The position numbers and the translations under genes were made by a program. A stretch of 50,514 nt of DNA, taken from assembly GCA_026391945.1 (NCBI GenBank), contig JAPLDA010000054.1, positions 1 through 50,514 of the forward strand, written 5' to 3'. How positions within the stretch are numbered: the stretch's first letter is position 1; the number at the start of each line of letters is the position of its first letter. Below are positions 1-50,514 of this stretch, piece by piece. The notes beneath the pieces are model-generated. The model searched no databases, had not been told where the DNA came from, and saw nothing but the letters and a program-made list of their open reading frames with translations. Origin of the DNA: Bacteroidota bacterium. GTDB lineage: Bacteria > Bacteroidota > Bacteroidia > AKYH767-A > 2013-40CM-41-45.

Positions 1-167
1 CAGGTGCGCTGATTTTTTATTCAGCACAAAAATTTCAGGTTCGGAATTTTGTTGTGTGGCAAGAGGTAAGTGATTTCTTATCCCATCAGTAGAAAAATAC
101 TTTACAGTCCTTCTCAAGATAAATACCGGTTTCAGTTCATCAGTTGTACACTCTAAAAAACAATGCC

Positions 168-926
168 ATGAATGACGCACTCCACTGGAATAACATTGCA
201 GACAATTACGACAAGGAAATATTCAACGTATTTCAGAATGACAAAAAGAAAAAGCTGAAGAAATACATCCGGAAGTACGCCAACAAAAAAAATACGGCGA
301 TCGATTTCGGATGCGGTGTCGGCAAAGCATTGCCATTGCTATCGCCCTTGTTCAAGGAAATCATCGGCGTGGATGTTTCCAAAAAATGCATTGCCATAGC
401 CAAATCATCTCCATATAAAAATGTCGCTTTCAGGGAAGCCGATCTGGCAGCAAAAAAAATCAATCTTCCGTTTGTTGACTTTGCCTTTTGCTGCAACGTG
501 GCCATGTCGGATGACATCAAAAGAAACTACCGGATCATTCAGAATGTACTGAGCACGTTGAATAAAGGTGGAGTGGCACTTTTTGTTTTGCCTTCACTGG
601 AATCGGCTTCTCTCGCGGCCTGGAGTTTAATCAGCTGGTACGAAAGAGAAGGCGTCGACTTGGCTGACATTCCTAAGGATGACTTGGCACAATTGCATGT
701 GGGTGATCACCGGCAGATCCTGGATGGTGTGGTGATGATCGACCGCGTTCCAACCAAACATTACCAGGTTGCTGAGTTGTATGCACTTTTCAATTCCGGA
801 AATTTTGTCCTGCAGAAACTGGATCGCCTGGAATACGGATGGAATACGGAGTTTGAATCACCGCCACGATGGATGCAGGCGCCTTACCCGTGGGACTGGG
901 TTGTGGAAGCGAAACGGGTGAAGTAA
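168..926 (+). CDS. class I SAM-dependent methyltransferase
   Basis: Predicted cytoplasmic class I (Rossmann-fold) methyltransferase of about 252 residues that would transfer a methyl group from S-adenosylmethionine; the acceptor cannot be read from sequence. The glycine-rich SAM-binding motif I is AIDFGCGVGKALPLL near residue 45, followed by IIGVDVSKKCIAIAK, whose acidic residue normally binds the ribose. The frame can be extended to a TTG at 144, but the ATG at 168 gives MNDALHWNNIADNYD, a typical start for this family, so I chose it. The C-terminal half (tryptophan- and proline-rich, ending near VVEAKRVK) is not a part I recognise. The gene is convergent with the next one and only 2 nt separate the two stop codons, so no dedicated terminator fits between them. 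Family is secure, substrate unknown. Confidence 0.82.
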   Translation: MNDALHWNNIADNYDKEIFNVFQNDKKKKLKKYIRKYANKKNTAIDFGCGVGKALPLLSPLFKEIIGVDVSKKCIAIAKSSPYKNVAFREADLAAKKINLPFVDFAFCCNVAMSDDIKRNYRIIQNVLSTLNKGGVALFVLPSLESASLAAWSLISWYEREGVDLADIPKDDLAQLHVGDHRQILDGVVMIDRVPTKHYQVAELYALFNSGNFVLQKLDRLEYGWNTEFESPPRWMQAPYPWDWVVEAKRVK

Positions 927-928
927 GT

Positions 929-1819
929 TCAGTCTCGAATGAATCTTTTGCAGCTGACACCAGCCGGCGTAAGAAGTTTTAACAGGTAAATTCCTTTCGG
1001 AAAATCATCAACACTGATTTTGAGTTCTGTGTTTTTCCTGATGTTGTTGATGGTTTTGATTTGCTTACCGACGAGGTTGTAAATTTCAACCGTTGCTTTT
1101 TCATTTTTCAAAAAAGAAAGATCGAAGTAAAGAAATTCTTTTACAGGGTTCGGGTAGATGCTGAACTGCTCGATGGAGTTGTTTTCATTGATCCCGATAG
1201 CACTCCCGCTGAAATGAAGATCATCCAGATACAGATAACTGTTGGCAGCCGTAGTGGCTCCGTTGGCATTGCTTGCCGACAGGATCAACATGCAGGAATC
1301 AGGATTGTTAGGACTCATGTAAGTGAGAGGAATGTTGAGTGCACCCCAACTCATCACCATTCCGGGCAAAGGATAATAAGCGAATGCAATCACATCGTGC
1401 GATAGTGTAGCAGTGTTCCATTTGGTGAGGCTGATGCTGATGTATCCCTGATCGGTTCCGTAAGCCATGTATTGCCAGTTTCCGGAAAATGCTGCCGGCC
1501 TTTGACTGTAAGGGAATCCACTTGTGGGCTGCAACGTTGATTGATTCATCGGACCACACATGGCCAACCCGGGAACCAGTCCCAACCCGGAAATATTTTT
1601 TGAAACCATTTTCAGGTAAGAGGTTCCGGGATTTCCAGGTGTTCCTTTCAGGCAGGTAAAAATCCCGCTTGATACTGTCATCGTATTCATACAACTCCAG
1701 TTGTCGGGGTTGCTATATGTTCCCATGCTGGTCCAGTTTTCAAAACCGTTGTTCGGAATTTGTGCAACTGAAAAATGCATCATGGGAAGCAGGATCGCCA
1801 GGGTGATTATTCTTTTCAT
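929..1819 (-). CDS. secreted protein with T9SS type A sorting domain, carbohydrate-binding-like N-terminal domain
   Basis: A secreted protein of about 296 residues. It begins MKRIITLAILLPMMHFSVAQ, a clear signal peptide; the ATG at 1819 is preferred over the upstream TTG (1846) because it puts the lysine/arginine pair directly before the hydrophobic core. The mature part starts IPNNGFENW and reads like a beta-sandwich of the PCMD/carbohydrate-binding type common in Bacteroidota (NGFENW followed by a PDNW segment, later SYLYLDDLHFSG); this domain assignment is tentative. The last 80 or so residues are a T9SS type A sorting domain: FSIYPNPVKEFLYFDL, then VEIYNLVGKQI, then FPKGIYLLKL and a basic C-terminus. 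The protein should be exported through the outer membrane by the type IX system and its tail cleaved. Ligand and role are unknown. Confidence 0.82.
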   Translation of the reverse strand: MKRIITLAILLPMMHFSVAQIPNNGFENWTSMGTYSNPDNWSCMNTMTVSSGIFTCLKGTPGNPGTSYLKMVSKNISGLGLVPGLAMCGPMNQSTLQPTSGFPYSQRPAAFSGNWQYMAYGTDQGYISISLTKWNTATLSHDVIAFAYYPLPGMVMSWGALNIPLTYMSPNNPDSCMLILSASNANGATTAANSYLYLDDLHFSGSAIGINENNSIEQFSIYPNPVKEFLYFDLSFLKNEKATVEIYNLVGKQIKTINNIRKNTELKISVDDFPKGIYLLKLLTPAGVSCKRFIRD

Positions 1820-2353
1820 CAGCATTGATTTTTTTTGAAATCTCAAAACAAATATCCGTTTTTTTAATCAAAGAAAACAAACTTCCGGTAAGCGAAGGGA
1901 GGGAGAATAGAGTAGAAGTACATTGCAAAGCGCATCCTTCCGGGTTATGAATCCCCGGTTTTATGGAGCATAATTTTTTATCATAGAGTGAAATCAGAAC
2001 ATTTACCAAGATATTCCTGTTGTTTGTCAAAACTACTGTAGGACTCTTTTGATTTCTGGGCGCAGAATCATATATTCGCAACACGTGCGGTGAATTCAGA
2101 ATGAGTTTGAGGAAAGATCTGTGAGTGGTCGAAAGTTCCCCCATGGATGTCAGGCGAAATCAATGAAGATTTGTTTTTAAGATTCCAATGATGGTATTCC
2201 TCATTGTTATCTCGTTATTTATTTGCGGAACGTTTTTTTTAAAATCGATGAATGTGCCGGGATAAGACAATAGTCAACACGTTCAATTGCATTCCACATG
2301 GCGTGATATGCTGAATACGAAGAATCAACAAAACACAGATAACATCAACCAAC
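1820..2353. other. 534-nt spacer without a convincing gene
   Basis: This spacer separates two divergent secreted-protein genes. Reading frames that cross it lack a plausible start, signal or family motif. It holds one good Bacteroidota-type promoter (2048-2078, plus strand) and otherwise AT-rich sequence. I see no hairpin, tRNA or obvious small protein in it. Confidence 0.6.
2048..2078 (+). promoter_or_regulatory. putative Bacteroidota promoter upstream of the giant secreted protein
   Basis: TTTG at 2048-2051 is followed after exactly 19 nt by TATATTCG at 2071-2078, a seven-of-eight match to the Bacteroidota -7 element TAnnTTTG. Transcription would start near 2085, leaving a leader of roughly 270 nt before the ATG at 2354. 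No better promoter was found nearer the gene. The match is by eye and unproven. Confidence 0.35.
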
Positions 2354-5300
2354 ATGAAAAAAATTATAGCGCTTCTCATTCCATTCCTGGTAACCGCTGC
2401 CTGTGTGCAGGCGGATTCGTGGCAACAAAAAGCAAACTTTGGTGGAACAGGCCGTTACAATGCCACAGGTTTTTCTATTGGGGACAAAATATATTTTGGC
2501 CTCGGTGGTGATGCAGGTTCAGCCAGGAATGATTTCTGGGAGTTTGATGTTCATGCAAATACCTGGACACAAAAATCGAATTTTACAGGATCAGCAAGAA
2601 CATCGGCTGTTGGTTTTTCTGTAGGCACGAAAGGGTATGTCGGAACCGGCGTTGACTCGCTTGGTTTCAAGTTTGATTTTTATGAATATGACCAGGCCAG
2701 CAATACCTGGACACAGAAATCAAATTTTCCGGGAGGAGGAAGGGCGAATGCCGTTGCCTTTGCGATGAATGGAAAGGGATATGTGGGTACCGGTTACAAC
2801 GGCGGATACACCTATGACTTTTGGGAATATAATCCTGCCATCAATGCCTGGATTGGAAAACCTGCATTTCCGGGAGGTCCGCGCGACAAGGCTGTCGGGT
2901 TTTCAATCGGGAATCATGGTTATATAGGCACCGGCCAGAATGCAGGCGGCAACCTGGGTGATTTTTGGGAATATAATCCTGTCACCAGTACGTGGCAAAT
3001 GAGAGACAGTTTACCTGGTCCCGGCCGTTTCGGGGCAACAGGTTTCGGAGTGAATGGAAAAGGCTATATCGGACTCGGAACCTATAACAGTAATTATCCA
3101 AATGATTTTTGGCAATATGATACGCTGGTTGGACACTGGAGCCCGGCCACTATTTTCCCTTCGATGGGCAGGGCCTATGCAGTTGGTTTTTCTACTGCAA
3201 ACCTGGGGTTTGTCATATCAGGTAATAACGGTTTTGGAACTTATCTGAACGATACATGGTCGTTTGGACCCATTCGGGGAGAAGCATTGAACTTTGATGG
3301 TATTGATGATTATATAACCGGCCCGGTTGAATTGATTCCCGTTACCGGGAATTATACAGTTTCTGTTTGGGCACAGAACACCAATCTGCAATCGGGTACG
3401 TACAGGGAAATTGTTTCGCAGGGACGGCATTTTTATATTGGTTATGACATCAGCAGAATGATTCGTATCGGTGATGATTGGGTGAACACAGGAGTTCCTT
3501 TTCCTACCGATGGAAACTGGCATAACTATTCTGTTGTCAGGTCCTCAACGAATACTATTTTATATATCGATGGTGTTCAGGCCGCATCGGCCGGGTACCC
3601 GATCCCGAATCCCACCAACACGCCGCTGTATGGCAATCCGGTTGCCACATTTGTGATCGGTGAGCAATGGTGTTATCCATGCAATGAAAATTTTTCAGGT
3701 AATATTGATGAAGTACGCGTATGGGGAAGAAATCTTACTCATGCGGAAATCCTTCATAACCTCTCATGCGAAATACCTTCAACTGCCACGGGACTTCTTG
3801 CCAACTATCATTTCAACCAGGGAGTTGCAAATGGAACGAACACCGCTGATGTTATTCTCGGTGACTCAAGCGAGAACGGCAATAACTGTTCGTTGATTAA
3901 TTTTGCCCTGAATGGAAATACTTCCAACTGGGTTCTTCCCGGCGGTGTTGTAACAGGAAATGTTTGCTCTCCATGCAATCCTTTGACCTGGTATATAGAT
4001 GCAGACGGCGATGGTTATGGAAACCCGCTCGTAAGCCAGGTGTCTTGCAGTCAGCCATTGGGCTACGTCACCGACCAAACCGATTGCGATGACTCCAATC
4101 CGAATGTTCATCCTTTTGCCATCGAAATTCCAAACAACGGAATCGATGAAAACTGTGATGGCCTGGATGCTGACGTGCTGGCTCAGTCCGACACTTCGTG
4201 GAAATATTCAAACACGCTGGAGCTGGGATGGGAGCAAACGGCCTTTGATGCATCATCATGGAATCCTGCCTTTGCCATTGGAAGTGGATGTTTCGGAGGA
4301 ATTCCTAATACAACAAGGATATGGGGCGATCATAACAATGGCTGGACTTCTTACCTGAGAAAATCATTTCTTGTCGGAAGCATCACAACACCTGTTGTCT
4401 TGGATTACGAAATAGATGATGATGTGACCATCTATGTGAATGGACAACTTGTGGTGTTAGACCAGGACGGACAAGCAACAGGGCCCATCTATGATGTGAA
4501 CATTGCGCCTTACCTGGTTCCTAATAGTATCAATGTGATAGCGGCGCAAGTCACCGATATCTATTGCTGTGATTATGGTTTTTGCGTTAGGGCTCACAAC
4601 GTTGCAGGAAATTTCATCACCTATTATGCCGATGCTGACGGCGATGGTTTCGGGAATCCGTCTGTTGATTCCTTAGCGGTCATGATGCCTCCCGGTTACG
4701 TGTTGGATAATTCGGATTGCGATGATACCGATCCAATGGTTCATCTTTCATCCCCGGTCATTGTTTCCGGCGGCCCGCTAACGTTGCCTTCCTGTACAGG
4801 TGCTTCTGTGAACCTGTCTGTCGGTAACTTACGCAATGTGCATTTTGCAGATGCCGTTCTTGGTTACAGCAGTGGATATTCCTCTCCTGATTACGGTCCA
4901 GGCCAGGCACTGGGTGCCCCGGATGTGTACCCGGCTTATGGTGACAATCCATTGGCCTGGTCCCCGCTGTCGCAGGATGGTTCGCGTGAATACATCGACC
5001 TTGGATTTACCAATAGCGGACAGGTGAACTTTATTGACATTTATGAAACGTATTCACCGGGCTCCATCGACAGTGTCTATATATTCAACCCATATAACTA
5101 TACGTATGAACTGGTGTATTCTGCTGCTGCCGGTGCTGCCGGCGAAACAGCAAGGATTCTGCATATTACTTTCCCAACCCCTGCGTTTCCGGTCACGGCT
5201 ATCAGGATCATGATGAACTCACCTTTTGTTCATGACTGGAATGAAATTGACGCCGTGTCCATCGGGCAGATTGTTCCTGCCAGCTATTCTTCTTATGCAT

Positions 5301-8300
5301 GGTCCACCGATGAAATCACACCTTCCATTGCTGCAGCTGCAACCGGTAGCTACAGCGTTACAGTGAGTACGGGGGGATGTACCGGAATGACTCCTCCGGT
5401 TGAGATCACCAGTACCCACGTCATCGCCGGCCCAAGTTTTAACTGGGAGATATGCCCGGGTACTTCCACCGTTCTGGCAGCAGGAGGAGCATCAATATAC
5501 CTGTGGAATACCGGTGATACTTCTTCTTATATTACCGTTGCACCAACGGTGGTAACTACTTATTCTGTTATTGGAACAGATGCGTATGGATGCAGCAGCA
5601 CCGATAGCATCACTGTATATATATATAATCCTATACACCCGGGAACTGTAGTGGTACAGGGAGCCTGTACGCAACAATCCAATGGTAGCATTCATGTTGG
5701 TCCGGCTACCGGCGGAGTGTTGGGCGGTTACACGTATACACTTTCCGGGAATGACCAGTTATTTCAAAACACCGATGGGGTTTTTGACAACCTTTTTTCC
5801 GGTAGTCATCATCTCAACATCATGGATGGTGCATCCTGTTCATTCGATACCACCATCATGGTGCCTGACATTTCACCGGCTACCGTCATCTCTTCCAGCG
5901 ATACCATTTTCTGTGAAGGTGATACGGTTACACTCACGGCTCCCGCTTCTGGTTCATATGCCTGGAGTACGGGCGACACGGCACAAAGCATCACGTTTAT
6001 CGCAACGTATGATCATTTGCTTTTCCTGCAAAGAGGTTCGGTGGGTAGCCATACGCAAAGCCGTATTTATTCGGTGAACACATCCGTGAACGGATGCAAC
6101 AGCATTGGTCTCATAACGATATATACTAATCCTTCACCGGCTATTGTGCTGGCAGCATCAAGCCCTGATTGTTACGCCTATCTTTTCAATGTCAACATAG
6201 AAGGAACAGGCGGAACGGCACCTTATTCAGGAACCGGAACATCACTGGTACAACCTGCATTTTATTCTCCTGACACAACATTGAATTTCTCCATCACTGA
6301 TTCGAGCGGATGTACTGCCTCGGGTTCGATCCTGGTCACTCAACCGACACCTGTTACTGCGGGAATGTCGGCTGTTACAAATGTTACCTGCCATGGCGGT
6401 TCTGACGGAAGCATCCAGCTATCAGGCGTCACCGGCGGAACACTTTTGTCAGATACCCATGCCTACCCGACTGGATATTCTTATTTCCTGTTTGGACCAG
6501 GTGGTTCTTACCCTGTGAATTCAACAGGTTTGTTTACAGGATTGCCGGCGGGAAATTATTTTATCGGCGCCTACGACGGCCATGGCTGCGGATTTTATAT
6601 CAATGGCGGAATCTCCTTGACCATTACGGAGCCGGATCCACTAATCATCACTTCCACTCCGGCTAAACCGGAAGTTTGTCCTCATGAGCTGACGAACGTT
6701 GTGCTGTCAGCATCAGGAGGAGTAGCACCCTATACCTTTTCAGGAGATTTGACAACTGATCTTGCGCCCGGAACATATCAATATACAGTTATAGATTTTA
6801 CCGGTTGTTCAGCAAACGATACAGTCAGGATTTCGGAAAATGTTTTACCGTCACCGGTCATCACAGCCAACGGTTCCCTGTATGTCTGCACAGGAAGTTC
6901 TGTTACGCTCAAAGTCCAACACCTTGGCGGCACTGCTTTGAATTTCGATGGAGTGGATGACTATGTGGAAGGTTACAATCCGAATCTTCCCGTCGGTAAC
7001 GAAGCCCGTACGATTGAAGCCTGGATCAACCCGGCACAATTTCACAGTGGTTCCATTTTTAACTGGGGATCATACAATGGGTTTGTCTCAAACGACCGTT
7101 CAGGTATCCTCTATATCAATCACCATTTATATTTTGTGGGCGAGAACAATGACCTGGAAGGCGGCATCCAGATTGATCCGGGAGTCTGGACACATGTGGC
7201 TGCGACGTTTGACGGCAATACACTTTCATTATATGTAAACGGTGTTCTTGATGCCAGCAGAACGATAAACCTTTCAACCGGCCTTACCAATTTCAGGATC
7301 GGCATGGGCAATCCGACAACAAACTATCAGCCGTTCAACGGAGCTATTGACCAGGTGAGGGTTTGGGATTATGCACTTCAGCAAAGTGAAATCATTTCAA
7401 ACATGAGTACATCCAATCCAACTGGTAATCCGCCGGTGGTTCTTGTCAGGAATTCGAATTATGTTCCGGCGAATGGATTGGTTGCTTATTATATGTTCAA
7501 TGAAGCGGCAGGAATTACAACCAATGATGAAGTGCTTGATTCTTCCGCAGTATTATATAACGGTCCGGCCTGGATCACCTCCAATGCGCCGGTCGATCAG
7601 TTCACCGGATATAGCTGGTTGCCCAATGGTGAAATCACGGATACCATTGTTGTTTCTGACCCGGGTACTTATTCAGTGCTGGTTAATAATTCGCTTGGCT
7701 GTAGTGCCACTTCTTCGATAGTGGTCACCGTTCGTCAATGCATCCTTCCGTATTACCAGCCGCCTGACAGCGGAAAGACCATTACTCCGCTGGGTTCGGA
7801 ACTTACGCAATTGTACCAGAACCCGGATTCGATCGGTGACACAACGAACAATGCCGTGTTCCTTGTTGACCAGGGATCAGTTCTGATTGAAGTGATTTCC
7901 AACGCAGGAATGCATGACAGTTTATATACCTTGCTTCAGACTCCGGCATATGGAATGAATAACTTCATCAGCAACGGTGATACGACCCTGATCATTACCG
8001 GTAATTTTCCTATTGTGCATTTGCCATTGCTTAACGGTCTTCCGACGTTGATTAATTACGTCCGCCCGTATTATCCGCCCGTCAGCAACACCGGGTTTAT
8101 TTCGAGCGCCGGTGATATTTCCATGCGCTCCGATTCAGCACGAAATGTATTTGATGTCGACGGTGAAGGAGTTAAAGTCGGTGTGATATCCGACAGTTAC
8201 AACACACAGTCTGGTGATCCTGCATCAACCGACCGGTTAAACGGTGATCTTCCCGGAGCCGGCAATTCGTCCGACACCACTTCGGTGGAAGTAGTAGCCG

Positions 8301-11300
8301 AATATCCGTTCGGTAAGCGTTCTGATGAAGGACGAGCTATGTTGCAGGTTGTGCATGACATTGCGCCTAAAGCGAAACTTGCTTTCAGAACAGGCTTTGT
8401 AAGTGCCGGAGATTTTGCGGAAGGTATAAAAGAAATGCAATCGGCCGGTTGCCATGTGATCGTGGATGATGTATCGTATGTAACGGAGCCATTCTTCCAG
8501 GACGGTGTGGTATCGAAAGCCGTTGATTATGTGAAGGCGCAAGGGGTCTCGTATTTCACGGCCGCCGGTAATTTCGGAAACAAATCATATGAGGGCGTCT
8601 TCAATCCGGTTCCGGCACCACCGGGAATGACAGGCAAAGCCCATGATTTCGGCGGCGGCGATATATACCAGAGTGTCACGTTGCCTCCAGGAGTATATAC
8701 CATCGTCCTGCAATGGGATGATTCTATATATTCTCTCGGGGAATTACCGGGAGCAAAAAATGATCTTGATATTTACCTCACCGATAATGCAGGAGGAAAA
8801 CTTTTTGGATTCAACAGAAAAAATAACTGGGGTGATCCGATTGAAGTCCTGCCGTTTACTGTTGGCGGGGGAACTGCTACCGCAAACATCATGATTGTAC
8901 GGGCATGGGGAACCGACAATGTGAGATTCAAATACATTGTGTTCCGAGGCGAAATGACCATCAATGAATTCCAGGGCGGCAACTCCACCATTGTGGGACA
9001 AGCCAACTCGGAAGGAGCAATGACGGTGGGAGCAGCGTTGTATTCCAACACGCCTGCATTCCATGTGAATCCACCGACGGTTGCATCATTCTCCTCCATA
9101 GGCGGCGGCGCAGTAAGAGGAGGGGTGCGTAACAAACCGGATTTTGTAGCGCCGAATGGTGTGAATACCTCTGTGAGTTTTGGAGCGCCGGATTACGATC
9201 ATGACGGCAATCCTAATTTCTTCGGAACATCATGTGCTGCTCCGCATGCTGCCGGTGTGGCCGCGCTTCTGATTCATGGAAGAAGGAAATTTTATAGCGA
9301 TGATTTAAAGCCTGACAGCGTACGTGCCATACTCCAGAGAACATCCATTGATATGGACGCCGCCGGGTTTGATTTTAACACGGGCTCCGGTTTGATCCAG
9401 GCTGATGCTGCGTTGCAATCTTTTGCGACACCAAGACCTGTCATCACACAACTGAATCTTTCCAATAATTCCATTACTCCGGGAACGCAACCGGTGGATG
9501 TCACGGTTGTTGGTTCTTACCTGTCGCCGCAGTCACAAATTGTTTTCAACGGAACCATTCTCACTACAACGTTTGTGGATGTGAATCATCTCACCGCTAC
9601 TTTCCCGGGTTTCAACGGCAACCCTGCAGTCCAGGTATATAATCCGCCTATCACGCCAAGCGGAAGCGATGGAGGTTATTCCGATCCGTTGTATTTCTTC
9701 ATGAATTACAAACCGACGGTGAGAGTGACGGCTGATCACAAAACAAAACGCTACGGAGAAAAACTTCCTGATTTTACGTTTACTGCGACCGTAGATAATG
9801 TTCCACTGGCGAATACAGGCCTGAGCTTTGCAGATCTCGGACTTGATTCGGTTTACTTCACTTCGTCAGCAACCAGCGCAAGCAACACCGGTAATTATTT
9901 CATTCATCCTTACATTGAACTGGATACCCTGAACGATTCGGCGGATGCTGTACTCTATCATACGTATAGTTATATATTCAATGACGGGTTGCTCGCCATC
10001 AGGCGAATGCCTGTGGTGGTATCCCCGATGGATACGACGTTGGTGTATGGTGATAAAATAGCCGGTTTCCATTTCAGTTATGATTATGACCAAACCAACA
10101 TCGATATCAGCGACCAGGCTGCCTTCCTCAGTTCTATTGAAGCTGATCATAGTTCAACCATGACCGATGCCATTGCATTCGTGGATGCTAAAGTAGTCAC
10201 CAATGGAAAAGTGGTCACCAATGTTGACCTCACCAAACTGAGCATGCTTACCAGCGCCAAAGTGGTGACGAATGCGAAGGTGGTGACGAATGCGAAAGTG
10301 GTGACCAATAGTATCGTGTTTGATACGACATTGCTGGTGGAAGTAGCTCCGCAATCCATATTCAATTATGAAAATGATTCGGCGAACACCACGCTCGAAA
10401 GTCCGGGACCGGGTTCTCATTCACGTGCATTGCTCAATGCCAAAGTAGTTACCAATGGTGTTGGGATCGTCAATGCAAAAGTGGTGACCAACGGCTCACC
10501 GATTGTAAACAGCACTACGGTTTCCGACAGCAGCAATGAGAAAACGGTAGTCATCATTGATGAAGACGATGTCGCGGATTCTTCCAATACGCTTACGGAT
10601 CTGAAATCAATCAACATGATTACCGGAATGACGGTGGGTGTATGGACGATTGTTCCGGGCGCTTTGATATCCGACAACTTTGATATATCCTATGGATTGG
10701 GAACCCTCATCATTACACCGGCAACTCTTGTTGTAAAGGCGGATGATAAAGATGCAGCCTGCTCAGCACTTCCTGAATTTACTTCAACGATCACCGGGTT
10801 TCAGTACAGTGATTCTGCCAATACGGTTGATTCCATTCCTCCGTCTTATGCTGTGTTCGATCATTCGAATGTACAGGTGAGCGGAATTCCTCCTGCCGGT
10901 AGTTATGATATCGTCCCGGGTGGATTGATGCAATTTGTTCAGCCGGATTATATAGTTCAATATGTCAACGGTTTATTGACGATGCCTTCCGCAATTACGC
11001 TCACAGCTACACCAACACAGCCTTTGTGTTCAGGTGACGTCGGCCGTGTAACACTCGTTGCCGGCGGCGGAGCGGGTTCATATAGTTATGGCGGAGATGT
11101 CACCACCAATCTTGCCGGTGGGACGTATCATTATACAGTTACGGATGCAAATGGCTGTATCGCCGAGGCATCCGTCACGATGGACGATGCTCCTGCATTG
11201 TTGACGTTAACTGCCACACCGGAACAACCAAAATGTTTCGGCGAAAACGGGAAAGTTACACTCGTTGCAAATGGAGGAACCGGTTCTTATTCGTTTGGAG

Positions 11301-13906
11301 GAGACCTGAGTACAAACCTTCCTGCCGGAACCTATCATTATTCGGTAACAGATGATCATGGATGCAAGGCTTATGCATCCGCAGAAATATTGGCAGCCCC
11401 GCCTTTGCTGACATTGACGGCTACAGCCACTCAACCATCCTGTTTTGGCGACCTGGGAAGTGTGAACCTTCAGGCAGCCGGCGGAGCCGGATCCTATTTG
11501 TATGCGGGAGATAAAAATGTTCTGATGGGTCCCGGAACCTATTATTATTCTGTAACGGATTCAAACGGCTGCCATGCCTATGCAACGGTTACGATCGATG
11601 CTGCGCCATCGCTTCTTGATTTAATTGTCACACCTTCACAGCCAAAATGTTTTGGGGATAAAGGAAGCGTATCCTTGCTTGCCGGTGGTGGTGTTTCATC
11701 TTATTCATATAGCGGTGATGCCATCACCAACCTTGTTGCCGGAACTTATCATTATATGGTTACTGACGGAAACAATTGCCAGGCAAACGGAATAGCTGTT
11801 GTCAATGCTGCTCCTTCAGCGCTGGTATTGACTGCAACTCCTGTTCAGCCGATGTGTTCCGGTGATAAAGGAAGTGTTACATTAAGTGCAACCGGTGGAA
11901 CCACACCATATATATATAGTGGAAGCGCCACGACTAATCTTACTCCGGGCATTTATAATTATATCGTGAAGGATGGCAACAACTGTTCATCCAATGCTTT
12001 TGCTACGATTAATTTGGTAACACAGGTTTCAGGCATTACTTCAGTGACTCCATCCGGTTGTTCTGTCAATTCAGGAACAGCGATGGTGACGCCTTCGGGC
12101 GGTAGTCCGGGTTATAGTTATTCCTGGTCACCCGGCGGACAAACCACTCAGACTGCTACCGGCCTTGCAGCCGGAAATTATACGGTGACCATTAAGGATT
12201 CTCACAACTGTACGGGAACTGCTTCGGCTACTATTTTTTCTGCCGGTACGTTCCCTGCCGTCCCGGGAGCTATCAATGGTCCATCTGGTGCATGCAGAAG
12301 CCAGTCAGGTGTTGTGTATTCTGTAAGTGCAGTTCCGGGTGCAACAGCCTATCTATGGACAATTCCATCCGGAGCATCCGGATCTTCTTCCACGAATTCA
12401 ATCACCGTCAACTTCAGCAGTTCATATAGTGGCGGGTCCATTTGTGTGAAGGCATTGAATGTTTGCGGAACCAGTGCGTCTTCCTGTATTAACGTTCCGC
12501 GGATCTCATCAGCTCCTTCAACTCCCGGTTCAATTTCCGGATCTTCTACCATGTGCGCACCTGCGACGGGAGTTTATTCGGTTGCTGCAGTGGCGAATGC
12601 AACCAGCTACTCATGGACTGTAGCAGGAACGGGATTATCCATCACATCCGGACAAGGAACTAAATCCATCACCGTTTCTGCAGCTTCAGGATTCACCAGT
12701 GGCTCTGTTTCGGTGAGAGCAGTCAATTGTGCGGGAAGCAGCAATGCGGTGACTAAAAATGTGTTCGGATCTTTGATCAGCGTACCGGTTTGGTTCCCTG
12801 ACCCATCCGATAACTTCGCCATCGGAGTTTGCGGAGGCAGTATGATGGAATATGAAATTTACCAGGTTCCCGGAGCAACATCTTATACATGGTCAGCGCC
12901 GGCCGGTTGTATTATTTCCGATGGGCTTGGACATTCTGGAAATCCGCTCACTTTCGCCGGACAGAATGCAGCGGGAGAATGGGAAGTATATATCACGTTC
13001 CCTTCCGGATTTGTTTCAGGCAATGTAAGTGTATATGCAAGCAATGCATGTGGGAACAGTCCCGTTCTGTCCATGGCAGTTCGTTCAGCGCCTGTAGCAC
13101 CGGCAGCCATCGCAGGCAACACTTCCAATGTTTGCCGTAAGAGCGGGTTGATCTATTCGATTCCCGCAGTGAACGGCGCCACATCCTACACATGGAGTGT
13201 TCCTTCGGGTGTAACCATCGTCACCAATTCAGGGACGTCCATCAAAGTGAATTTCGGAAACAGCTTTACCTCTTCCGGGAACATTTGTGTGAAGGCGAAT
13301 AATACCTGCGGATCCAGCGCTCAGTCGTGTATTACTGTGAAGGCACCACCTGATCAACCAGGAACGATAACGGGTGCCGCTTCTGTATGCAAGAGCCAGT
13401 CATCGGTTGGTTACTCCATTGCTGCTGTAACCGGTGCAACATCGTATTCGTGGAGCATTACAGGTGGAGCAATTTTCGTCGGGGCCACTACAGGAACTTC
13501 CGTGACCGTTAAATATTCTTCTTCCACTTCAGCGTCTGCGACTTTATCTGTGAAAGCGAACAATACCTGTGGATCGTCTGTTGCGAGAACGTTTGCTGTT
13601 GCCGTCAATCTCAGTTGCCGCACTACAAATATGAATGAAGAAGTGAACCTGCTTCCGGGTGTCCAGGTTTATCCGAATCCTACTTCCGGTAAAACCAATG
13701 TTGTTTTCTACGCGGAAGAGGAAAAAGATTATTACCTGGAAGTGATGGATTTCACCGGGCATCGTGTGTACAGCAGAACCATCAAGGCGCAAAAGGGAAA
13801 CAACATCAGCGAAGCTGATCTCAGCGGTTTTGCTTCCGGTTTGTATTTCATCAGCGTTGCCGGTGAAGGCACACCGAAACAGACCGTGAGAGTGACGGTC
13901 GAATAA
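2354..13906 (+). CDS. giant multidomain T9SS-exported protein with subtilase-like, Kelch, LamG, MBG and SprB segments
   Basis: A 3850-residue secreted protein (roughly 400 kDa) in one uninterrupted frame. Order seen: signal peptide (1-20); about six Kelch-like repeats of some 50 residues, each with a D(F/T)W-type motif (21-310); LamG-like domain (312-475); MopE-like metal-binding motif, DADGDGYGNP then DCDDSNPNVHP (from 546), a galactose-binding-like segment, then a second MopE-like motif near 757; F5/8-like segment (825-975); SprB/Ig-like repeats (980-1515); second LamG (1529-1700); subtilase-like domain with Asp1947 (GVISDSYN), Asn2073 (AAGNFG) and Ser2293 (GTSCAAPHAAG), but no HGTH motif; MBG-like domains (2452-2880) interrupted by KVVTN repeats; SprB repeats (2881-3222); five PKD-like repeats; and a T9SS sorting domain (from about 3766, VQVYPNPTSGK). 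A surface adhesin with protease-like activity is the simplest inference; substrate unknown. A strong terminator follows at 13926. Confidence 0.9.
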   Translation: MKKIIALLIPFLVTAACVQADSWQQKANFGGTGRYNATGFSIGDKIYFGLGGDAGSARNDFWEFDVHANTWTQKSNFTGSARTSAVGFSVGTKGYVGTGVDSLGFKFDFYEYDQASNTWTQKSNFPGGGRANAVAFAMNGKGYVGTGYNGGYTYDFWEYNPAINAWIGKPAFPGGPRDKAVGFSIGNHGYIGTGQNAGGNLGDFWEYNPVTSTWQMRDSLPGPGRFGATGFGVNGKGYIGLGTYNSNYPNDFWQYDTLVGHWSPATIFPSMGRAYAVGFSTANLGFVISGNNGFGTYLNDTWSFGPIRGEALNFDGIDDYITGPVELIPVTGNYTVSVWAQNTNLQSGTYREIVSQGRHFYIGYDISRMIRIGDDWVNTGVPFPTDGNWHNYSVVRSSTNTILYIDGVQAASAGYPIPNPTNTPLYGNPVATFVIGEQWCYPCNENFSGNIDEVRVWGRNLTHAEILHNLSCEIPSTATGLLANYHFNQGVANGTNTADVILGDSSENGNNCSLINFALNGNTSNWVLPGGVVTGNVCSPCNPLTWYIDADGDGYGNPLVSQVSCSQPLGYVTDQTDCDDSNPNVHPFAIEIPNNGIDENCDGLDADVLAQSDTSWKYSNTLELGWEQTAFDASSWNPAFAIGSGCFGGIPNTTRIWGDHNNGWTSYLRKSFLVGSITTPVVLDYEIDDDVTIYVNGQLVVLDQDGQATGPIYDVNIAPYLVPNSINVIAAQVTDIYCCDYGFCVRAHNVAGNFITYYADADGDGFGNPSVDSLAVMMPPGYVLDNSDCDDTDPMVHLSSPVIVSGGPLTLPSCTGASVNLSVGNLRNVHFADAVLGYSSGYSSPDYGPGQALGAPDVYPAYGDNPLAWSPLSQDGSREYIDLGFTNSGQVNFIDIYETYSPGSIDSVYIFNPYNYTYELVYSAAAGAAGETARILHITFPTPAFPVTAIRIMMNSPFVHDWNEIDAVSIGQIVPASYSSYAWSTDEITPSIAAAATGSYSVTVSTGGCTGMTPPVEITSTHVIAGPSFNWEICPGTSTVLAAGGASIYLWNTGDTSSYITVAPTVVTTYSVIGTDAYGCSSTDSITVYIYNPIHPGTVVVQGACTQQSNGSIHVGPATGGVLGGYTYTLSGNDQLFQNTDGVFDNLFSGSHHLNIMDGASCSFDTTIMVPDISPATVISSSDTIFCEGDTVTLTAPASGSYAWSTGDTAQSITFIATYDHLLFLQRGSVGSHTQSRIYSVNTSVNGCNSIGLITIYTNPSPAIVLAASSPDCYAYLFNVNIEGTGGTAPYSGTGTSLVQPAFYSPDTTLNFSITDSSGCTASGSILVTQPTPVTAGMSAVTNVTCHGGSDGSIQLSGVTGGTLLSDTHAYPTGYSYFLFGPGGSYPVNSTGLFTGLPAGNYFIGAYDGHGCGFYINGGISLTITEPDPLIITSTPAKPEVCPHELTNVVLSASGGVAPYTFSGDLTTDLAPGTYQYTVIDFTGCSANDTVRISENVLPSPVITANGSLYVCTGSSVTLKVQHLGGTALNFDGVDDYVEGYNPNLPVGNEARTIEAWINPAQFHSGSIFNWGSYNGFVSNDRSGILYINHHLYFVGENNDLEGGIQIDPGVWTHVAATFDGNTLSLYVNGVLDASRTINLSTGLTNFRIGMGNPTTNYQPFNGAIDQVRVWDYALQQSEIISNMSTSNPTGNPPVVLVRNSNYVPANGLVAYYMFNEAAGITTNDEVLDSSAVLYNGPAWITSNAPVDQFTGYSWLPNGEITDTIVVSDPGTYSVLVNNSLGCSATSSIVVTVRQCILPYYQPPDSGKTITPLGSELTQLYQNPDSIGDTTNNAVFLVDQGSVLIEVISNAGMHDSLYTLLQTPAYGMNNFISNGDTTLIITGNFPIVHLPLLNGLPTLINYVRPYYPPVSNTGFISSAGDISMRSDSARNVFDVDGEGVKVGVISDSYNTQSGDPASTDRLNGDLPGAGNSSDTTSVEVVAEYPFGKRSDEGRAMLQVVHDIAPKAKLAFRTGFVSAGDFAEGIKEMQSAGCHVIVDDVSYVTEPFFQDGVVSKAVDYVKAQGVSYFTAAGNFGNKSYEGVFNPVPAPPGMTGKAHDFGGGDIYQSVTLPPGVYTIVLQWDDSIYSLGELPGAKNDLDIYLTDNAGGKLFGFNRKNNWGDPIEVLPFTVGGGTATANIMIVRAWGTDNVRFKYIVFRGEMTINEFQGGNSTIVGQANSEGAMTVGAALYSNTPAFHVNPPTVASFSSIGGGAVRGGVRNKPDFVAPNGVNTSVSFGAPDYDHDGNPNFFGTSCAAPHAAGVAALLIHGRRKFYSDDLKPDSVRAILQRTSIDMDAAGFDFNTGSGLIQADAALQSFATPRPVITQLNLSNNSITPGTQPVDVTVVGSYLSPQSQIVFNGTILTTTFVDVNHLTATFPGFNGNPAVQVYNPPITPSGSDGGYSDPLYFFMNYKPTVRVTADHKTKRYGEKLPDFTFTATVDNVPLANTGLSFADLGLDSVYFTSSATSASNTGNYFIHPYIELDTLNDSADAVLYHTYSYIFNDGLLAIRRMPVVVSPMDTTLVYGDKIAGFHFSYDYDQTNIDISDQAAFLSSIEADHSSTMTDAIAFVDAKVVTNGKVVTNVDLTKLSMLTSAKVVTNAKVVTNAKVVTNSIVFDTTLLVEVAPQSIFNYENDSANTTLESPGPGSHSRALLNAKVVTNGVGIVNAKVVTNGSPIVNSTTVSDSSNEKTVVIIDEDDVADSSNTLTDLKSINMITGMTVGVWTIVPGALISDNFDISYGLGTLIITPATLVVKADDKDAACSALPEFTSTITGFQYSDSANTVDSIPPSYAVFDHSNVQVSGIPPAGSYDIVPGGLMQFVQPDYIVQYVNGLLTMPSAITLTATPTQPLCSGDVGRVTLVAGGGAGSYSYGGDVTTNLAGGTYHYTVTDANGCIAEASVTMDDAPALLTLTATPEQPKCFGENGKVTLVANGGTGSYSFGGDLSTNLPAGTYHYSVTDDHGCKAYASAEILAAPPLLTLTATATQPSCFGDLGSVNLQAAGGAGSYLYAGDKNVLMGPGTYYYSVTDSNGCHAYATVTIDAAPSLLDLIVTPSQPKCFGDKGSVSLLAGGGVSSYSYSGDAITNLVAGTYHYMVTDGNNCQANGIAVVNAAPSALVLTATPVQPMCSGDKGSVTLSATGGTTPYIYSGSATTNLTPGIYNYIVKDGNNCSSNAFATINLVTQVSGITSVTPSGCSVNSGTAMVTPSGGSPGYSYSWSPGGQTTQTATGLAAGNYTVTIKDSHNCTGTASATIFSAGTFPAVPGAINGPSGACRSQSGVVYSVSAVPGATAYLWTIPSGASGSSSTNSITVNFSSSYSGGSICVKALNVCGTSASSCINVPRISSAPSTPGSISGSSTMCAPATGVYSVAAVANATSYSWTVAGTGLSITSGQGTKSITVSAASGFTSGSVSVRAVNCAGSSNAVTKNVFGSLISVPVWFPDPSDNFAIGVCGGSMMEYEIYQVPGATSYTWSAPAGCIISDGLGHSGNPLTFAGQNAAGEWEVYITFPSGFVSGNVSVYASNACGNSPVLSMAVRSAPVAPAAIAGNTSNVCRKSGLIYSIPAVNGATSYTWSVPSGVTIVTNSGTSIKVNFGNSFTSSGNICVKANNTCGSSAQSCITVKAPPDQPGTITGAASVCKSQSSVGYSIAAVTGATSYSWSITGGAIFVGATTGTSVTVKYSSSTSASATLSVKANNTCGSSVARTFAVAVNLSCRTTNMNEEVNLLPGVQVYPNPTSGKTNVVFYAEEEKDYYLEVMDFTGHRVYSRTIKAQKGNNISEADLSGFASGLYFISVAGEGTPKQTVRVTVE
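10187..10492 (+). repeat. KVVTN peptide repeats inside the giant protein
   Basis: Seven copies of KVVTN, mostly as AKVVTN, lie within residues 2612-2713 of the giant protein: two at 10190-10219, three in direct tandem near 10259-10309, and two near 10441-10492. Codons differ between copies (gta/gtg, gtc/gtg/gtt, acc/acg, aat/aac), so most copies are conserved as peptide rather than as recent DNA duplications. They sit in a long insertion between the first strand (PVVVSPMDTTLVYG) and last strand (NFDISYGLGTLIITPA) of an MBG-like domain. Function unknown. Confidence 0.9.
10994..12020 (+). repeat. five SprB-type repeats of about 68-70 residues
   Basis: Each unit starts LTATPxQPxC(S/F)G(D/E), continues with a glycine-rich strand, GSYSY-G-D, a TNL-AGTYHY segment and VTDxxGC. 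Units begin near 10994, 11201, 11403, 11613 and 11820. The pattern matches the SprB repeat of large Bacteroidota surface adhesins. DNA identity between units is modest, so these are old repeats. Confidence 0.8.
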
Positions 13907-13925
13907 TGAGTTCTTTTATTTGTAT

Positions 13926-13960
13926 GAAAGCCCGGTATTGTTTCCGGGCTTTCTTATTTT
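13926..13960 (+). terminator. intrinsic terminator after the giant protein gene
   Basis: GAAAGCCCGG (13926-13935) and CCGGGCTTTC (13944-13953) form a perfect 10-bp stem with an 8-nt loop, followed by TTATTTT. It sits 20 nt after the stop codon and just before the next gene. Confidence 0.9.
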
Positions 13961-13969
13961 TACAGACTT

Positions 13970-14563
13970 ATGAATCGTTATTTCAAAATCTACAAACCAT
14001 TCGGAATGTTGTCGCAGTTCAGCAGGGAAGGGGAACATAAAACTCTTGCCGATCTGAATTTTGCTTTTCCGAAGGATGCTTATCCAGTCGGCAGGCTCGA
14101 TACCGACAGTGAAGGTTTGCTGTTGCTCAGCAGCGACAGCAGGCTGAATCATCGTTTGCTGAACCCGGCATTCGGCCATCACCGCTCTTACCTGGCGCAG
14201 GTGGAAGGAGAAATCGATGACGATGCCTGCAGGAAAATCGAAGAAGGGGTCTCCATCAACATCAAAGGAGAAAAATATGTTTCTGAAAAATGCACGGTGA
14301 AGAGAGTGGGAGAGGTGCCGCATGTTCCTGAACGAATTCCGCCGGTTCGATTCAGGAAATCAATCCCGACGTCATGGATTGAATTGACACTGACGGAAGG
14401 GAAAAACCGGCAGGTCAGGAAAATGACTGCTGCTGCGGGTTTCCCGACTCTCAGGCTCATCAGGATTTCCATTGAAAAACTTTTACTGGATGACATGCAG
14501 CCCGGGGATGTACGGGAAGAAAAGGAAGATACTTTTTACAGACTTCTCATGCTGCGCAAATAA
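13970..14563 (+). CDS. rluE: RluE-like 23S rRNA pseudouridine synthase
   Basis: A 197-residue RsuA/RluE-type pseudouridine synthase, which isomerises a uridine in rRNA to pseudouridine; RluE modifies U2457 of 23S rRNA in E. coli. It starts directly with the catalytic domain (MNRYFKIYKPFGMLSQFS), lacking the N-terminal S4 domain of RsuA and RluB, as RluE does. The catalytic motif is GRLDTDSEGLLLL with Asp44 as nucleophile; GKNRQVRKM and LRLIRISIEKLLL are the other family motifs. The length is close to E. coli RluE (217). The gene begins 10 nt after the terminator of the giant protein gene and is convergent with mqnA. The subfamily is fairly secure, the exact rRNA position is by analogy. Confidence 0.85.
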   Translation: MNRYFKIYKPFGMLSQFSREGEHKTLADLNFAFPKDAYPVGRLDTDSEGLLLLSSDSRLNHRLLNPAFGHHRSYLAQVEGEIDDDACRKIEEGVSINIKGEKYVSEKCTVKRVGEVPHVPERIPPVRFRKSIPTSWIELTLTEGKNRQVRKMTAAAGFPTLRLIRISIEKLLLDDMQPGDVREEKEDTFYRLLMLRK

Positions 14564-14588
14564 CGGAAGAGAATTTCCGGGGGAACAG

Positions 14589-15362
14589 TCAGACGATTTT
14601 CAGCAGGTCCGATTCCATCATCTCCGTCATGTATTTTAAAAAAAGCTGCAGTGATTTTTTCTTGTCTTCATCCAGGACATAACTGATCCTTTTCGTGAAA
14701 TAATCTTCCATGTCGAAAAATGGAAATTCTTTTTCACATTGCCTGATCACTTCGCTGATGTGTTGCAGTCCCATACCAAGCGAATCATTCAGCCTGGCGA
14801 TAAAATCTTCAGAAAGTTTTTTGTTCGCCACCCAGCATGCAAAAACAAACGGAAGTCGGGTGAATTTTTTCCACTCTGCTGAAAGATCATAACAGTAGTT
14901 GAATTGGCTGCTAAGCGTAAAGGTTCGGTCACCGATCACAACGCCCGCCGTGGTGCCGTGGATCTGGTCTTCAAATTTTTCTTCTGCATCTTTCCAGTTC
15001 GGGCTGATCTTCCAGAATTTTTCTGCCAGCACACGGACGAGCATCACCGACGTCCTGCTCTGATGATCCAGCAGTATGTTTTTTATTTCCGCCAGCGGAA
15101 CATCGCTCAGCAGCAATACAGACTTCACTTCACCGTCAGCGCCGATGCAATAGTTGCTGATGATATGATATTCTTCAAGTTCGGGAAGTATGGCAACTGG
15201 AACCAACCCGATGTCCACTCTGTTTCCTTCCAGCTTTTCCGCGCACACCGAAGGGATATCGAGCTGAAGATCGATTTCGTTTTTAATTTCAGATTCTGTC
15301 AGACCGTAAATAAAAGGTTTGCTGTTGAGGTAACTGACGCAACTGATTTTTATTTTTTCCAT
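14589..15362 (-). CDS. mqnA: MqnA-family chorismate dehydratase (futalosine menaquinone pathway)
   Basis: A 257-residue protein of the MqnA/MqnD family, which has a periplasmic-binding-protein fold but acts in the cytoplasm. MqnA dehydrates chorismate to 3-[(1-carboxyvinyl)oxy]benzoate, the first committed step of the futalosine route to menaquinone. Family marks are ISCVSYLNSKPF at the N-terminus, PSVCAEKLEGNRVDIGLVPVA near residue 40, and DHQSRTSVML. I chose the ATG at 15362 (MEKIKIS) over a GTG two codons upstream. MqnA is preferred over its paralogue MqnD because of the YLN and CAEKL...VDIGLVPVA segments. The other pathway genes are not adjacent, but a UbiD-family decarboxylase that could serve a late step lies at 28425. 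The gene is convergent with the pseudouridine synthase gene. Confidence 0.85.
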   Translation of the reverse strand: MEKIKISCVSYLNSKPFIYGLTESEIKNEIDLQLDIPSVCAEKLEGNRVDIGLVPVAILPELEEYHIISNYCIGADGEVKSVLLLSDVPLAEIKNILLDHQSRTSVMLVRVLAEKFWKISPNWKDAEEKFEDQIHGTTAGVVIGDRTFTLSSQFNYCYDLSAEWKKFTRLPFVFACWVANKKLSEDFIARLNDSLGMGLQHISEVIRQCEKEFPFFDMEDYFTKRISYVLDEDKKKSLQLFLKYMTEMMESDLLKIV

Positions 15363-15380
15363 CGGCACGAAGGTAAGGAA

Positions 15381-15408
15381 TATTGGGTATTGGGTATTGA
15401 GTATTGAA
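15381..15408. repeat. four tandem heptamers, TATTGGG type
   Basis: TATTGGG, TATTGGG, TATTGAG and TATTGAA follow each other in the spacer between mqnA and the ABC ATPase gene. This is one of several period-7 microsatellites in the window. Confidence 0.85.
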
Positions 15409-15446
15409 TGGCGAAATTTAATGGTGTTGGTTTTCTTCTTACTTCC

Positions 15447-16118
15447 TTAAGAAATAATTTTTCCGTCAACGATTTCAATGATCCGGTCGGCGCCTTTTGC
15501 AAAATCAATGTCATGCGTAACGGTGATGATGGTGTTGCCTTTCGTTGCCAGTTCTTTCAGGATGCTGAATACAATGTCAGAATTTGCGCTGTCGAGATTT
15601 CCTGTTGGCTCATCCGCCATGATGATGATCGGGTCGTTCATCAAAGCGCGGGCAATCGCAACACGCTGCTGCTGTCCGCCCGATAACTTCCCCGAAGGTT
15701 TGTTCGCAAATGAATCCATCTGCATCTGCCGGAGTTTGTCGATGGCTTTTGATTCGATTTCTTCATTGCTGAACTTCGCCAGTTTTCTTGCCGGCATCAT
15801 CACATTCTCCAGCGCCGTAAATTCAGGCAACAGGAAATGAAACTGGAAAACAAAACCGATGTTTTCATTCCTGAATTTTGACAGTGCGTTCTGGCTGAGC
15901 CCGGTCACCTTTGTATTCTTAATGGTGATGCTTCCTTCATAGTCAGTATCCAGCGTGCTCAGCAGGTATAGCAACGTTGATTTTCCGCTTCCCGATTTCC
16001 CGATGAGGGAAACAAACTCACCTTCTTTCACTGACAGCGACACATCGTTCAGCACATGAAAGTCTTCCGGCTCATGAAAATATTTGTGCAGGTGTTGTGC
16101 TTTCAGAATTTCATTCAT
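15447..16118 (-). CDS. ABC transporter ATPase, LolD/MacB type
   Basis: A 223-residue nucleotide-binding subunit that would power the adjacent FtsX-type permease. Walker A is GKSGSGKS (residues 40-47), the ABC signature LSGGQ is at 145-149, Walker B ends in Asp169-Glu170 (IIIMADEPTGNLD), and the switch histidine is His202 (VTHD). The sequence EFTALENVMMPA is typical of the LolD/MacB/FtsE group. It is the third gene of a minus-strand operon after a membrane fusion lipoprotein (17429-18526) and the permease (16166-17425). That order fits a MacAB-like exporter rather than the lipoprotein-releasing LolCDE, but the ATPase alone cannot separate these. Substrate unknown. Confidence 0.88.
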   Translation of the reverse strand: MNEILKAQHLHKYFHEPEDFHVLNDVSLSVKEGEFVSLIGKSGSGKSTLLYLLSTLDTDYEGSITIKNTKVTGLSQNALSKFRNENIGFVFQFHFLLPEFTALENVMMPARKLAKFSNEEIESKAIDKLRQMQMDSFANKPSGKLSGGQQQRVAIARALMNDPIIIMADEPTGNLDSANSDIVFSILKELATKGNTIITVTHDIDFAKGADRIIEIVDGKIIS

Positions 16119-16165
16119 GAGAAAAACGATTCAGAGATATGTGGTGCCTGGTCATTCTGTTTTAA

Positions 16166-17425
16166 TTATCCTCTCAGGATGGCTACCGGGTCCACCCTCG
16201 ACGCTTTGATGGAAGGCATAAGCCCGGCAACAAACGTGGTGAGAATGCCGAAGACCATTCCGAATGCATAATGTTTAGGGTTGAAGATCACCGGGAAATA
16301 TTTCAGGCCGATAAAATCATTCGATGGAAACGGAATGCAGGAAAGGATGTACGATAACGTGAAACCAAGAAGTATCCCGCTCAGCGCTCCGAGAAAACCG
16401 ATCACCAGCGACTGCGATAAAAAAATCTGCACAATGTCTTTTCGTGCAAAGCCCTGCGCTTTCAGGATGGCAATGTCTTTCATCTTGTTTGCAATCGTCA
16501 TGTTCATGATGTTGTAGATTCCGAAGCCGGCTACTACGAGCATCGTGATGCTCACTACGAACGTAAGCGTATTCCTGACGAGGTTGCCCGCCATCACCGA
16601 TGAGTTGGCGAATTCCCAGTCTTCGGCTTTGCTTTCATATTTCCTGGAAAACTCTTTCGCTTTTTCCACGGCGAGTTTGTTGTCTTTCAGTTTTACATTG
16701 ATGTCGGTGATGTAACTTCTGTCTTTGCCCAGCAACTGCTGTACACTTGAAATGTTCACGTAACTCTTCACATTGTCGATGGTGCCGATTCCGATTTTAA
16801 AAATTCCGACAATCCGGAAACGCATGGTGCTGCCTGTCGGCGTGGCCAATGCAACAAGGTCACCGGTTTTTACATTCAGCTTTTGTGCAAGGCCGGAGCC
16901 CATGAGAATACCGTTGTCGGTGGTGAGAAGATTTTCAGTTTTTCCAACCACCATTTTTTCCGACAGGTTAAACAGGCGCGATTCTTCAATGATGTTCACT
17001 CCCTGGATGAAGCCATTGATCTGCACCGGTCCGTAATTGTAAAACACCTGCGTACTCAGCATCGGGGAAACCGCCGCCACGGATGAATTCTGTTCCAGGT
17101 CGGCCATGATGGCATCGGCATTCCTGATGTTCAGTTTTATTTGTTTCGGCTTCGGGTGATGAACCACCACCAGTTGTTTTGGATTGTTGAAATATTCCCC
17201 GGCTACAGAAACGGAGTAATCGGTTTTCAGATCGTTGTAGATGTGGATGTCGGGCGTTGCCTGAAGCATCGTATCCTCCAGGAATTTATTCACGCCCTGC
17301 ATGAAACTGATCATGAGGATGAACATGGCAATTCCGAACGTGACGCCGAGGATGGCAACGATGGTTTGCTTCTTCCGTGAAAGGAGATGGGTTTTGGAGA
17401 TATCAAAATTTACCGGCAGTGCCAT
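16166..17425 (-). CDS. FtsX/MacB-type ABC transporter permease
   Basis: A 419-residue inner-membrane permease of the MacB/LolC type. It has one N-terminal membrane helix (IVAILGVTFGIAMFILMISFM), a periplasmic domain of about 230 residues, and three C-terminal helices in the FtsX domain (LTFVVSITMLVVAGFGIYNI; LSQSLVIGFLGALSGILLGF; FGMVFGILTTFVAGLMPS). The coupling segment before the second helix pair, KMKDIAILKAQGFARKDIV, is characteristic. These proteins do not form a channel; they move substrates mechanically in the periplasm with an adaptor. The start lies 3 nt from the stop of the adaptor gene, so the two are surely cotranscribed. There is no fused ATPase, unlike E. coli MacB; that subunit is the next gene. 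Confidence 0.88.
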   Translation of the reverse strand: MALPVNFDISKTHLLSRKKQTIVAILGVTFGIAMFILMISFMQGVNKFLEDTMLQATPDIHIYNDLKTDYSVSVAGEYFNNPKQLVVVHHPKPKQIKLNIRNADAIMADLEQNSSVAAVSPMLSTQVFYNYGPVQINGFIQGVNIIEESRLFNLSEKMVVGKTENLLTTDNGILMGSGLAQKLNVKTGDLVALATPTGSTMRFRIVGIFKIGIGTIDNVKSYVNISSVQQLLGKDRSYITDINVKLKDNKLAVEKAKEFSRKYESKAEDWEFANSSVMAGNLVRNTLTFVVSITMLVVAGFGIYNIMNMTIANKMKDIAILKAQGFARKDIVQIFLSQSLVIGFLGALSGILLGFTLSYILSCIPFPSNDFIGLKYFPVIFNPKHYAFGMVFGILTTFVAGLMPSIKASRVDPVAILRG

Positions 17426-17428
17426 GAT

Positions 17429-18526
17429 CTATTTCTTGGAAGGAATGATCACTTCAGTTGACTCATCCAGTCCGCCGGTGATTTCCACCAGGTCGAGTGT
17501 ATGAATGCCTGTGAGTACGTGAATGGTTTTCTGTTTTCCGTCTTGTTTCACCCGGATGCTGTCTTCGGAAAGCAATGCATTTCTTGGAATCACGAGGGCT
17601 TGTGTTTTCTTCTGTACGATGATGTTTGCTTCCACTGAACTATGTATGAACTGTTGTTGGGTGGAGTCTTTAAAGACGGCATCCACGCGGAACGTCTGGT
17701 CCAGTTCATTCATCACCGGGTACAGCCGCGAAACCGTTGCATGGTAAATCGTGTTGCCGGTGACATCCATTTTCAGTAAAACTTCCTGCCCGGTTTTGAT
17801 TTTATCAATGTCCTGCTGATCGACTGATAGCTTGATGATTCTCCCGGAAGTTTCACCGAGCAAAGCCACCACTTCATTCATCCGCACACTTTCGCCGGCT
17901 TCTTTGAACGTCTGGAAAACGGTTCCGTTGTTTTCACTCCTGATAAAATAATTATCGAGATCGGTTTGTGCGGATGCCATTTGACTTTTTGCATTATGTA
18001 AAACCACGTTGAGTTCGTTGAGGGCAACCTGGTATTTTTCTTCCGCTGATTTTTTCTGGTTCTTCGAAATGGTGTAATTCGTAAAAGCATTGTCCACATT
18101 GTTTTTGGAAGCTGCATTCTGATCGTACAGATTTTTCAAACGGAAATACTGGAGCGAATCATTTCTGAATTTCACATCTGCATTTTGCCGCGAGAGTTCC
18201 AGGTCATTCAACACCCTTGAACGGGGAGAAAGATTCGATTCCGCATTTTCAAAACTGCTCCTCGCTGCGTCCAGCCTGGCCGCCGGCGCTTCGTTTCTGA
18301 TGACATAAATGCTTTGTCCTTTTATGACGGTATCTCCGTCTTTCACCAGTTTCTCTTTCACGGTTCCATTGCTCAGGGCAAAAAGATAATATTCCTTTTC
18401 GGAAATGATCTTACCGGAAGCATACACCGTTTCGATGATGTCTTTCTTTTCCGGTTTTACGGTTTCGCCTGAACGTGAACAGGCACTCAGCAGGATTATG
18501 AAACTGAAAAAAAGAATTTTATTCAT
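17429..18526 (-). CDS. HlyD/MacA-type membrane fusion lipoprotein of the ABC exporter
   Basis: A 365-residue periplasmic adaptor. The start MNKILFFSFIILLSAC is a lipoprotein signal with Cys16 as the lipidated residue. After it come a short barrel-sandwich strand (GTVKEKLVKDGDTVIKGQSI), a long alpha-helical hairpin rich in Asn, Gln and Lys (about residues 75-195), the second half of the lipoyl-like domain (SENNGTVFQTFKEAGESV), and beta-barrel segments. It would link the FtsX-type permease encoded immediately downstream to an outer-membrane channel. No TolC-like gene belongs to this operon, but one lies in the neighbouring RND operon and could be shared; that is inference. Substrate cannot be read from the sequence. 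Confidence 0.85.
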   Translation of the reverse strand: MNKILFFSFIILLSACSRSGETVKPEKKDIIETVYASGKIISEKEYYLFALSNGTVKEKLVKDGDTVIKGQSIYVIRNEAPAARLDAARSSFENAESNLSPRSRVLNDLELSRQNADVKFRNDSLQYFRLKNLYDQNAASKNNVDNAFTNYTISKNQKKSAEEKYQVALNELNVVLHNAKSQMASAQTDLDNYFIRSENNGTVFQTFKEAGESVRMNEVVALLGETSGRIIKLSVDQQDIDKIKTGQEVLLKMDVTGNTIYHATVSRLYPVMNELDQTFRVDAVFKDSTQQQFIHSSVEANIIVQKKTQALVIPRNALLSEDSIRVKQDGKQKTIHVLTGIHTLDLVEITGGLDESTEVIIPSKK

Positions 18527-18587
18527 GGGAGTTGGTATAACATTAATCCGAAAGTGAATGGCTTGACAGGTGATTATTTTTATTCTG

Positions 18588-18950
18588 TCATTCCTTTTTT
18601 GTTTTCCCGATCATTCCGAGATGTGTGTGATGAAAACCATCGGGAAACTTCAATCCGTATCCAAGCATGCGGTCGAACGATGAATGAGCAAACAACAGGA
18701 TTCCTGCGAACTCAAATTGCATAGAAGTCATGGAGTATCCAATGATAAAAATCAGCAGGGCGATTCCTTTGTGATGGAGTAGGTTGTAGGTGATGGCTCC
18801 AACGCGGCTGCCAGCAAGGTATCCGAGCATTCCAAGATCCGGCGCAAGAAACATAATCCAGAACCACATCCACGACAGGTGAAGGGCATGAACAGCCATC
18901 AATGAAACAATCAATTGAACAGCTTCTTCTGATTTAAGAATTATTTTCAT
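18588..18950 (-). CDS. DUF4260 family small membrane protein
   Basis: A 120-residue integral membrane protein of the DUF4260 family, whose function is not known. Its marks are APDLGMLGYL near the middle, the YNLLHHKG segment, and the C-terminal LLFAHSSFDRMLGYGLKFP followed by HTHLG. Three or four hydrophobic segments are visible, separated by His-rich loops. It follows the RND pump gene by 37 nt on the same strand and could be the last gene of that operon. Conserved histidines (HH, AHSS, FHHTH) suggest a membrane enzyme or metal site, but nothing here identifies a reaction. Confidence 0.8.
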   Translation of the reverse strand: MKIILKSEEAVQLIVSLMAVHALHLSWMWFWIMFLAPDLGMLGYLAGSRVGAITYNLLHHKGIALLIFIIGYSMTSMQFEFAGILLFAHSSFDRMLGYGLKFPDGFHHTHLGMIGKTKKE

Positions 18951-18987
18951 GCATTCTTTTTTTGATGGATGCAGTTTGAATCATCGG

Positions 18988-21900
18988 TTACACTTCCATT
19001 GAAGTGATCAGTTGACTTACCGGCTTCGCAGCAACACCTTCATCCACCGGCAATCCTCTTAATTTTTTAATACGGTTCCTGGTTCTCTCAGCAAGCAAAT
19101 ACATCACGGGTACCATGATGAGTGTAAGGAAGGTTGCAAAGCCCAGCCCGAAAATCATCGTCCATGAAAGCGGTCCCCAGAATGCCGTGCTGTCTCCTCC
19201 GAAATACAAATGCGGATTCAGTTCACTGAACAATGTTCCGAAGTCGACGTTCAGCCCGATGGCAAGCGGTATCAATCCAAGAATGGTCGCCGATGCGGTA
19301 AGGATCACCGGCGTCATTCGGGTTCTGCCGGCTTCCACGATGGCATCGAATGTCGGAAGTCCTTGCTGCCGCAGGAGATCGGTGAATTCAACCAGCAGGA
19401 TTCCGTTTCTCACCACGATACCGGCGAGTGCAATCACACCTACGCCGCTCATGACAATACTGAATTCCATTTTCCAGAATGAAAAACCAAGCAGCACGCC
19501 CGTTACGCTGAAAGCAATTTCAGCCATGATGATCAACGGCTTGCTTACTGAATTGAACTGGATGACGAGGATGAGGACGATGAGCAGCATACTCGCCATC
19601 ATGGCCCATCCGAGGAAGGCGCCGGTTTCCGCCTGTTCTTCCTGTGCGCCGGTGAATTTTACCGTCACGCCGTTTTCCGGATAAAATCCTTCAGCAGCTT
19701 TTTTCACATCTTCCACCACAGCCTGTTCATTGTGGCCGGATAGCACGTTGGATGAAAGCGTCACCAATCGCTTTTGATTTTTTCTTTTGATCAGCCCGTA
19801 CGTGTCTTCATATTTAATGTCGGCGAACGAAGAAAGCGGAACATCCCTGATGGCGCCGCCCATGGCCATGTCGCGGTAAAGTATTTTCAGGTTCTTCAGC
19901 ATGTCCACGTTGTTGCGCTGATCCGTTTTGTACCGAAGCATGATTTTATAATCGTCGTTCAGGTCCCGGTACTTCGATGCTTCCCATCCGAGCACGGCCG
20001 CCTGTATCTCGCGCCCGATCTGCGTGGTGTTGATGCCTTCGCGGTTCGCACGTTCACGGTCAATCGTGAAGGTAACCTGCGGCTTCTGATTCTGCAGGTC
20101 GCTTCGCAATTCTTCGACACCTTCAATGTGAAGCGAGTCGAGGTAACGTTTTAAATTCCGGCTCGTCTTAACGATGTCTTCGTAACTGTCGCCGCTCACT
20201 TCAATGTTCACCGGTTTGCCCACGGGAGGGCCGCCCTGTTCCTGCGCCACGGTTATTTCAGCACCGGGAACACATCCTTTCACAGCTTCCCTGATGCGGT
20301 CGAGGTATTTTGACGTGGACTCTCCATTGCGTTTTCCATATTCAACAAATGCAACCTGTACTTTGCTCTTGTTTGGATAGGCACTCTGATCTTCATCCTG
20401 CGGATCGCTCACTCCAACGGTTACATTGGCAATCACAGACTTCACCATTTTATTCGGCCAGTTGATGGCGTGATACACTTTGTCTTCAATAATCTTGGTA
20501 ACCGAGTCGGTGTACGCCTGGTCGGTACCGACGGGCAGCGATGTGTAAACGAAAATAAAATTCGGATCTGCTTTCGGAAAAAAACTGATGCCGCCGTTCC
20601 GCAAAGCGATGGCAAAGAAAGAAATGACCAGCACCGCCAGGGTGGAGGCCATCAAGGTCCGCGGCCGGCGCAGGCACCAGGTGAGCAGCGTGCGGTAACG
20701 ATCCTGGAACCGTGGCCATGTTTCTTCCTGGAATTTTTTTATTTTTTGTTTCAGCCAGAAACGATTCACCAGGTTGAGGATTAAAACGAGGATGGCAAAA
20801 TTTCCAAAGCCAATATTCCTTGTGAGGTAACTCAATAAAATCACAGATCCAAAAATGATGAGCGACATTTTCAAACCTTTTCTTCCGTCATCATGTTTGT
20901 CGGGATGAGGTTTCATGAACCGTGCTGCGAAAACAGGATTGATGATGTAGGCCACCACCAGTGAAGCGGTGAGTGTTACGATCAACGTAACGGGAAGGAA
21001 GAACATGAATTTTCCGATCACGCCCTTCCAGAACAGCAGCGGCACGAACGGTGCGAGCGTGGTGAGCGTTCCGGAGAGTACCGGCAGGAACACTTCGCCG
21101 GCGGCCATCTTCGCCGCTTCGATGATGTTTCTTTTTCCGTTGGCAAAAATCCGGTGCGTGTTTTCAATCACCACGATGGCATCGTCTACCACGATTCCAA
21201 GAGCCATCAGGAAGGAGAAGAGTACGATCATGTTCAGCGTGAAACCGATGGTTGGCATCACCAGGAATGCGAGGCACATGGAAAGCGGCACCGACATGGC
21301 GACAAAAAAAGCGTTCGCCGTTCCCATGAAAAACATGAGGATGAACAATACGAGGATGAATCCGATGATGATGGTGTTGATGAGATCATGCAGCGTGGTT
21401 CTTGTTTGCTGGCTTTGATCGCCGGTAAGCGTCACCTGCACATCCTTCGGCCATGAATGAGTTTTCATGTCATCCACCAACTTTACAATTTTATCAGAGG
21501 CGTCGATGAGATTTTCACCTTTCCGTTTTACAATGCTCAACGTGATCACATTTTTATGATCGAGCCGCGCGTAGGATTCCTGCTCTTTGTGTGAGTCGAT
21601 GACTTCAGCAATGTCTTTCAGGTACACGGGTTTCCCGTCGATCGAATTGATGACGATGTTGCTGATTTGTTCCGGCGATTTGAATTCTCCCGTCACACTC
21701 AGCGAACGCCGCACGCCGTCCATCCTCACGGTACCACCGGGAATCGTGGCGTTTTCATTTTTCACCGCATTGTAAATGTCGTACATGCTCAGCCGTGCCG
21801 ATTGCATCTTCAGCATGTCCACGTTCACTTGTATCTCGCGTTCGAGCGCGCCGATCAGGTCAACCTGTTTCACTTCCTTCATGCTTTCGAGTTGTTCTTT

Positions 21901-22401
21901 CGCTTCGTCAGCATATTTTTTCAGTTTAGCTAAATCATAATTGCCGGAGATGTTCACGTACATGATCGGCAACTCGGCAAAATTGATTTCAATGATCTGC
22001 GGGTCGTTCGGCAAATCCTGCGGAAGATCCGTTCTCGCACGGTCCACCGCATCTTTCACCTGCATTTTTGCCACGTCGGTTTTTACATCGCTGTTAAACT
22101 CGACGACGACGTTGCAGTAATCCTGCAGCGAATTGCTTTTTATTTTTTTTACTCCCGTGATGCCTTTGCACTGTTTCTCAATCGGCCGCACCACCAGGTT
22201 TTCCATGTCGGTGGGTGAGGTGCCAGGGTACAGCACGCTCACGTAAATATTCGGAAGTGAAATATCCGGGAAGCTTTCTTTCGGAAGAGCATTGTAGGTG
22301 ACGATTCCTGCGATGATGAGGATGATCGTCATGATGAAAACAGAAGTGCGGTTGTTGATCGCCCAGCTGGAAGGTTTGAATTCTTTATGGATGTCCTGCA
22401 T
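18988..22401 (-). CDS. RND efflux pump inner-membrane subunit, AcrB/HAE1-like
   Basis: A 1137-residue RND transporter that would use the proton gradient to export substrates across both membranes together with the adaptor and TolC-like proteins encoded upstream. It opens with an inner-membrane helix after NNRTSVFIMTIILIIAG and has the KESFPDISLP segment of the family. Transmembrane helix 4 carries the proton-relay pair Asp406-Asp407 in GIVVDDAIVVIENTHR. An extra hydrophobic stretch after the first membrane bundle (LKMSLIIFGSVILLSYL, then GNFAILVLILNLV) makes it longer than E. coli AcrB (1049), as often in Bacteroidota. The acidic pair favours the hydrophobic/amphiphilic HAE1 group over heavy-metal pumps, but substrates are not determinable. 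Confidence 0.9.
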   Translation of the reverse strand: MQDIHKEFKPSSWAINNRTSVFIMTIILIIAGIVTYNALPKESFPDISLPNIYVSVLYPGTSPTDMENLVVRPIEKQCKGITGVKKIKSNSLQDYCNVVVEFNSDVKTDVAKMQVKDAVDRARTDLPQDLPNDPQIIEINFAELPIMYVNISGNYDLAKLKKYADEAKEQLESMKEVKQVDLIGALEREIQVNVDMLKMQSARLSMYDIYNAVKNENATIPGGTVRMDGVRRSLSVTGEFKSPEQISNIVINSIDGKPVYLKDIAEVIDSHKEQESYARLDHKNVITLSIVKRKGENLIDASDKIVKLVDDMKTHSWPKDVQVTLTGDQSQQTRTTLHDLINTIIIGFILVLFILMFFMGTANAFFVAMSVPLSMCLAFLVMPTIGFTLNMIVLFSFLMALGIVVDDAIVVIENTHRIFANGKRNIIEAAKMAAGEVFLPVLSGTLTTLAPFVPLLFWKGVIGKFMFFLPVTLIVTLTASLVVAYIINPVFAARFMKPHPDKHDDGRKGLKMSLIIFGSVILLSYLTRNIGFGNFAILVLILNLVNRFWLKQKIKKFQEETWPRFQDRYRTLLTWCLRRPRTLMASTLAVLVISFFAIALRNGGISFFPKADPNFIFVYTSLPVGTDQAYTDSVTKIIEDKVYHAINWPNKMVKSVIANVTVGVSDPQDEDQSAYPNKSKVQVAFVEYGKRNGESTSKYLDRIREAVKGCVPGAEITVAQEQGGPPVGKPVNIEVSGDSYEDIVKTSRNLKRYLDSLHIEGVEELRSDLQNQKPQVTFTIDRERANREGINTTQIGREIQAAVLGWEASKYRDLNDDYKIMLRYKTDQRNNVDMLKNLKILYRDMAMGGAIRDVPLSSFADIKYEDTYGLIKRKNQKRLVTLSSNVLSGHNEQAVVEDVKKAAEGFYPENGVTVKFTGAQEEQAETGAFLGWAMMASMLLIVLILVIQFNSVSKPLIIMAEIAFSVTGVLLGFSFWKMEFSIVMSGVGVIALAGIVVRNGILLVEFTDLLRQQGLPTFDAIVEAGRTRMTPVILTASATILGLIPLAIGLNVDFGTLFSELNPHLYFGGDSTAFWGPLSWTMIFGLGFATFLTLIMVPVMYLLAERTRNRIKKLRGLPVDEGVAAKPVSQLITSMEV

Positions 22402-22451
22402 AGTGTAAAAGTTAGAATGGTGTGATCTGAAGTTTGAAAGGAAAGTTTCGT

Positions 22452-23585
22452 TTACAGTTTGATGGCATCTCCTTCAATCACGTTCTGGTATCCGGTGGTG
22501 ATTACTTTATCTCCTTTTTCCAAACCGCTCCGGATTTCCGACACGCCGTTGTAGATCATCCCGGAGGTCACGGTTTTTCTTTTGGCAATGGTTTTCCCGT
22601 TTTCGTTTTCCGCGATGTAAACAAATTCTCCGTCGGTGGATTTTTGCACCGCGCCAACAGGAACCACAAAGGAATGGGAAGCGGCATAGTCAGAAATTTT
22701 CAGAACCACCACCTGGTTCGGGTGGAAGTCGCCGTCGTTCCGGTTGAGCCGCACTTCTACGTTGAACGTCCTGTTCAGCGTGTTGATAGCTTGCCCGGAA
22801 TAATCCAGCCGGGTTTTAATTTCTTTATTCATGTCGGGGAAAAACAAAATCACCTCGTTGCCGATTTTCACTTTGCTGATATACGATTCAGCCACTTCAC
22901 CTTTTACCTTAAGGTTGGAAAGATTCACGACCCGCACGGAAGGAATTCCGGGAGCAACAGCCTGTCCTATTTTGATGTTCACGAGGTCAACCGTTCCGTT
23001 GATCGGCGATTTGATCCGTGTCATCTCCCATTGCTCATGCAGCGAAGCATACTGTTTTTCCATCGCTTCTTTCTGAGTCTTCGCCTGGATGAACTGCACT
23101 TCACTTCCGATTTTCTGATCCCAGAGATTTTTCTGTTTGTTGTACATCGTCACGGCCATGTCGGTTTGCGTTTTCAATGCTTCGAGGCTTTGCCGGATGG
23201 TACGGTCATCCATCGTAGCGAGGGTCTGTCCTTTTTCAACGCGGTCACCGGTTTTCACCAGCACCGCAGTCACGGTTCCCGGCATCTCAGGACTCACCGT
23301 TACATCTTCATCACCATCCACCTTTGCCTGCACTTCCACGTAATGACTGAACGACTGCGGAATCATCTCCGTAACCGAAACAAATTTTGATTTCGTTTCT
23401 TTCTGAGACGTGTCGGCGGCAGCCAGTTCGTTTTCAAGTTTGTTTATCTTTTCTTTCAGGTCAGCCTGTTGTTTTTTCAGATCCGTCAGCTGCGCCTGTT
23501 TGGCGGCAAGCGGGTTCTTGTCGTTTCCTGTTCCGCAGGAAGCAAGAGCGATCAGGATCATGGTGGCTATAAGATAATTTTTCAT
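22452..23585 (-). CDS. RND efflux periplasmic adaptor lipoprotein
   Basis: A 377-residue adaptor (AcrA/HlyD family). The start MKNYLIATMILIALASC is a lipoprotein signal, lipidated at Cys17. A predicted coiled coil follows directly (about residues 28-65, rich in Lys, Gln, Glu and Leu), which is not part of the usual AcrA core. Then come the lipoyl-like halves (SPEMPGTVTAVLVKTGDRVE and TRIKSPINGTVDLVNIKIGQ) around a short helical hairpin, and beta-barrel and membrane-proximal domains ending in KGDKVITTGYQNVIEGD. It lies between the TolC-like and RND genes, with 50 nt to the pump and 40 nt from the channel gene, so these are one operon. Confidence 0.88.
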   Translation of the reverse strand: MKNYLIATMILIALASCGTGNDKNPLAAKQAQLTDLKKQQADLKEKINKLENELAAADTSQKETKSKFVSVTEMIPQSFSHYVEVQAKVDGDEDVTVSPEMPGTVTAVLVKTGDRVEKGQTLATMDDRTIRQSLEALKTQTDMAVTMYNKQKNLWDQKIGSEVQFIQAKTQKEAMEKQYASLHEQWEMTRIKSPINGTVDLVNIKIGQAVAPGIPSVRVVNLSNLKVKGEVAESYISKVKIGNEVILFFPDMNKEIKTRLDYSGQAINTLNRTFNVEVRLNRNDGDFHPNQVVVLKISDYAASHSFVVPVGAVQKSTDGEFVYIAENENGKTIAKRKTVTSGMIYNGVSEIRSGLEKGDKVITTGYQNVIEGDAIKL

Positions 23586-23625
23586 GTCGGGAGATTTAAA
23601 AATGTTTTATATGTTTTTGATTTTT

Positions 23626-24969
23626 TTATTTGATGTTTCCAAGGGCTTTTTCAAGATTCACTTTTGCAACAAGTGCATCGTACAAGGAATTGTAGTAATT
23701 CGACTGGGCTTCTTTCAAAGAAGTTTCAGCGTTGATGACTTCCAGGTTGGAACCTACACCCTGGTCGTATTTGGCTTTGCTCACGCGCACCACTTCATTC
23801 GCCAGGTCAAGATTTTGCTGTTGCGTGTTGAAAGAAGCGAGTGCATTGGTGAGGGAGGTGCGGTTCACTTCCGCTTCAAGCGACAAGGCGTTGGCTACCT
23901 GCTGCAACTCATTGTCAACTTTTTTCAACGCCAGTTTTGCCTGGTCGATTTTCCGTTCGCGTTGCAGGCCGTCAAACAGTTTCCACGAAAACGTGGCGCC
24001 GATGATTCCTGTCGGGTACCATTTTTTGTCGGAATCGAAAATGTTGAACTGGTTGCGCTGCGCAGAAGTACTCAGGCTTCCGTAAGCAACGATGGACGGG
24101 ACGTACTGAACTTTGTAACGTTTCAGATCGAGTGACTGTAAATGCTGTTGAGTTTTTAAAAGTGAATACTCGATGCGTTTGGTGACATCCGGTTTTTCGG
24201 CATTCATCATCGTATTTTTTATTTGCCCGGCGTTGAGTGAATCGGTGAGAACGAGGTTGGTGTGAATGTCCATGCCCACCTGGAACCTGAGCATGAATTC
24301 ACTTAAGATGAGAAGCCGTGAAACATTTTCTTTTTCCGTTGAGAGGTTGTTGTAGGTGAGTACGATCCGGTCAAGATCAATTTTCTCAACAAAGCCATTG
24401 TCGTATAAAGCTTTTGTATCGTCCCTGAGTTTCTGAACACGGATCATGTTTGCTTCCATCAGTTTCATCCGTTCCCGGCTCACCAGCACATTGTAATAGG
24501 CTTTGCTTACCGACACTGCCGTTTCAATTTTTGTACGCGTAAGATTTTTCTGGGAAAGTTCACGGTAGGTTTTGGATGCCTGCACGCCGACGAGGTACGA
24601 CGGTTCGAAGATGAGCTGCGATGCATTCACGCCCGCCGTAGCATTCCAGCGCGTACCGAATTTGATCCCGAGAAATTCTCCTGCTTTCCCTCCGAAAAAT
24701 TCAGCGGGGATCAGTGACGTAGGCAGTTGTTCGAAATCTTTCAGGTCGAAGCTGGCGCTTAACTGCGGCAGCCCCATACCAATCACTTCATTCACTTTGG
24801 CATTCGAAACCTGTTCGTCAATTTGCGCATTCACCACGTCGGCCTGGTGCTGGTAAGCATATTCAATGGCCTGCGGCAACGAGAAACTGAAAGTTTCCAC
24901 ACGATCCTGCGCAACGGCGATCCCGGCGGTAAAAATGAAAGGAGTGAGGAATAAAAATATTTTTTTCAT
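23626..24969 (-). CDS. TolC-family outer-membrane efflux protein
   Basis: A 447-residue outer-membrane channel protein of the TolC/OprM family. The chosen start (MKKIFLFLTPFIFTAGIAVAQ) gives a clear signal peptide; an upstream TTG would add six residues before it. The mature protein has the two-fold alpha-helical repeat of the family: one half around SLPQAIEYAYQHQADVVNAQ, the other around DGLQRERKIDQAKLALKKVD, with the typical ending YDQGVGSNLEVINAETSLKEAQSNYYNSLYDALVAK. It is the second gene after tetR, 57 nt downstream of it, and precedes the adaptor and pump genes. It would complete the tripartite pump and may also serve the ABC exporter next door, which has no channel gene. Confidence 0.88.
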   Translation of the reverse strand: MKKIFLFLTPFIFTAGIAVAQDRVETFSFSLPQAIEYAYQHQADVVNAQIDEQVSNAKVNEVIGMGLPQLSASFDLKDFEQLPTSLIPAEFFGGKAGEFLGIKFGTRWNATAGVNASQLIFEPSYLVGVQASKTYRELSQKNLTRTKIETAVSVSKAYYNVLVSRERMKLMEANMIRVQKLRDDTKALYDNGFVEKIDLDRIVLTYNNLSTEKENVSRLLILSEFMLRFQVGMDIHTNLVLTDSLNAGQIKNTMMNAEKPDVTKRIEYSLLKTQQHLQSLDLKRYKVQYVPSIVAYGSLSTSAQRNQFNIFDSDKKWYPTGIIGATFSWKLFDGLQRERKIDQAKLALKKVDNELQQVANALSLEAEVNRTSLTNALASFNTQQQNLDLANEVVRVSKAKYDQGVGSNLEVINAETSLKEAQSNYYNSLYDALVAKVNLEKALGNIK

Positions 24970-25026
24970 AGAGGTATTGGTTAACAATGAATGGGATAAT
25001 AGTGTTAGTGTTTGATGATGTGTTTT

Positions 25027-25641
25027 TTATTCTTCTTCGATTACCTGTTTGTATTTGTTGATCAGTTTATGTCCTTTTAAGGTGACGATGCCGTGGAGGA
25101 AATGATCCAGCGAAACCAGCTGCACTTCGGTGAGGTTGAATTTGCTGTGCGGGAAGATGGCGGGGTTGAATCCCATTTCCACATGTTCGATCCTGAACTT
25201 GGCGAGGATTTTTACATTCAGGTCTTTCCGGTAAAGCCCCAGCCTGATGCCGTGTTTCAGGTTTTCTTCGATGAACACCTGCATCTTCTGTTCTTTGAAT
25301 TCGCGGAAGTACTTCCACGATTCGGAATGGAATTTCTGGAGGTCATAAAAAACGGTCGGGTTGATGCGGCTGAACGTACGGCCTACACATCCCATGGCCC
25401 TCATCAGTTCGTCCACCGGGTTCTCCGATTGTTTGCGGATGTCGTGAAGTTCTTTCTCCTGGTTCGCCATTTCCAGTTTGGTCAGTGCTTTCACTAAGGA
25501 ATGTTTGTCGGCGTAACTGTCGTAGATCGTCCGTTTCGACATGCCGAGGTGACTGGCAATGGCATCCATCGTGATGCTTTTGATGCCATGACGGAAGAAA
25601 AGTTCGGCAGCGGCTTCCAGTATTCTGTCTTCAGTTTTCAT
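25027..25641 (-). CDS. TetR family repressor of the RND efflux operon
   Basis: A 204-residue TetR-type regulator. The N-terminal DNA-binding domain is clear: RILEAAAELFFRHGIKSITM, then the helix-turn-helix IASHLGMSKRTIYDSYADKH (about residues 28-47). The rest is the variable ligand-binding and dimerisation domain; its ligand is unknown. It is the first gene of the tetR-tolC-adaptor-pump operon. Just upstream a 24-bp palindrome (25676-25699) lies between and over the promoter elements, so the protein probably represses its own operon and is released by a pump substrate. That mode is inferred from position; the family is certain. Confidence 0.92.
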   Translation of the reverse strand: MKTEDRILEAAAELFFRHGIKSITMDAIASHLGMSKRTIYDSYADKHSLVKALTKLEMANQEKELHDIRKQSENPVDELMRAMGCVGRTFSRINPTVFYDLQKFHSESWKYFREFKEQKMQVFIEENLKHGIRLGLYRKDLNVKILAKFRIEHVEMGFNPAIFPHSKFNLTEVQLVSLDHFLHGIVTLKGHKLINKYKQVIEEE

Positions 25642-25664
25642 GTTGGGTTCTTCGAAATGCGCCG

Positions 25665-25695
25665 CAAAACTATGGAAACTTTATTAACTACCAAA
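25665..25695 (-). promoter_or_regulatory. promoter of the tetR-efflux operon
   Basis: Read on the minus strand, TTTG (25695-25692) is followed after exactly 19 nt by TAGTTTTG (25672-25665), a full match to the Bacteroidota -33/-7 pattern. Transcription would start near 25658, giving a leader of about 17 nt before the ATG of tetR. This is the best promoter in the window. Confidence 0.65.
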
Positions 25696-25699
25696 GTTT
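25676..25699. promoter_or_regulatory. palindromic TetR operator
   Basis: AAACTTT (25676-25682) and AAAGTTT (25693-25699) form a perfect 7-bp inverted repeat with a 10-bp centre, 24 bp in all. It covers the -33 element and most of the spacer of the tetR promoter. A TetR dimer bound here would block RNA polymerase. Assignment to this regulator is by position. Confidence 0.6.
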
Positions 25700-25875
25700 T
25701 CTCAGTTTTTTTTAAATTTTTTTTTTGGATTCATCGAAGGTGTTAATGATTTCTTAACAAGGGGGGCCAGTCGGTTCACCATGATCCCGTTCAGGCATCA
25801 AACTAAATTAGAGGATTACCATGATTCACTCTTCAAAAATTTTTAACTTCGGGCTCTCTATTTAAAAGCCTGAAA

Positions 25876-27219
25876 ATGGAATTAAATGCGTTAAACGCTG
25901 TTTCCCCTGTAGATGGCCGCTACCGGAATCAAACCGAAGAACTCGCCGCTTATTTTTCTGAAGAAGCACTGATCCGGTACCGTTTAATGGTTGAAGTTGA
26001 ATATTTTATTTCCTTGTGCGAATGGCCGCTGCCGGAAATGAAAGCGGCGGATAAAAAAGCCGTCCTTTCCCTGAGGAATATTTATGAGCAGTTTACACCC
26101 GCTTATGCGTTGGAGATTAAAGCATCAGAAAAAATCACCAACCACGATGTGAAGGCCGTGGAGTATTTCCTGAAGAAGAAACTGGAGGAACGGAATTTAT
26201 CTGCCTTCAAAGAGTTTGTTCACTTCGGGCTTACTTCGCAGGACATCAACAACACGGCTTTTCCGCTGGCCATTAAAAATGCTGTGGAAAAAATTTATTT
26301 CCCCATGCTGCAGGATGTGATCACAAAACTGGATCAGTTGTCGGAATCCTGGAAGGACATCGCCATGCTTTCGCGCACGCACGGACAGCCGGCATCACCC
26401 ACGCGTTTGGGCAAAGAGATCAAAGTTTTTTCTGAACGGCTGAAAAACCAGGTTCAGCTGCTGAAGTTGATTCCGTTCACCGCAAAATTCGGAGGAGCAT
26501 CCGGGAACTTCAATGCGCACCATGTTGCCTACCCTGAGATCGACTGGAAAAAATTTGCCGATGAATTTGTAAAGAATAAACTCGGGCTTCAGCGCCAGCA
26601 GTACACGACGCAGATCGAGCATTATGATAATTTGTGCGCGCTCTTCGATAACCTTAAACGCATCAATAACATTCTCATCGATTTGAACCGCGATGTCTGG
26701 ACGTACATCTCCATGGATTATTTCAAACAGGAAATAAAAGCCGGCGAAATCGGTTCTTCCGCCATGCCGCATAAGGTGAACCCGATTGATTTTGAAAATT
26801 CGGAAGGCAACCTCGGCATGGCCAATGCTTTGTTCGAGCACCTCTCGGCAAAACTTCCGATTTCAAGATTGCAACGCGACCTCACCGATTCGACGGTGCT
26901 GAGAAATGCAGGTGTTCCGTTTGCCCACACACTCATCGCTTTGAAATCTCTGATGAAAGGACTGAATAAAGTGGTCGTGAACAAAAAGGCCATGGATGCC
27001 GACCTGGAAGCGAACTGGGCCGTGGTGGCGGAAGCCATCCAGACCATCCTCCGGAAAAACAACGTGGCCAACCCGTATGAGAAACTGAAAGATCTCACGC
27101 GTACCAATCAAACGATCACGAAAGAATCCATCGCCGCTTTTATTGATTCACTCGATGTGAGCGATGAAATAAAACGTGAGCTGAAAAAAATCACTCCTTT
27201 TAATTATACCGGAATCTGA
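25876..27219 (+). CDS. purB: adenylosuccinate lyase
   Basis: A 447-residue cytoplasmic enzyme of the fumarase/aspartase superfamily. It cleaves SAICAR to AICAR and adenylosuccinate to AMP, releasing fumarate, in purine synthesis. It belongs to the E. coli-type PurB group (456 residues), opening LNAVSPVDGRYRNQTEEL. The catalytic loop SSAMPHKVNPIDFENSEGN starts at Ser294; the catalytic His is in SRTHGQPASPTRLGKE; FVHFGLTSQDINNTA is the second signature. It is divergent from tetR with a 234-nt spacer and is followed 10 nt later by a glycosyltransferase gene, probably cotranscribed without a functional link. No motif residue is missing. Confidence 0.95.
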   Translation: MELNALNAVSPVDGRYRNQTEELAAYFSEEALIRYRLMVEVEYFISLCEWPLPEMKAADKKAVLSLRNIYEQFTPAYALEIKASEKITNHDVKAVEYFLKKKLEERNLSAFKEFVHFGLTSQDINNTAFPLAIKNAVEKIYFPMLQDVITKLDQLSESWKDIAMLSRTHGQPASPTRLGKEIKVFSERLKNQVQLLKLIPFTAKFGGASGNFNAHHVAYPEIDWKKFADEFVKNKLGLQRQQYTTQIEHYDNLCALFDNLKRINNILIDLNRDVWTYISMDYFKQEIKAGEIGSSAMPHKVNPIDFENSEGNLGMANALFEHLSAKLPISRLQRDLTDSTVLRNAGVPFAHTLIALKSLMKGLNKVVVNKKAMDADLEANWAVVAEAIQTILRKNNVANPYEKLKDLTRTNQTITKESIAAFIDSLDVSDEIKRELKKITPFNYTGI

Positions 27220-27229
27220 CGTGAAGGAA

Positions 27230-28102
27230 ATGAAAGTCACGGGTTTCACGTTTATAAGAAATGCCATTCGGTTTGATTACCCCGCCGTGGAGGCCATCAC
27301 TTCCATTCTCCCGGTCTGCGATGAATTCATCGTGATAGCCGGCAACTCCGACGACGAAACAAAAAAGTTGATTCAAAACATCGGCTCACCGAAAATAAAA
27401 ATCTTCGACAGCGTATGGGATGATTCTCTGAGGGAAGGAGGGAAGGTGCTTGCTGTTGAAACCAACAAAGCGATTGAAAAAATTTCCGCCGATTCTCACT
27501 GGGCATTCTATATCCAGGCCGATGAAGTGGTGCATGAAAAATTTCTTCCATCCATTCAGTCATCCATGGAGAAATGGAAAGATGAAAAAAATGTGGAAGG
27601 TTTGTTATTCGGCTACAGGCATTTTTATGGTTCGTATGATTATGTCGGTGACTCTTCCAAATGGTACAGGAATGAAGTCAGGGTTATCCGTCCCGCTTCC
27701 GGCATTTATTCGTTCCGCGATGCACAGGGGTTTCAGAAAAACGGAAGGCCGCTGTACGTGAAGAAAGCCAATGCTGAAATGTATCATTACGGCTGGGTGA
27801 AGCCGCCGTCAAAACAACAGGAGAAACAAAAATATTTTCATTCGCTCTGGCACGAGGATGACTGGCTGAAAAAAAATGTCGGCGACCGTTCTGAGTTTGA
27901 TTATTCGAAGATCGATTCGGTAGCACGTTTTGAAGGAAGCCATCCTGCCGTCATGCAAAAAAGAATTTCAGAAAAAAACTGGACGTTTGATTTTGATCCG
28001 GCGAAAAAGAAAATGAGTCTTAAATCAAGAATGAAAATCGGATTTGAAAAAATATTCGGCTTCAGGGTAGGGGAGTATAGGAATTACAGGATGATTAGCT
28101 GA
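27230..28102 (+). CDS. GT2-family glycosyltransferase
   Basis: A 290-residue glycosyltransferase of family 2, without membrane segments. It would transfer a sugar from a nucleotide donor to an unknown acceptor, perhaps in surface polysaccharide. The N-terminus VTGFTFIRNA and CDEFIVIAGNSDDET is the Rossmann-like donor site; the metal-binding acidic motif is in FYIQADEVVHE. Later, MYHYGWVKPPSKQQEKQKYF is typical of this Bacteroidota subgroup. I prefer the ATG at 27230 (MKVTGF) to the GTG at 27221, because homologous proteins usually start there and a purine-rich stretch lies just upstream. Its last codons and the TGA stop lie inside a 16-bp tandem repeat array (28089-28152), so the C-terminus may differ between strains. 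Confidence 0.82.
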   Translation: MKVTGFTFIRNAIRFDYPAVEAITSILPVCDEFIVIAGNSDDETKKLIQNIGSPKIKIFDSVWDDSLREGGKVLAVETNKAIEKISADSHWAFYIQADEVVHEKFLPSIQSSMEKWKDEKNVEGLLFGYRHFYGSYDYVGDSSKWYRNEVRVIRPASGIYSFRDAQGFQKNGRPLYVKKANAEMYHYGWVKPPSKQQEKQKYFHSLWHEDDWLKKNVGDRSEFDYSKIDSVARFEGSHPAVMQKRISEKNWTFDFDPAKKKMSLKSRMKIGFEKIFGFRVGEYRNYRMIS

Positions 28103-28152
28103 TGGGATGATTAGCTGATGTGATGATTAGTTGATGTGATGATTAGCTGATT
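28089..28152. repeat. four tandem 16-bp units overlapping the end of the glycosyltransferase gene
   Basis: Units GGATGATTAGCTGATG (twice, 28089-28104 and 28105-28120), TGATGATTAGTTGATG and TGATGATTAGCTGATT. The first unit encodes the last residues (Met-Ile-Ser) and stop of the glycosyltransferase. A related fragment recurs beyond the UbiD-family gene at 30364-30388. Confidence 0.88.
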
Positions 28153-28169
28153 GGATGATTTGAGAATTT

Positions 28170-28222
28170 GAGAATTTGAAAATGTACGAATTGGTCTAAT
28201 CGTCCGTGGTCTGATCGTCTTA
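28170..28222. repeat. 53-bp direct repeat, copy A
   Basis: Identical to copy B at 28251-28302 except for one extra G after the GTAC near its middle. It contains two imperfect internal copies of a GACGATYAGACCA-like motif (on the minus strand). Confidence 0.9.
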
Positions 28223-28250
28223 TTCGCCGAATGTGATGATTAGTTGATGT

Positions 28251-28302
28251 GAGAATTTGAAAATGTACAATTGGTCTAATCGTCCGTGGTCTGATCGTCT
28301 TA
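28251..28302. repeat. 52-bp direct repeat, copy B
   Basis: Second copy of the repeat at 28170-28222, 28 nt after it. A shorter relative lies in inverted orientation at 30422-30448, on the other side of the UbiD-family gene. Confidence 0.9.
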
Positions 28303-28370
28303 ATGCGATTTGAGAATATGATCAGCCCAATAACTCAAAGAACTTAATCATCCAATCAACTTCTGTCAAC

Positions 28371-28409
28371 CTTTTTTAACTTTAAACTTTTTACTTTTAA
28401 CTTTTACCC
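28371..28409. repeat. TTTTAAC-type heptamer run
   Basis: A degenerate run of TTTTTAAC, TTTAAAC, TTTTTAC, TTTTAAC and TTTTACC-like units with a period of 7-8 nt, ending 15 nt before the UbiD-family start codon. Related arrays lie at 30531 and 32529. Confidence 0.7.
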
Positions 28410-28424
28410 ACAAACAACATCACC

Positions 28425-30350
28425 GTGCCATACCGAAACACACAACATTGGATCAAAACCCTCGAAGATGCCGGCGAGCTTGTACGGATCCGGGAATACG
28501 TCAATCCTCATCTTGAAATAACTGAAATCACCGATCGCATTTCAAAACAATACGGACCGGCGTTGCTTTTTGAAAATACCGGAACCGGTTTTCCATTGCT
28601 CATCAATTCGATGGGAACTGAAAAAAGAATGGCGATGGCGCTGGGAGTTGAACACCTCGACGATGTCGGAAAAAATATGGAAGATTTGCTGAAGCTGCTT
28701 TCTTCCCCGAAAGAAAATCTCGTTGACAAACTGAAAATGCTTCCCACACTTGGTTCGATTGCATCGTGGATGCCGAAAGTGGTTTCGGGAAAAGGCGAAT
28801 GCCAGCAGGTGATCATGAAAGATCCTGATGTGACGAAGCTGCCTGTTCTGAAATGCTGGCCGGAAGACGGCGGACCGTTTCTCACGCTTCCGATCATCCA
28901 CACCAAAGACCCGCTGACGGGAATACGAAATGTCGGTTTGTACCGCATGCAGGTTTTTTCGCCGATGCTTACGGCCATGCACTGGCATCGTCATAAAGTT
29001 TCGGCGCGTCATTTCAATGAATATAAGAAATTAGGATTGAAAATGCCGGTGGCTGTCGCTCTCGGTGGCGATCCTGTATATACCTACGCAGCGACAGCTC
29101 CGCTCCCCGACGGCGTGGATGAATACATGCTGGCTGGATTCATCAGGAAGAAAAAAGTGGAACTCGTGCAATGCCTCACGCAGGATGTGCAGGTCCCTGC
29201 TGATGCCGATATCATTATAGAGGGTTATATAGATCCGCAGGAAGAGTTCATTCTCGAAGGACCGTTCGGCGATCACACCGGTTATTATTCGCTCGCTGAT
29301 TTTTACCCGCGCTTTCACATCACCTGCATCACGCATCGTAAAGACGCCGTGTATCCCGCCACCATTGTGGGAATTCCGCCGCAGGAAGATGCCTGGATCG
29401 GCAAAGCAACGGAACGAATTTTTTTAGTGCCGATCAAAATGACGATGGTTCCTGAAATCATGGACATGTCGATGCCGGTGGAAGGTGTGTTTCATAACCT
29501 CGTCATCGTGAAAATAAAAAAGGAATATCCCGGACAGGCGATCAAGGTCATGCACAGTTTGTGGGGCGCCGGACAGATGATGTTTACGAAGATGATGGTG
29601 GTGGTGGACGGCGACGTCAACATTCACAACACGGAAGAAGTGGCGAAATATGTTTCCGAAAATTTCAATCCTGCCAATGACATCATGTTTTCACAAGGGC
29701 CGGTGGATGTACTCGATCATTCCTGTTCGGTGATGGCATTCGGCGGGAAAGTCGGGATCGACGGGACGAAGAAGTTGCCGGAGGAAACTGGAATGACGTT
29801 GACAGCAGCCGGTGGTGCGTTGACAGAATCAAGAATCAAGAATCAAGAATCAAGAGTGGGGAACCAGGATCCCGGTACTATTCAATTGAAAAAAAAGTTT
29901 CCTGAAATTAAAAACGTCAACGCCTCGTTACTTGAAAAAGGAATTTCTCTCGTCTTCGTTTCCGTTCAGAAGAACCGGAAGAATCACATCCGTGAGCTGA
30001 ATGAAAAACTTTTTGCTCTTGATGCCTTCAAAGAAATCAAAGTGGTGATCTACCTTGATGATATCGTTGACATCACCGACATCGCCGATGCCGTGTGGCG
30101 TTTTGCGAACAACGTGGACCCGAAGCGCGATTATATACTAACTGGCAACAGTGTGTGTTTCGACGGAACCCGCAAAACCAAAGAGTTCGACGATTTCCAA
30201 CGCGACTGGCCGAACATTCTTGTTTCCGACGAAGCCACTATCAAACACATTGATGCTATCTGGGAAAAACTCGGTCTCGGAAAATTCATTCCTTCTCCTT
30301 CCTTAAAATACCGTTCCCAGTTGTACCAAGGTGGGGCGGTGGCGGAGTGA
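28425..30350 (+). CDS. UbiD-family decarboxylase, possibly of menaquinone biosynthesis
   Basis: A 641-residue UbiD-family (de)carboxylase, expected to need prenylated FMN made by a UbiX-type partner. Core motifs are MHWHRHKVSARHF near residue 186, ALGGDP, and the catalytic glutamate region EFILEGPFGDHTGYYS near residue 272. Because mqnA is in the same window, I infer a late step of futalosine-type menaquinone synthesis (MqnL-like); UbiD enzymes also act on other aromatic acids, so this is not certain. The start is a GTG at 28425; no better ATG lies upstream. A four-unit AGAATCA array (29825-29852) lies in the frame and encodes SRIKNQESRVGNQ, between the core and the C-terminal domain. The gene is longer than E. 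coli UbiD (497), mostly through this linker and C-terminal part. Confidence 0.85.
   Translation: MPYRNTQHWIKTLEDAGELVRIREYVNPHLEITEITDRISKQYGPALLFENTGTGFPLLINSMGTEKRMAMALGVEHLDDVGKNMEDLLKLLSSPKENLVDKLKMLPTLGSIASWMPKVVSGKGECQQVIMKDPDVTKLPVLKCWPEDGGPFLTLPIIHTKDPLTGIRNVGLYRMQVFSPMLTAMHWHRHKVSARHFNEYKKLGLKMPVAVALGGDPVYTYAATAPLPDGVDEYMLAGFIRKKKVELVQCLTQDVQVPADADIIIEGYIDPQEEFILEGPFGDHTGYYSLADFYPRFHITCITHRKDAVYPATIVGIPPQEDAWIGKATERIFLVPIKMTMVPEIMDMSMPVEGVFHNLVIVKIKKEYPGQAIKVMHSLWGAGQMMFTKMMVVVDGDVNIHNTEEVAKYVSENFNPANDIMFSQGPVDVLDHSCSVMAFGGKVGIDGTKKLPEETGMTLTAAGGALTESRIKNQESRVGNQDPGTIQLKKKFPEIKNVNASLLEKGISLVFVSVQKNRKNHIRELNEKLFALDAFKEIKVVIYLDDIVDITDIADAVWRFANNVDPKRDYILTGNSVCFDGTRKTKEFDDFQRDWPNILVSDEATIKHIDAIWEKLGLGKFIPSPSLKYRSQLYQGGAVAE
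29825..29852. repeat. four AGAATCA heptamers inside the UbiD-family frame
   Basis: Four perfect tandem AGAATCA units, 28 bp in all, translated as ESRIKNQES within residues 468-476. This type of microsatellite is otherwise confined to spacers in this window, and it sits in a variable linker of the enzyme. Confidence 0.92.
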
Positions 30351-30421
30351 TTGGTTGATTAACGGATTAGCTGATGGGATGATTAGCCGATTATATTCCT
30401 GTTGACCGTGTACGATTATGA

Positions 30422-30448
30422 CATTAGACCACAGACGATCAGACCAAT
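30422..30448. repeat. inverted relative of the 53-bp repeat
   Basis: AGACCACAGACGATCAGACC within this stretch differs at two positions from the reverse complement of the repeat copies at 28170 and 28251. The UbiD-family gene is therefore flanked by inverted copies of one repeat. Confidence 0.75.
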
Positions 30449-30530
30449 CGCCCGATCATCCATTCTCCAGTTTCTCCCCACCCGCTGGGCGGAATGTTGT
30501 GCGAGAGGCAGCGCGTGGCTCATTCCACCC

Positions 30531-30558
30531 TTCTAACTTCTAACTTCTAACTTTTGAC
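30531..30558. repeat. TTCTAAC heptamer array
   Basis: Three perfect TTCTAAC units followed by TTTTGAC. It lies just beyond the stop codon of the membrane glycosyltransferase gene (minus strand, ending at 30578). Confidence 0.9.
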
Positions 30559-30577
30559 TTACTTGTTCCCCATGATC

Positions 30578-32500
30578 TCATCGTCCCTCCACCCTCACTT
30601 CAAAATCATCCACGAAAAAAGTTTTCTTATTTTTATTCCAGACGTAAACATTCAGCATCGCTTTATCACCAAGTCCTTCGGGAACGGGTTTGCTGATGAT
30701 CAGTTTTTGCCACGCTCCCGGTTTTAAATTAAAGGATTGGAGATTCGCTCCGTACCATTCGATGTTGTTTCCGTTTTCCTCGAAACATAAAACGAGTACG
30801 GCATCGTTGGTGGTGTCCTTTGAATTCACCCACACCGTTGCCGTGACGAACGGGTTTTTTACCGAAGAAAAATCACCGGTCTTTTTTTTCAGCCCGACAC
30901 TGTACTCGGTTTGCTCATCCATCTTCTGGGAAAATTTTCCGGAGTAAGCCAGTTCATCCGTGCGGCGGTTGACTTCCTCTCCAAAATGATTTTCTTCAAA
31001 GTCGGTGGAAAAGGAAATCATGTTTTGAGGGATGAATGTTGAATCGCGTTTATAGAGTGTAATCTCTGAATTGAAAAAAGAATCGCGCTCTGCAATCACC
31101 GGGAATTTATCCGTGATGATTTTCTCCGCTTCCAACGGATGCGCGATGTTCGTCCAGCCGTACAACAGGTACGTTGCCTGCGAGGTATCCACCATTGCCA
31201 TGAGCCGCGCCACATCCTGCTCTTCATCGGCTTTGTATTGATCGACATGAACGTTCCTTCCCATCCTGTCAAAATAATAGTGGATGTATTCAGGATTGAG
31301 CACACTGATCACCTTCAGCATGTTTTTGTCACCGTACTGGTCTGACCATTTCACTGCATCTTCCGCTAATTCTTTGAACACGCCGAAATGATTTTTTTGG
31401 TAGAACTGTTTTTCAATCACCGTACTGTACCCGCTGATCAAAAGAAAAATCAACGATGACAAAATAATTGTCTTTTTACTGACTGCTTCTGAAGGGATGA
31501 AAGAAAAAACAAACAACAGCAGGAAAGGAAATCCAAAGATCAATGTGGAATACTGCAGCACCGGATTTTTATAAACTGAATAATAATACCCAATGAAGAA
31601 GGGGAGGAGGAACCATGCAAGAGAAATCCAATGGTACCTGTTCAGTTTAATTTTATTTGTGAATGTAATGGCGGTCAATACAAAAATTACCAGGCAGAGA
31701 ATGAATAACCAGTCGGAATTGTTGAAACAATAACTGAGGAACGTGCGCAGAAAAGTATGATCCGGTTTCGGCAGCCAGAAACCGATTCCGCCGATATTCA
31801 ATTGACGGATGAAAATGGAGAGATGAGGAATGAACAGGAGGATAATCAAAACTCCCGAAAACAAATATTCTTTCCAGGTATTTTTCCTGAGAAAAAATAA
31901 CCCGGTGATTCCCATGATGCCCGCTTCTAAAAAAGAAAAGTAATGCGTGTACATGCAGGCGCTCATGGAAAGGATGTATGCGGCGATCGTGAGTTTTCTT
32001 TTTTTGTTTTCTGTTTTGTCATCCTTTTCGAATAACAGTACCGACCAATAGTAAGCGGCAATCAGCGTAAACAACATGCCGAACACATAAGGCCTTGCCG
32101 TCTGGCTATACAGAAGCGGAAATTGCAAGGTCGATAACGCGGCAGCGGCGAACAACCCGGTTGCTTTGCCTACCCATTTTTTTCCTAAGAGATAAACATA
32201 CAGGATGGAAATAATTCCCGCGATGGCAAAAGGAAAGCGGATGGAGAAAATTCCGTCACCGAAAATTTTGATCCAGTAAAATAAAAGAACCTGTACAAAT
32301 GCCGGGTGGCCGTCAACAGCAACGCCTTTGTCGATGAGTTCTGAAAAGGAGGAGAACCTGGTCCGGATGAGCGCGCTTAGTTCATCATTCGACAAGGAAG
32401 TGATGCCGAGATGATGAAAGCGTAAAACGGCACCAATGAGAATGATTATCACCAGTGCAATTTCTTCCGGATATTTTTTTATTTTTTCTATCGAACTCAT
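30578..32500 (-). CDS. GT39/ArnT-like membrane glycosyltransferase with C-terminal beta-sandwich domain
   Basis: A 640-residue inner-membrane protein. The N-terminal two thirds have about ten hydrophobic segments and the acidic loop motif SLSNDE (Asn38-Asp39-Glu40) after the first helix, followed by DGHPAFVQVLLFYW; this is the GT-C fold of the dolichyl/polyprenyl-phosphate mannose family (PF13231-like). Such enzymes take a sugar from a polyprenyl phosphate and add it to an acceptor on the periplasmic side. From about residue 495 the chain becomes soluble and ends in a beta-sandwich resembling carbohydrate-binding modules (FSTDFEENHFGEE, AYSGKFSQKM, AWQKLIISKPV, FFVDDFEVRVEG). The fused binding-like domain is inferred from pattern. 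The acceptor is unknown, and the neighbours do not suggest one. Confidence 0.8.
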   Translation of the reverse strand: MSSIEKIKKYPEEIALVIIILIGAVLRFHHLGITSLSNDELSALIRTRFSSFSELIDKGVAVDGHPAFVQVLLFYWIKIFGDGIFSIRFPFAIAGIISILYVYLLGKKWVGKATGLFAAAALSTLQFPLLYSQTARPYVFGMLFTLIAAYYWSVLLFEKDDKTENKKRKLTIAAYILSMSACMYTHYFSFLEAGIMGITGLFFLRKNTWKEYLFSGVLIILLFIPHLSIFIRQLNIGGIGFWLPKPDHTFLRTFLSYCFNNSDWLFILCLVIFVLTAITFTNKIKLNRYHWISLAWFLLPFFIGYYYSVYKNPVLQYSTLIFGFPFLLLFVFSFIPSEAVSKKTIILSSLIFLLISGYSTVIEKQFYQKNHFGVFKELAEDAVKWSDQYGDKNMLKVISVLNPEYIHYYFDRMGRNVHVDQYKADEEQDVARLMAMVDTSQATYLLYGWTNIAHPLEAEKIITDKFPVIAERDSFFNSEITLYKRDSTFIPQNMISFSTDFEENHFGEEVNRRTDELAYSGKFSQKMDEQTEYSVGLKKKTGDFSSVKNPFVTATVWVNSKDTTNDAVLVLCFEENGNNIEWYGANLQSFNLKPGAWQKLIISKPVPEGLGDKAMLNVYVWNKNKKTFFVDDFEVRVEGR

Positions 32501-32528
32501 TGTATTTCCGTCACCCGCAACGAAGCAT

Positions 32529-32556
32529 TTTTACCTTTTACCTTTTAACTTCTGAC
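32529..32556. repeat. TTTTACC/TTTTAAC/TTCTGAC heptamer array
   Basis: Four tandem heptamers (TTTTACC twice, TTTTAAC, TTCTGAC) end exactly where the stop codon of rlmB begins (minus strand, 32557). They are variants of the heptamer seen at 28371 and 30531. Confidence 0.85.
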
Positions 32557-33309
32557 TTAACCTACTCTCCCTCTCTGCCTCAGCGCCTCAAACAACACCA
32601 CGCCGCATGCAACAGAAACGTTGAGAGATTCGATGGAACCCAATAAAGGTATTTTTATTTTTTTGTCGGCGAGTTTCAAAAGGTCGCTGGAGATTCCGTC
32701 TTCTTCCGAACCCATGATGATGGCGCAGGGAGAAGTATAGTCGGCCTGGTAATGAACTTCAGAGGTTTTCTCAGTGGCAGCGATGATCTGGAGCCCGCTT
32801 TCTTTCAGGAATTCAATGGCTCGATTCAGGTTGCCGATCCTGCACACCGGTATTGAATTCAGCGCGCCGGCGGAAGTCTTGATGGCATCAGCGTTGATTT
32901 GCGCGGCTCCTTTCGCCGGGATCACGATGGCATGAACGCCTGCACATTCAGCCGTACGCGCGATGGCACCGAAGTTTCTCACGTCGGTGATGCGATCAAG
33001 AATCAACACCAGCGGCGTTTCTCCTTTTTCGAAAACGGCCGGAATGATGTCTTCGATGAACTGGTACGTGACGGATGAAATGAAGCACACCACATCCTGG
33101 TGATTTTTTCTCGTGAAGCGGTTGAGTTTTTCCACCGGGACTTCGGTGTACAGGATTTTCCTGTCGCGCATCAGTTGCTTCAGTTCCTGCATCAGGTCGC
33201 CGCGTGCTCCGCGGGTGATAAAAATTTTTTCAATCTCTTTTCCGGCATGAAGGGCTTCCATCACGGGACGGATGCCATAGATCATTTGTTCATCGTTTTT
33301 CTGTTGCAT
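32557..33309 (-). CDS. rlmB: TrmH-family rRNA methyltransferase, RlmB-like
   Basis: A 250-residue SPOUT-class methyltransferase, expected to methylate the 2'-OH of G2251 in 23S rRNA. The ATG at 33309 gives MQQKNDEQMIYGIRPVMEAL, the usual start of this family; the frame extends further upstream but there overlaps the preceding gene. Family motif 1 is TDVRNFGAIARTAECAGVHA; motif 2 is MGSEEDGIS; motif 3 is IPLLGSIESLNVSVACGVV, the trefoil knot that binds SAM. An N-terminal substrate-binding domain precedes it (YGIRPVMEALHAGKEIEKIF). It is the last gene of the rmuC-GWxTD-rlmB operon, 40 nt after the GWxTD gene. Confidence 0.9.
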   Translation of the reverse strand: MQQKNDEQMIYGIRPVMEALHAGKEIEKIFITRGARGDLMQELKQLMRDRKILYTEVPVEKLNRFTRKNHQDVVCFISSVTYQFIEDIIPAVFEKGETPLVLILDRITDVRNFGAIARTAECAGVHAIVIPAKGAAQINADAIKTSAGALNSIPVCRIGNLNRAIEFLKESGLQIIAATEKTSEVHYQADYTSPCAIIMGSEEDGISSDLLKLADKKIKIPLLGSIESLNVSVACGVVLFEALRQRGRVG

Positions 33310-33349
33310 AAGAAATTGCAGAGGGGATTGTGTTTGTGTAAAATGAAAA

Positions 33350-34624
33350 TCAAAAATCGTTGTAAACTCTTCCGTCGCGCCAGTATTCAACGGCCCTGAA
33401 CCAACTGCTTTCATAAATCGGCACCCGCGACAAACTGAAATCATTGTCGGTAAACGGGTTGTTCACTCTCGGGAAAAAGAAGTTCAGCGATAAGGCATTG
33501 TTAGGCTGACCGTAAATCCAGTTTTCGGAATTGGAACTTTTGTAAACGAAGTTGGGCGAACCGAAGATGAGGTAAATCATTCCGCGGTCGGTTCTCCATC
33601 CTTCCATGTAAGAGGTGAACAGGCGGTTGGCTTCCTTGATCCGTGAATAATATTTTTTGATCAGCAGCCGCGTGCGTTCGGGACTTCCGCCGATGTCGAG
33701 CCAGAATTTATCGACGGCAGCTTTCTTCGATGCCGAAGTCGTGAGTTCTTCGTATTCTTTTTTCGAAGTGATGTAGCGTGTGGCTTCCATCATCTGCTCC
33801 GGCGTGGTGACGGAAGGAAAACCTCCTTTGAAACGGAAGAGGCTCATGCCTTCATGGGAATTCGTGTCGGCCTGGAAATGATAGATGCCCTCATCCCGGA
33901 AGTTTAATGGAATGGTGTCATCCGTGTCCACGGTAAAAACACTGTCGGGTTTGTAGTTGAAATCATCATGCACGTCGAAACTATACGGCGGAGCTGCTAA
34001 TGGGAAATTCCGGTGATAAAATTTTACAAATAATTTCCTGTTCTCTTTATTTTGATACGTCACAAAAAAACTGTCGGAAGCAGAAAGGTAGTTTCTCATC
34101 AGCGGCAAATGATTGTTTGCCTGCGTGACGAGAAAATTCTGTCGGCATTGTACATCGTCATGAATGATGTTGATGAAAAAATCTTCCGCTACTTTTTTGT
34201 TCAGGTCGATGATGGAACAGGAAAGTAAAAAGTTTCCCTGCTTCGGAACCCTGAACGGAACCGTGTAAAGACGTGTCTTGTTCGGGTTATCCGTTTGTTC
34301 GATGATGAAATCGGAACGGGAGCTGTCGAGCTTTACACCCGATTCATACGATTCCACCAGCGTGCATTGAATGCTGAACGCCGAACGGAATCCTTCGTTG
34401 TTCTCCTGCCTGGTTTTCAGAAATTCTTCGGTGTTCAGTTTTACATACAGCCGCGAACTGTCGGCGGTGACATGGTAAACGGAAAACTCCGGGTGAAAAG
34501 AATGTTCGTTCTGCCGGTAGATGGACGACAGGTTTTCGCTGCTGATCTGCTGTGTGCCGAAGCAACCGGAAAAAAGAAATGCAACGAAAACAATGCTGAA
34601 GATTCTCCCTGTCATCTTATTCAT
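33350..34624 (-). CDS. GWxTD domain-containing lipoprotein
   Basis: A 424-residue predicted lipoprotein. It starts MNKMTGRIFSIVFVAFLFSGC, with Cys21 as the likely lipidated residue; the ATG overlaps the rmuC stop by 8 nt (ATGAATAA). The domain name comes from the motif EGWRTDRGMIYLIFG near residue 345, followed by SPNFVYKSSNSENWIYG. Homologues are widespread in Bacteroidota and related phyla, with no established function. The middle is beta-rich, with extracellular-type motifs such as YHFQADTNSHEG. An internal ATG at 34615 is an alternative start three codons later. Cotranscription with rmuC is certain from the overlap. Confidence 0.85.
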   Translation of the reverse strand: MNKMTGRIFSIVFVAFLFSGCFGTQQISSENLSSIYRQNEHSFHPEFSVYHVTADSSRLYVKLNTEEFLKTRQENNEGFRSAFSIQCTLVESYESGVKLDSSRSDFIIEQTDNPNKTRLYTVPFRVPKQGNFLLSCSIIDLNKKVAEDFFINIIHDDVQCRQNFLVTQANNHLPLMRNYLSASDSFFVTYQNKENRKLFVKFYHRNFPLAAPPYSFDVHDDFNYKPDSVFTVDTDDTIPLNFRDEGIYHFQADTNSHEGMSLFRFKGGFPSVTTPEQMMEATRYITSKKEYEELTTSASKKAAVDKFWLDIGGSPERTRLLIKKYYSRIKEANRLFTSYMEGWRTDRGMIYLIFGSPNFVYKSSNSENWIYGQPNNALSLNFFFPRVNNPFTDNDFSLSRVPIYESSWFRAVEYWRDGRVYNDF

Positions 34625-35951
34625 GAATATTTTCTTCTGACCGTTCCAGCATTTTTGAAGAGATCTGTTTCGAAGATTTCGCACCGAGTTCTTTCAGTTT
34701 TTCCGTAGAACTGACGAGGTTGCCTCTTCCTTCCGATAATTTTTTCATCGCATCCACGTAATTGGATTTCGCTTCATCCATCTTTTTGCCAACCATCGTA
34801 AGGTCTTCGGTGAAAGCGACAAACTTATCATATAGTTTTCCGCCCTGTTCGGCGATCTCCAGCGCATTGCGCGTTTGCCGCTCCTGTTTCCAGATCGAAG
34901 AAATGGTTCTCAGCGTGGCCAGCAGGGTAGAAGGACTGACGATGACGATTTTCTTATCCCATGCATAGCTGAAAATTTCCTGGTCGGCCTGTACCGCCAT
35001 GCTGAAAGAAGATTCAATCGGCATGAAGAGCAGGACAAAATCAGGCGAGGAAAAATCGGACGATGACTGGTAATTTTTTTCACTGAGGATTTTGACATGA
35101 TTTTTTACGGAGATCACATGCTCTTTCAGGTACTGCACGCGCACTTCATCATCTGCTGCATTCACAAATTGTTCGTATGCAACCAGTGAAACTTTTGCAT
35201 CGATGATGACGTGTTTGTTTTCCGGGAGGAAAATCACCACGTCGGGTTGCTGGCGTCCGCCCTCATCATTTTTCGTGCTCACCTGTGTTTTGTATTCACG
35301 GTCTTTCACAAGTCCTGAACGTTCAAGGATTTTTTCGAGAATCATTTCTCCCCAGTTGCCTTGTTTCTTCGTATCGCCTTTCAGCGCTTTGGCGAGGTTG
35401 TTTGCTTCTTCGCTGATTTGTTTGTTGAGTTCCACGAGGCTTTTGATTTCCCCTTTCAGCGAATTCCTTTCTGCTGATTCCGTTTTGTAAGCGGCGTCCA
35501 CCTTCTTTTCAAAATCAGTAATTTTTTCTTTCAGCGGATTCAGGATGATGTCGAGGTTGACTTTATTCTGATCGGTGAACTTCTGACTTTTTTCATCGAG
35601 GATTTTATTGGCGAGGTTTTCAAATTCTTTGGTGAACTTCGACTGAAGTTCATTCAATTCCTCCTTCTGCGTGTTCAGTTTGTCGAGCAGGTTTTGGTTG
35701 ATGGTTTTTTGTTCAGCCAGTTCCTTGCTGAGATCCATGACATTTTTTCGCGCTGCAGCCAGTTCTTCTGTGGCCTGTTCAAGTTGATCCAACTGGTTTT
35801 TTAAACGTTCGTTGTAAACACTTTTTTCCTTGTCGAGTTCGTTGAATTGCTGCTGCTGCATGGCCGTTGTTTCACCGGCTTTGTTTTTCAGGTACAGCAT
35901 GGCGAGGATTCCGCCGAGGATGATTCCTGAGAAAAGAAAAAGAAATTGCAT
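34617..35951 (-). CDS. rmuC: DNA recombination protein RmuC
   Basis: A 444-residue RmuC-family protein. In E. coli rmuC affects recombination at inverted repeats, and the core has a restriction-endonuclease-like fold. The start MQFLFLFSGIILGGILAMLYL is a membrane anchor; a TTG at 35978 would add nine residues and is not preferred. A long coiled coil spans about residues 35-170, followed by the RmuC core: NWGEMILEKILERSGL, QPDVVIFLPENKHVIIDAKVSL, and DFVLLFMPIESSF. The nuclease-like acidic and lysine residues (DAKVS) are present. It is the first gene of an operon with the GWxTD and rlmB genes. Its role here is by homology only. Confidence 0.9.
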   Translation of the reverse strand: MQFLFLFSGIILGGILAMLYLKNKAGETTAMQQQQFNELDKEKSVYNERLKNQLDQLEQATEELAAARKNVMDLSKELAEQKTINQNLLDKLNTQKEELNELQSKFTKEFENLANKILDEKSQKFTDQNKVNLDIILNPLKEKITDFEKKVDAAYKTESAERNSLKGEIKSLVELNKQISEEANNLAKALKGDTKKQGNWGEMILEKILERSGLVKDREYKTQVSTKNDEGGRQQPDVVIFLPENKHVIIDAKVSLVAYEQFVNAADDEVRVQYLKEHVISVKNHVKILSEKNYQSSSDFSSPDFVLLFMPIESSFSMAVQADQEIFSYAWDKKIVIVSPSTLLATLRTISSIWKQERQTRNALEIAEQGGKLYDKFVAFTEDLTMVGKKMDEAKSNYVDAMKKLSEGRGNLVSSTEKLKELGAKSSKQISSKMLERSEENIHE

Positions 35952-36058
35952 GGTCTGTTGATTTTTGTAAAAGTACAAAACAAAAGTCTTTTACCGGTAT
36001 GTTTTGTGAAGTCCCGCTTCGATTCATTTTCACTGAAGAATTCACCGATTTTCATTTG

Positions 36059-36066
36059 TAAATTTG
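36059..36066 (+). promoter_or_regulatory. putative -7 element of the LamG/T9SS gene
   Basis: TAAATTTG is a full match to the Bacteroidota -7 consensus TAnnTTTG, 49 nt before the ATG at 36115. No good -33 element lies at the usual distance, so this is a weaker call. Confidence 0.3.
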
Positions 36067-36114
36067 AAGGGTTTATCGTTACTTTATCATCCGGATAATT
36101 CAAAAAAAAAATTC

Positions 36115-37347
36115 ATGAGAAAACTATTTACCATCCTTGTCTTATTGATGAGTGTTGATGCCATTGCACAACCCTGTATACCGAACAGCAATTCGCTGAT
36201 CTTTAACGGAACTACCAGTTATGTTTCCATGAATTCCCAGAATAACCTGAACATGACGACTGCCGTTACGGTGGAGGCGTGGGTGTATGCCACACAATTC
36301 GCAGCCAGTTCTGCAAGCGGTTCTATTTTTTGCAAACATGGATGGAGCAGTGGTGAATCAGGATATGTTCTTCGTGCCGGTGGGAATACCACCGGCAATA
36401 TGGGAATACTTTCTTTTAACCTTGCCGGTGATTCTGCCGGTGTTCCAACCAGTTGGAAGCATGTGGAAAGTCCGTCGGGATCGCTTACCCTCAACACCTG
36501 GTATCATGTAGCGGGAACCTTCGACGGATCGAACCTGAAAATCTATATCAACGGAAACCTCGCCGGCACCCTCGCTTTTACGGGAACCATCATTCCGTCG
36601 ATCTTCAATCCGAAAATAAGCCGCCTGTCTGATAATGCGCAAGCGGCTTCACGTTATTGGAATGGATACATTGATGAAGTCAGGGTTTTTAACCGGACTC
36701 TTTCACAAACTGAAATCGCTGACAGCATGGGTGTTCAGATTGTTGCATCTGCTCAAACCGGTCTCGTTGGTTACTGGAGATTGAACGAAGGAACGGGAAC
36801 AGCCGTGAGCGATTTATCGGCAAGTGCAAACAGTGGAACAACAACATCTACCACATGGACTACGCAGGTTCCGTTCAATACCGTTCCGCCAACGCCAACG
36901 ATTGGTTATTCGCCCGGGTTACTTACAGCAAGTGCCAGCGCAAACTACCAGTGGTACAGGAATGGAATCCTCATCGGCGGAGCCACGCAGCAAACGCTGC
37001 CGCTCACGCAAACCGGCAGTTACACGGTTGCCGTTACTGTAAACGGATGTACGGCCACCTCCTCTCCTTATGTTGTCACCTCACTGAGTGTGCAGGAAAA
37101 TATTTTTGATCATTCGATTTCCATCGCTCCCAACCCGGCGCATGATTTTATGTTCATTCATCTTGAAAATATTTCTTCAGTCAGTCACCTGGAAGTAGTT
37201 GATGTGACTGGTAGAATTGTTTTCCGTGCGAATGACTTTACTTCAGGTGATGTACAGGTTCCGGTGACTGATTTTTCGAAGGGAATTTACTTCGCCAGGT
37301 TTTACGGGAAGGATGTTGTGCTGACGAAAAAGATCGTGGTGGATTAA
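36115..37347 (+). CDS. secreted LamG-domain protein with T9SS sorting domain
   Basis: A 410-residue secreted protein. The ATG at 36115 gives MRKLFTILVLLMSVDAIAQ, a signal peptide; the frame runs upstream but lacks a sensible start there. Residues 25-225 are a LamG/concanavalin-like domain: SLIFNGTTSYVSM, AVTVEAWVYA, NTWYHVAGTFDGSNLKIYIN and GYIDEVRVFNRTLSQTEI. An Ig-like stretch follows (YQWYRNGILIGG, GSYTVAVTVNGC). The end is a T9SS type A sorting domain (ISIAPNPAHDFMFIHLEN, VVDVTGRIVF, FSKGIYFARFYG). Carbohydrate or surface binding is likely from LamG, but no ligand can be named. It ends in a strong terminator at 37368. Confidence 0.88.
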   Translation: MRKLFTILVLLMSVDAIAQPCIPNSNSLIFNGTTSYVSMNSQNNLNMTTAVTVEAWVYATQFAASSASGSIFCKHGWSSGESGYVLRAGGNTTGNMGILSFNLAGDSAGVPTSWKHVESPSGSLTLNTWYHVAGTFDGSNLKIYINGNLAGTLAFTGTIIPSIFNPKISRLSDNAQAASRYWNGYIDEVRVFNRTLSQTEIADSMGVQIVASAQTGLVGYWRLNEGTGTAVSDLSASANSGTTTSTTWTTQVPFNTVPPTPTIGYSPGLLTASASANYQWYRNGILIGGATQQTLPLTQTGSYTVAVTVNGCTATSSPYVVTSLSVQENIFDHSISIAPNPAHDFMFIHLENISSVSHLEVVDVTGRIVFRANDFTSGDVQVPVTDFSKGIYFARFYGKDVVLTKKIVVD

Positions 37348-37367
37348 AACACAATGACTGAAAAATG

Positions 37368-37400
37368 AAAACGCATCCTTCTTACCGGATGCGTTTTTTT
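37368..37400 (+). terminator. intrinsic terminator
   Basis: AAAACGCATCC (37368-37378) and GGATGCGTTTT (37387-37397) form an 11-bp stem with an 8-nt loop ending in a T run. It follows the LamG/T9SS gene by 20 nt. Confidence 0.9.
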
Positions 37401-37476
37401 ATTTTGACCTGATGACAGATTCGTATGCTGATTCAGGAATCATGAACAGGTATTCATCCGGAATTTCCGCGACTTT

Positions 37477-37665
37477 TCAGATCGTCACTTCAAAACTGTC
37501 ATCAGCAGGCTGGCAATGAGCAATTACTTTCCAGTCGGGGTTGATGCGTTTGAATTTTTTTACGTCTTCTTCAGAAAGGCTCACGCCTTCCGGAATAAAA
37601 TAAACATCATTGCCTTTGAACATTTCATCCTGGCGGATGATTTCAATTCTGATGATCTTTTTCAT
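37477..37665 (-). CDS. small hypothetical protein
   Basis: A 62-residue frame with an ATG start (MKKIIRIEIIRQDEMF). It is rich in charged residues and contains one HC pair (IAHCQPADD) near the end. I recognise no family. It lies 63 nt downstream of the endonuclease/phosphatase-like gene on the same strand, and a plus-strand terminator lies just beyond its stop. The composition looks coding, but with no homologue visible it may not be real. Confidence 0.45.
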   Translation of the reverse strand: MKKIIRIEIIRQDEMFKGNDVYFIPEGVSLSEEDVKKFKRINPDWKVIAHCQPADDSFEVTI

Positions 37666-37728
37666 GAGTGGAAAGAAAAACGCTTTCCGTTGGTTTTTTA
37701 AAAGCGATGGCGAATATACTAAATCATC

Positions 37729-38610
37729 TCAATCGCAACGAAGTTCGCTGATCACAGGGAAATGATCGGAAGGAAAATGATCGCCGGAGAAATCGGTGAG
37801 CGTGGCATGCGACAACACGGTGAAATTCCTTGTTACAAAAATGTAATCGATCCGGTCGCCGATCACACCTTTCGCCAGGTTGAAACCGCAAAATGTTTTG
37901 TAAGAACCGTGATGCGGAAGTTTCGATGCATGCATGGCATCATGCAACTTAAATTCGCCCTTGCTTTCTTTCCCGGTGATGATGTCGATGGGAATAGTTT
38001 GTTCGGCTGTGTTGAAATCACCGGTAAGGATAACAGGAGCATCGCCGGCGATTCTCCTGATCTGCTCAAGAATGAGTTTCGCACTTTCTTCCCTCGCTTT
38101 TTCTCCCAGGTGATCGAAGTGTGTGTTGAAGACAAAAAATATTTTCCCGCTGCGCTTGTCTTTCAGCTTCACCCACGTGCAGATCCGTTCCAGGGCGGCA
38201 TCCCAGCCTTTGCTCACCACCGACGGCGTGGATGAAAGCCAGAACAAGCTGTCCTGCAATTTTTCAAAGATTGTATGATTGAAAAAAACAGGAGCATACT
38301 CTCCTTTTTCTTTTCCGTCCTCACGGCCTGCCCCGACATGCGAAAAATCTTTTAATGATGACTCGAAATACAGGAGTTGCGAATGCAGCACTTCCTGCAT
38401 GCCGATGATGCCGGCTTTGTGAAACAGGATGGAAGAGGTAATGAAATCCTTCCTGTTTGCCCAACTGATCGAACCGGTGTCCCACTGGTTTTCGTACCGG
38501 ATGTTATAGGTCATGACACGAATCGCCGGAGATTCCGCACGTGCAGAAAAACAGGACAGCATAGAAATCAAAATCAAACAACGTTGTAATTTTACTGAGA
38601 TGGATTTCAT
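37729..38610 (-). CDS. secreted endonuclease/exonuclease/phosphatase-family protein
   Basis: A 293-residue protein with an N-terminal signal peptide (about 26 residues, ending SARA). All catalytic motifs of the metal-dependent EEP fold are visible: MTYNIRYEN (Asn), MQEVL (metal-binding Glu), NTHFDHLG (His), LTGDFNT (Asp and Asn) and SDHFPV (Asp-His). The family covers DNases, phospholipases and inositol phosphatases, so the substrate cannot be named; extracellular or periplasmic location is predicted. A fair promoter lies directly upstream at 38630-38660. The start is the ATG at 38610. Confidence 0.9.
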   Translation of the reverse strand: MKSISVKLQRCLILISMLSCFSARAESPAIRVMTYNIRYENQWDTGSISWANRKDFITSSILFHKAGIIGMQEVLHSQLLYFESSLKDFSHVGAGREDGKEKGEYAPVFFNHTIFEKLQDSLFWLSSTPSVVSKGWDAALERICTWVKLKDKRSGKIFFVFNTHFDHLGEKAREESAKLILEQIRRIAGDAPVILTGDFNTAEQTIPIDIITGKESKGEFKLHDAMHASKLPHHGSYKTFCGFNLAKGVIGDRIDYIFVTRNFTVLSHATLTDFSGDHFPSDHFPVISELRCD

Positions 38611-38629
38611 GGTGTTCTTATTGGATGGT

Positions 38630-38660
38630 CAAATTAACTGATCCTTTCTTTAAGATCAAA
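38630..38660 (-). promoter_or_regulatory. promoter of the EEP-family gene
   Basis: On the minus strand, TTTG (38660-38657) is followed after 19 nt by TTAATTTG (38637-38630), seven of eight matches to TAnnTTTG. The start site would lie near 38623, about 13 nt before the ATG. Confidence 0.4.
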
Positions 38661-38703
38661 GGCCGGAAAAAAAACGGGTAGATTTTCATCATTCATTATT
38701 CAC

Positions 38704-38733
38704 TTGGAGGACTCGATATCTTATCTATATTTA
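38704..38733 (+). promoter_or_regulatory. promoter of the 209-residue T9SS protein gene
   Basis: TTG (38704-38706) is followed after 19 nt by TATATTTA (38726-38733), seven of eight matches to TAnnTTTG. The start site would lie near 38740, about 28 nt before the ATG. Confidence 0.42.
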
Positions 38734-38767
38734 CCAAATTCTCTAACGACACAATCCATTCAACCCT

Positions 38768-39397
38768 ATGAAAAAAAATCTACTCGTCATCATTTTCATT
38801 GCATTCAGTTTTTTTGCAAAAGCTCAGCCTTTGCAAAATACGACCTGGGCGCTGTACAATTCGGCCAACACGTTCCTCAGTTATTTTGTATTTGGAAGTG
38901 ATACTATTTATTTCGGTACCTCTCTATCTTCCCTGTCGCCGCTGTCGATTTACTGGGGCACCGGTAACAATTTCAATATTGCTGACCTTGGCGGTTCATG
39001 TTCCCCGACTGATACGGGCCGTTACACGTATTCCATTCAGAACGATACCATGCGTTTCACATTAATCAGTGATCCCTGTGCGAACCGTGCATCCACGTTG
39101 ACCACAAGTTACATGGTTGGAATCATAACCGGTATCCGCGATCAGCAGGCGTTTTCATCGGTTGAGTTGTTCCCCAATCCTTCGGTGAACGGGATTTTTA
39201 ATATCCGTTCCGGCAATGAACAGGACAGGTTCAGCCGCGTTACCGTTCGTACTGTGGAAGGCCGTATTATCGAAGATGAAAAATTAAATTCCACTTTGAG
39301 TAGTAAAACTATCAGCCTTGAGAATTTTCCTCCCGGCATTTATTTCCTGGCTCTTGAAAACGTAACTGGCAGCAAAGTGTTCAGGGTGATCCGGTAA
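38768..39397 (+). CDS. small secreted protein with T9SS sorting domain
   Basis: A 209-residue secreted protein. The signal peptide is MKKNLLVIIFIAFSFFAKAQ. The mature N-terminal part (PLQNTTWALYNSANTFLSYF, GRYTYSIQNDTMRFTLISDPC) resembles small beta-barrel META- or lipocalin-like domains, with a plausible Cys pair; this is a loose resemblance. From about residue 130 it is a T9SS type A sorting domain: VELFPNPSVNGIFNI, RTVEGRIIEDEKL, FPPGIYFLALEN. It is convergent with the frameshifted TonB-C-like gene, only 18 nt away. Role unknown. Confidence 0.82.
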   Translation: MKKNLLVIIFIAFSFFAKAQPLQNTTWALYNSANTFLSYFVFGSDTIYFGTSLSSLSPLSIYWGTGNNFNIADLGGSCSPTDTGRYTYSIQNDTMRFTLISDPCANRASTLTTSYMVGIITGIRDQQAFSSVELFPNPSVNGIFNIRSGNEQDRFSRVTVRTVEGRIIEDEKLNSTLSSKTISLENFPPGIYFLALENVTGSKVFRVIR

Positions 39398-39415
39398 TTC
39401 CTCCGTTTGCTTTCC

Positions 39416-39969
39416 TCAAAAAGTGATGATCATGTACCCCTTCTGTTCCAGCGGAGCAGTGGGTACATTATCAAACAAGGCGCTTTCGGCTGCCTGTTTC
39501 GCTTTGTGAGAAGGTATTCGCTGGAAGTGGTTGATCCGCCGGCTCCCGGAACAGCTTTCATGATGTGGCCGTATTTGTCGATCGAAATATCTACGACCAC
39601 CGTTCCTTTTTCCTGGGTGAGGTTGCTTACCTGTGGAGTTCGCACGATCGTACGGTCGGCAACTTTGTATTTCACAAGGTAAGATCCGGAAACAATCTGT
39701 TTCTCGCCGGTTTCTCTTCTTACCGGTTCCGTTTTGCCCGGCTCTGCTGCGGCTTTTGGCGCCGGTGTTGCTTCACTGAAAGAAATGGAAGCCACTTCGG
39801 CGACATTCAGTTTCATGATATTCCCTTTGAATTCGAAACTGATCACACCGTCTTTCAGCGATTGAACTTTGCCGTTCATTTTCTCACCGGTCTTTAAAAA
39901 AAGGACATGTTGTGCAAAAGATGCAGCCGACAGGAGGATGAGGGAAAACCCCATGATTATTTTCTTCAT
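39416..39969 (-). pseudogene. secreted TonB-C-like domain protein with a single-base frameshift near its C-terminus
   Basis: The frame from the ATG at 39969 encodes a signal peptide (MKKIIMGFSLILLSAASFAQ), an N-terminal domain (HVLFLKTGEKMNGKV), and a TonB C-terminal-like domain (KGTVVVDISIDKYGHIMKAVPG, then GSTTSSEYLLTK). After EYLLTK the frame goes astray (RNRQPKAPCLI) and stops at 39430. Reading from GCG at 39502-39500 instead gives AKQAAESALFDNVPTAPLEQ and then a KGYMIITF ending and a stop at 39416, exactly the expected family ending. One G is missing after the AAG codon at 39504-39502. This may be a real mutation or an assembly error; the site is not a strong programmed-frameshift signal. 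I annotate the intended span. Confidence 0.75.
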
Positions 39970-40089
39970 GATGAATCTTAATTTGATTCTCAAAGTTATT
40001 TTAAATTTGTCATCGGCATTTTTATTCCCGGCAAAATTTATTAACAAATTTTGTGACATGTCGGTTACCGTAATTCCGGAAATAAATTT

Positions 40090-40097
40090 TACATTTG
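40090..40097 (+). promoter_or_regulatory. putative -7 element of the Ycf48-like gene
   Basis: TACATTTG is a full match to TAnnTTTG, 32 nt before the ATG at 40129. No convincing -33 element is at the expected 19-nt spacing. Confidence 0.32.
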
Positions 40098-40128
40098 AAT
40101 CCTGAGAAATCTAAAAATCAAACTACAC

Positions 40129-41493
40129 ATGAAAAGAAAATTACTATTTACTTCTGCTTTGTTAGCAAGCAGTATGTTTCTGGACGCCCAGTCGTGGACT
40201 GTTCAGAATACCGTATTCAATAATCAGTACACCGGCGTGGACGATATTTCCACTCCATCTCCCGGTGTTGCCTGGTGTCTTGGTTATGATGGCGGCGGTA
40301 CGGTGATCAATTACATCGATTTTTCCCGCACAACGGATGGCGGTACCACCTGGACTACCGGTACGGTGGGTACAGATACAACGTATAAGTTTTCGAACAT
40401 CAGCGCCATCAACGGCGACACTGCCTGGGTTGCGATGTTCGATCATATAGCGGGTACCGGTGGAGGAATCTGGAAAACGACCAATGGCGGACAGAACTGG
40501 GCTCAACAAGGCACCGGGTTAATTTTTGATGCCGCCTCATTTCCTGATGTTGTTCATTTCTGGGATGGCGATACCGGTGTTGCTATCGGTGATCCGAACG
40601 GCGGATATTTCGAAATCTATACTACTGTGGATGGCGGCGCCAACTGGGTGCGTACTCCTTCGGTCAACATACCGGCAGCTTTAACAACCGGTGCTGGTGA
40701 ATATGGGCTCACCAATAATTACGATGCTACTTCCAACACCATCTGGTTCAATACCGACAGGGGACGGGTGTATAAATCCATTGACAAAGGATTGCACTGG
40801 ACGGTGAGTACTGCCTATTCACTCACCACTGCCCAGGGAATGAATATGAAATTTCTGGACGATAACAACGGGTTGGCCGAACAGATTACATTGGCCACAG
40901 GAGCAAGGGTTGGCGTGAAAAGAACGAGCGATGGCGGAGCAACCTGGGCGAACCAGGCCATTACAGGAAAATTTCTCACCAGCGATTTTGGAAGAGTTCC
41001 GGGTACAGGAATGTATATCTCCTGCGGTTTGCCAACGGGAAACAAAGGTACTTCCTACAGTGTTGATTCGGGCGCAACCTGGATTGCTATTGACACGATG
41101 CAGCATTCAGCATTCAGTGCTTATGACATTAATAATGTATGGTCAGGTAGTTTTACGTACATCGACCAGACTTCTTTCTTAATGGTAGATGGAGTCTTTA
41201 AACTGGATGCATGGCCGTCTTCTGTTCATGAAACGGAAAGCGTGAAAGCAGATGTGAACACGTATCCGAATCCAAGTTCAGGAATTGTGCACATGAATTT
41301 CAAAGCCGGAAAACATGTGGATGTTTCTGCAAGTGTCGTTGATTTAATCGGCCGGACTGTTTACAATGAGAAGTTTTCGAACGTAACCTTGTTCAATCAC
41401 ACCTTCGATTTTTCATTCCTTCCTAAAGGAGTTTACATGCTGAACCTGGATTACAACGGCTCGCATAACGTGCAGAAATTAATCATTCAATAA
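40129..41493 (+). CDS. secreted Ycf48/BNR-like beta-propeller protein with T9SS sorting domain
   Basis: A 454-residue secreted protein. The signal peptide is MKRKLLFTSALLASSMFLDAQ. The body has repeated Asp-box-like turns of sialidase/Ycf48 propellers: TTDGGTTW, TTNGGQNWAQQG, TVDGGANW, SIDKGLHW, TSDGGATW and SVDSGATW. Such propellers have many roles and the repeats here do not identify an enzyme; typical sialidase catalytic residues were not found. The last 85 or so residues are a T9SS type A sorting domain (VNTYPNPSSGIVHMNFK, VVDLIGRTVYNEKF, LPKGVYMLNLDYNG). Predicted location: outside the cell or on the surface. Confidence 0.85.
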   Translation: MKRKLLFTSALLASSMFLDAQSWTVQNTVFNNQYTGVDDISTPSPGVAWCLGYDGGGTVINYIDFSRTTDGGTTWTTGTVGTDTTYKFSNISAINGDTAWVAMFDHIAGTGGGIWKTTNGGQNWAQQGTGLIFDAASFPDVVHFWDGDTGVAIGDPNGGYFEIYTTVDGGANWVRTPSVNIPAALTTGAGEYGLTNNYDATSNTIWFNTDRGRVYKSIDKGLHWTVSTAYSLTTAQGMNMKFLDDNNGLAEQITLATGARVGVKRTSDGGATWANQAITGKFLTSDFGRVPGTGMYISCGLPTGNKGTSYSVDSGATWIAIDTMQHSAFSAYDINNVWSGSFTYIDQTSFLMVDGVFKLDAWPSSVHETESVKADVNTYPNPSSGIVHMNFKAGKHVDVSASVVDLIGRTVYNEKFSNVTLFNHTFDFSFLPKGVYMLNLDYNGSHNVQKLIIQ

Positions 41494-41509
41494 ATTCTTT
41501 TAATGTGAT

Positions 41510-41550
41510 AACAAAGCCGTTCTTTTTTTAAAGGACGGCTTTGTTCATTT
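41510..41550 (+). terminator. terminator-like hairpin after the Ycf48-like gene
   Basis: AACAAAGCCGT (41510-41520) and ACGGCTTTGTT (41535-41545) form an 11-bp stem extended inward by further pairs around a T-rich loop. The downstream T run is short (TTCATTT), so it is not a perfect textbook terminator. Confidence 0.6.
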
Positions 41551-41579
41551 AAAGCAATGAGCTTTTGAATATTGATGGA

Positions 41580-41610
41580 TTTCTATGGTTCATACCATTG
41601 ATTATCTTTG
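41580..41610 (+). promoter_or_regulatory. promoter of the ABC exporter gene
   Basis: TATCTTTG (41603-41610) fully matches the -7 consensus; TTTC (41580-41583) is three of four matches to the -33 element at exactly 19 nt. The start site would be about 35 nt before the ATG at 41652. Confidence 0.38.
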
Positions 41611-41651
41611 CTGAATGGTTTACATAACCATGCCATCAAAAACGCCACGCC

Positions 41652-43445
41652 ATGAAAATACTTTTTCGTTACCTTGGGAAATACAAGCCATTGGTCATCC
41701 TCGTCCTGGTTCTCGCAACCATCAACCAGGTGTTCAGCATGATGGATCCGCTGATCCTTGGGAATATGATTGACCATTATGCCAGCCGGTTCAAAGAACT
41801 TACGCAAGCCCAGTTCTTTCATGGAGTATCGTATGCATTGCTTGCTTTGATCGGCGTGGCCATGGTATCACGCATTGCAAAAAATTTCCAGGATTATTTT
41901 CTGAATGTCGTCGTCCAGAAAGTAGGAGTGCAGATTTACTCAGATGGCATCCGGCATTCACTCGAATTACCCTATTCTGTTTTTGAAGACCAGCGCAGCG
42001 GTGAAACATTGGGCAAGTTGCAGAAAGTACGCACCGATGTGGAACGCATGATGGGAGCGTTCATCAACATCATGTTCACATCGCTCATTGGCATCGTGGT
42101 GGTGGTTACGTATGCAATCAAAGTGTACTGGATCATCGCCCCGATTTATTTTTCCGCCATACCCATCATCGGCATCCTCAGTTCGGTGCTGAGTAAAAAA
42201 ATCAAGAAGATGCAGAAGCTGATTGTGGCGGAAACAACAGCACTGGCAGGAACCACCACCGAATCACTCCGTAACATCGAGCTTGTAAAAAGCCTGGGAT
42301 TGTCGCAACAGGAAATCAACAGGCTCAACAGCACCACCAATAAAATTCTTCAGCTTGAACTGAAAAAAGTCCGTTACATCAGGAGCCTGAGTTTCGTACA
42401 GGGAACCTGTGTGAACCTGCTTCGTGTAACGATTCTCGGGGTGATGATGTATCTCATCTTTTCACAGAAGATCACCGTCGGACAATTCACCACGATGTTC
42501 ATCTACAGCTTTTTTGTTTTCGGGCCGCTGCAGGAAATGGGAAACATCATCAACATCTACAGGGAAACAGAAGTGTCGCTGAAGAATTTTGAAGACATCC
42601 TGAATACGGAGCGCGAACCCAAGCCGGAGAATCCTGTTCCGGTTTCGCACTTGCAATCGCTACGTTTCGATCATGTCGCGTTCAAACACCAGAGTGCCAT
42701 GCACAACGCCATTGAAAATATTTCGTTCACAGTGAAGAAAGGGGAGACCGTCGCTTTCGTTGGCCCTTCCGGTGCCGGCAAATCCACGCTGGTGAAATTA
42801 CTGGTGGGATTGTACCGCCCGGCTTCAGGAAAAATTTATTATAATGAGAGTGCCGGTGATTCCATCGACCTCGACCAGTTGCGTGAACAGATCGGTTTTG
42901 TCACACAGGATACACAGCTTTTCTCCGGAACGATCCGTGAGAATTTATTGTTCGTGAAGCCCGAAGCCACCGATGATATGTGCATGGAAGTATTGCAGAA
43001 AGCTTCCTGTCAGAGCCTGCTATCCCGTGCCGACAAAGGCCTGGATACCGTCATCGGTGAAGGCGGCGTGAAAGTTTCAGGAGGTGAAAAGCAACGGTTG
43101 TCCATTGCACGTGCTTTGCTGAGGCAGCCGAATCTTTTGGTATTTGATGAAGCGACCTCTTCACTCGATTCACTCACGGAAGAAGACATTACGGATACCA
43201 TCCGCGCACTTTCAGTTCAGCAGGAACACATCACCATCCTGGTTGCGCATCGTCTTTCCACAATCATGCATGCCGACAGGATTTTTGTTCTGGAGCAGGG
43301 ACAGGTGATTGAATCCGGGTCGCATCATGAACTTCTTGAGACGAAGGGATTGTACCATGCGATGTGGCGCCAGCAAATCGGCGAGCGTAAACGTGTCATC
43401 ATCCCGGCGGGCAACGGACAACCAAAGGTGGCGGTTAACAATTAG
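41652..43445 (+). CDS. MsbA-type ABC exporter (fused membrane and ATPase domains)
   Basis: A 597-residue half-transporter that would work as a homodimer. Residues 1-320 are a six-helix ABC exporter domain (IDHYASRFKELT, VVQKVGVQIYSDGIRHSLELPYSVFEDQRSGETLGKLQ). The ATPase domain follows: Walker A GPSGAGKS (371-378), Q-loop VTQDTQLFSG, signature VSGGEKQR near 475, Walker B with Asp499-Glu500 (LLVFDEATSSLD), and the H-loop VAHRLST. A lipid, peptide or drug substrate is possible; the family alone does not decide. It is preceded by a hairpin terminator and followed by a repeat-rich spacer, so it is probably a single-gene transcript. Confidence 0.9.
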   Translation: MKILFRYLGKYKPLVILVLVLATINQVFSMMDPLILGNMIDHYASRFKELTQAQFFHGVSYALLALIGVAMVSRIAKNFQDYFLNVVVQKVGVQIYSDGIRHSLELPYSVFEDQRSGETLGKLQKVRTDVERMMGAFINIMFTSLIGIVVVVTYAIKVYWIIAPIYFSAIPIIGILSSVLSKKIKKMQKLIVAETTALAGTTTESLRNIELVKSLGLSQQEINRLNSTTNKILQLELKKVRYIRSLSFVQGTCVNLLRVTILGVMMYLIFSQKITVGQFTTMFIYSFFVFGPLQEMGNIINIYRETEVSLKNFEDILNTEREPKPENPVPVSHLQSLRFDHVAFKHQSAMHNAIENISFTVKKGETVAFVGPSGAGKSTLVKLLVGLYRPASGKIYYNESAGDSIDLDQLREQIGFVTQDTQLFSGTIRENLLFVKPEATDDMCMEVLQKASCQSLLSRADKGLDTVIGEGGVKVSGGEKQRLSIARALLRQPNLLVFDEATSSLDSLTEEDITDTIRALSVQQEHITILVAHRLSTIMHADRIFVLEQGQVIESGSHHELLETKGLYHAMWRQQIGERKRVIIPAGNGQPKVAVNN

Positions 43446-43458
43446 TCTTATGGAAGAT

Positions 43459-43523
43459 TGAAAATTGAATGGTGAGTGGGCGCCTGGGATGAACAGAGCA
43501 TATTATTCAATATTCAATTTTCA
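43459..43523. repeat. inverted 12-bp repeat in spacer
   Basis: TGAAAATTGAAT (43459-43470) and ATTCAATTTTCA (43512-43523) are exact inverted copies, with a third partial ATTCAAT nearby at 43526-43532. It lies between the ABC exporter and Nudix genes. It could form a hairpin with a 41-nt loop but has no T run in the right place for a terminator. Confidence 0.75.
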
Positions 43524-43596
43524 CTATTCAATCATTCAGCAGTTACCGGTATTCAGAATATCATAATTGTCAGAACATTTTTCGTACCTTCCATTC

Positions 43597-44235
43597 ATGA
43601 TTTCCGAATTCAGTAAGTTGCTGCATCATCGTCTTTCTTTACCACTTCCCGGTAGAGAAGCGCAGTTGTTGATGGCTCATGCGGAACGTAAAATTAATTT
43701 GTCGCGTTATAAAATTCCTCAGCATGCGCGATGGAGCAGTATCCTGATCCTCCTGTATGAAAGCGATAACAAAATAAAAATTCCGTTGATCCTCCGCCCG
43801 AGGTATGATGGTGTGCACAGCGGGCAGGTGGCATTCCCGGGTGGAAAGTTTGAGTCAGGCGATGAAAACCTTGTCAACACGGCATTGCGTGAAACCAAGG
43901 AAGAAATCGGAATTCCTCCCGAACATGTGGAGATCCTTGGGAAACTGACGGAGCTTTATATCCCACCAAGCAACTTCCTCGTTCATCCTCATGTGGGGAT
44001 GATCCGCTACAAACCTGAATTTTTTCCCGATGAAAATGAAGTGGAGAAGGTGATTGAAATTTCTTTAGATGATTTACTGAATGACTCGTTGGTGGGTGAA
44101 AAAGAAATTACGTTGAGCAACGGACTGAAGATCATCACGCCTTATTTTAATTTCCAAAGCGAAACCGTATGGGGCGCCACGGCCATGATCATGAGTGAAC
44201 TCAGGGTTTTACTGAATGAAATGGGAGGCGTGTAA
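43597..44235 (+). CDS. Nudix hydrolase, CoA pyrophosphatase type
   Basis: A 212-residue Nudix hydrolase. The HSGQVAFPGGK motif (75-84) preceding the Nudix box is the mark of the CoA diphosphatase (NUDT7/NudL) subgroup, which splits coenzyme A or related thioesters into phosphopantetheine and ADP. The box runs G83-E90-R98E99-E102E103-G105; its first spacer is one residue longer than the textbook G-x5-E, as in this subgroup. The TTG at 43567 would add ten residues; the ATG at 43597 (MISEFSKLLH) is preferred. The gene ends right where the next start codon begins (TAAATG), so it is translationally linked to the mannosyltransferase-like gene. Confidence 0.85.
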   Translation: MISEFSKLLHHRLSLPLPGREAQLLMAHAERKINLSRYKIPQHARWSSILILLYESDNKIKIPLILRPRYDGVHSGQVAFPGGKFESGDENLVNTALRETKEEIGIPPEHVEILGKLTELYIPPSNFLVHPHVGMIRYKPEFFPDENEVEKVIEISLDDLLNDSLVGEKEITLSNGLKIITPYFNFQSETVWGATAMIMSELRVLLNEMGGV

Positions 44236-45768
44236 ATGAACGGAAAGTTTTTTTCTTTTTTCCTGCCTGAACATCCGATGCGAAGTTTTACCAAAAAGAT
44301 CTTATTGCTCAGTTTATTATTTCACCTGTTGTGTGCGTTTTTTAATGTCGGCTATGATCATCCCGATGAATATTTCCAGGTCATGGAATTTGCTTCTGCA
44401 AAAATGAACATCACACCGGCTCATGATCTTGCGTGGGAATATTCGGCTGGAATTCGCCCGGCCCTGCAGCCGGCCATGGTCGTGGGAATGTGCAAGGTGT
44501 TTCATCTTTCAAATCCTGTGATCATTTCATTTGTCCTGCGGTTGTTGTCGTCACTTTTTGCATGGCTGGTGACAACGATGTTCATCTTGTTATCGCTGTC
44601 GCACATACAATCTGTTAAACTGAAAAAAGTCGTGTTGGTTCTTAGCCTGTTGTTCTGGTTTGTTCCATATTTACACGGAAGGTTCAGTTCTGAAAACTGG
44701 ACGGCCATTTTCTTTTTTGCCGGGCTGTCCATGCTGCTTTATTATTTCCGTCAGGCGGAGGAGAAGAAGGAGCAAGGTTTGAATCAGCTTCAGTTGTTGT
44801 TGAGCGGAATATTTTTAGGATTGGCATTTGATGTCCGCTTTCAAACCGGGATCATGATTGCCGGGCTTGGATTGTGGCTCGTCATTTTTCGCAAATTGAA
44901 TTTTTTGAATGTACTCGTTTTGTTTTCCGGAATCATGTTCTCCTTTTTTGCGGGAGTATTGATCGATCATTGGTTCTATAATAAATGGATATTGACCCCG
45001 CTGAATTATTTTCATGTGAATATTCTCGAAGGAAAAACCGCTGACTGGGGAACCAGCCCATGGTGGGAATATTTCAAAATGATTTTTATCAATACCATTC
45101 CACCATTCAGCATCCTGGTTCTGCTGGGAATCATTTTATTTTTTATCCGGAACCCCAAACACATGCTGTCGTGGATCACCATTCCTTTTTTGCTGGTGCA
45201 CATCATCAATGGTCATAAGGAACTTCGGTTTCTGTTTCCATTGCTGAATGTATTGCCTTTGGTGGTCGTGATGGCCATTGAGGGTGAAAAAAACAAAACA
45301 TGGTTTAAAAAAATCGCTGATCCATTTTCTCATATATCAAAAAACATTTTTGTAAAAATATTTCTCGTTGTAAATGCCGTTTTACTTTTGATCGTCAGCT
45401 TCCGGCCTTCCAATGAGAATTTTTCTTTCTATGATTTTGTGTATGCCAACTATCCCGGCAAAGAAATCAGGTTGTATACGGCCTCCGGCAACCCTTATGT
45501 AGTCGTGGGTTTGCCGGTTGTATTCTTTCGTCCGAAGAAACTTGACGTAATCGAAATTCAAAATGATTCTTCTTTTTCAAAAACAATTTTCGGAAACCAA
45601 TCAATAAATTTATTTCTGACAAAAAATTATTCTGTTGAACAGCCTGCTTTTCTTGCCGGTAAAAATGCCCGGCTCGTTTATGAAAATGTCCCGGGCTGGA
45701 TCCGGCATTTTAATTTTAACAACTGGCTGAAGCGTACGCGTAGCTGGCAGGTGTATGAATTTGAGTAA
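44236..45768 (+). CDS. GT22-like (PIG-B/Alg9 type) membrane mannosyltransferase
   Basis: A 510-residue integral membrane glycosyltransferase of the GT-C fold. The motif DHPDEYFQVMEFASA near residue 36 matches the HPDE signature of the PIG-B/Alg9 family, and the following WEYSAGIRPALQPAMVV is also typical. About nine hydrophobic segments are visible, and the chain ends in a soluble part. In eukaryotes these enzymes add mannose from dolichol-phosphate mannose; in bacteria acceptors are unknown. The start ATG is immediately after the Nudix stop codon. No partner enzyme for making the lipid-linked donor is seen in the window. Confidence 0.8.
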   Translation: MNGKFFSFFLPEHPMRSFTKKILLLSLLFHLLCAFFNVGYDHPDEYFQVMEFASAKMNITPAHDLAWEYSAGIRPALQPAMVVGMCKVFHLSNPVIISFVLRLLSSLFAWLVTTMFILLSLSHIQSVKLKKVVLVLSLLFWFVPYLHGRFSSENWTAIFFFAGLSMLLYYFRQAEEKKEQGLNQLQLLLSGIFLGLAFDVRFQTGIMIAGLGLWLVIFRKLNFLNVLVLFSGIMFSFFAGVLIDHWFYNKWILTPLNYFHVNILEGKTADWGTSPWWEYFKMIFINTIPPFSILVLLGIILFFIRNPKHMLSWITIPFLLVHIINGHKELRFLFPLLNVLPLVVVMAIEGEKNKTWFKKIADPFSHISKNIFVKIFLVVNAVLLLIVSFRPSNENFSFYDFVYANYPGKEIRLYTASGNPYVVVGLPVVFFRPKKLDVIEIQNDSSFSKTIFGNQSINLFLTKNYSVEQPAFLAGKNARLVYENVPGWIRHFNFNNWLKRTRSWQVYEFE

Positions 45769-46034
45769 ACAGCATTTCAACGGTTGAAGCCGGAAATTTC
45801 CTATTCATAATTTTCCATCGCTCGTCGTATTCGTTCCTCAACAGATTGTAGTTTTTGTTTCTAAATTTTACTGGGGTGAAAATTCCGGGTAAATTAATTC
45901 TGTATTAATTCTGTTCAGATAATATTTCATGTTTTGCTTACAGGTATGATCAATCCTACAGATTGTGTACAAAGTCAGTGTTGATCATTGACCCGGGATT
46001 CATTACTCAGAAATTAATAACTAAAAACAAACTC
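45769..46034. other. 266-nt spacer without visible gene
   Basis: AT-rich leader region before the heme-motif protein gene. The reading frame of that gene extends back to 45963, but the only good signal-peptide start is at 46035. No exact -33/-7 pair was found. Confidence 0.55.
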
Positions 46035-48554
46035 ATGAAAAAAATCATCACTATGATTGCGGTTGCACTTACGATTGGTGTCGTCGCGTTTACTTCTCCT
46101 GGCGGAGCTCCGGCCAACAAGGCCGGCACGCCGGCTTATCCAAGCACCTGTACGAGTTGTCACTCGGGCGGATCAAACGCTATGCAGGCCGGCTGGATCA
46201 CCTCCAATGTTCCTGCTTCCGGTTATGTGGCAGGAACCACCTACACGATTACCTGTACGGCAACGTATTCCGGACGAAGTGTGTTTGGGTTTGAAGTGTC
46301 ACCTCAAAATGCCGCCGGTACTGTATTGGGAACTTTAATCGTTACCAATTCCGCACAGACACAAAGTATCAGTACCGGGAAGTATATGACTCATACGGCT
46401 GGTGGAATTTCCGGTAGCAATTCAAAAACCTGGTCTTTCGGATGGACCGCTCCTGCAGCCGGTACCGGCAGCGTTACGTTCTATGGCGCCTTCCTTTGTG
46501 CCGATGGTGATGGTACTGAAATGGGCGACGAGACCTATAAATCAACACTTACCATTGCTGAATCTGCCGGTTGCATTCCTCCGGCACAGCCCGGAACGAT
46601 TGCAGGAAGTGCTTCTGTATGCGTGGGCTCTTCACAAGCCTATTCAGTAGCTGCCGTAACAGGCGCAACAAGTTATACCTGGACATTGCCTTCGGGCTGG
46701 ACAGGTTCATCTACGACCAACTCCATTACAACCGTTGCGGGAAGTTCTTCCGGAACGATATCCGTTACCGCCAACAGTGCTTGCAGCAGTACGCCGCAAA
46801 CACTTTCAGTTACTTCCAATGCAAATCCTGTAGCGACCATTTCTCCAAACGGAGCAACCACTTTTTGCCAGGGAGGAAGTGTAACCCTGACAGCATCAGC
46901 AGGCTCTTCTTATTTATGGAGCCCCGGCGGAGCCACTTCTCAAAGTATTATAGTGAGCAGCAGCGGAAGTTATACAGTGAAGGTAACCAATGCCAGCGGT
47001 TGTTTTGCAACTTCGGCAGCCACAACAGTCACGGTGAATGCATCAGGTGTACCGACCATTACAGCCGGTGGTTCAACGTCTATATGCCAGGGAAATAGTG
47101 TAACACTTACGTCATCGGCCGGCAGTACCTATCTGTGGAGTCCGGGCGGACAAACCACGCAAAGTATTTCTGTTTCCACGGCGGGAAGTTATACAGTTGC
47201 GGTTACAGGAACCTGTCCGGGAACTTCTGCGGCGACTGTTGTCACTGTTAATCCTCTTCCTTCGCCTACCATTTCTGCAGGTGGACCCACTACTTTCTGC
47301 CAGGGAGGAAATGTAACACTCACTTCATCTTCCGGAAGCAGTTATTTATGGAGCCCGGGCGGCGCCACCACTTCATCGGTTACAGTAAGTACCGGCGGAA
47401 ATTATACAGTGCATGTCACGAACAGCAGCGGATGCTCAGGCAATTCAGCAGCCACCACCGTTGGTGTGAATCCACTTCCATCCGTAACGTTAGGAACTTT
47501 TGCTTCTGTTTGTACAACAGATTCAGCATTCACCCTCAGCGGAGGAAACCCCGCAGGAGGTATATATAGCGGAACCGGTGTAACAAATGGAATTTTTGAT
47601 CCGGCAGTTTCCGGCAGCGGAACTTTTAACATCACCTATAGTTTTACGAATGCAAATGGATGTACGAACACAGTCGTGTCTGCCATCAATGTGAGTACGT
47701 GCAGCGGAAGCGGATGCACCACTTCTCCGCCGCGACCGGGTTCCATCACCGGACCGGTGAGCAACACGTGTAACCTGGCAGGAGCTGTGTATTCCATTGC
47801 ACCGGTTGCCGGTGCGACAAGCTATCACTGGACAGTTCCTTCCAATGTTGTCATCGCCAATAACAATGGCACTTCGATCACGGTAAATTTCTTACCGGGA
47901 TTTGTTTCAGGAACGATATCGGTATCGGCAGTCAACTCGTGTGGCACCAGTTACAAGCGTTACCTGTCAGTTGTTTCGAAGATTGTTCTCACTGGTTCCA
48001 TGAGTGGTTTAAATGAAGTGTGCATCACACAGAATTCAGTGGTGTATTCCATTCCGGCAGTTACGGGGGCCACGTCTTACCAGTGGTCGATCAGCAACGG
48101 GGCAACCATTACGGGTAACGGAAATACAGCGGTTGCTGATTTCACCACTTCCAACAACAGGCATGTCCAGGTGAAAGTGCGCGTTGCCAATGCATGTGGT
48201 TTGAGTGATTCTAAAAAGATGATGGTTACGGTTCATCATGATTGCACCGGCGGACAGGTTGATGACCGGTACAGGGCCGGCACGGATCCATCGGCACCGA
48301 TTTCAATTTTAGCTTATCCGAACCCGGCGATTGGAAAAATGATGCTTGACATCACAGCCAAACAGGCGGCAAACTGCCAGGTGAAGATGTTTGATTTGTT
48401 CGGCAAAACAGTAGTGGATAAAATGATGCCTGCCGAAGAAGGATTAAATTCTTTTGAGATCAACGTGGACGGAATCAAACCGGGAATTTATATGCTTCAT
48501 GTGGAAGCCGACGGAATACCTTCGCAAAATCTGAGAGTGATGATTATGAATTAA
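46035..48554 (+). CDS. T9SS-exported protein with CxxCH heme motif and PKD-like repeats
   Basis: An 839-residue secreted protein. From the ATG at 46035 it reads MKKIITMIAVALTIGVVAF, a signal peptide. Residues 20-180 resemble the choice-of-anchor V domain: SPGGAPANKAGTPAYP, then TCTSCHSGG with Cys39, Cys42 and His43 as a c-type heme attachment motif, and later SWTAPAAG-like and ADGDGTEMGDETYKS segments. PKD/Ig-like repeats follow (VTGATSYTWTLPSG, several SYLWSPGGATSQSI type units, ATSYHWTVPSN, ATSYQWSISNG). The end is a T9SS type A sorting domain (ILAYPNPAIGKMMLDI, MFDLFGKTVVDK, KPGIYMLHVEADG). A surface-exposed electron-carrying or structural role is possible but unproven. A strong bidirectional terminator follows at 48575. 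Confidence 0.85.
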   Translation: MKKIITMIAVALTIGVVAFTSPGGAPANKAGTPAYPSTCTSCHSGGSNAMQAGWITSNVPASGYVAGTTYTITCTATYSGRSVFGFEVSPQNAAGTVLGTLIVTNSAQTQSISTGKYMTHTAGGISGSNSKTWSFGWTAPAAGTGSVTFYGAFLCADGDGTEMGDETYKSTLTIAESAGCIPPAQPGTIAGSASVCVGSSQAYSVAAVTGATSYTWTLPSGWTGSSTTNSITTVAGSSSGTISVTANSACSSTPQTLSVTSNANPVATISPNGATTFCQGGSVTLTASAGSSYLWSPGGATSQSIIVSSSGSYTVKVTNASGCFATSAATTVTVNASGVPTITAGGSTSICQGNSVTLTSSAGSTYLWSPGGQTTQSISVSTAGSYTVAVTGTCPGTSAATVVTVNPLPSPTISAGGPTTFCQGGNVTLTSSSGSSYLWSPGGATTSSVTVSTGGNYTVHVTNSSGCSGNSAATTVGVNPLPSVTLGTFASVCTTDSAFTLSGGNPAGGIYSGTGVTNGIFDPAVSGSGTFNITYSFTNANGCTNTVVSAINVSTCSGSGCTTSPPRPGSITGPVSNTCNLAGAVYSIAPVAGATSYHWTVPSNVVIANNNGTSITVNFLPGFVSGTISVSAVNSCGTSYKRYLSVVSKIVLTGSMSGLNEVCITQNSVVYSIPAVTGATSYQWSISNGATITGNGNTAVADFTTSNNRHVQVKVRVANACGLSDSKKMMVTVHHDCTGGQVDDRYRAGTDPSAPISILAYPNPAIGKMMLDITAKQAANCQVKMFDLFGKTVVDKMMPAEEGLNSFEINVDGIKPGIYMLHVEADGIPSQNLRVMIMN

Positions 48555-48574
48555 TCGAAGTTCAATTGATTTGT

Positions 48575-48608
48575 AAAAAGGGTTCCGGAATTTCCGGAAC
48601 CCTTTTTT
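48575..48608. terminator. bidirectional intrinsic terminator
   Basis: AAAAAGGGTTCCGG (48575-48588) and CCGGAACCCTTTTT (48594-48607) form a perfect 14-bp stem with a 5-nt loop and T or A runs on both sides. It lies between the convergent heme-motif protein gene and tag. Confidence 0.93.
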
Positions 48609-48631
48609 GTTGGCTGACCCGCAGTCAGGTT

Positions 48632-49237
48632 TCAGTTGTATTTCCCATACCGGTGACAACTTACCAGGTGATCGTTGATCATTCCCGCTGCCTGCATGAA
48701 GGCATAACAAATGGTTGAGCCGACAAATTTGAAACCGCGATCGTACAGGTTTTTACTCATCGCATCGGAATGTTCTGAGCGTGCAGGAATTTGTTTCTGA
48801 TCCTTCCATTTGTTTTTGATCACCTTGCCTCCGGTGAACTGCCAGATGTATGCATCAAAAGTTTTAAATTCTTTTTGCACGTCGAGAAAACGCTGAGCAT
48901 TGTTCACCGTTCCGTAAATCTTGAGCTTGTTGCGGATGATTCCTTCATCCGTTAAAAGTTTTTGAATTTTCTTTTCGCTATAACGCGATACTTTTTTGTA
49001 ATCGAAATCATCAAAGGCTTTCCTGAAATTTTCACGCTTGTTCAAAACAGTACTCCAGCTTAATCCCGCCTGGAACGTATCGAGGACGATGTATTCAAAT
49101 AACAATGTATCATCATGAACAGGAACTCCCCATTCCGTGTCGTGGTAATGCATCATCTTTTCTGTTGATTCACTCCAGGGGCAGCGGTCTTTTTGATTGG
49201 TGTGTGACGTTGGAAGTTTTGATTTGACGTTTGTCAT
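48632..49237 (-). CDS. tag: DNA-3-methyladenine glycosylase I
   Basis: A 201-residue base-excision repair enzyme of the Tag family, removing 3-methyladenine from DNA. The ATG at 49237 (MTNVKSK) is chosen because the frame upstream crosses a repetitive spacer. The zinc ligands match E. coli Tag: Cys19 (RCPWSES), His32 (YHDTEWG), and His190 and Cys194 in NDHLVSCHRYG. The active-site stretch EWGVPVHDDTLLFEYIVLDTFQAGLSW is intact, with the conserved Glu35 and Trp36. It is convergent with the heme-motif protein gene across the bidirectional terminator. Confidence 0.93.
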   Translation of the reverse strand: MTNVKSKLPTSHTNQKDRCPWSESTEKMMHYHDTEWGVPVHDDTLLFEYIVLDTFQAGLSWSTVLNKRENFRKAFDDFDYKKVSRYSEKKIQKLLTDEGIIRNKLKIYGTVNNAQRFLDVQKEFKTFDAYIWQFTGGKVIKNKWKDQKQIPARSEHSDAMSKNLYDRGFKFVGSTICYAFMQAAGMINDHLVSCHRYGKYN

Positions 49238-49291
49238 GATTGAATTAATATTAAATAGTTCAATAGCAATCTCTGTGTGAATTTTTATTTC

Positions 49292-49325
49292 ACGCAGAGG
49301 ACGCAGAGGCGCAGAGGGCGCTGAG
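49292..49325. repeat. ACGCAGAGG-type tandem repeat
   Basis: Three nearly perfect 9-bp ACGCAGAGG-like units and a partial fourth. It lies upstream of tag, in a spacer that also has a C-rich stretch (CACCCACCCACTCACCCACC near 49371). Confidence 0.85.
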
Positions 49326-49401
49326 AAATATCGCTTCAACCATTTTCTCTATATCTCCCATTCCCCGTTTCACCCACCCACTCACCCACCTATTTCCCCT
49401 C

Positions 49402-50154
49402 TCATCCCTTCACATCATCAGCCAAACACTCCATCATCAACCCTCTCGCATTTTCTTTCAACGCCTCCAGGTCGTTCATCGTCATCCCTTTTGTTTCAAC
49501 GGGTTTGCTCCATATACAGGTGAGCGTGCCGGGTGATAATTCCAGCGGTCGTAGTGGTGATAATAATTTTTCTGCTCCTTTTATCGTAAGCACGGCGAGC
49601 GGAAGTTGTGATTCGATGGCGAGGCGAAAAGCACCGTCATGAAAACTTAAAAGTGGTTGGTCGGTGCGGTTTCGTGTTCCTTCCGGGCAGATGAAAACGG
49701 ATACTCCTTCTCTCAGCGAGGCCATCATGTTTTCCATACTCTTGATTTTTGCCGCTTTGTCTTTCCTGTCGACGCTTATATACAAGTGGTTGATGACGTA
49801 ACCGAGCAACGGAATTTTCGTGAGTTCTTTTTTGGCAAGAAAGCGAAGTGTGTTGCTGCATGAAACGGCATAGGCCGGAATGTCAATCTGCGACTGGTGA
49901 TTGGCGACAAAGACATACGTCTGCTCCGGGTTGATGTATTCTTTATGTATGACTTTCACACGAATTAGAAAAAAAGTTAAAACAGTTTTTGCCCATCGTT
50001 TGGAAAGACCGTGTGCGATACGCGGCGCTTTTTCCTTCGGGTAAAAAGTGAAAATGAAAAAATAGCACGGAACCACGAGGATAAGAGAGAGAATGAAAAC
50101 CGCTCCGGCAAAAAGTGTAAAAAGAAATTTAATAAATCGGATAATAATTTTCAT
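49402..50154 (-). CDS. plsC: 1-acyl-sn-glycerol-3-phosphate acyltransferase
   Basis: A 250-residue inner-membrane acyltransferase of the PlsC/AGPAT family, which transfers an acyl chain to lysophosphatidic acid in phospholipid synthesis. The frame is open upstream, but the ATG at 50154 (MKIIIRFIKFLFTL) gives the normal N-terminal membrane segment, so I chose it. The catalytic motif is NHQSQID with His86 and Asp91; the substrate-binding motif is CPEGTRNR with Glu159 to Arg161, followed by FHDGAFRLA. The protein could instead be a related lipid A or lyso-lipid acyltransferase, but motif spacing fits PlsC. Confidence 0.9.
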   Translation of the reverse strand: MKIIIRFIKFLFTLFAGAVFILSLILVVPCYFFIFTFYPKEKAPRIAHGLSKRWAKTVLTFFLIRVKVIHKEYINPEQTYVFVANHQSQIDIPAYAVSCSNTLRFLAKKELTKIPLLGYVINHLYISVDRKDKAAKIKSMENMMASLREGVSVFICPEGTRNRTDQPLLSFHDGAFRLAIESQLPLAVLTIKGAEKLLSPLRPLELSPGTLTCIWSKPVETKGMTMNDLEALKENARGLMMECLADDVKG

Positions 50155-50212
50155 GGCATTGGAAATGTTGATGAAAGAACAAACATAATAATTTTGAGAG
50201 AGCTTCTGGTCT

Positions 50213-50514
50213 TTATCTGAAAATGATTTGTTGAGAGATGTCGCAGGAAATTCCGGGCTGCACCTTTGATAAATAGGGTATTCGTATTTGTACCGATTGC
50301 TCTCCGCTTCTCGCATCGGCAGTGGTTATCAGCGTGCTGAAGACATTCGGCAATTCTTTTGGTTGATTAAAACGTACATTCCAGTACGGCGTAATTTTTT
50401 CCTTTTCGAAATCAGGAAGCGAACAAGAGGTGTTGAACACATAAAAATCATCTAACCATACAAACAATTCACAAATATCTTTTTCCGGTTCTGAAATTCC
50501 TTTTACGGATTTCA
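50213..50514 (-). CDS. C-terminal part of an unidentified gene running off the window
   Basis: The frame that stops at 50213 stays open to the last base of the window, so at least 100 residues of a larger protein are present (minus strand; the true start lies beyond 50514). The TTG at 50467 is only an internal codon. The visible part includes WLDDFYVFNTSCSLPDFEKE and, later, DARSGEQSVQIRIPYLSKVQ. The last piece resembles the SGEQSVQI-like strand of carbohydrate-binding beta-sandwiches, but this is a faint resemblance. Family is not assigned. Confidence 0.5.
   Translation of the reverse strand, partial: KSVKGISEPEKDICELFVWLDDFYVFNTSCSLPDFEKEKITPYWNVRFNQPKELPNVFSTLITTADARSGEQSVQIRIPYLSKVQPGISCDISQQIIFR

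Follow-up and report, generated by a model that had tools for sequence, protein, structure and literature searches.

The KVVTN array carried by a giant secreted protein of a Bacteroidota bacterium probably acts as a ligand, present in many copies, for a TPR receptor in the periplasm, a reading that we draw from patterns in the sequences. Its repeat units are uniform in peptide and scrambled in codons, and they are shared in trans between paralogs; array genes adjoin and co-occur with genes for TPR sensors, the number of sensors in a genome goes with the number of units, and the unit covaries with residues of the sensor groove. Each copy of the unit (AKVVTN here; other hexa- to octapeptides elsewhere) would be recognised in the periplasm by the TPR domain of a class III cyclase anchored in the membrane, or in some species of a histidine kinase, usually encoded just behind one array gene, and one receptor would read all copies in all array proteins of the cell. 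Because a single receptor would read them all, copies and paralogs would have to keep the same letters and change only with the receptor groove, and letters locked to that groove would give rise to a lineage-specific peptide dialect.

The window (the whole stretch of 50,514 nucleotides that was analysed) holds the array within one long open reading frame, with the following features.

2354-13906, forward strand: giant secreted array protein, 3,850 aa (ORF, translation, Pfam)
8171-9433, forward strand: S8 (subtilase-like) peptidase domain with GTSCAAPH (Pfam PF00082, E=2e-13)
10010-10186, forward strand: first half of the split MBG domain (homolog alignment; AF2 pLDDT mostly 78-88; top VIA-align match 4ng0, Z 4.1)
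10190-10204, forward strand: KVVTN copy 1, slot a1 (this and all further copies from the sequence and a genome pattern search)
10208-10222, forward strand: KVVTN copy 2, slot a2, with G before the copy
10259-10273, forward strand: KVVTN copy 3, slot b1
10277-10291, forward strand: KVVTN copy 4, slot b2
10295-10309, forward strand: KVVTN copy 5, slot b3
10322-10381, forward strand: conserved spacer DTTLLVEVAPQSIFNYENDS between array blocks (family alignment)
10421-10438, forward strand: divergent hexad SRALLN, slot c2 (slot table)
10442-10456, forward strand: KVVTN copy 6, slot c3
10457-10474, forward strand: divergent hexad GVGIVN, slot c4, a slot frequently off-unit (slot table)
10478-10492, forward strand: KVVTN copy 7, slot c5
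10493-10510, forward strand: divergent hexad GSPIVN, slot c6, a slot frequently off-unit (slot table)
10547-10573, forward strand: conserved VVIIDEDDV strand 3' of the array (family alignment; a strand in the AF2 model of homolog L072)
10610-10744, forward strand: second half of the split MBG domain (homolog alignment, AF2 models, VIA-align)
13667-13870, forward strand: T9SS C-terminal sorting domain, Por_Secre_tail (Pfam PF18962, E=8e-12)
13970-14563, forward strand: following gene, a putative pseudouridine synthase (translation, function by inspection)

An earlier note on this DNA had counted seven KVVTN copies, three of them in a perfect AKVVTN tandem, with synonymous codons differing between copies. 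All seven are found at 10190-10492 within the 3,850-aa reading frame, the tandem comprises copies 3-5, and the codon differences are as stated. A degenerate DNA pattern for KVVTN gave 14 matches in the 3.1-Mb genome, seven of them in the window and the remaining seven in a single paralog encoded on contig C40, against 1+1 for a reversed control pattern. Since all 14 fall in two genes, the clustering is not due to chance; the coding-pattern search of the 3.1-Mb genome found no KVVTN outside the window gene and the C40 paralog. The motif had not been recognised as a described one, and unit strings indeed gave unrelated matches only in the open-access PubMed Central literature.

The carrier comprises a signal peptide (called by inspection), kelch, two LamG, MopE-like, S8-like, MBG, SprB and PKD_6 domains and a T9SS tail (Pfam). 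Its N-terminal signal peptide and C-terminal Por_Secre_tail are those of T9SS cargo, and T9SS tails are likewise present in the array homologs. The S8-like domain gives a weak phmmer match to Mirolase and Tk-subtilisin and keeps the D and GTSxAAPH motifs, with DEGRAML where HGTH is usual. Across the family, the S8-like motif is present in 24 of 25 array proteins checked, and DEGRAML replaces HGTH wherever the domain was found, so that this is possibly a sedolisin-like enzyme or one with an altered triad. Lying upstream in the same protein, the domain is a candidate processing enzyme, though the unusual motif puts its activity in doubt. The gene 3' of the window array gene is without TPR sensor features. 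Separately, the window holds 7-bp tandem repeats (TATTGGG, TTTTAAC, AGAATCA, CTTCTAA and TATTCAA, at 15381-15406, 28374-28406, 29825-29855, 30530-30553 and 43504-43538) and an 8/16-bp tandem repeat at 28089-28160.

MBG_2 (PF18676) matches the window protein, the best stretch being 2792-2876, and Pfam matches, homolog alignment and a structural match to 4ng0 together identify the array flanks as an MBG domain of the YG-type beta class. Described MBG domains differ in being without an array, and we found no literature on MBG domains in Bacteroidota in open-access PubMed Central. The proposal that the array splits a single MBG domain is borne out: every homolog retains both halves, the models join the flanks in a single beta core, and 4ng0 is the best match. 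What had been called an insertion is not a recent foreign one, the 200-residue segment being an old conserved module of fixed layout.

Among genomes that are mostly metagenome assemblies, the array segment was found in 23 of 42 from the window's order, in 30 of 294 from one further family (named homologs include Chitinophagaceae, Ferruginibacter and Parafilimonas) and in five of 301 from another (Daejeonella oryzae being a named homolog), and it is rare elsewhere in the phylum (4/395, the window's own genome counted). Members of the Chitinophagaceae and Sphingobacteriaceae have homologous arrays, as do members of the window's order. The usual layout has two hexads and, after a loop of 11 aa, three more; about 37 aa with a conserved spacer (family consensus DTT..VDVAP.SIFNYQ.DS) then lead to further hexads, to VIIDE.DV and the second MBG half, within carriers that span about 1,450-5,100 aa. 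Alignment of 34, and later of ~75, arrays revealed unit letters that are uniform inside most proteins and differ between proteins: AKVVTN, GRVVTS, GRILSN, PRVITN, ARALVN, GRAIVN, AHAIVN, GYALVN (16 copies in the array), SRAIVN (up to 17), IKSVVN, LRGIVS and GIPLVN, besides the 8-mers GQAVTIVN, GTLVQLVN and GQTLTLSN (22 copies). Mixed-unit arrays such as L077 and L081 are a minority, and the slot table has a2, c4 and c6 as slots that frequently depart from the unit. Copy number varies between arrays; the letters do not.

At the DNA level the copies have gone their own ways. Among 72 arrays there are 568 copies that match exactly in peptide, and these use 534 distinct 18-nt versions; from copy to copy, codons agree at 0.44, where the codon usage of each gene would predict 0.37. 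In five close pairs the array protein is 100% identical and the flanks are 81-98% identical, with synonymous codons diverging in the array at about the flank rate; in the two youngest pairs, codons match at 0.85 and 0.94 within the same slot and at 0.59 and 0.51 between different slots. Given these scrambled codons and the slot-wise matching in young pairs, the copies evolve separately in DNA under very strong peptide constraint. The C40 paralog is 74% identical to the window protein over 245 aa, without an indel and with all seven copies retained in different codons, and this, together with the 534 DNA versions and the slot-wise divergence, upholds the earlier note in its preference for selection on the peptide over recent slippage. 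In L116/L134 (G831), no two of the 22 GQTLTLSN copies have identical DNA. In L133 (G778, contig C411), a 9-aa unit, GATSRALVN, occupies four separate slots in scrambled codons; repeated at all slots, such an insertion is difficult to reach by point mutation.

The same letters recur in separate genes of one genome. Within-genome paralogs at 50-60% flank identity had the same modal unit in six of ten cases, against 16% between genomes (p<1e-4 by a resampling that leaves some phylogenetic dependence in the test), and mean unit similarity over all matched pairs was 0.82 against 0.60 expected. In an array-masked tree, the paralogs of one genome in many cases fall in two old clades. Even so, the units of the two clades change together: the paralog pairs of G025 and G039 have RAIVN, those of G033 and G036 have RALVN, all three paralogs of G008 have RVVTN, and in G009, as in G013, the two paralogs have matching mixtures. 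A pattern that allowed I, L, M or F at one position found array genes only, in seven genomes, and these were all-I or all-L in each genome. Codon likeness between the old paralogs in G025, G039, G010 and G008 is no higher than chance. For the window/C40 pair it is 0.62 against 0.37 expected, and some DNA copying between these two arrays may have taken place. On G009 contig C6, two array paralogs (L062 and L139, both with a RAIVN/RPIVN mixture) and a TPR-cyclase follow one another on the same strand. G032 is an exception to unit sharing, and no complete second sensor was found in its genome.

In about 46 of the 63 loci that could be judged (a tally that includes five loci cut or joined across contig ends), the gene directly 3' of the array gene encodes a TPR sensor; the other 17 arrays, the window's included, have no sensor directly behind. 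The sensor is a protein of 640-750 aa with an N-terminal hydrophobic segment, TPR repeats and a membrane helix (segment and helix called by inspection of the sequences), followed by a class III cyclase or a kinase part. All 40 aligned neighbours match TPR_12 in Pfam, 34 of them with Guanylate_cyc and six with HATPase_c, and the sensor TPR matches solved TPRs, Rap3T among them (E=1e-7). When a 'tight' sensor is defined by E below 1e-230, or by being cut by a contig end, the window's order has one in 19 of 23 genomes with an array and in 1 of 19 without (Fisher 3e-7). Cultured strains that carry the pair include Daejeonella oryzae DSM 19973, with units around ARAIIN, and Flavisolibacter ginsengisoli DSM 18119, with GVPVAIV. 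One genome without an array found, G029, carries a tight TPR-cyclase (L185, contig C17:32481-34397); its array may have been lost, may be unassembled or may be too divergent.

For the window genome, a single sensor near an array gene was predicted and then found. Its only tight TPR-cyclase lies at C86:2819-4819, behind the KVVTN paralog: 66 nt upstream ends a T9SS-tailed gene, presumed to be the 3' end of that paralog, and the SprB repeats at its opening are almost identical to the ones at the C40 contig break. From these repeats we infer that the C40 and C86 parts, which have no exact end overlap, belong to one gene. Since the single sensor of the genome stands behind the paralog, the window protein is an orphan array with a unit in common with that paralog. 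Two genomes have two sensors and two units: in G004, C7 with GRVVTS and C58 with PRVITN; in G028, C41 with RALVN and C44 with RALAN.

Furthermore, the unit changes with the sensor. Over 25 cyclase pairs, unit distance and TPR distance correlate at 0.50, and at a partial r of 0.45 (p<3e-4) given the array-gene flanks, in partial Mantel tests that leave some phylogenetic dependence in and understate it. The corresponding values are -0.14 for unit and flank given TPR and -0.09 for unit and cyclase. Judged by the partial correlations of 0.45 and -0.14, the unit tracks the TPR domain of another gene better than it tracks its own protein. A column scan that covered thousands of combinations, with held-out pairs as its control, placed the strongest couplings between the last residue of the unit and receptor position 152 and between the penultimate residue and position 122, with 119, 159 and 192 next; 47 of the top 60 couplings lie in the TPR, which holds 60% of the tests. 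In the table of 46 pairs, units ending in N go with N152 in 39 of 39 cases and other endings in 1/7; V in the unit pairs with Y122, and T with F122 and N159. Fifteen pairs outside the scan (8-mers and 7-mers, two of them seemingly from one genome) had N152 in 15/15 and Y122 for V in 10/10, and four later pairs agreed with both rules (4/4). When independent pairs were counted on a receptor tree built without the coupled region, 3.5 of 4 went the same way for N/N152 and 4.4 of 7 for V/Y122, none went the opposite way, and each rule has too few for significance alone.

In register with consensus TPRs, residues 119, 122, 152, 159 and 192 are helix-A positions 9, 12, 2, 9 and 2, and positions 2, 9 and 12 of helix A point towards the ligand in TPRs that bind peptides. 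A final S or A in the unit does not always go with loss of N152: sensors of the QR-x-I-A-S clade, those of L152 (QRVIAS) and L180 (QRAIAS) among them, retain it and have E192, a position at which N-ending units mostly have T or S192; E192 may offer these sensors a second way of reading the last residue of the unit.

Structure prediction bears on what the array may be. With the window sequence and 34 rows, AF2 gave the MBG core a pLDDT of 70-88 and did not resolve the array; a second model, from homolog L072 (ARALVN) with 46 rows, was confident over almost all of the segment (mean pLDDT 84, pTM 0.83) and gave a compact mixed fold in which one and the same hexad forms a strand or a short helix, depending on the slot. 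Because identical letters stand at non-equivalent places in this model, the fold alone is unlikely to impose unit identity. The best structural match of the MBG core is 4ng0, a lactobacillus MBG-type adhesin domain, and it is weak (Z 4.1 over 78 residues, VIA-align); beyond the core, Foldseek and VIA-align gave no clear PDB match for the array, though a fold need not be new for want of a match. A left-handed beta-helix of hexapeptide repeats, a triangular solenoid with three hexads per coil, was considered and seems less likely. VNGRAI-type units do fit [LIV]-[GN]-x-x-[STAV]-x; unlike such helices, the arrays have units uniform in each protein, tolerate single-unit insertions and, in L072, are modelled as a mixture of strand and helix.

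Could the repeats simply be structural, as strands of a beta ladder or solenoid that have to stay identical because like stacks on like, inside one paralog and from one paralog to another? The alternating hydrophobic pattern, the N/G turns, the slot-specific variants and the folding of the array in the homolog model would suit this idea. Nevertheless, one hexad is both strand and short helix in L072, the unit follows the TPR domain of a different gene more closely than its own protein, and both the sensor adjacency and the N152/Y122 coupling are left without explanation, so that we regard a purely structural repeat as improbable. The short beta-strand ladder suggested in the earlier note is insufficient, hexads occupying non-equivalent places in the fold and the unit changing together in separate genes. 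Another of its suggestions, a ligand-binding repeat, had the theme of binding right and the direction wrong: the repeats look like the ligand, and the candidate binder is the TPR sensor in another gene. Its third, a protease-processing linker, may hold, given the S8-like domain upstream in the protein. Still less credible is that each unit is a cleavage site for the S8-like protease of its own protein, changing with protease specificity beside a TPR gene that is a neighbour for other reasons. Such a protease domain is indeed at hand in nearly all array proteins examined; the residue coupling, however, points to the TPR groove, and with TPR distance taken into account the unit does not follow the array-gene flanks, into which only the last part of the S8 domain falls. 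Least of all do we credit slippage or gene conversion with keeping copies of a peptide of no special role alike. The codons shared between the window and C40 arrays, and a few arrays with similar codons (L022), lean that way, and copying long ago may have played a part when new units arose; as a maintaining force, homogenisation is contradicted by the DNA differences among copies, the vertical evolution of slots in young pairs, the unrelated codons of the old paralogs in G025, G039, G010 and G008, and the scrambled codons of the 9-aa unit at its four slots.

If the array is a ligand, it may be read in either of two forms. In a pheromone form, which we propose tentatively and at somewhat less than an even chance, T9SS giants would carry many species-specific signals of 6-8 residues, freed by proteolysis and read by a periplasmic TPR-cyclase or TPR-kinase, one dialect to each receptor. 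The array proteins would most likely be exported by T9SS; short peptides ending in the last residue of the unit would be cut out, perhaps by the S8-like domain of the same protein, and would reach the periplasmic TPR groove, where binding would switch cyclic-nucleotide or phosphorelay signalling. Against a precursor of this kind stand the compact fold predicted for L072 and the conservation of layout and spacers, which a folded ligand module fits equally well. The TPR domain could instead bind the uncut array, for example in periplasmic transit, the sensor gauging the export or amount of its own cargo with no free peptide; we hold this to be unlikely, at a weight that overlaps with the one given to ligand-receptor reading as a whole, of which it is an alternative form. 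The predicted folding of the homolog array, the conserved spacers and special slots, and the order of the sensor (N-terminal hydrophobic segment, TPRs, membrane helix, by inspection) agree with an intact ligand, and unit-TPR covariation fits it too, but by itself it gives no reason for up to 17-22 identical copies or for a copy number that varies with fixed letters.

Pheromone reading of the arrays would have a parallel in the RRNPP/RRNPPA peptide quorum sensing of Bacillota (Rap-Phr, NprR, PlcR-PapR), which include propeptides with repeated pheromones (PMC11343458) and the pair of the RapF-PhrF structure (PMC3601957). There, peptides of 5-8 aa sit in the concave groove of a TPR superhelix, as predicted from sequence for the arrays; groove residues set specificity, a role that covariation suggests for the arrays; ligand and receptor genes adjoin; and precursors can hold identical or near-identical tandem copies. 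The differences are equally plain. The array carrier is a giant T9SS-tailed surface protein, its units lying inside proteins of about 1,450-5,100 aa, where RRNPP has a small secreted propeptide, and the receptor is predicted to sit in the inner membrane, its TPR part in the periplasm and joined to a cyclase or kinase (TPR_12 with Guanylate_cyc in 34 and HATPase_c in six), where RRNPP has a cytoplasmic TPR protein with HTH or phosphatase function; arrays reach 22 copies, and the phylum is another. By analogy, the array-sensor pair would work like Rap-Phr while standing outside that family. In fungal alpha-factor, the peptide letters change together between species. Its precursors are multi-copy pheromone polyproteins (PMC5850478), and like the arrays they string many peptides, identical or nearly so, along a single secreted precursor; unlike them, fungi use a eukaryotic GPCR and kexin cleavage at dibasic sites, the arrays being without a dibasic spacer. 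Nothing on point was found in the open-access PubMed Central literature for peptide/TPR/cyclase signalling of this kind in Bacteroidetes. TPR-groove reading of peptides is thus already known from RRNPP; what is new is the carrier, the type of receptor, its location and the genome-wide dialect, a combination that matches no described system found.

Identity among copies such as these is normally credited to gene conversion, and the arrays would present a clean case of protein-level identity kept by a trans partner while the DNA copies drift. If our reading is true, it would provide a ligand for TPR-cyclases and TPR-kinases whose input was absent from the open-access PubMed Central literature searched. 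It would also make the receptor code readable, by setting unit residues beside those of the groove, and offer natural matched and mismatched ligand-receptor pairs across dozens of species.

Follow-up and report, generated by a model that had tools for sequence, protein, structure and literature searches.

The efflux locus and its promoter

The window, that is, the whole 50 514-nucleotide stretch of DNA that was analysed, carries on its minus strand a gene for a TetR-family regulator of 204 amino acids (tetR, 25027–25641), followed by genes for a TolC-type outer membrane efflux protein (OEP; 23626–24987; PF02321, 130.6 bits versus a cut-off of 22), an RND periplasmic adaptor (22452–23585; TIGR01730, 180.6 bits versus 94.9) and an RND permease (ACR_tran; 18988–22401; PF00873, 638.9 bits versus 28). 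OEP, RND_mfp and ACR_tran domains thus occur together, as in a tripartite RND efflux operon, and the gene order, with tetR first downstream of the promoter, is the one given by an earlier sequence-only reading of this DNA. The divergent neighbour on the plus strand is purB (25876–27219), which is syntenic in relatives and lies outside the proposed switch. A DUF4260 gene (18588–18950, minus strand) is located directly downstream of the RND gene, an order also found in genome G001, and genes for an adaptor, an FtsX/MacB-type permease and an ABC ATPase (15447–18526) follow the operon on the same strand. Elsewhere in the window, positions 2354–13906 of the plus strand hold an open frame of 3850 amino acids.

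The regulator contains a TetR_N domain at residues 7–53 (PF00440, 49.1 bits versus a cut-off of 24), and scored far below the cut-offs of the NCBIfam equivalogs for AcrR (24 bits versus 271) and for the tetracycline repressor TetR (20.3 bits versus 265). Its AlphaFold model has a mean pLDDT of 73, with values of 87–94 for residues 1–60 and of 38–60 from residue 141 on, and places the recognition helix at approximately residues 36–42, including Arg37 and Asp41. A search of the PDB gave 226 matches (E ≤ 0.001); among the 50 listed, most are named TetR-family or other transcriptional regulators, and the solved sequence relatives include CprB (1ui5, 4pxi, 5h58) and CgmR (2yvh).

Upstream of tetR, the minus strand carries a promoter of predicted σABfr type (consensus as quoted in a passage of PMC7366714): the –7 box TAGTTTTG (25672–25665), which fits TAnnTTTG, is preceded at 19 nt by TTTG at approximately –33 (25695–25692), as had been read from the sequence. 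These positions refer to a predicted start site, which presumably lies with a short leader in the 23 nt (25642–25664) that separate the –7 box from the first codon of tetR. The perfect inverted repeat AAACTTT-N10-AAAGTTT described for this promoter is present at 25676–25699 as a single copy, both in the window (0.01 copies expected from dinucleotide shuffling, a figure that applies to a pattern picked post hoc) and in the 3.1-Mb genome. When all 7-bp inverted repeats with gaps of 0–16 were counted in the intergenic gap, one was observed where shuffles averaged 0.71, and at least one was present in 40% of 500 shuffled versions of this AT-rich gap. We accordingly rejected the 7-bp repeat as evidence by itself; because it is within chance when judged from the window sequence alone, the evidence for a site is comparative.

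The comparison indicates a larger conserved unit of 28 bp, GGAAAC-N16-GTTTCC in the ortholog consensus, of which the sequence-only reading had captured the inner repeat and missed the outer GG and CC. In the window, this putative operator is GAAAAC-TTTGGTAGTTAATAAA-GTTTCC (25674–25701, minus strand), and departs from the consensus in the left arm, where one base of the outer GG/CC is changed. The –33 box (25692–25695) lies within the operator, and the –7 box (25665–25672) is one base away from it.

Conservation of the 28-bp site upstream of tetR orthologs

Of the 42 genomes of the order, 38 gave a match to the regulator (E up to 1e-30), as did 307 of the 395 genomes in a class sample (E up to 1e-20); part of these were read. 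We read 120 non-duplicate regions, 37 from the order (the window among them) and 83 from elsewhere in the class, after L065 (gene cut at a contig end) and the duplicates L077 and L091 had been left out; L012 and L013 are from outside the order. With L181–L187, L189, L190, L196, L197, L201, L208 and L213 omitted as duplicates, a further 44 regions brought the total to 164 upstream regions. Gene context was mapped in 40 loci and then in 83 loci, and tolC followed tetR in 40/40 and 82/83 of these, respectively, the sole exception being only 1663 bases long. An RND gene was found in 35 of the 40 loci, the other five ending before it could be reached. In the 83-locus set, 60 loci are longer, and 56 of them have an RND gene; three of the four exceptions end early, and in the fourth, L145, neither an adaptor nor an RND match was obtained. 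The other 23 loci of this set do not extend far enough to be judged for RND. Where the DNA is long enough, the operon order is kept with few exceptions.

When we searched for the palindrome upstream of orthologous tetR genes, as the sequence-only reading had proposed, GGAAAC-N16-GTTTCC was found exactly in 91, with at most one mismatch in 110 and with at most two mismatches in 115 of the 120 regions, compared with means of 0, 0.08 and 1.62, respectively, in 50 rounds of dinucleotide shuffling. Exact arms at any spacer other than 16 in the range 0–32 amounted to five in total (three at 17, one at 25 and one at 30). Looser matches, with at most two mismatches, were observed at spacers of 7 (54/120), 25 (100) and 26 (63), which we tentatively take to be an inner copy of the half-site and the –7 box read as a right arm. 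Among the 115 sites, which were preselected for at most two mismatches, the arm positions hold 1.65–2.0 bits, and the inner TTT and AAA of the original repeat hold 0.6–1.5 bits. The N16 core is missing in 6 of the 164 regions, leaving 158 sites: L071, L096 and L147 have N17 instead, L153 has neither an N16 nor an N17 core, L164, a second tetR match in its genome, has none, and L195 has no readable upstream DNA.

An inner copy of the half-site was found on the left side only, at positions 10–15, where 80 of the 158 sites agree in at least four of six bases (6.5 expected from the shuffled site interior, ignoring relatedness). This third, imperfect GGAAAY half-site within the operator can be seen, for example, in L118, L161 and L066. 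A symmetric pair of inner half-sites was rejected, since only the left copy was seen among the 158 sites.

In some regions, the 28-bp site has a second copy further upstream, at a distance from the main operator of 81–82 bp (L012, L075, L083, L084, L086, L093 and L167) or 96–108 bp (L099, L100 and L168). Five of these ten copies are exact and five have one mismatch; a further one, in L037 (one mismatch), is probably fortuitous. These second copies might function in looping or for a divergent gene. Outside the class, GGAAAC-N16-GTTTCC also occurs upstream of TetR-type genes in L223, whose TetR-type gene precedes a tolC-like gene, and in L224 and L225, whose TetR-type genes adjoin an adaptor-like gene, and the arm sequence may be a feature of a wider TetR subgroup.

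Throughout the 42 genomes of the order, we counted 45 exact places, of which 26 are tetR sites and 19 are others, versus 16 for a reversed control pattern. Seven of these 19 were read, and six lie inside open reading frames of at least 110 codons; the seventh (G022:C18; L238, 2001–2028) lies at the end of a contig, repeats the tetR operator together with its promoter, and is either a duplicate locus or an assembly copy. The genome of the window has 23 places with at most one mismatch, in excess of the 11 for the control. A wider regulon was not supported, given that the inner palindrome occurs once in its own genome and that the other places in the order stand at 19 versus 16 for the control.

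Co-variation of the arms with the recognition helix

The second base of the arm is G in most genomes. We found A at this base, in at least one arm, for 12/12 regulators having Arg37 or an acidic residue at position 41, compared with 8/145 of the others; the corresponding values were 9/9 versus 11/148 for Arg37 alone and 11/11 versus 9/146 for acidic 41 alone (157 of the 158 sites; L130, whose start is misplaced, was left out). When 1425 column-by-residue combinations were tested, positions 41 and 37 ranked first and second of all columns. According to the structure model, both lie within the recognition helix (36–42), separated by one turn and on one face of the helix.

The P values of this association (1e-9 to 7e-12) ignore relatedness, and after thinning to 119 rows, each position gave 3/3 (P = 0.001), which is not significant over 1305 tests. 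Seven of the 12 regulators belong to family f49, most of them fetched after Arg37 had been seen there, with their sites not known beforehand. In a tree built with FastTree, there are three changes for Arg37, three for acidic 41 and four for the two taken together, with one contrast on supported branches, and the 12 regulators come from about four lineages; so few independent switches allow no formal test of the co-variation.

We also searched with a DNA pattern for the Arg37-type helix, which admits Ser37 as well and misses L135, and obtained matches in 15/395 genomes of the class sample and 7/395 of a phylum sample. L227 (f72, tetR before tolC), found in this manner, has A in both arms, as does the distant regulator L220, and L221, also distant, has A in one arm. 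L222 and L226 (f36), with Arg37, show no clear N16 site, and L228 and L229 are ambiguous. L223, from another class, has Arg37 yet unchanged arms. Residue 37 was accordingly rejected as the sole determinant, since residue 41 is at least as good a predictor and L223 contradicts residue 37 alone.

The regulator of the window has both changes, Arg37 and Asp41, with A in one arm only, and the f49 regulators that were read and the f72 regulator have A in both arms. These results could reflect a specificity code that has switched several times, in which Lys37 with a non-acidic residue 41 would read GGAAAC, and Arg37, an acidic residue 41 or both would read GAAAAC; the window would then stand half-way, with both arms converted in f72 and in the f49 members read. 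We consider the chances of such a code to be evenly balanced. In our own alignment, residue 37 would correspond to P39 of TetR, three positions before a conserved tyrosine (numbering as in a passage of PMC6018408). TetR P39K is described as losing operator recognition, and V36F/E37A/P39K as shifting specificity, in the available text of PMC6570905 and PMC6515661.

The putative operator, alternative explanations and known systems

We propose, with a probability of approximately 0.9, that the palindrome serves the adjacent TetR-family regulator as its operator and that this regulator autorepresses the tetR–tolC–adaptor–RND operon. Exclusion of RNA polymerase from a promoter is the usual action of local TetR-family repressors. 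In the absence of an inducer, the regulator would bind the 28-bp site, which takes in the –33 region as well as the spacer and stops one base short of the –7 box; because the operator fills this region, the bound regulator would keep RNA polymerase off the promoter of the presumably co-transcribed tetR, tolC, adaptor and RND genes. A ligand, probably a substrate of the pump, would release the regulator, which would in this way repress both its own gene and the pump. This operator had already been put forward by the sequence-only reading, and it gains its support from the orthologs and from the co-variation with the helix, not from any significance of the 7-bp repeat on its own.

In the family of the window (f1), 9 of 11 genomes have a tetR match, and the site is found within two mismatches in 9/9 of them. 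In the other two genomes, G004 and G005, a tetR match was not obtained with an E-value limit of 1e-15; they retain tolC, the adaptor and the start of RND, and have no site within two mismatches upstream of tolC (0/2). In L254, the one match within two mismatches is located inside tolC. In G004, purB lies immediately next to tolC in divergent orientation, and TAGTTTTG is retained; in G005, which is listed with 7% contamination, TAnnTTTG was not seen near tolC, and one occurs approximately 215 bp upstream. Within f1, the palindrome is thus present with the regulator and absent without it, as judged from two tetR-less genomes, which are few. The counter-case lies outside f1: L153 has tetR with tolC, adaptor and RND genes downstream of it, yet lacks the palindrome.

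These genomes bear on the possibility that another, unlinked regulator binds the site while the adjacent TetR acts elsewhere, for example, between tetR and tolC, in the manner of BmeR5, whose binding in the bmeR5–bmeC5 gap is reported in the available part of a review (PMC4790292). We regard this as improbable, because such a site would not be expected to be missing from both f1 genomes without a tetR match or to co-vary with the recognition helix of the adjacent TetR, and because the 39-bp tetR–tolC gap of the window (24988–25026) has no match within two mismatches. The co-variation of arms and helix would instead tie the site to this regulator.

A slightly smaller chance attaches to the repeat belonging only to a longer promoter element or to what a sigma factor recognizes, and being kept for transcription rather than for a repressor. 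Consistent with this idea, TAnnTTTG begins exactly one base past the site in 129 of the 158 regions. However, in these 129 regions, the left arm is exact in 108 and the right arm in 110, whereas TTTG at a spacing of 19 is found in only 47, so that the –33 box recognized in the window is a weak feature among the orthologs. Moreover, TAnnTTTG is 15–18 bp away in 7 of the 158 sites (families f9, f14, f32, f34, f37 and f50; boxes assigned by sequence alone), which argues that the site is not a promoter part; it is 4 bp away in three, and 19 have none within 45 nt. For a site constant in form at a variable distance from the promoter, a bound protein would be a better explanation than promoter recognition, which also does not account for the co-variation of the arms with the regulator. 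A promoter kept without its palindrome had been named beforehand as a result that would count against an operator, and G004 presents this case, with the –7 box retained and the arms lost; because the tetR gene itself is absent there, the case favours the operator reading. A chance repeat in AT-rich DNA, for which it may be said that the 7-bp repeat alone is within chance, is highly improbable in view of the 115/120 orthologous regions within two mismatches versus 1.62 in shuffles.

In L205, L045, L046 and L114, merely 4–8 nt separate the –7 box from the aligned first codon of tetR, which suggests a nearly leaderless tetR mRNA or a later start.

If the regulator acts at this site as proposed, an operator common to many Bacteroidia families and open to testing is predicted for a conserved multidrug efflux regulator, together with the promoter changes that would derepress the pump, and the orthologs would provide natural regulator–operator pairs for the study of specificity change in the TetR family.

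An autorepressed efflux module is an already known kind. AcrR belongs to the TetR family, and E. coli AcrR is a local repressor of an RND pump, from which the regulator of the window differs by the low AcrR equivalog score given above. We found no published operator for the present operon in the open-access literature. In Parabacteroides merdae, transposon insertions in an AcrR-like gene (NQ542_01170) led to resistance to closantel and ciprofloxacin, and the P. merdae acrR locus and the acrR–RND–tolC locus with BT2687 of Bacteroides thetaiotaomicron resemble the window in having an AcrR-like repressor beside tolC and RND genes; the available text of PMC12669032 names no operator. If the P. merdae locus is orthologous, this description suggests hydrophobic toxicants as the ligand. 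The rae locus of Riemerella anatipestifer (raeR to raeB, B739_0870–0873) has the same TetR–OMF–MFP–RND order as the window, and the passages of PMC5727081 consulted give no operator and defer the regulator to later work. BmeR5 of bmeABC5 in Bacteroides fragilis is a TetR-family repressor of an RND pump from the same phylum with reported DNA binding (PMC4790292, in part), placed in the bmeR5–bmeC5 gap, in contrast to the site upstream of tetR in the window.

The arm centres are 22 bp, or two turns, apart and the total length is 28 bp, and we therefore suggest, with less certainty and by analogy with QacR, that two dimers might bind the site. QacR has a 28-bp operator bound by two dimers, according to the available text of PMC6018408; the site in the window agrees with it in length and geometry only, and the QacR half-site, CTATA-n9-TATAG, differs. 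The same source places CprB and CgmR in the two-dimer class of the TetR family.
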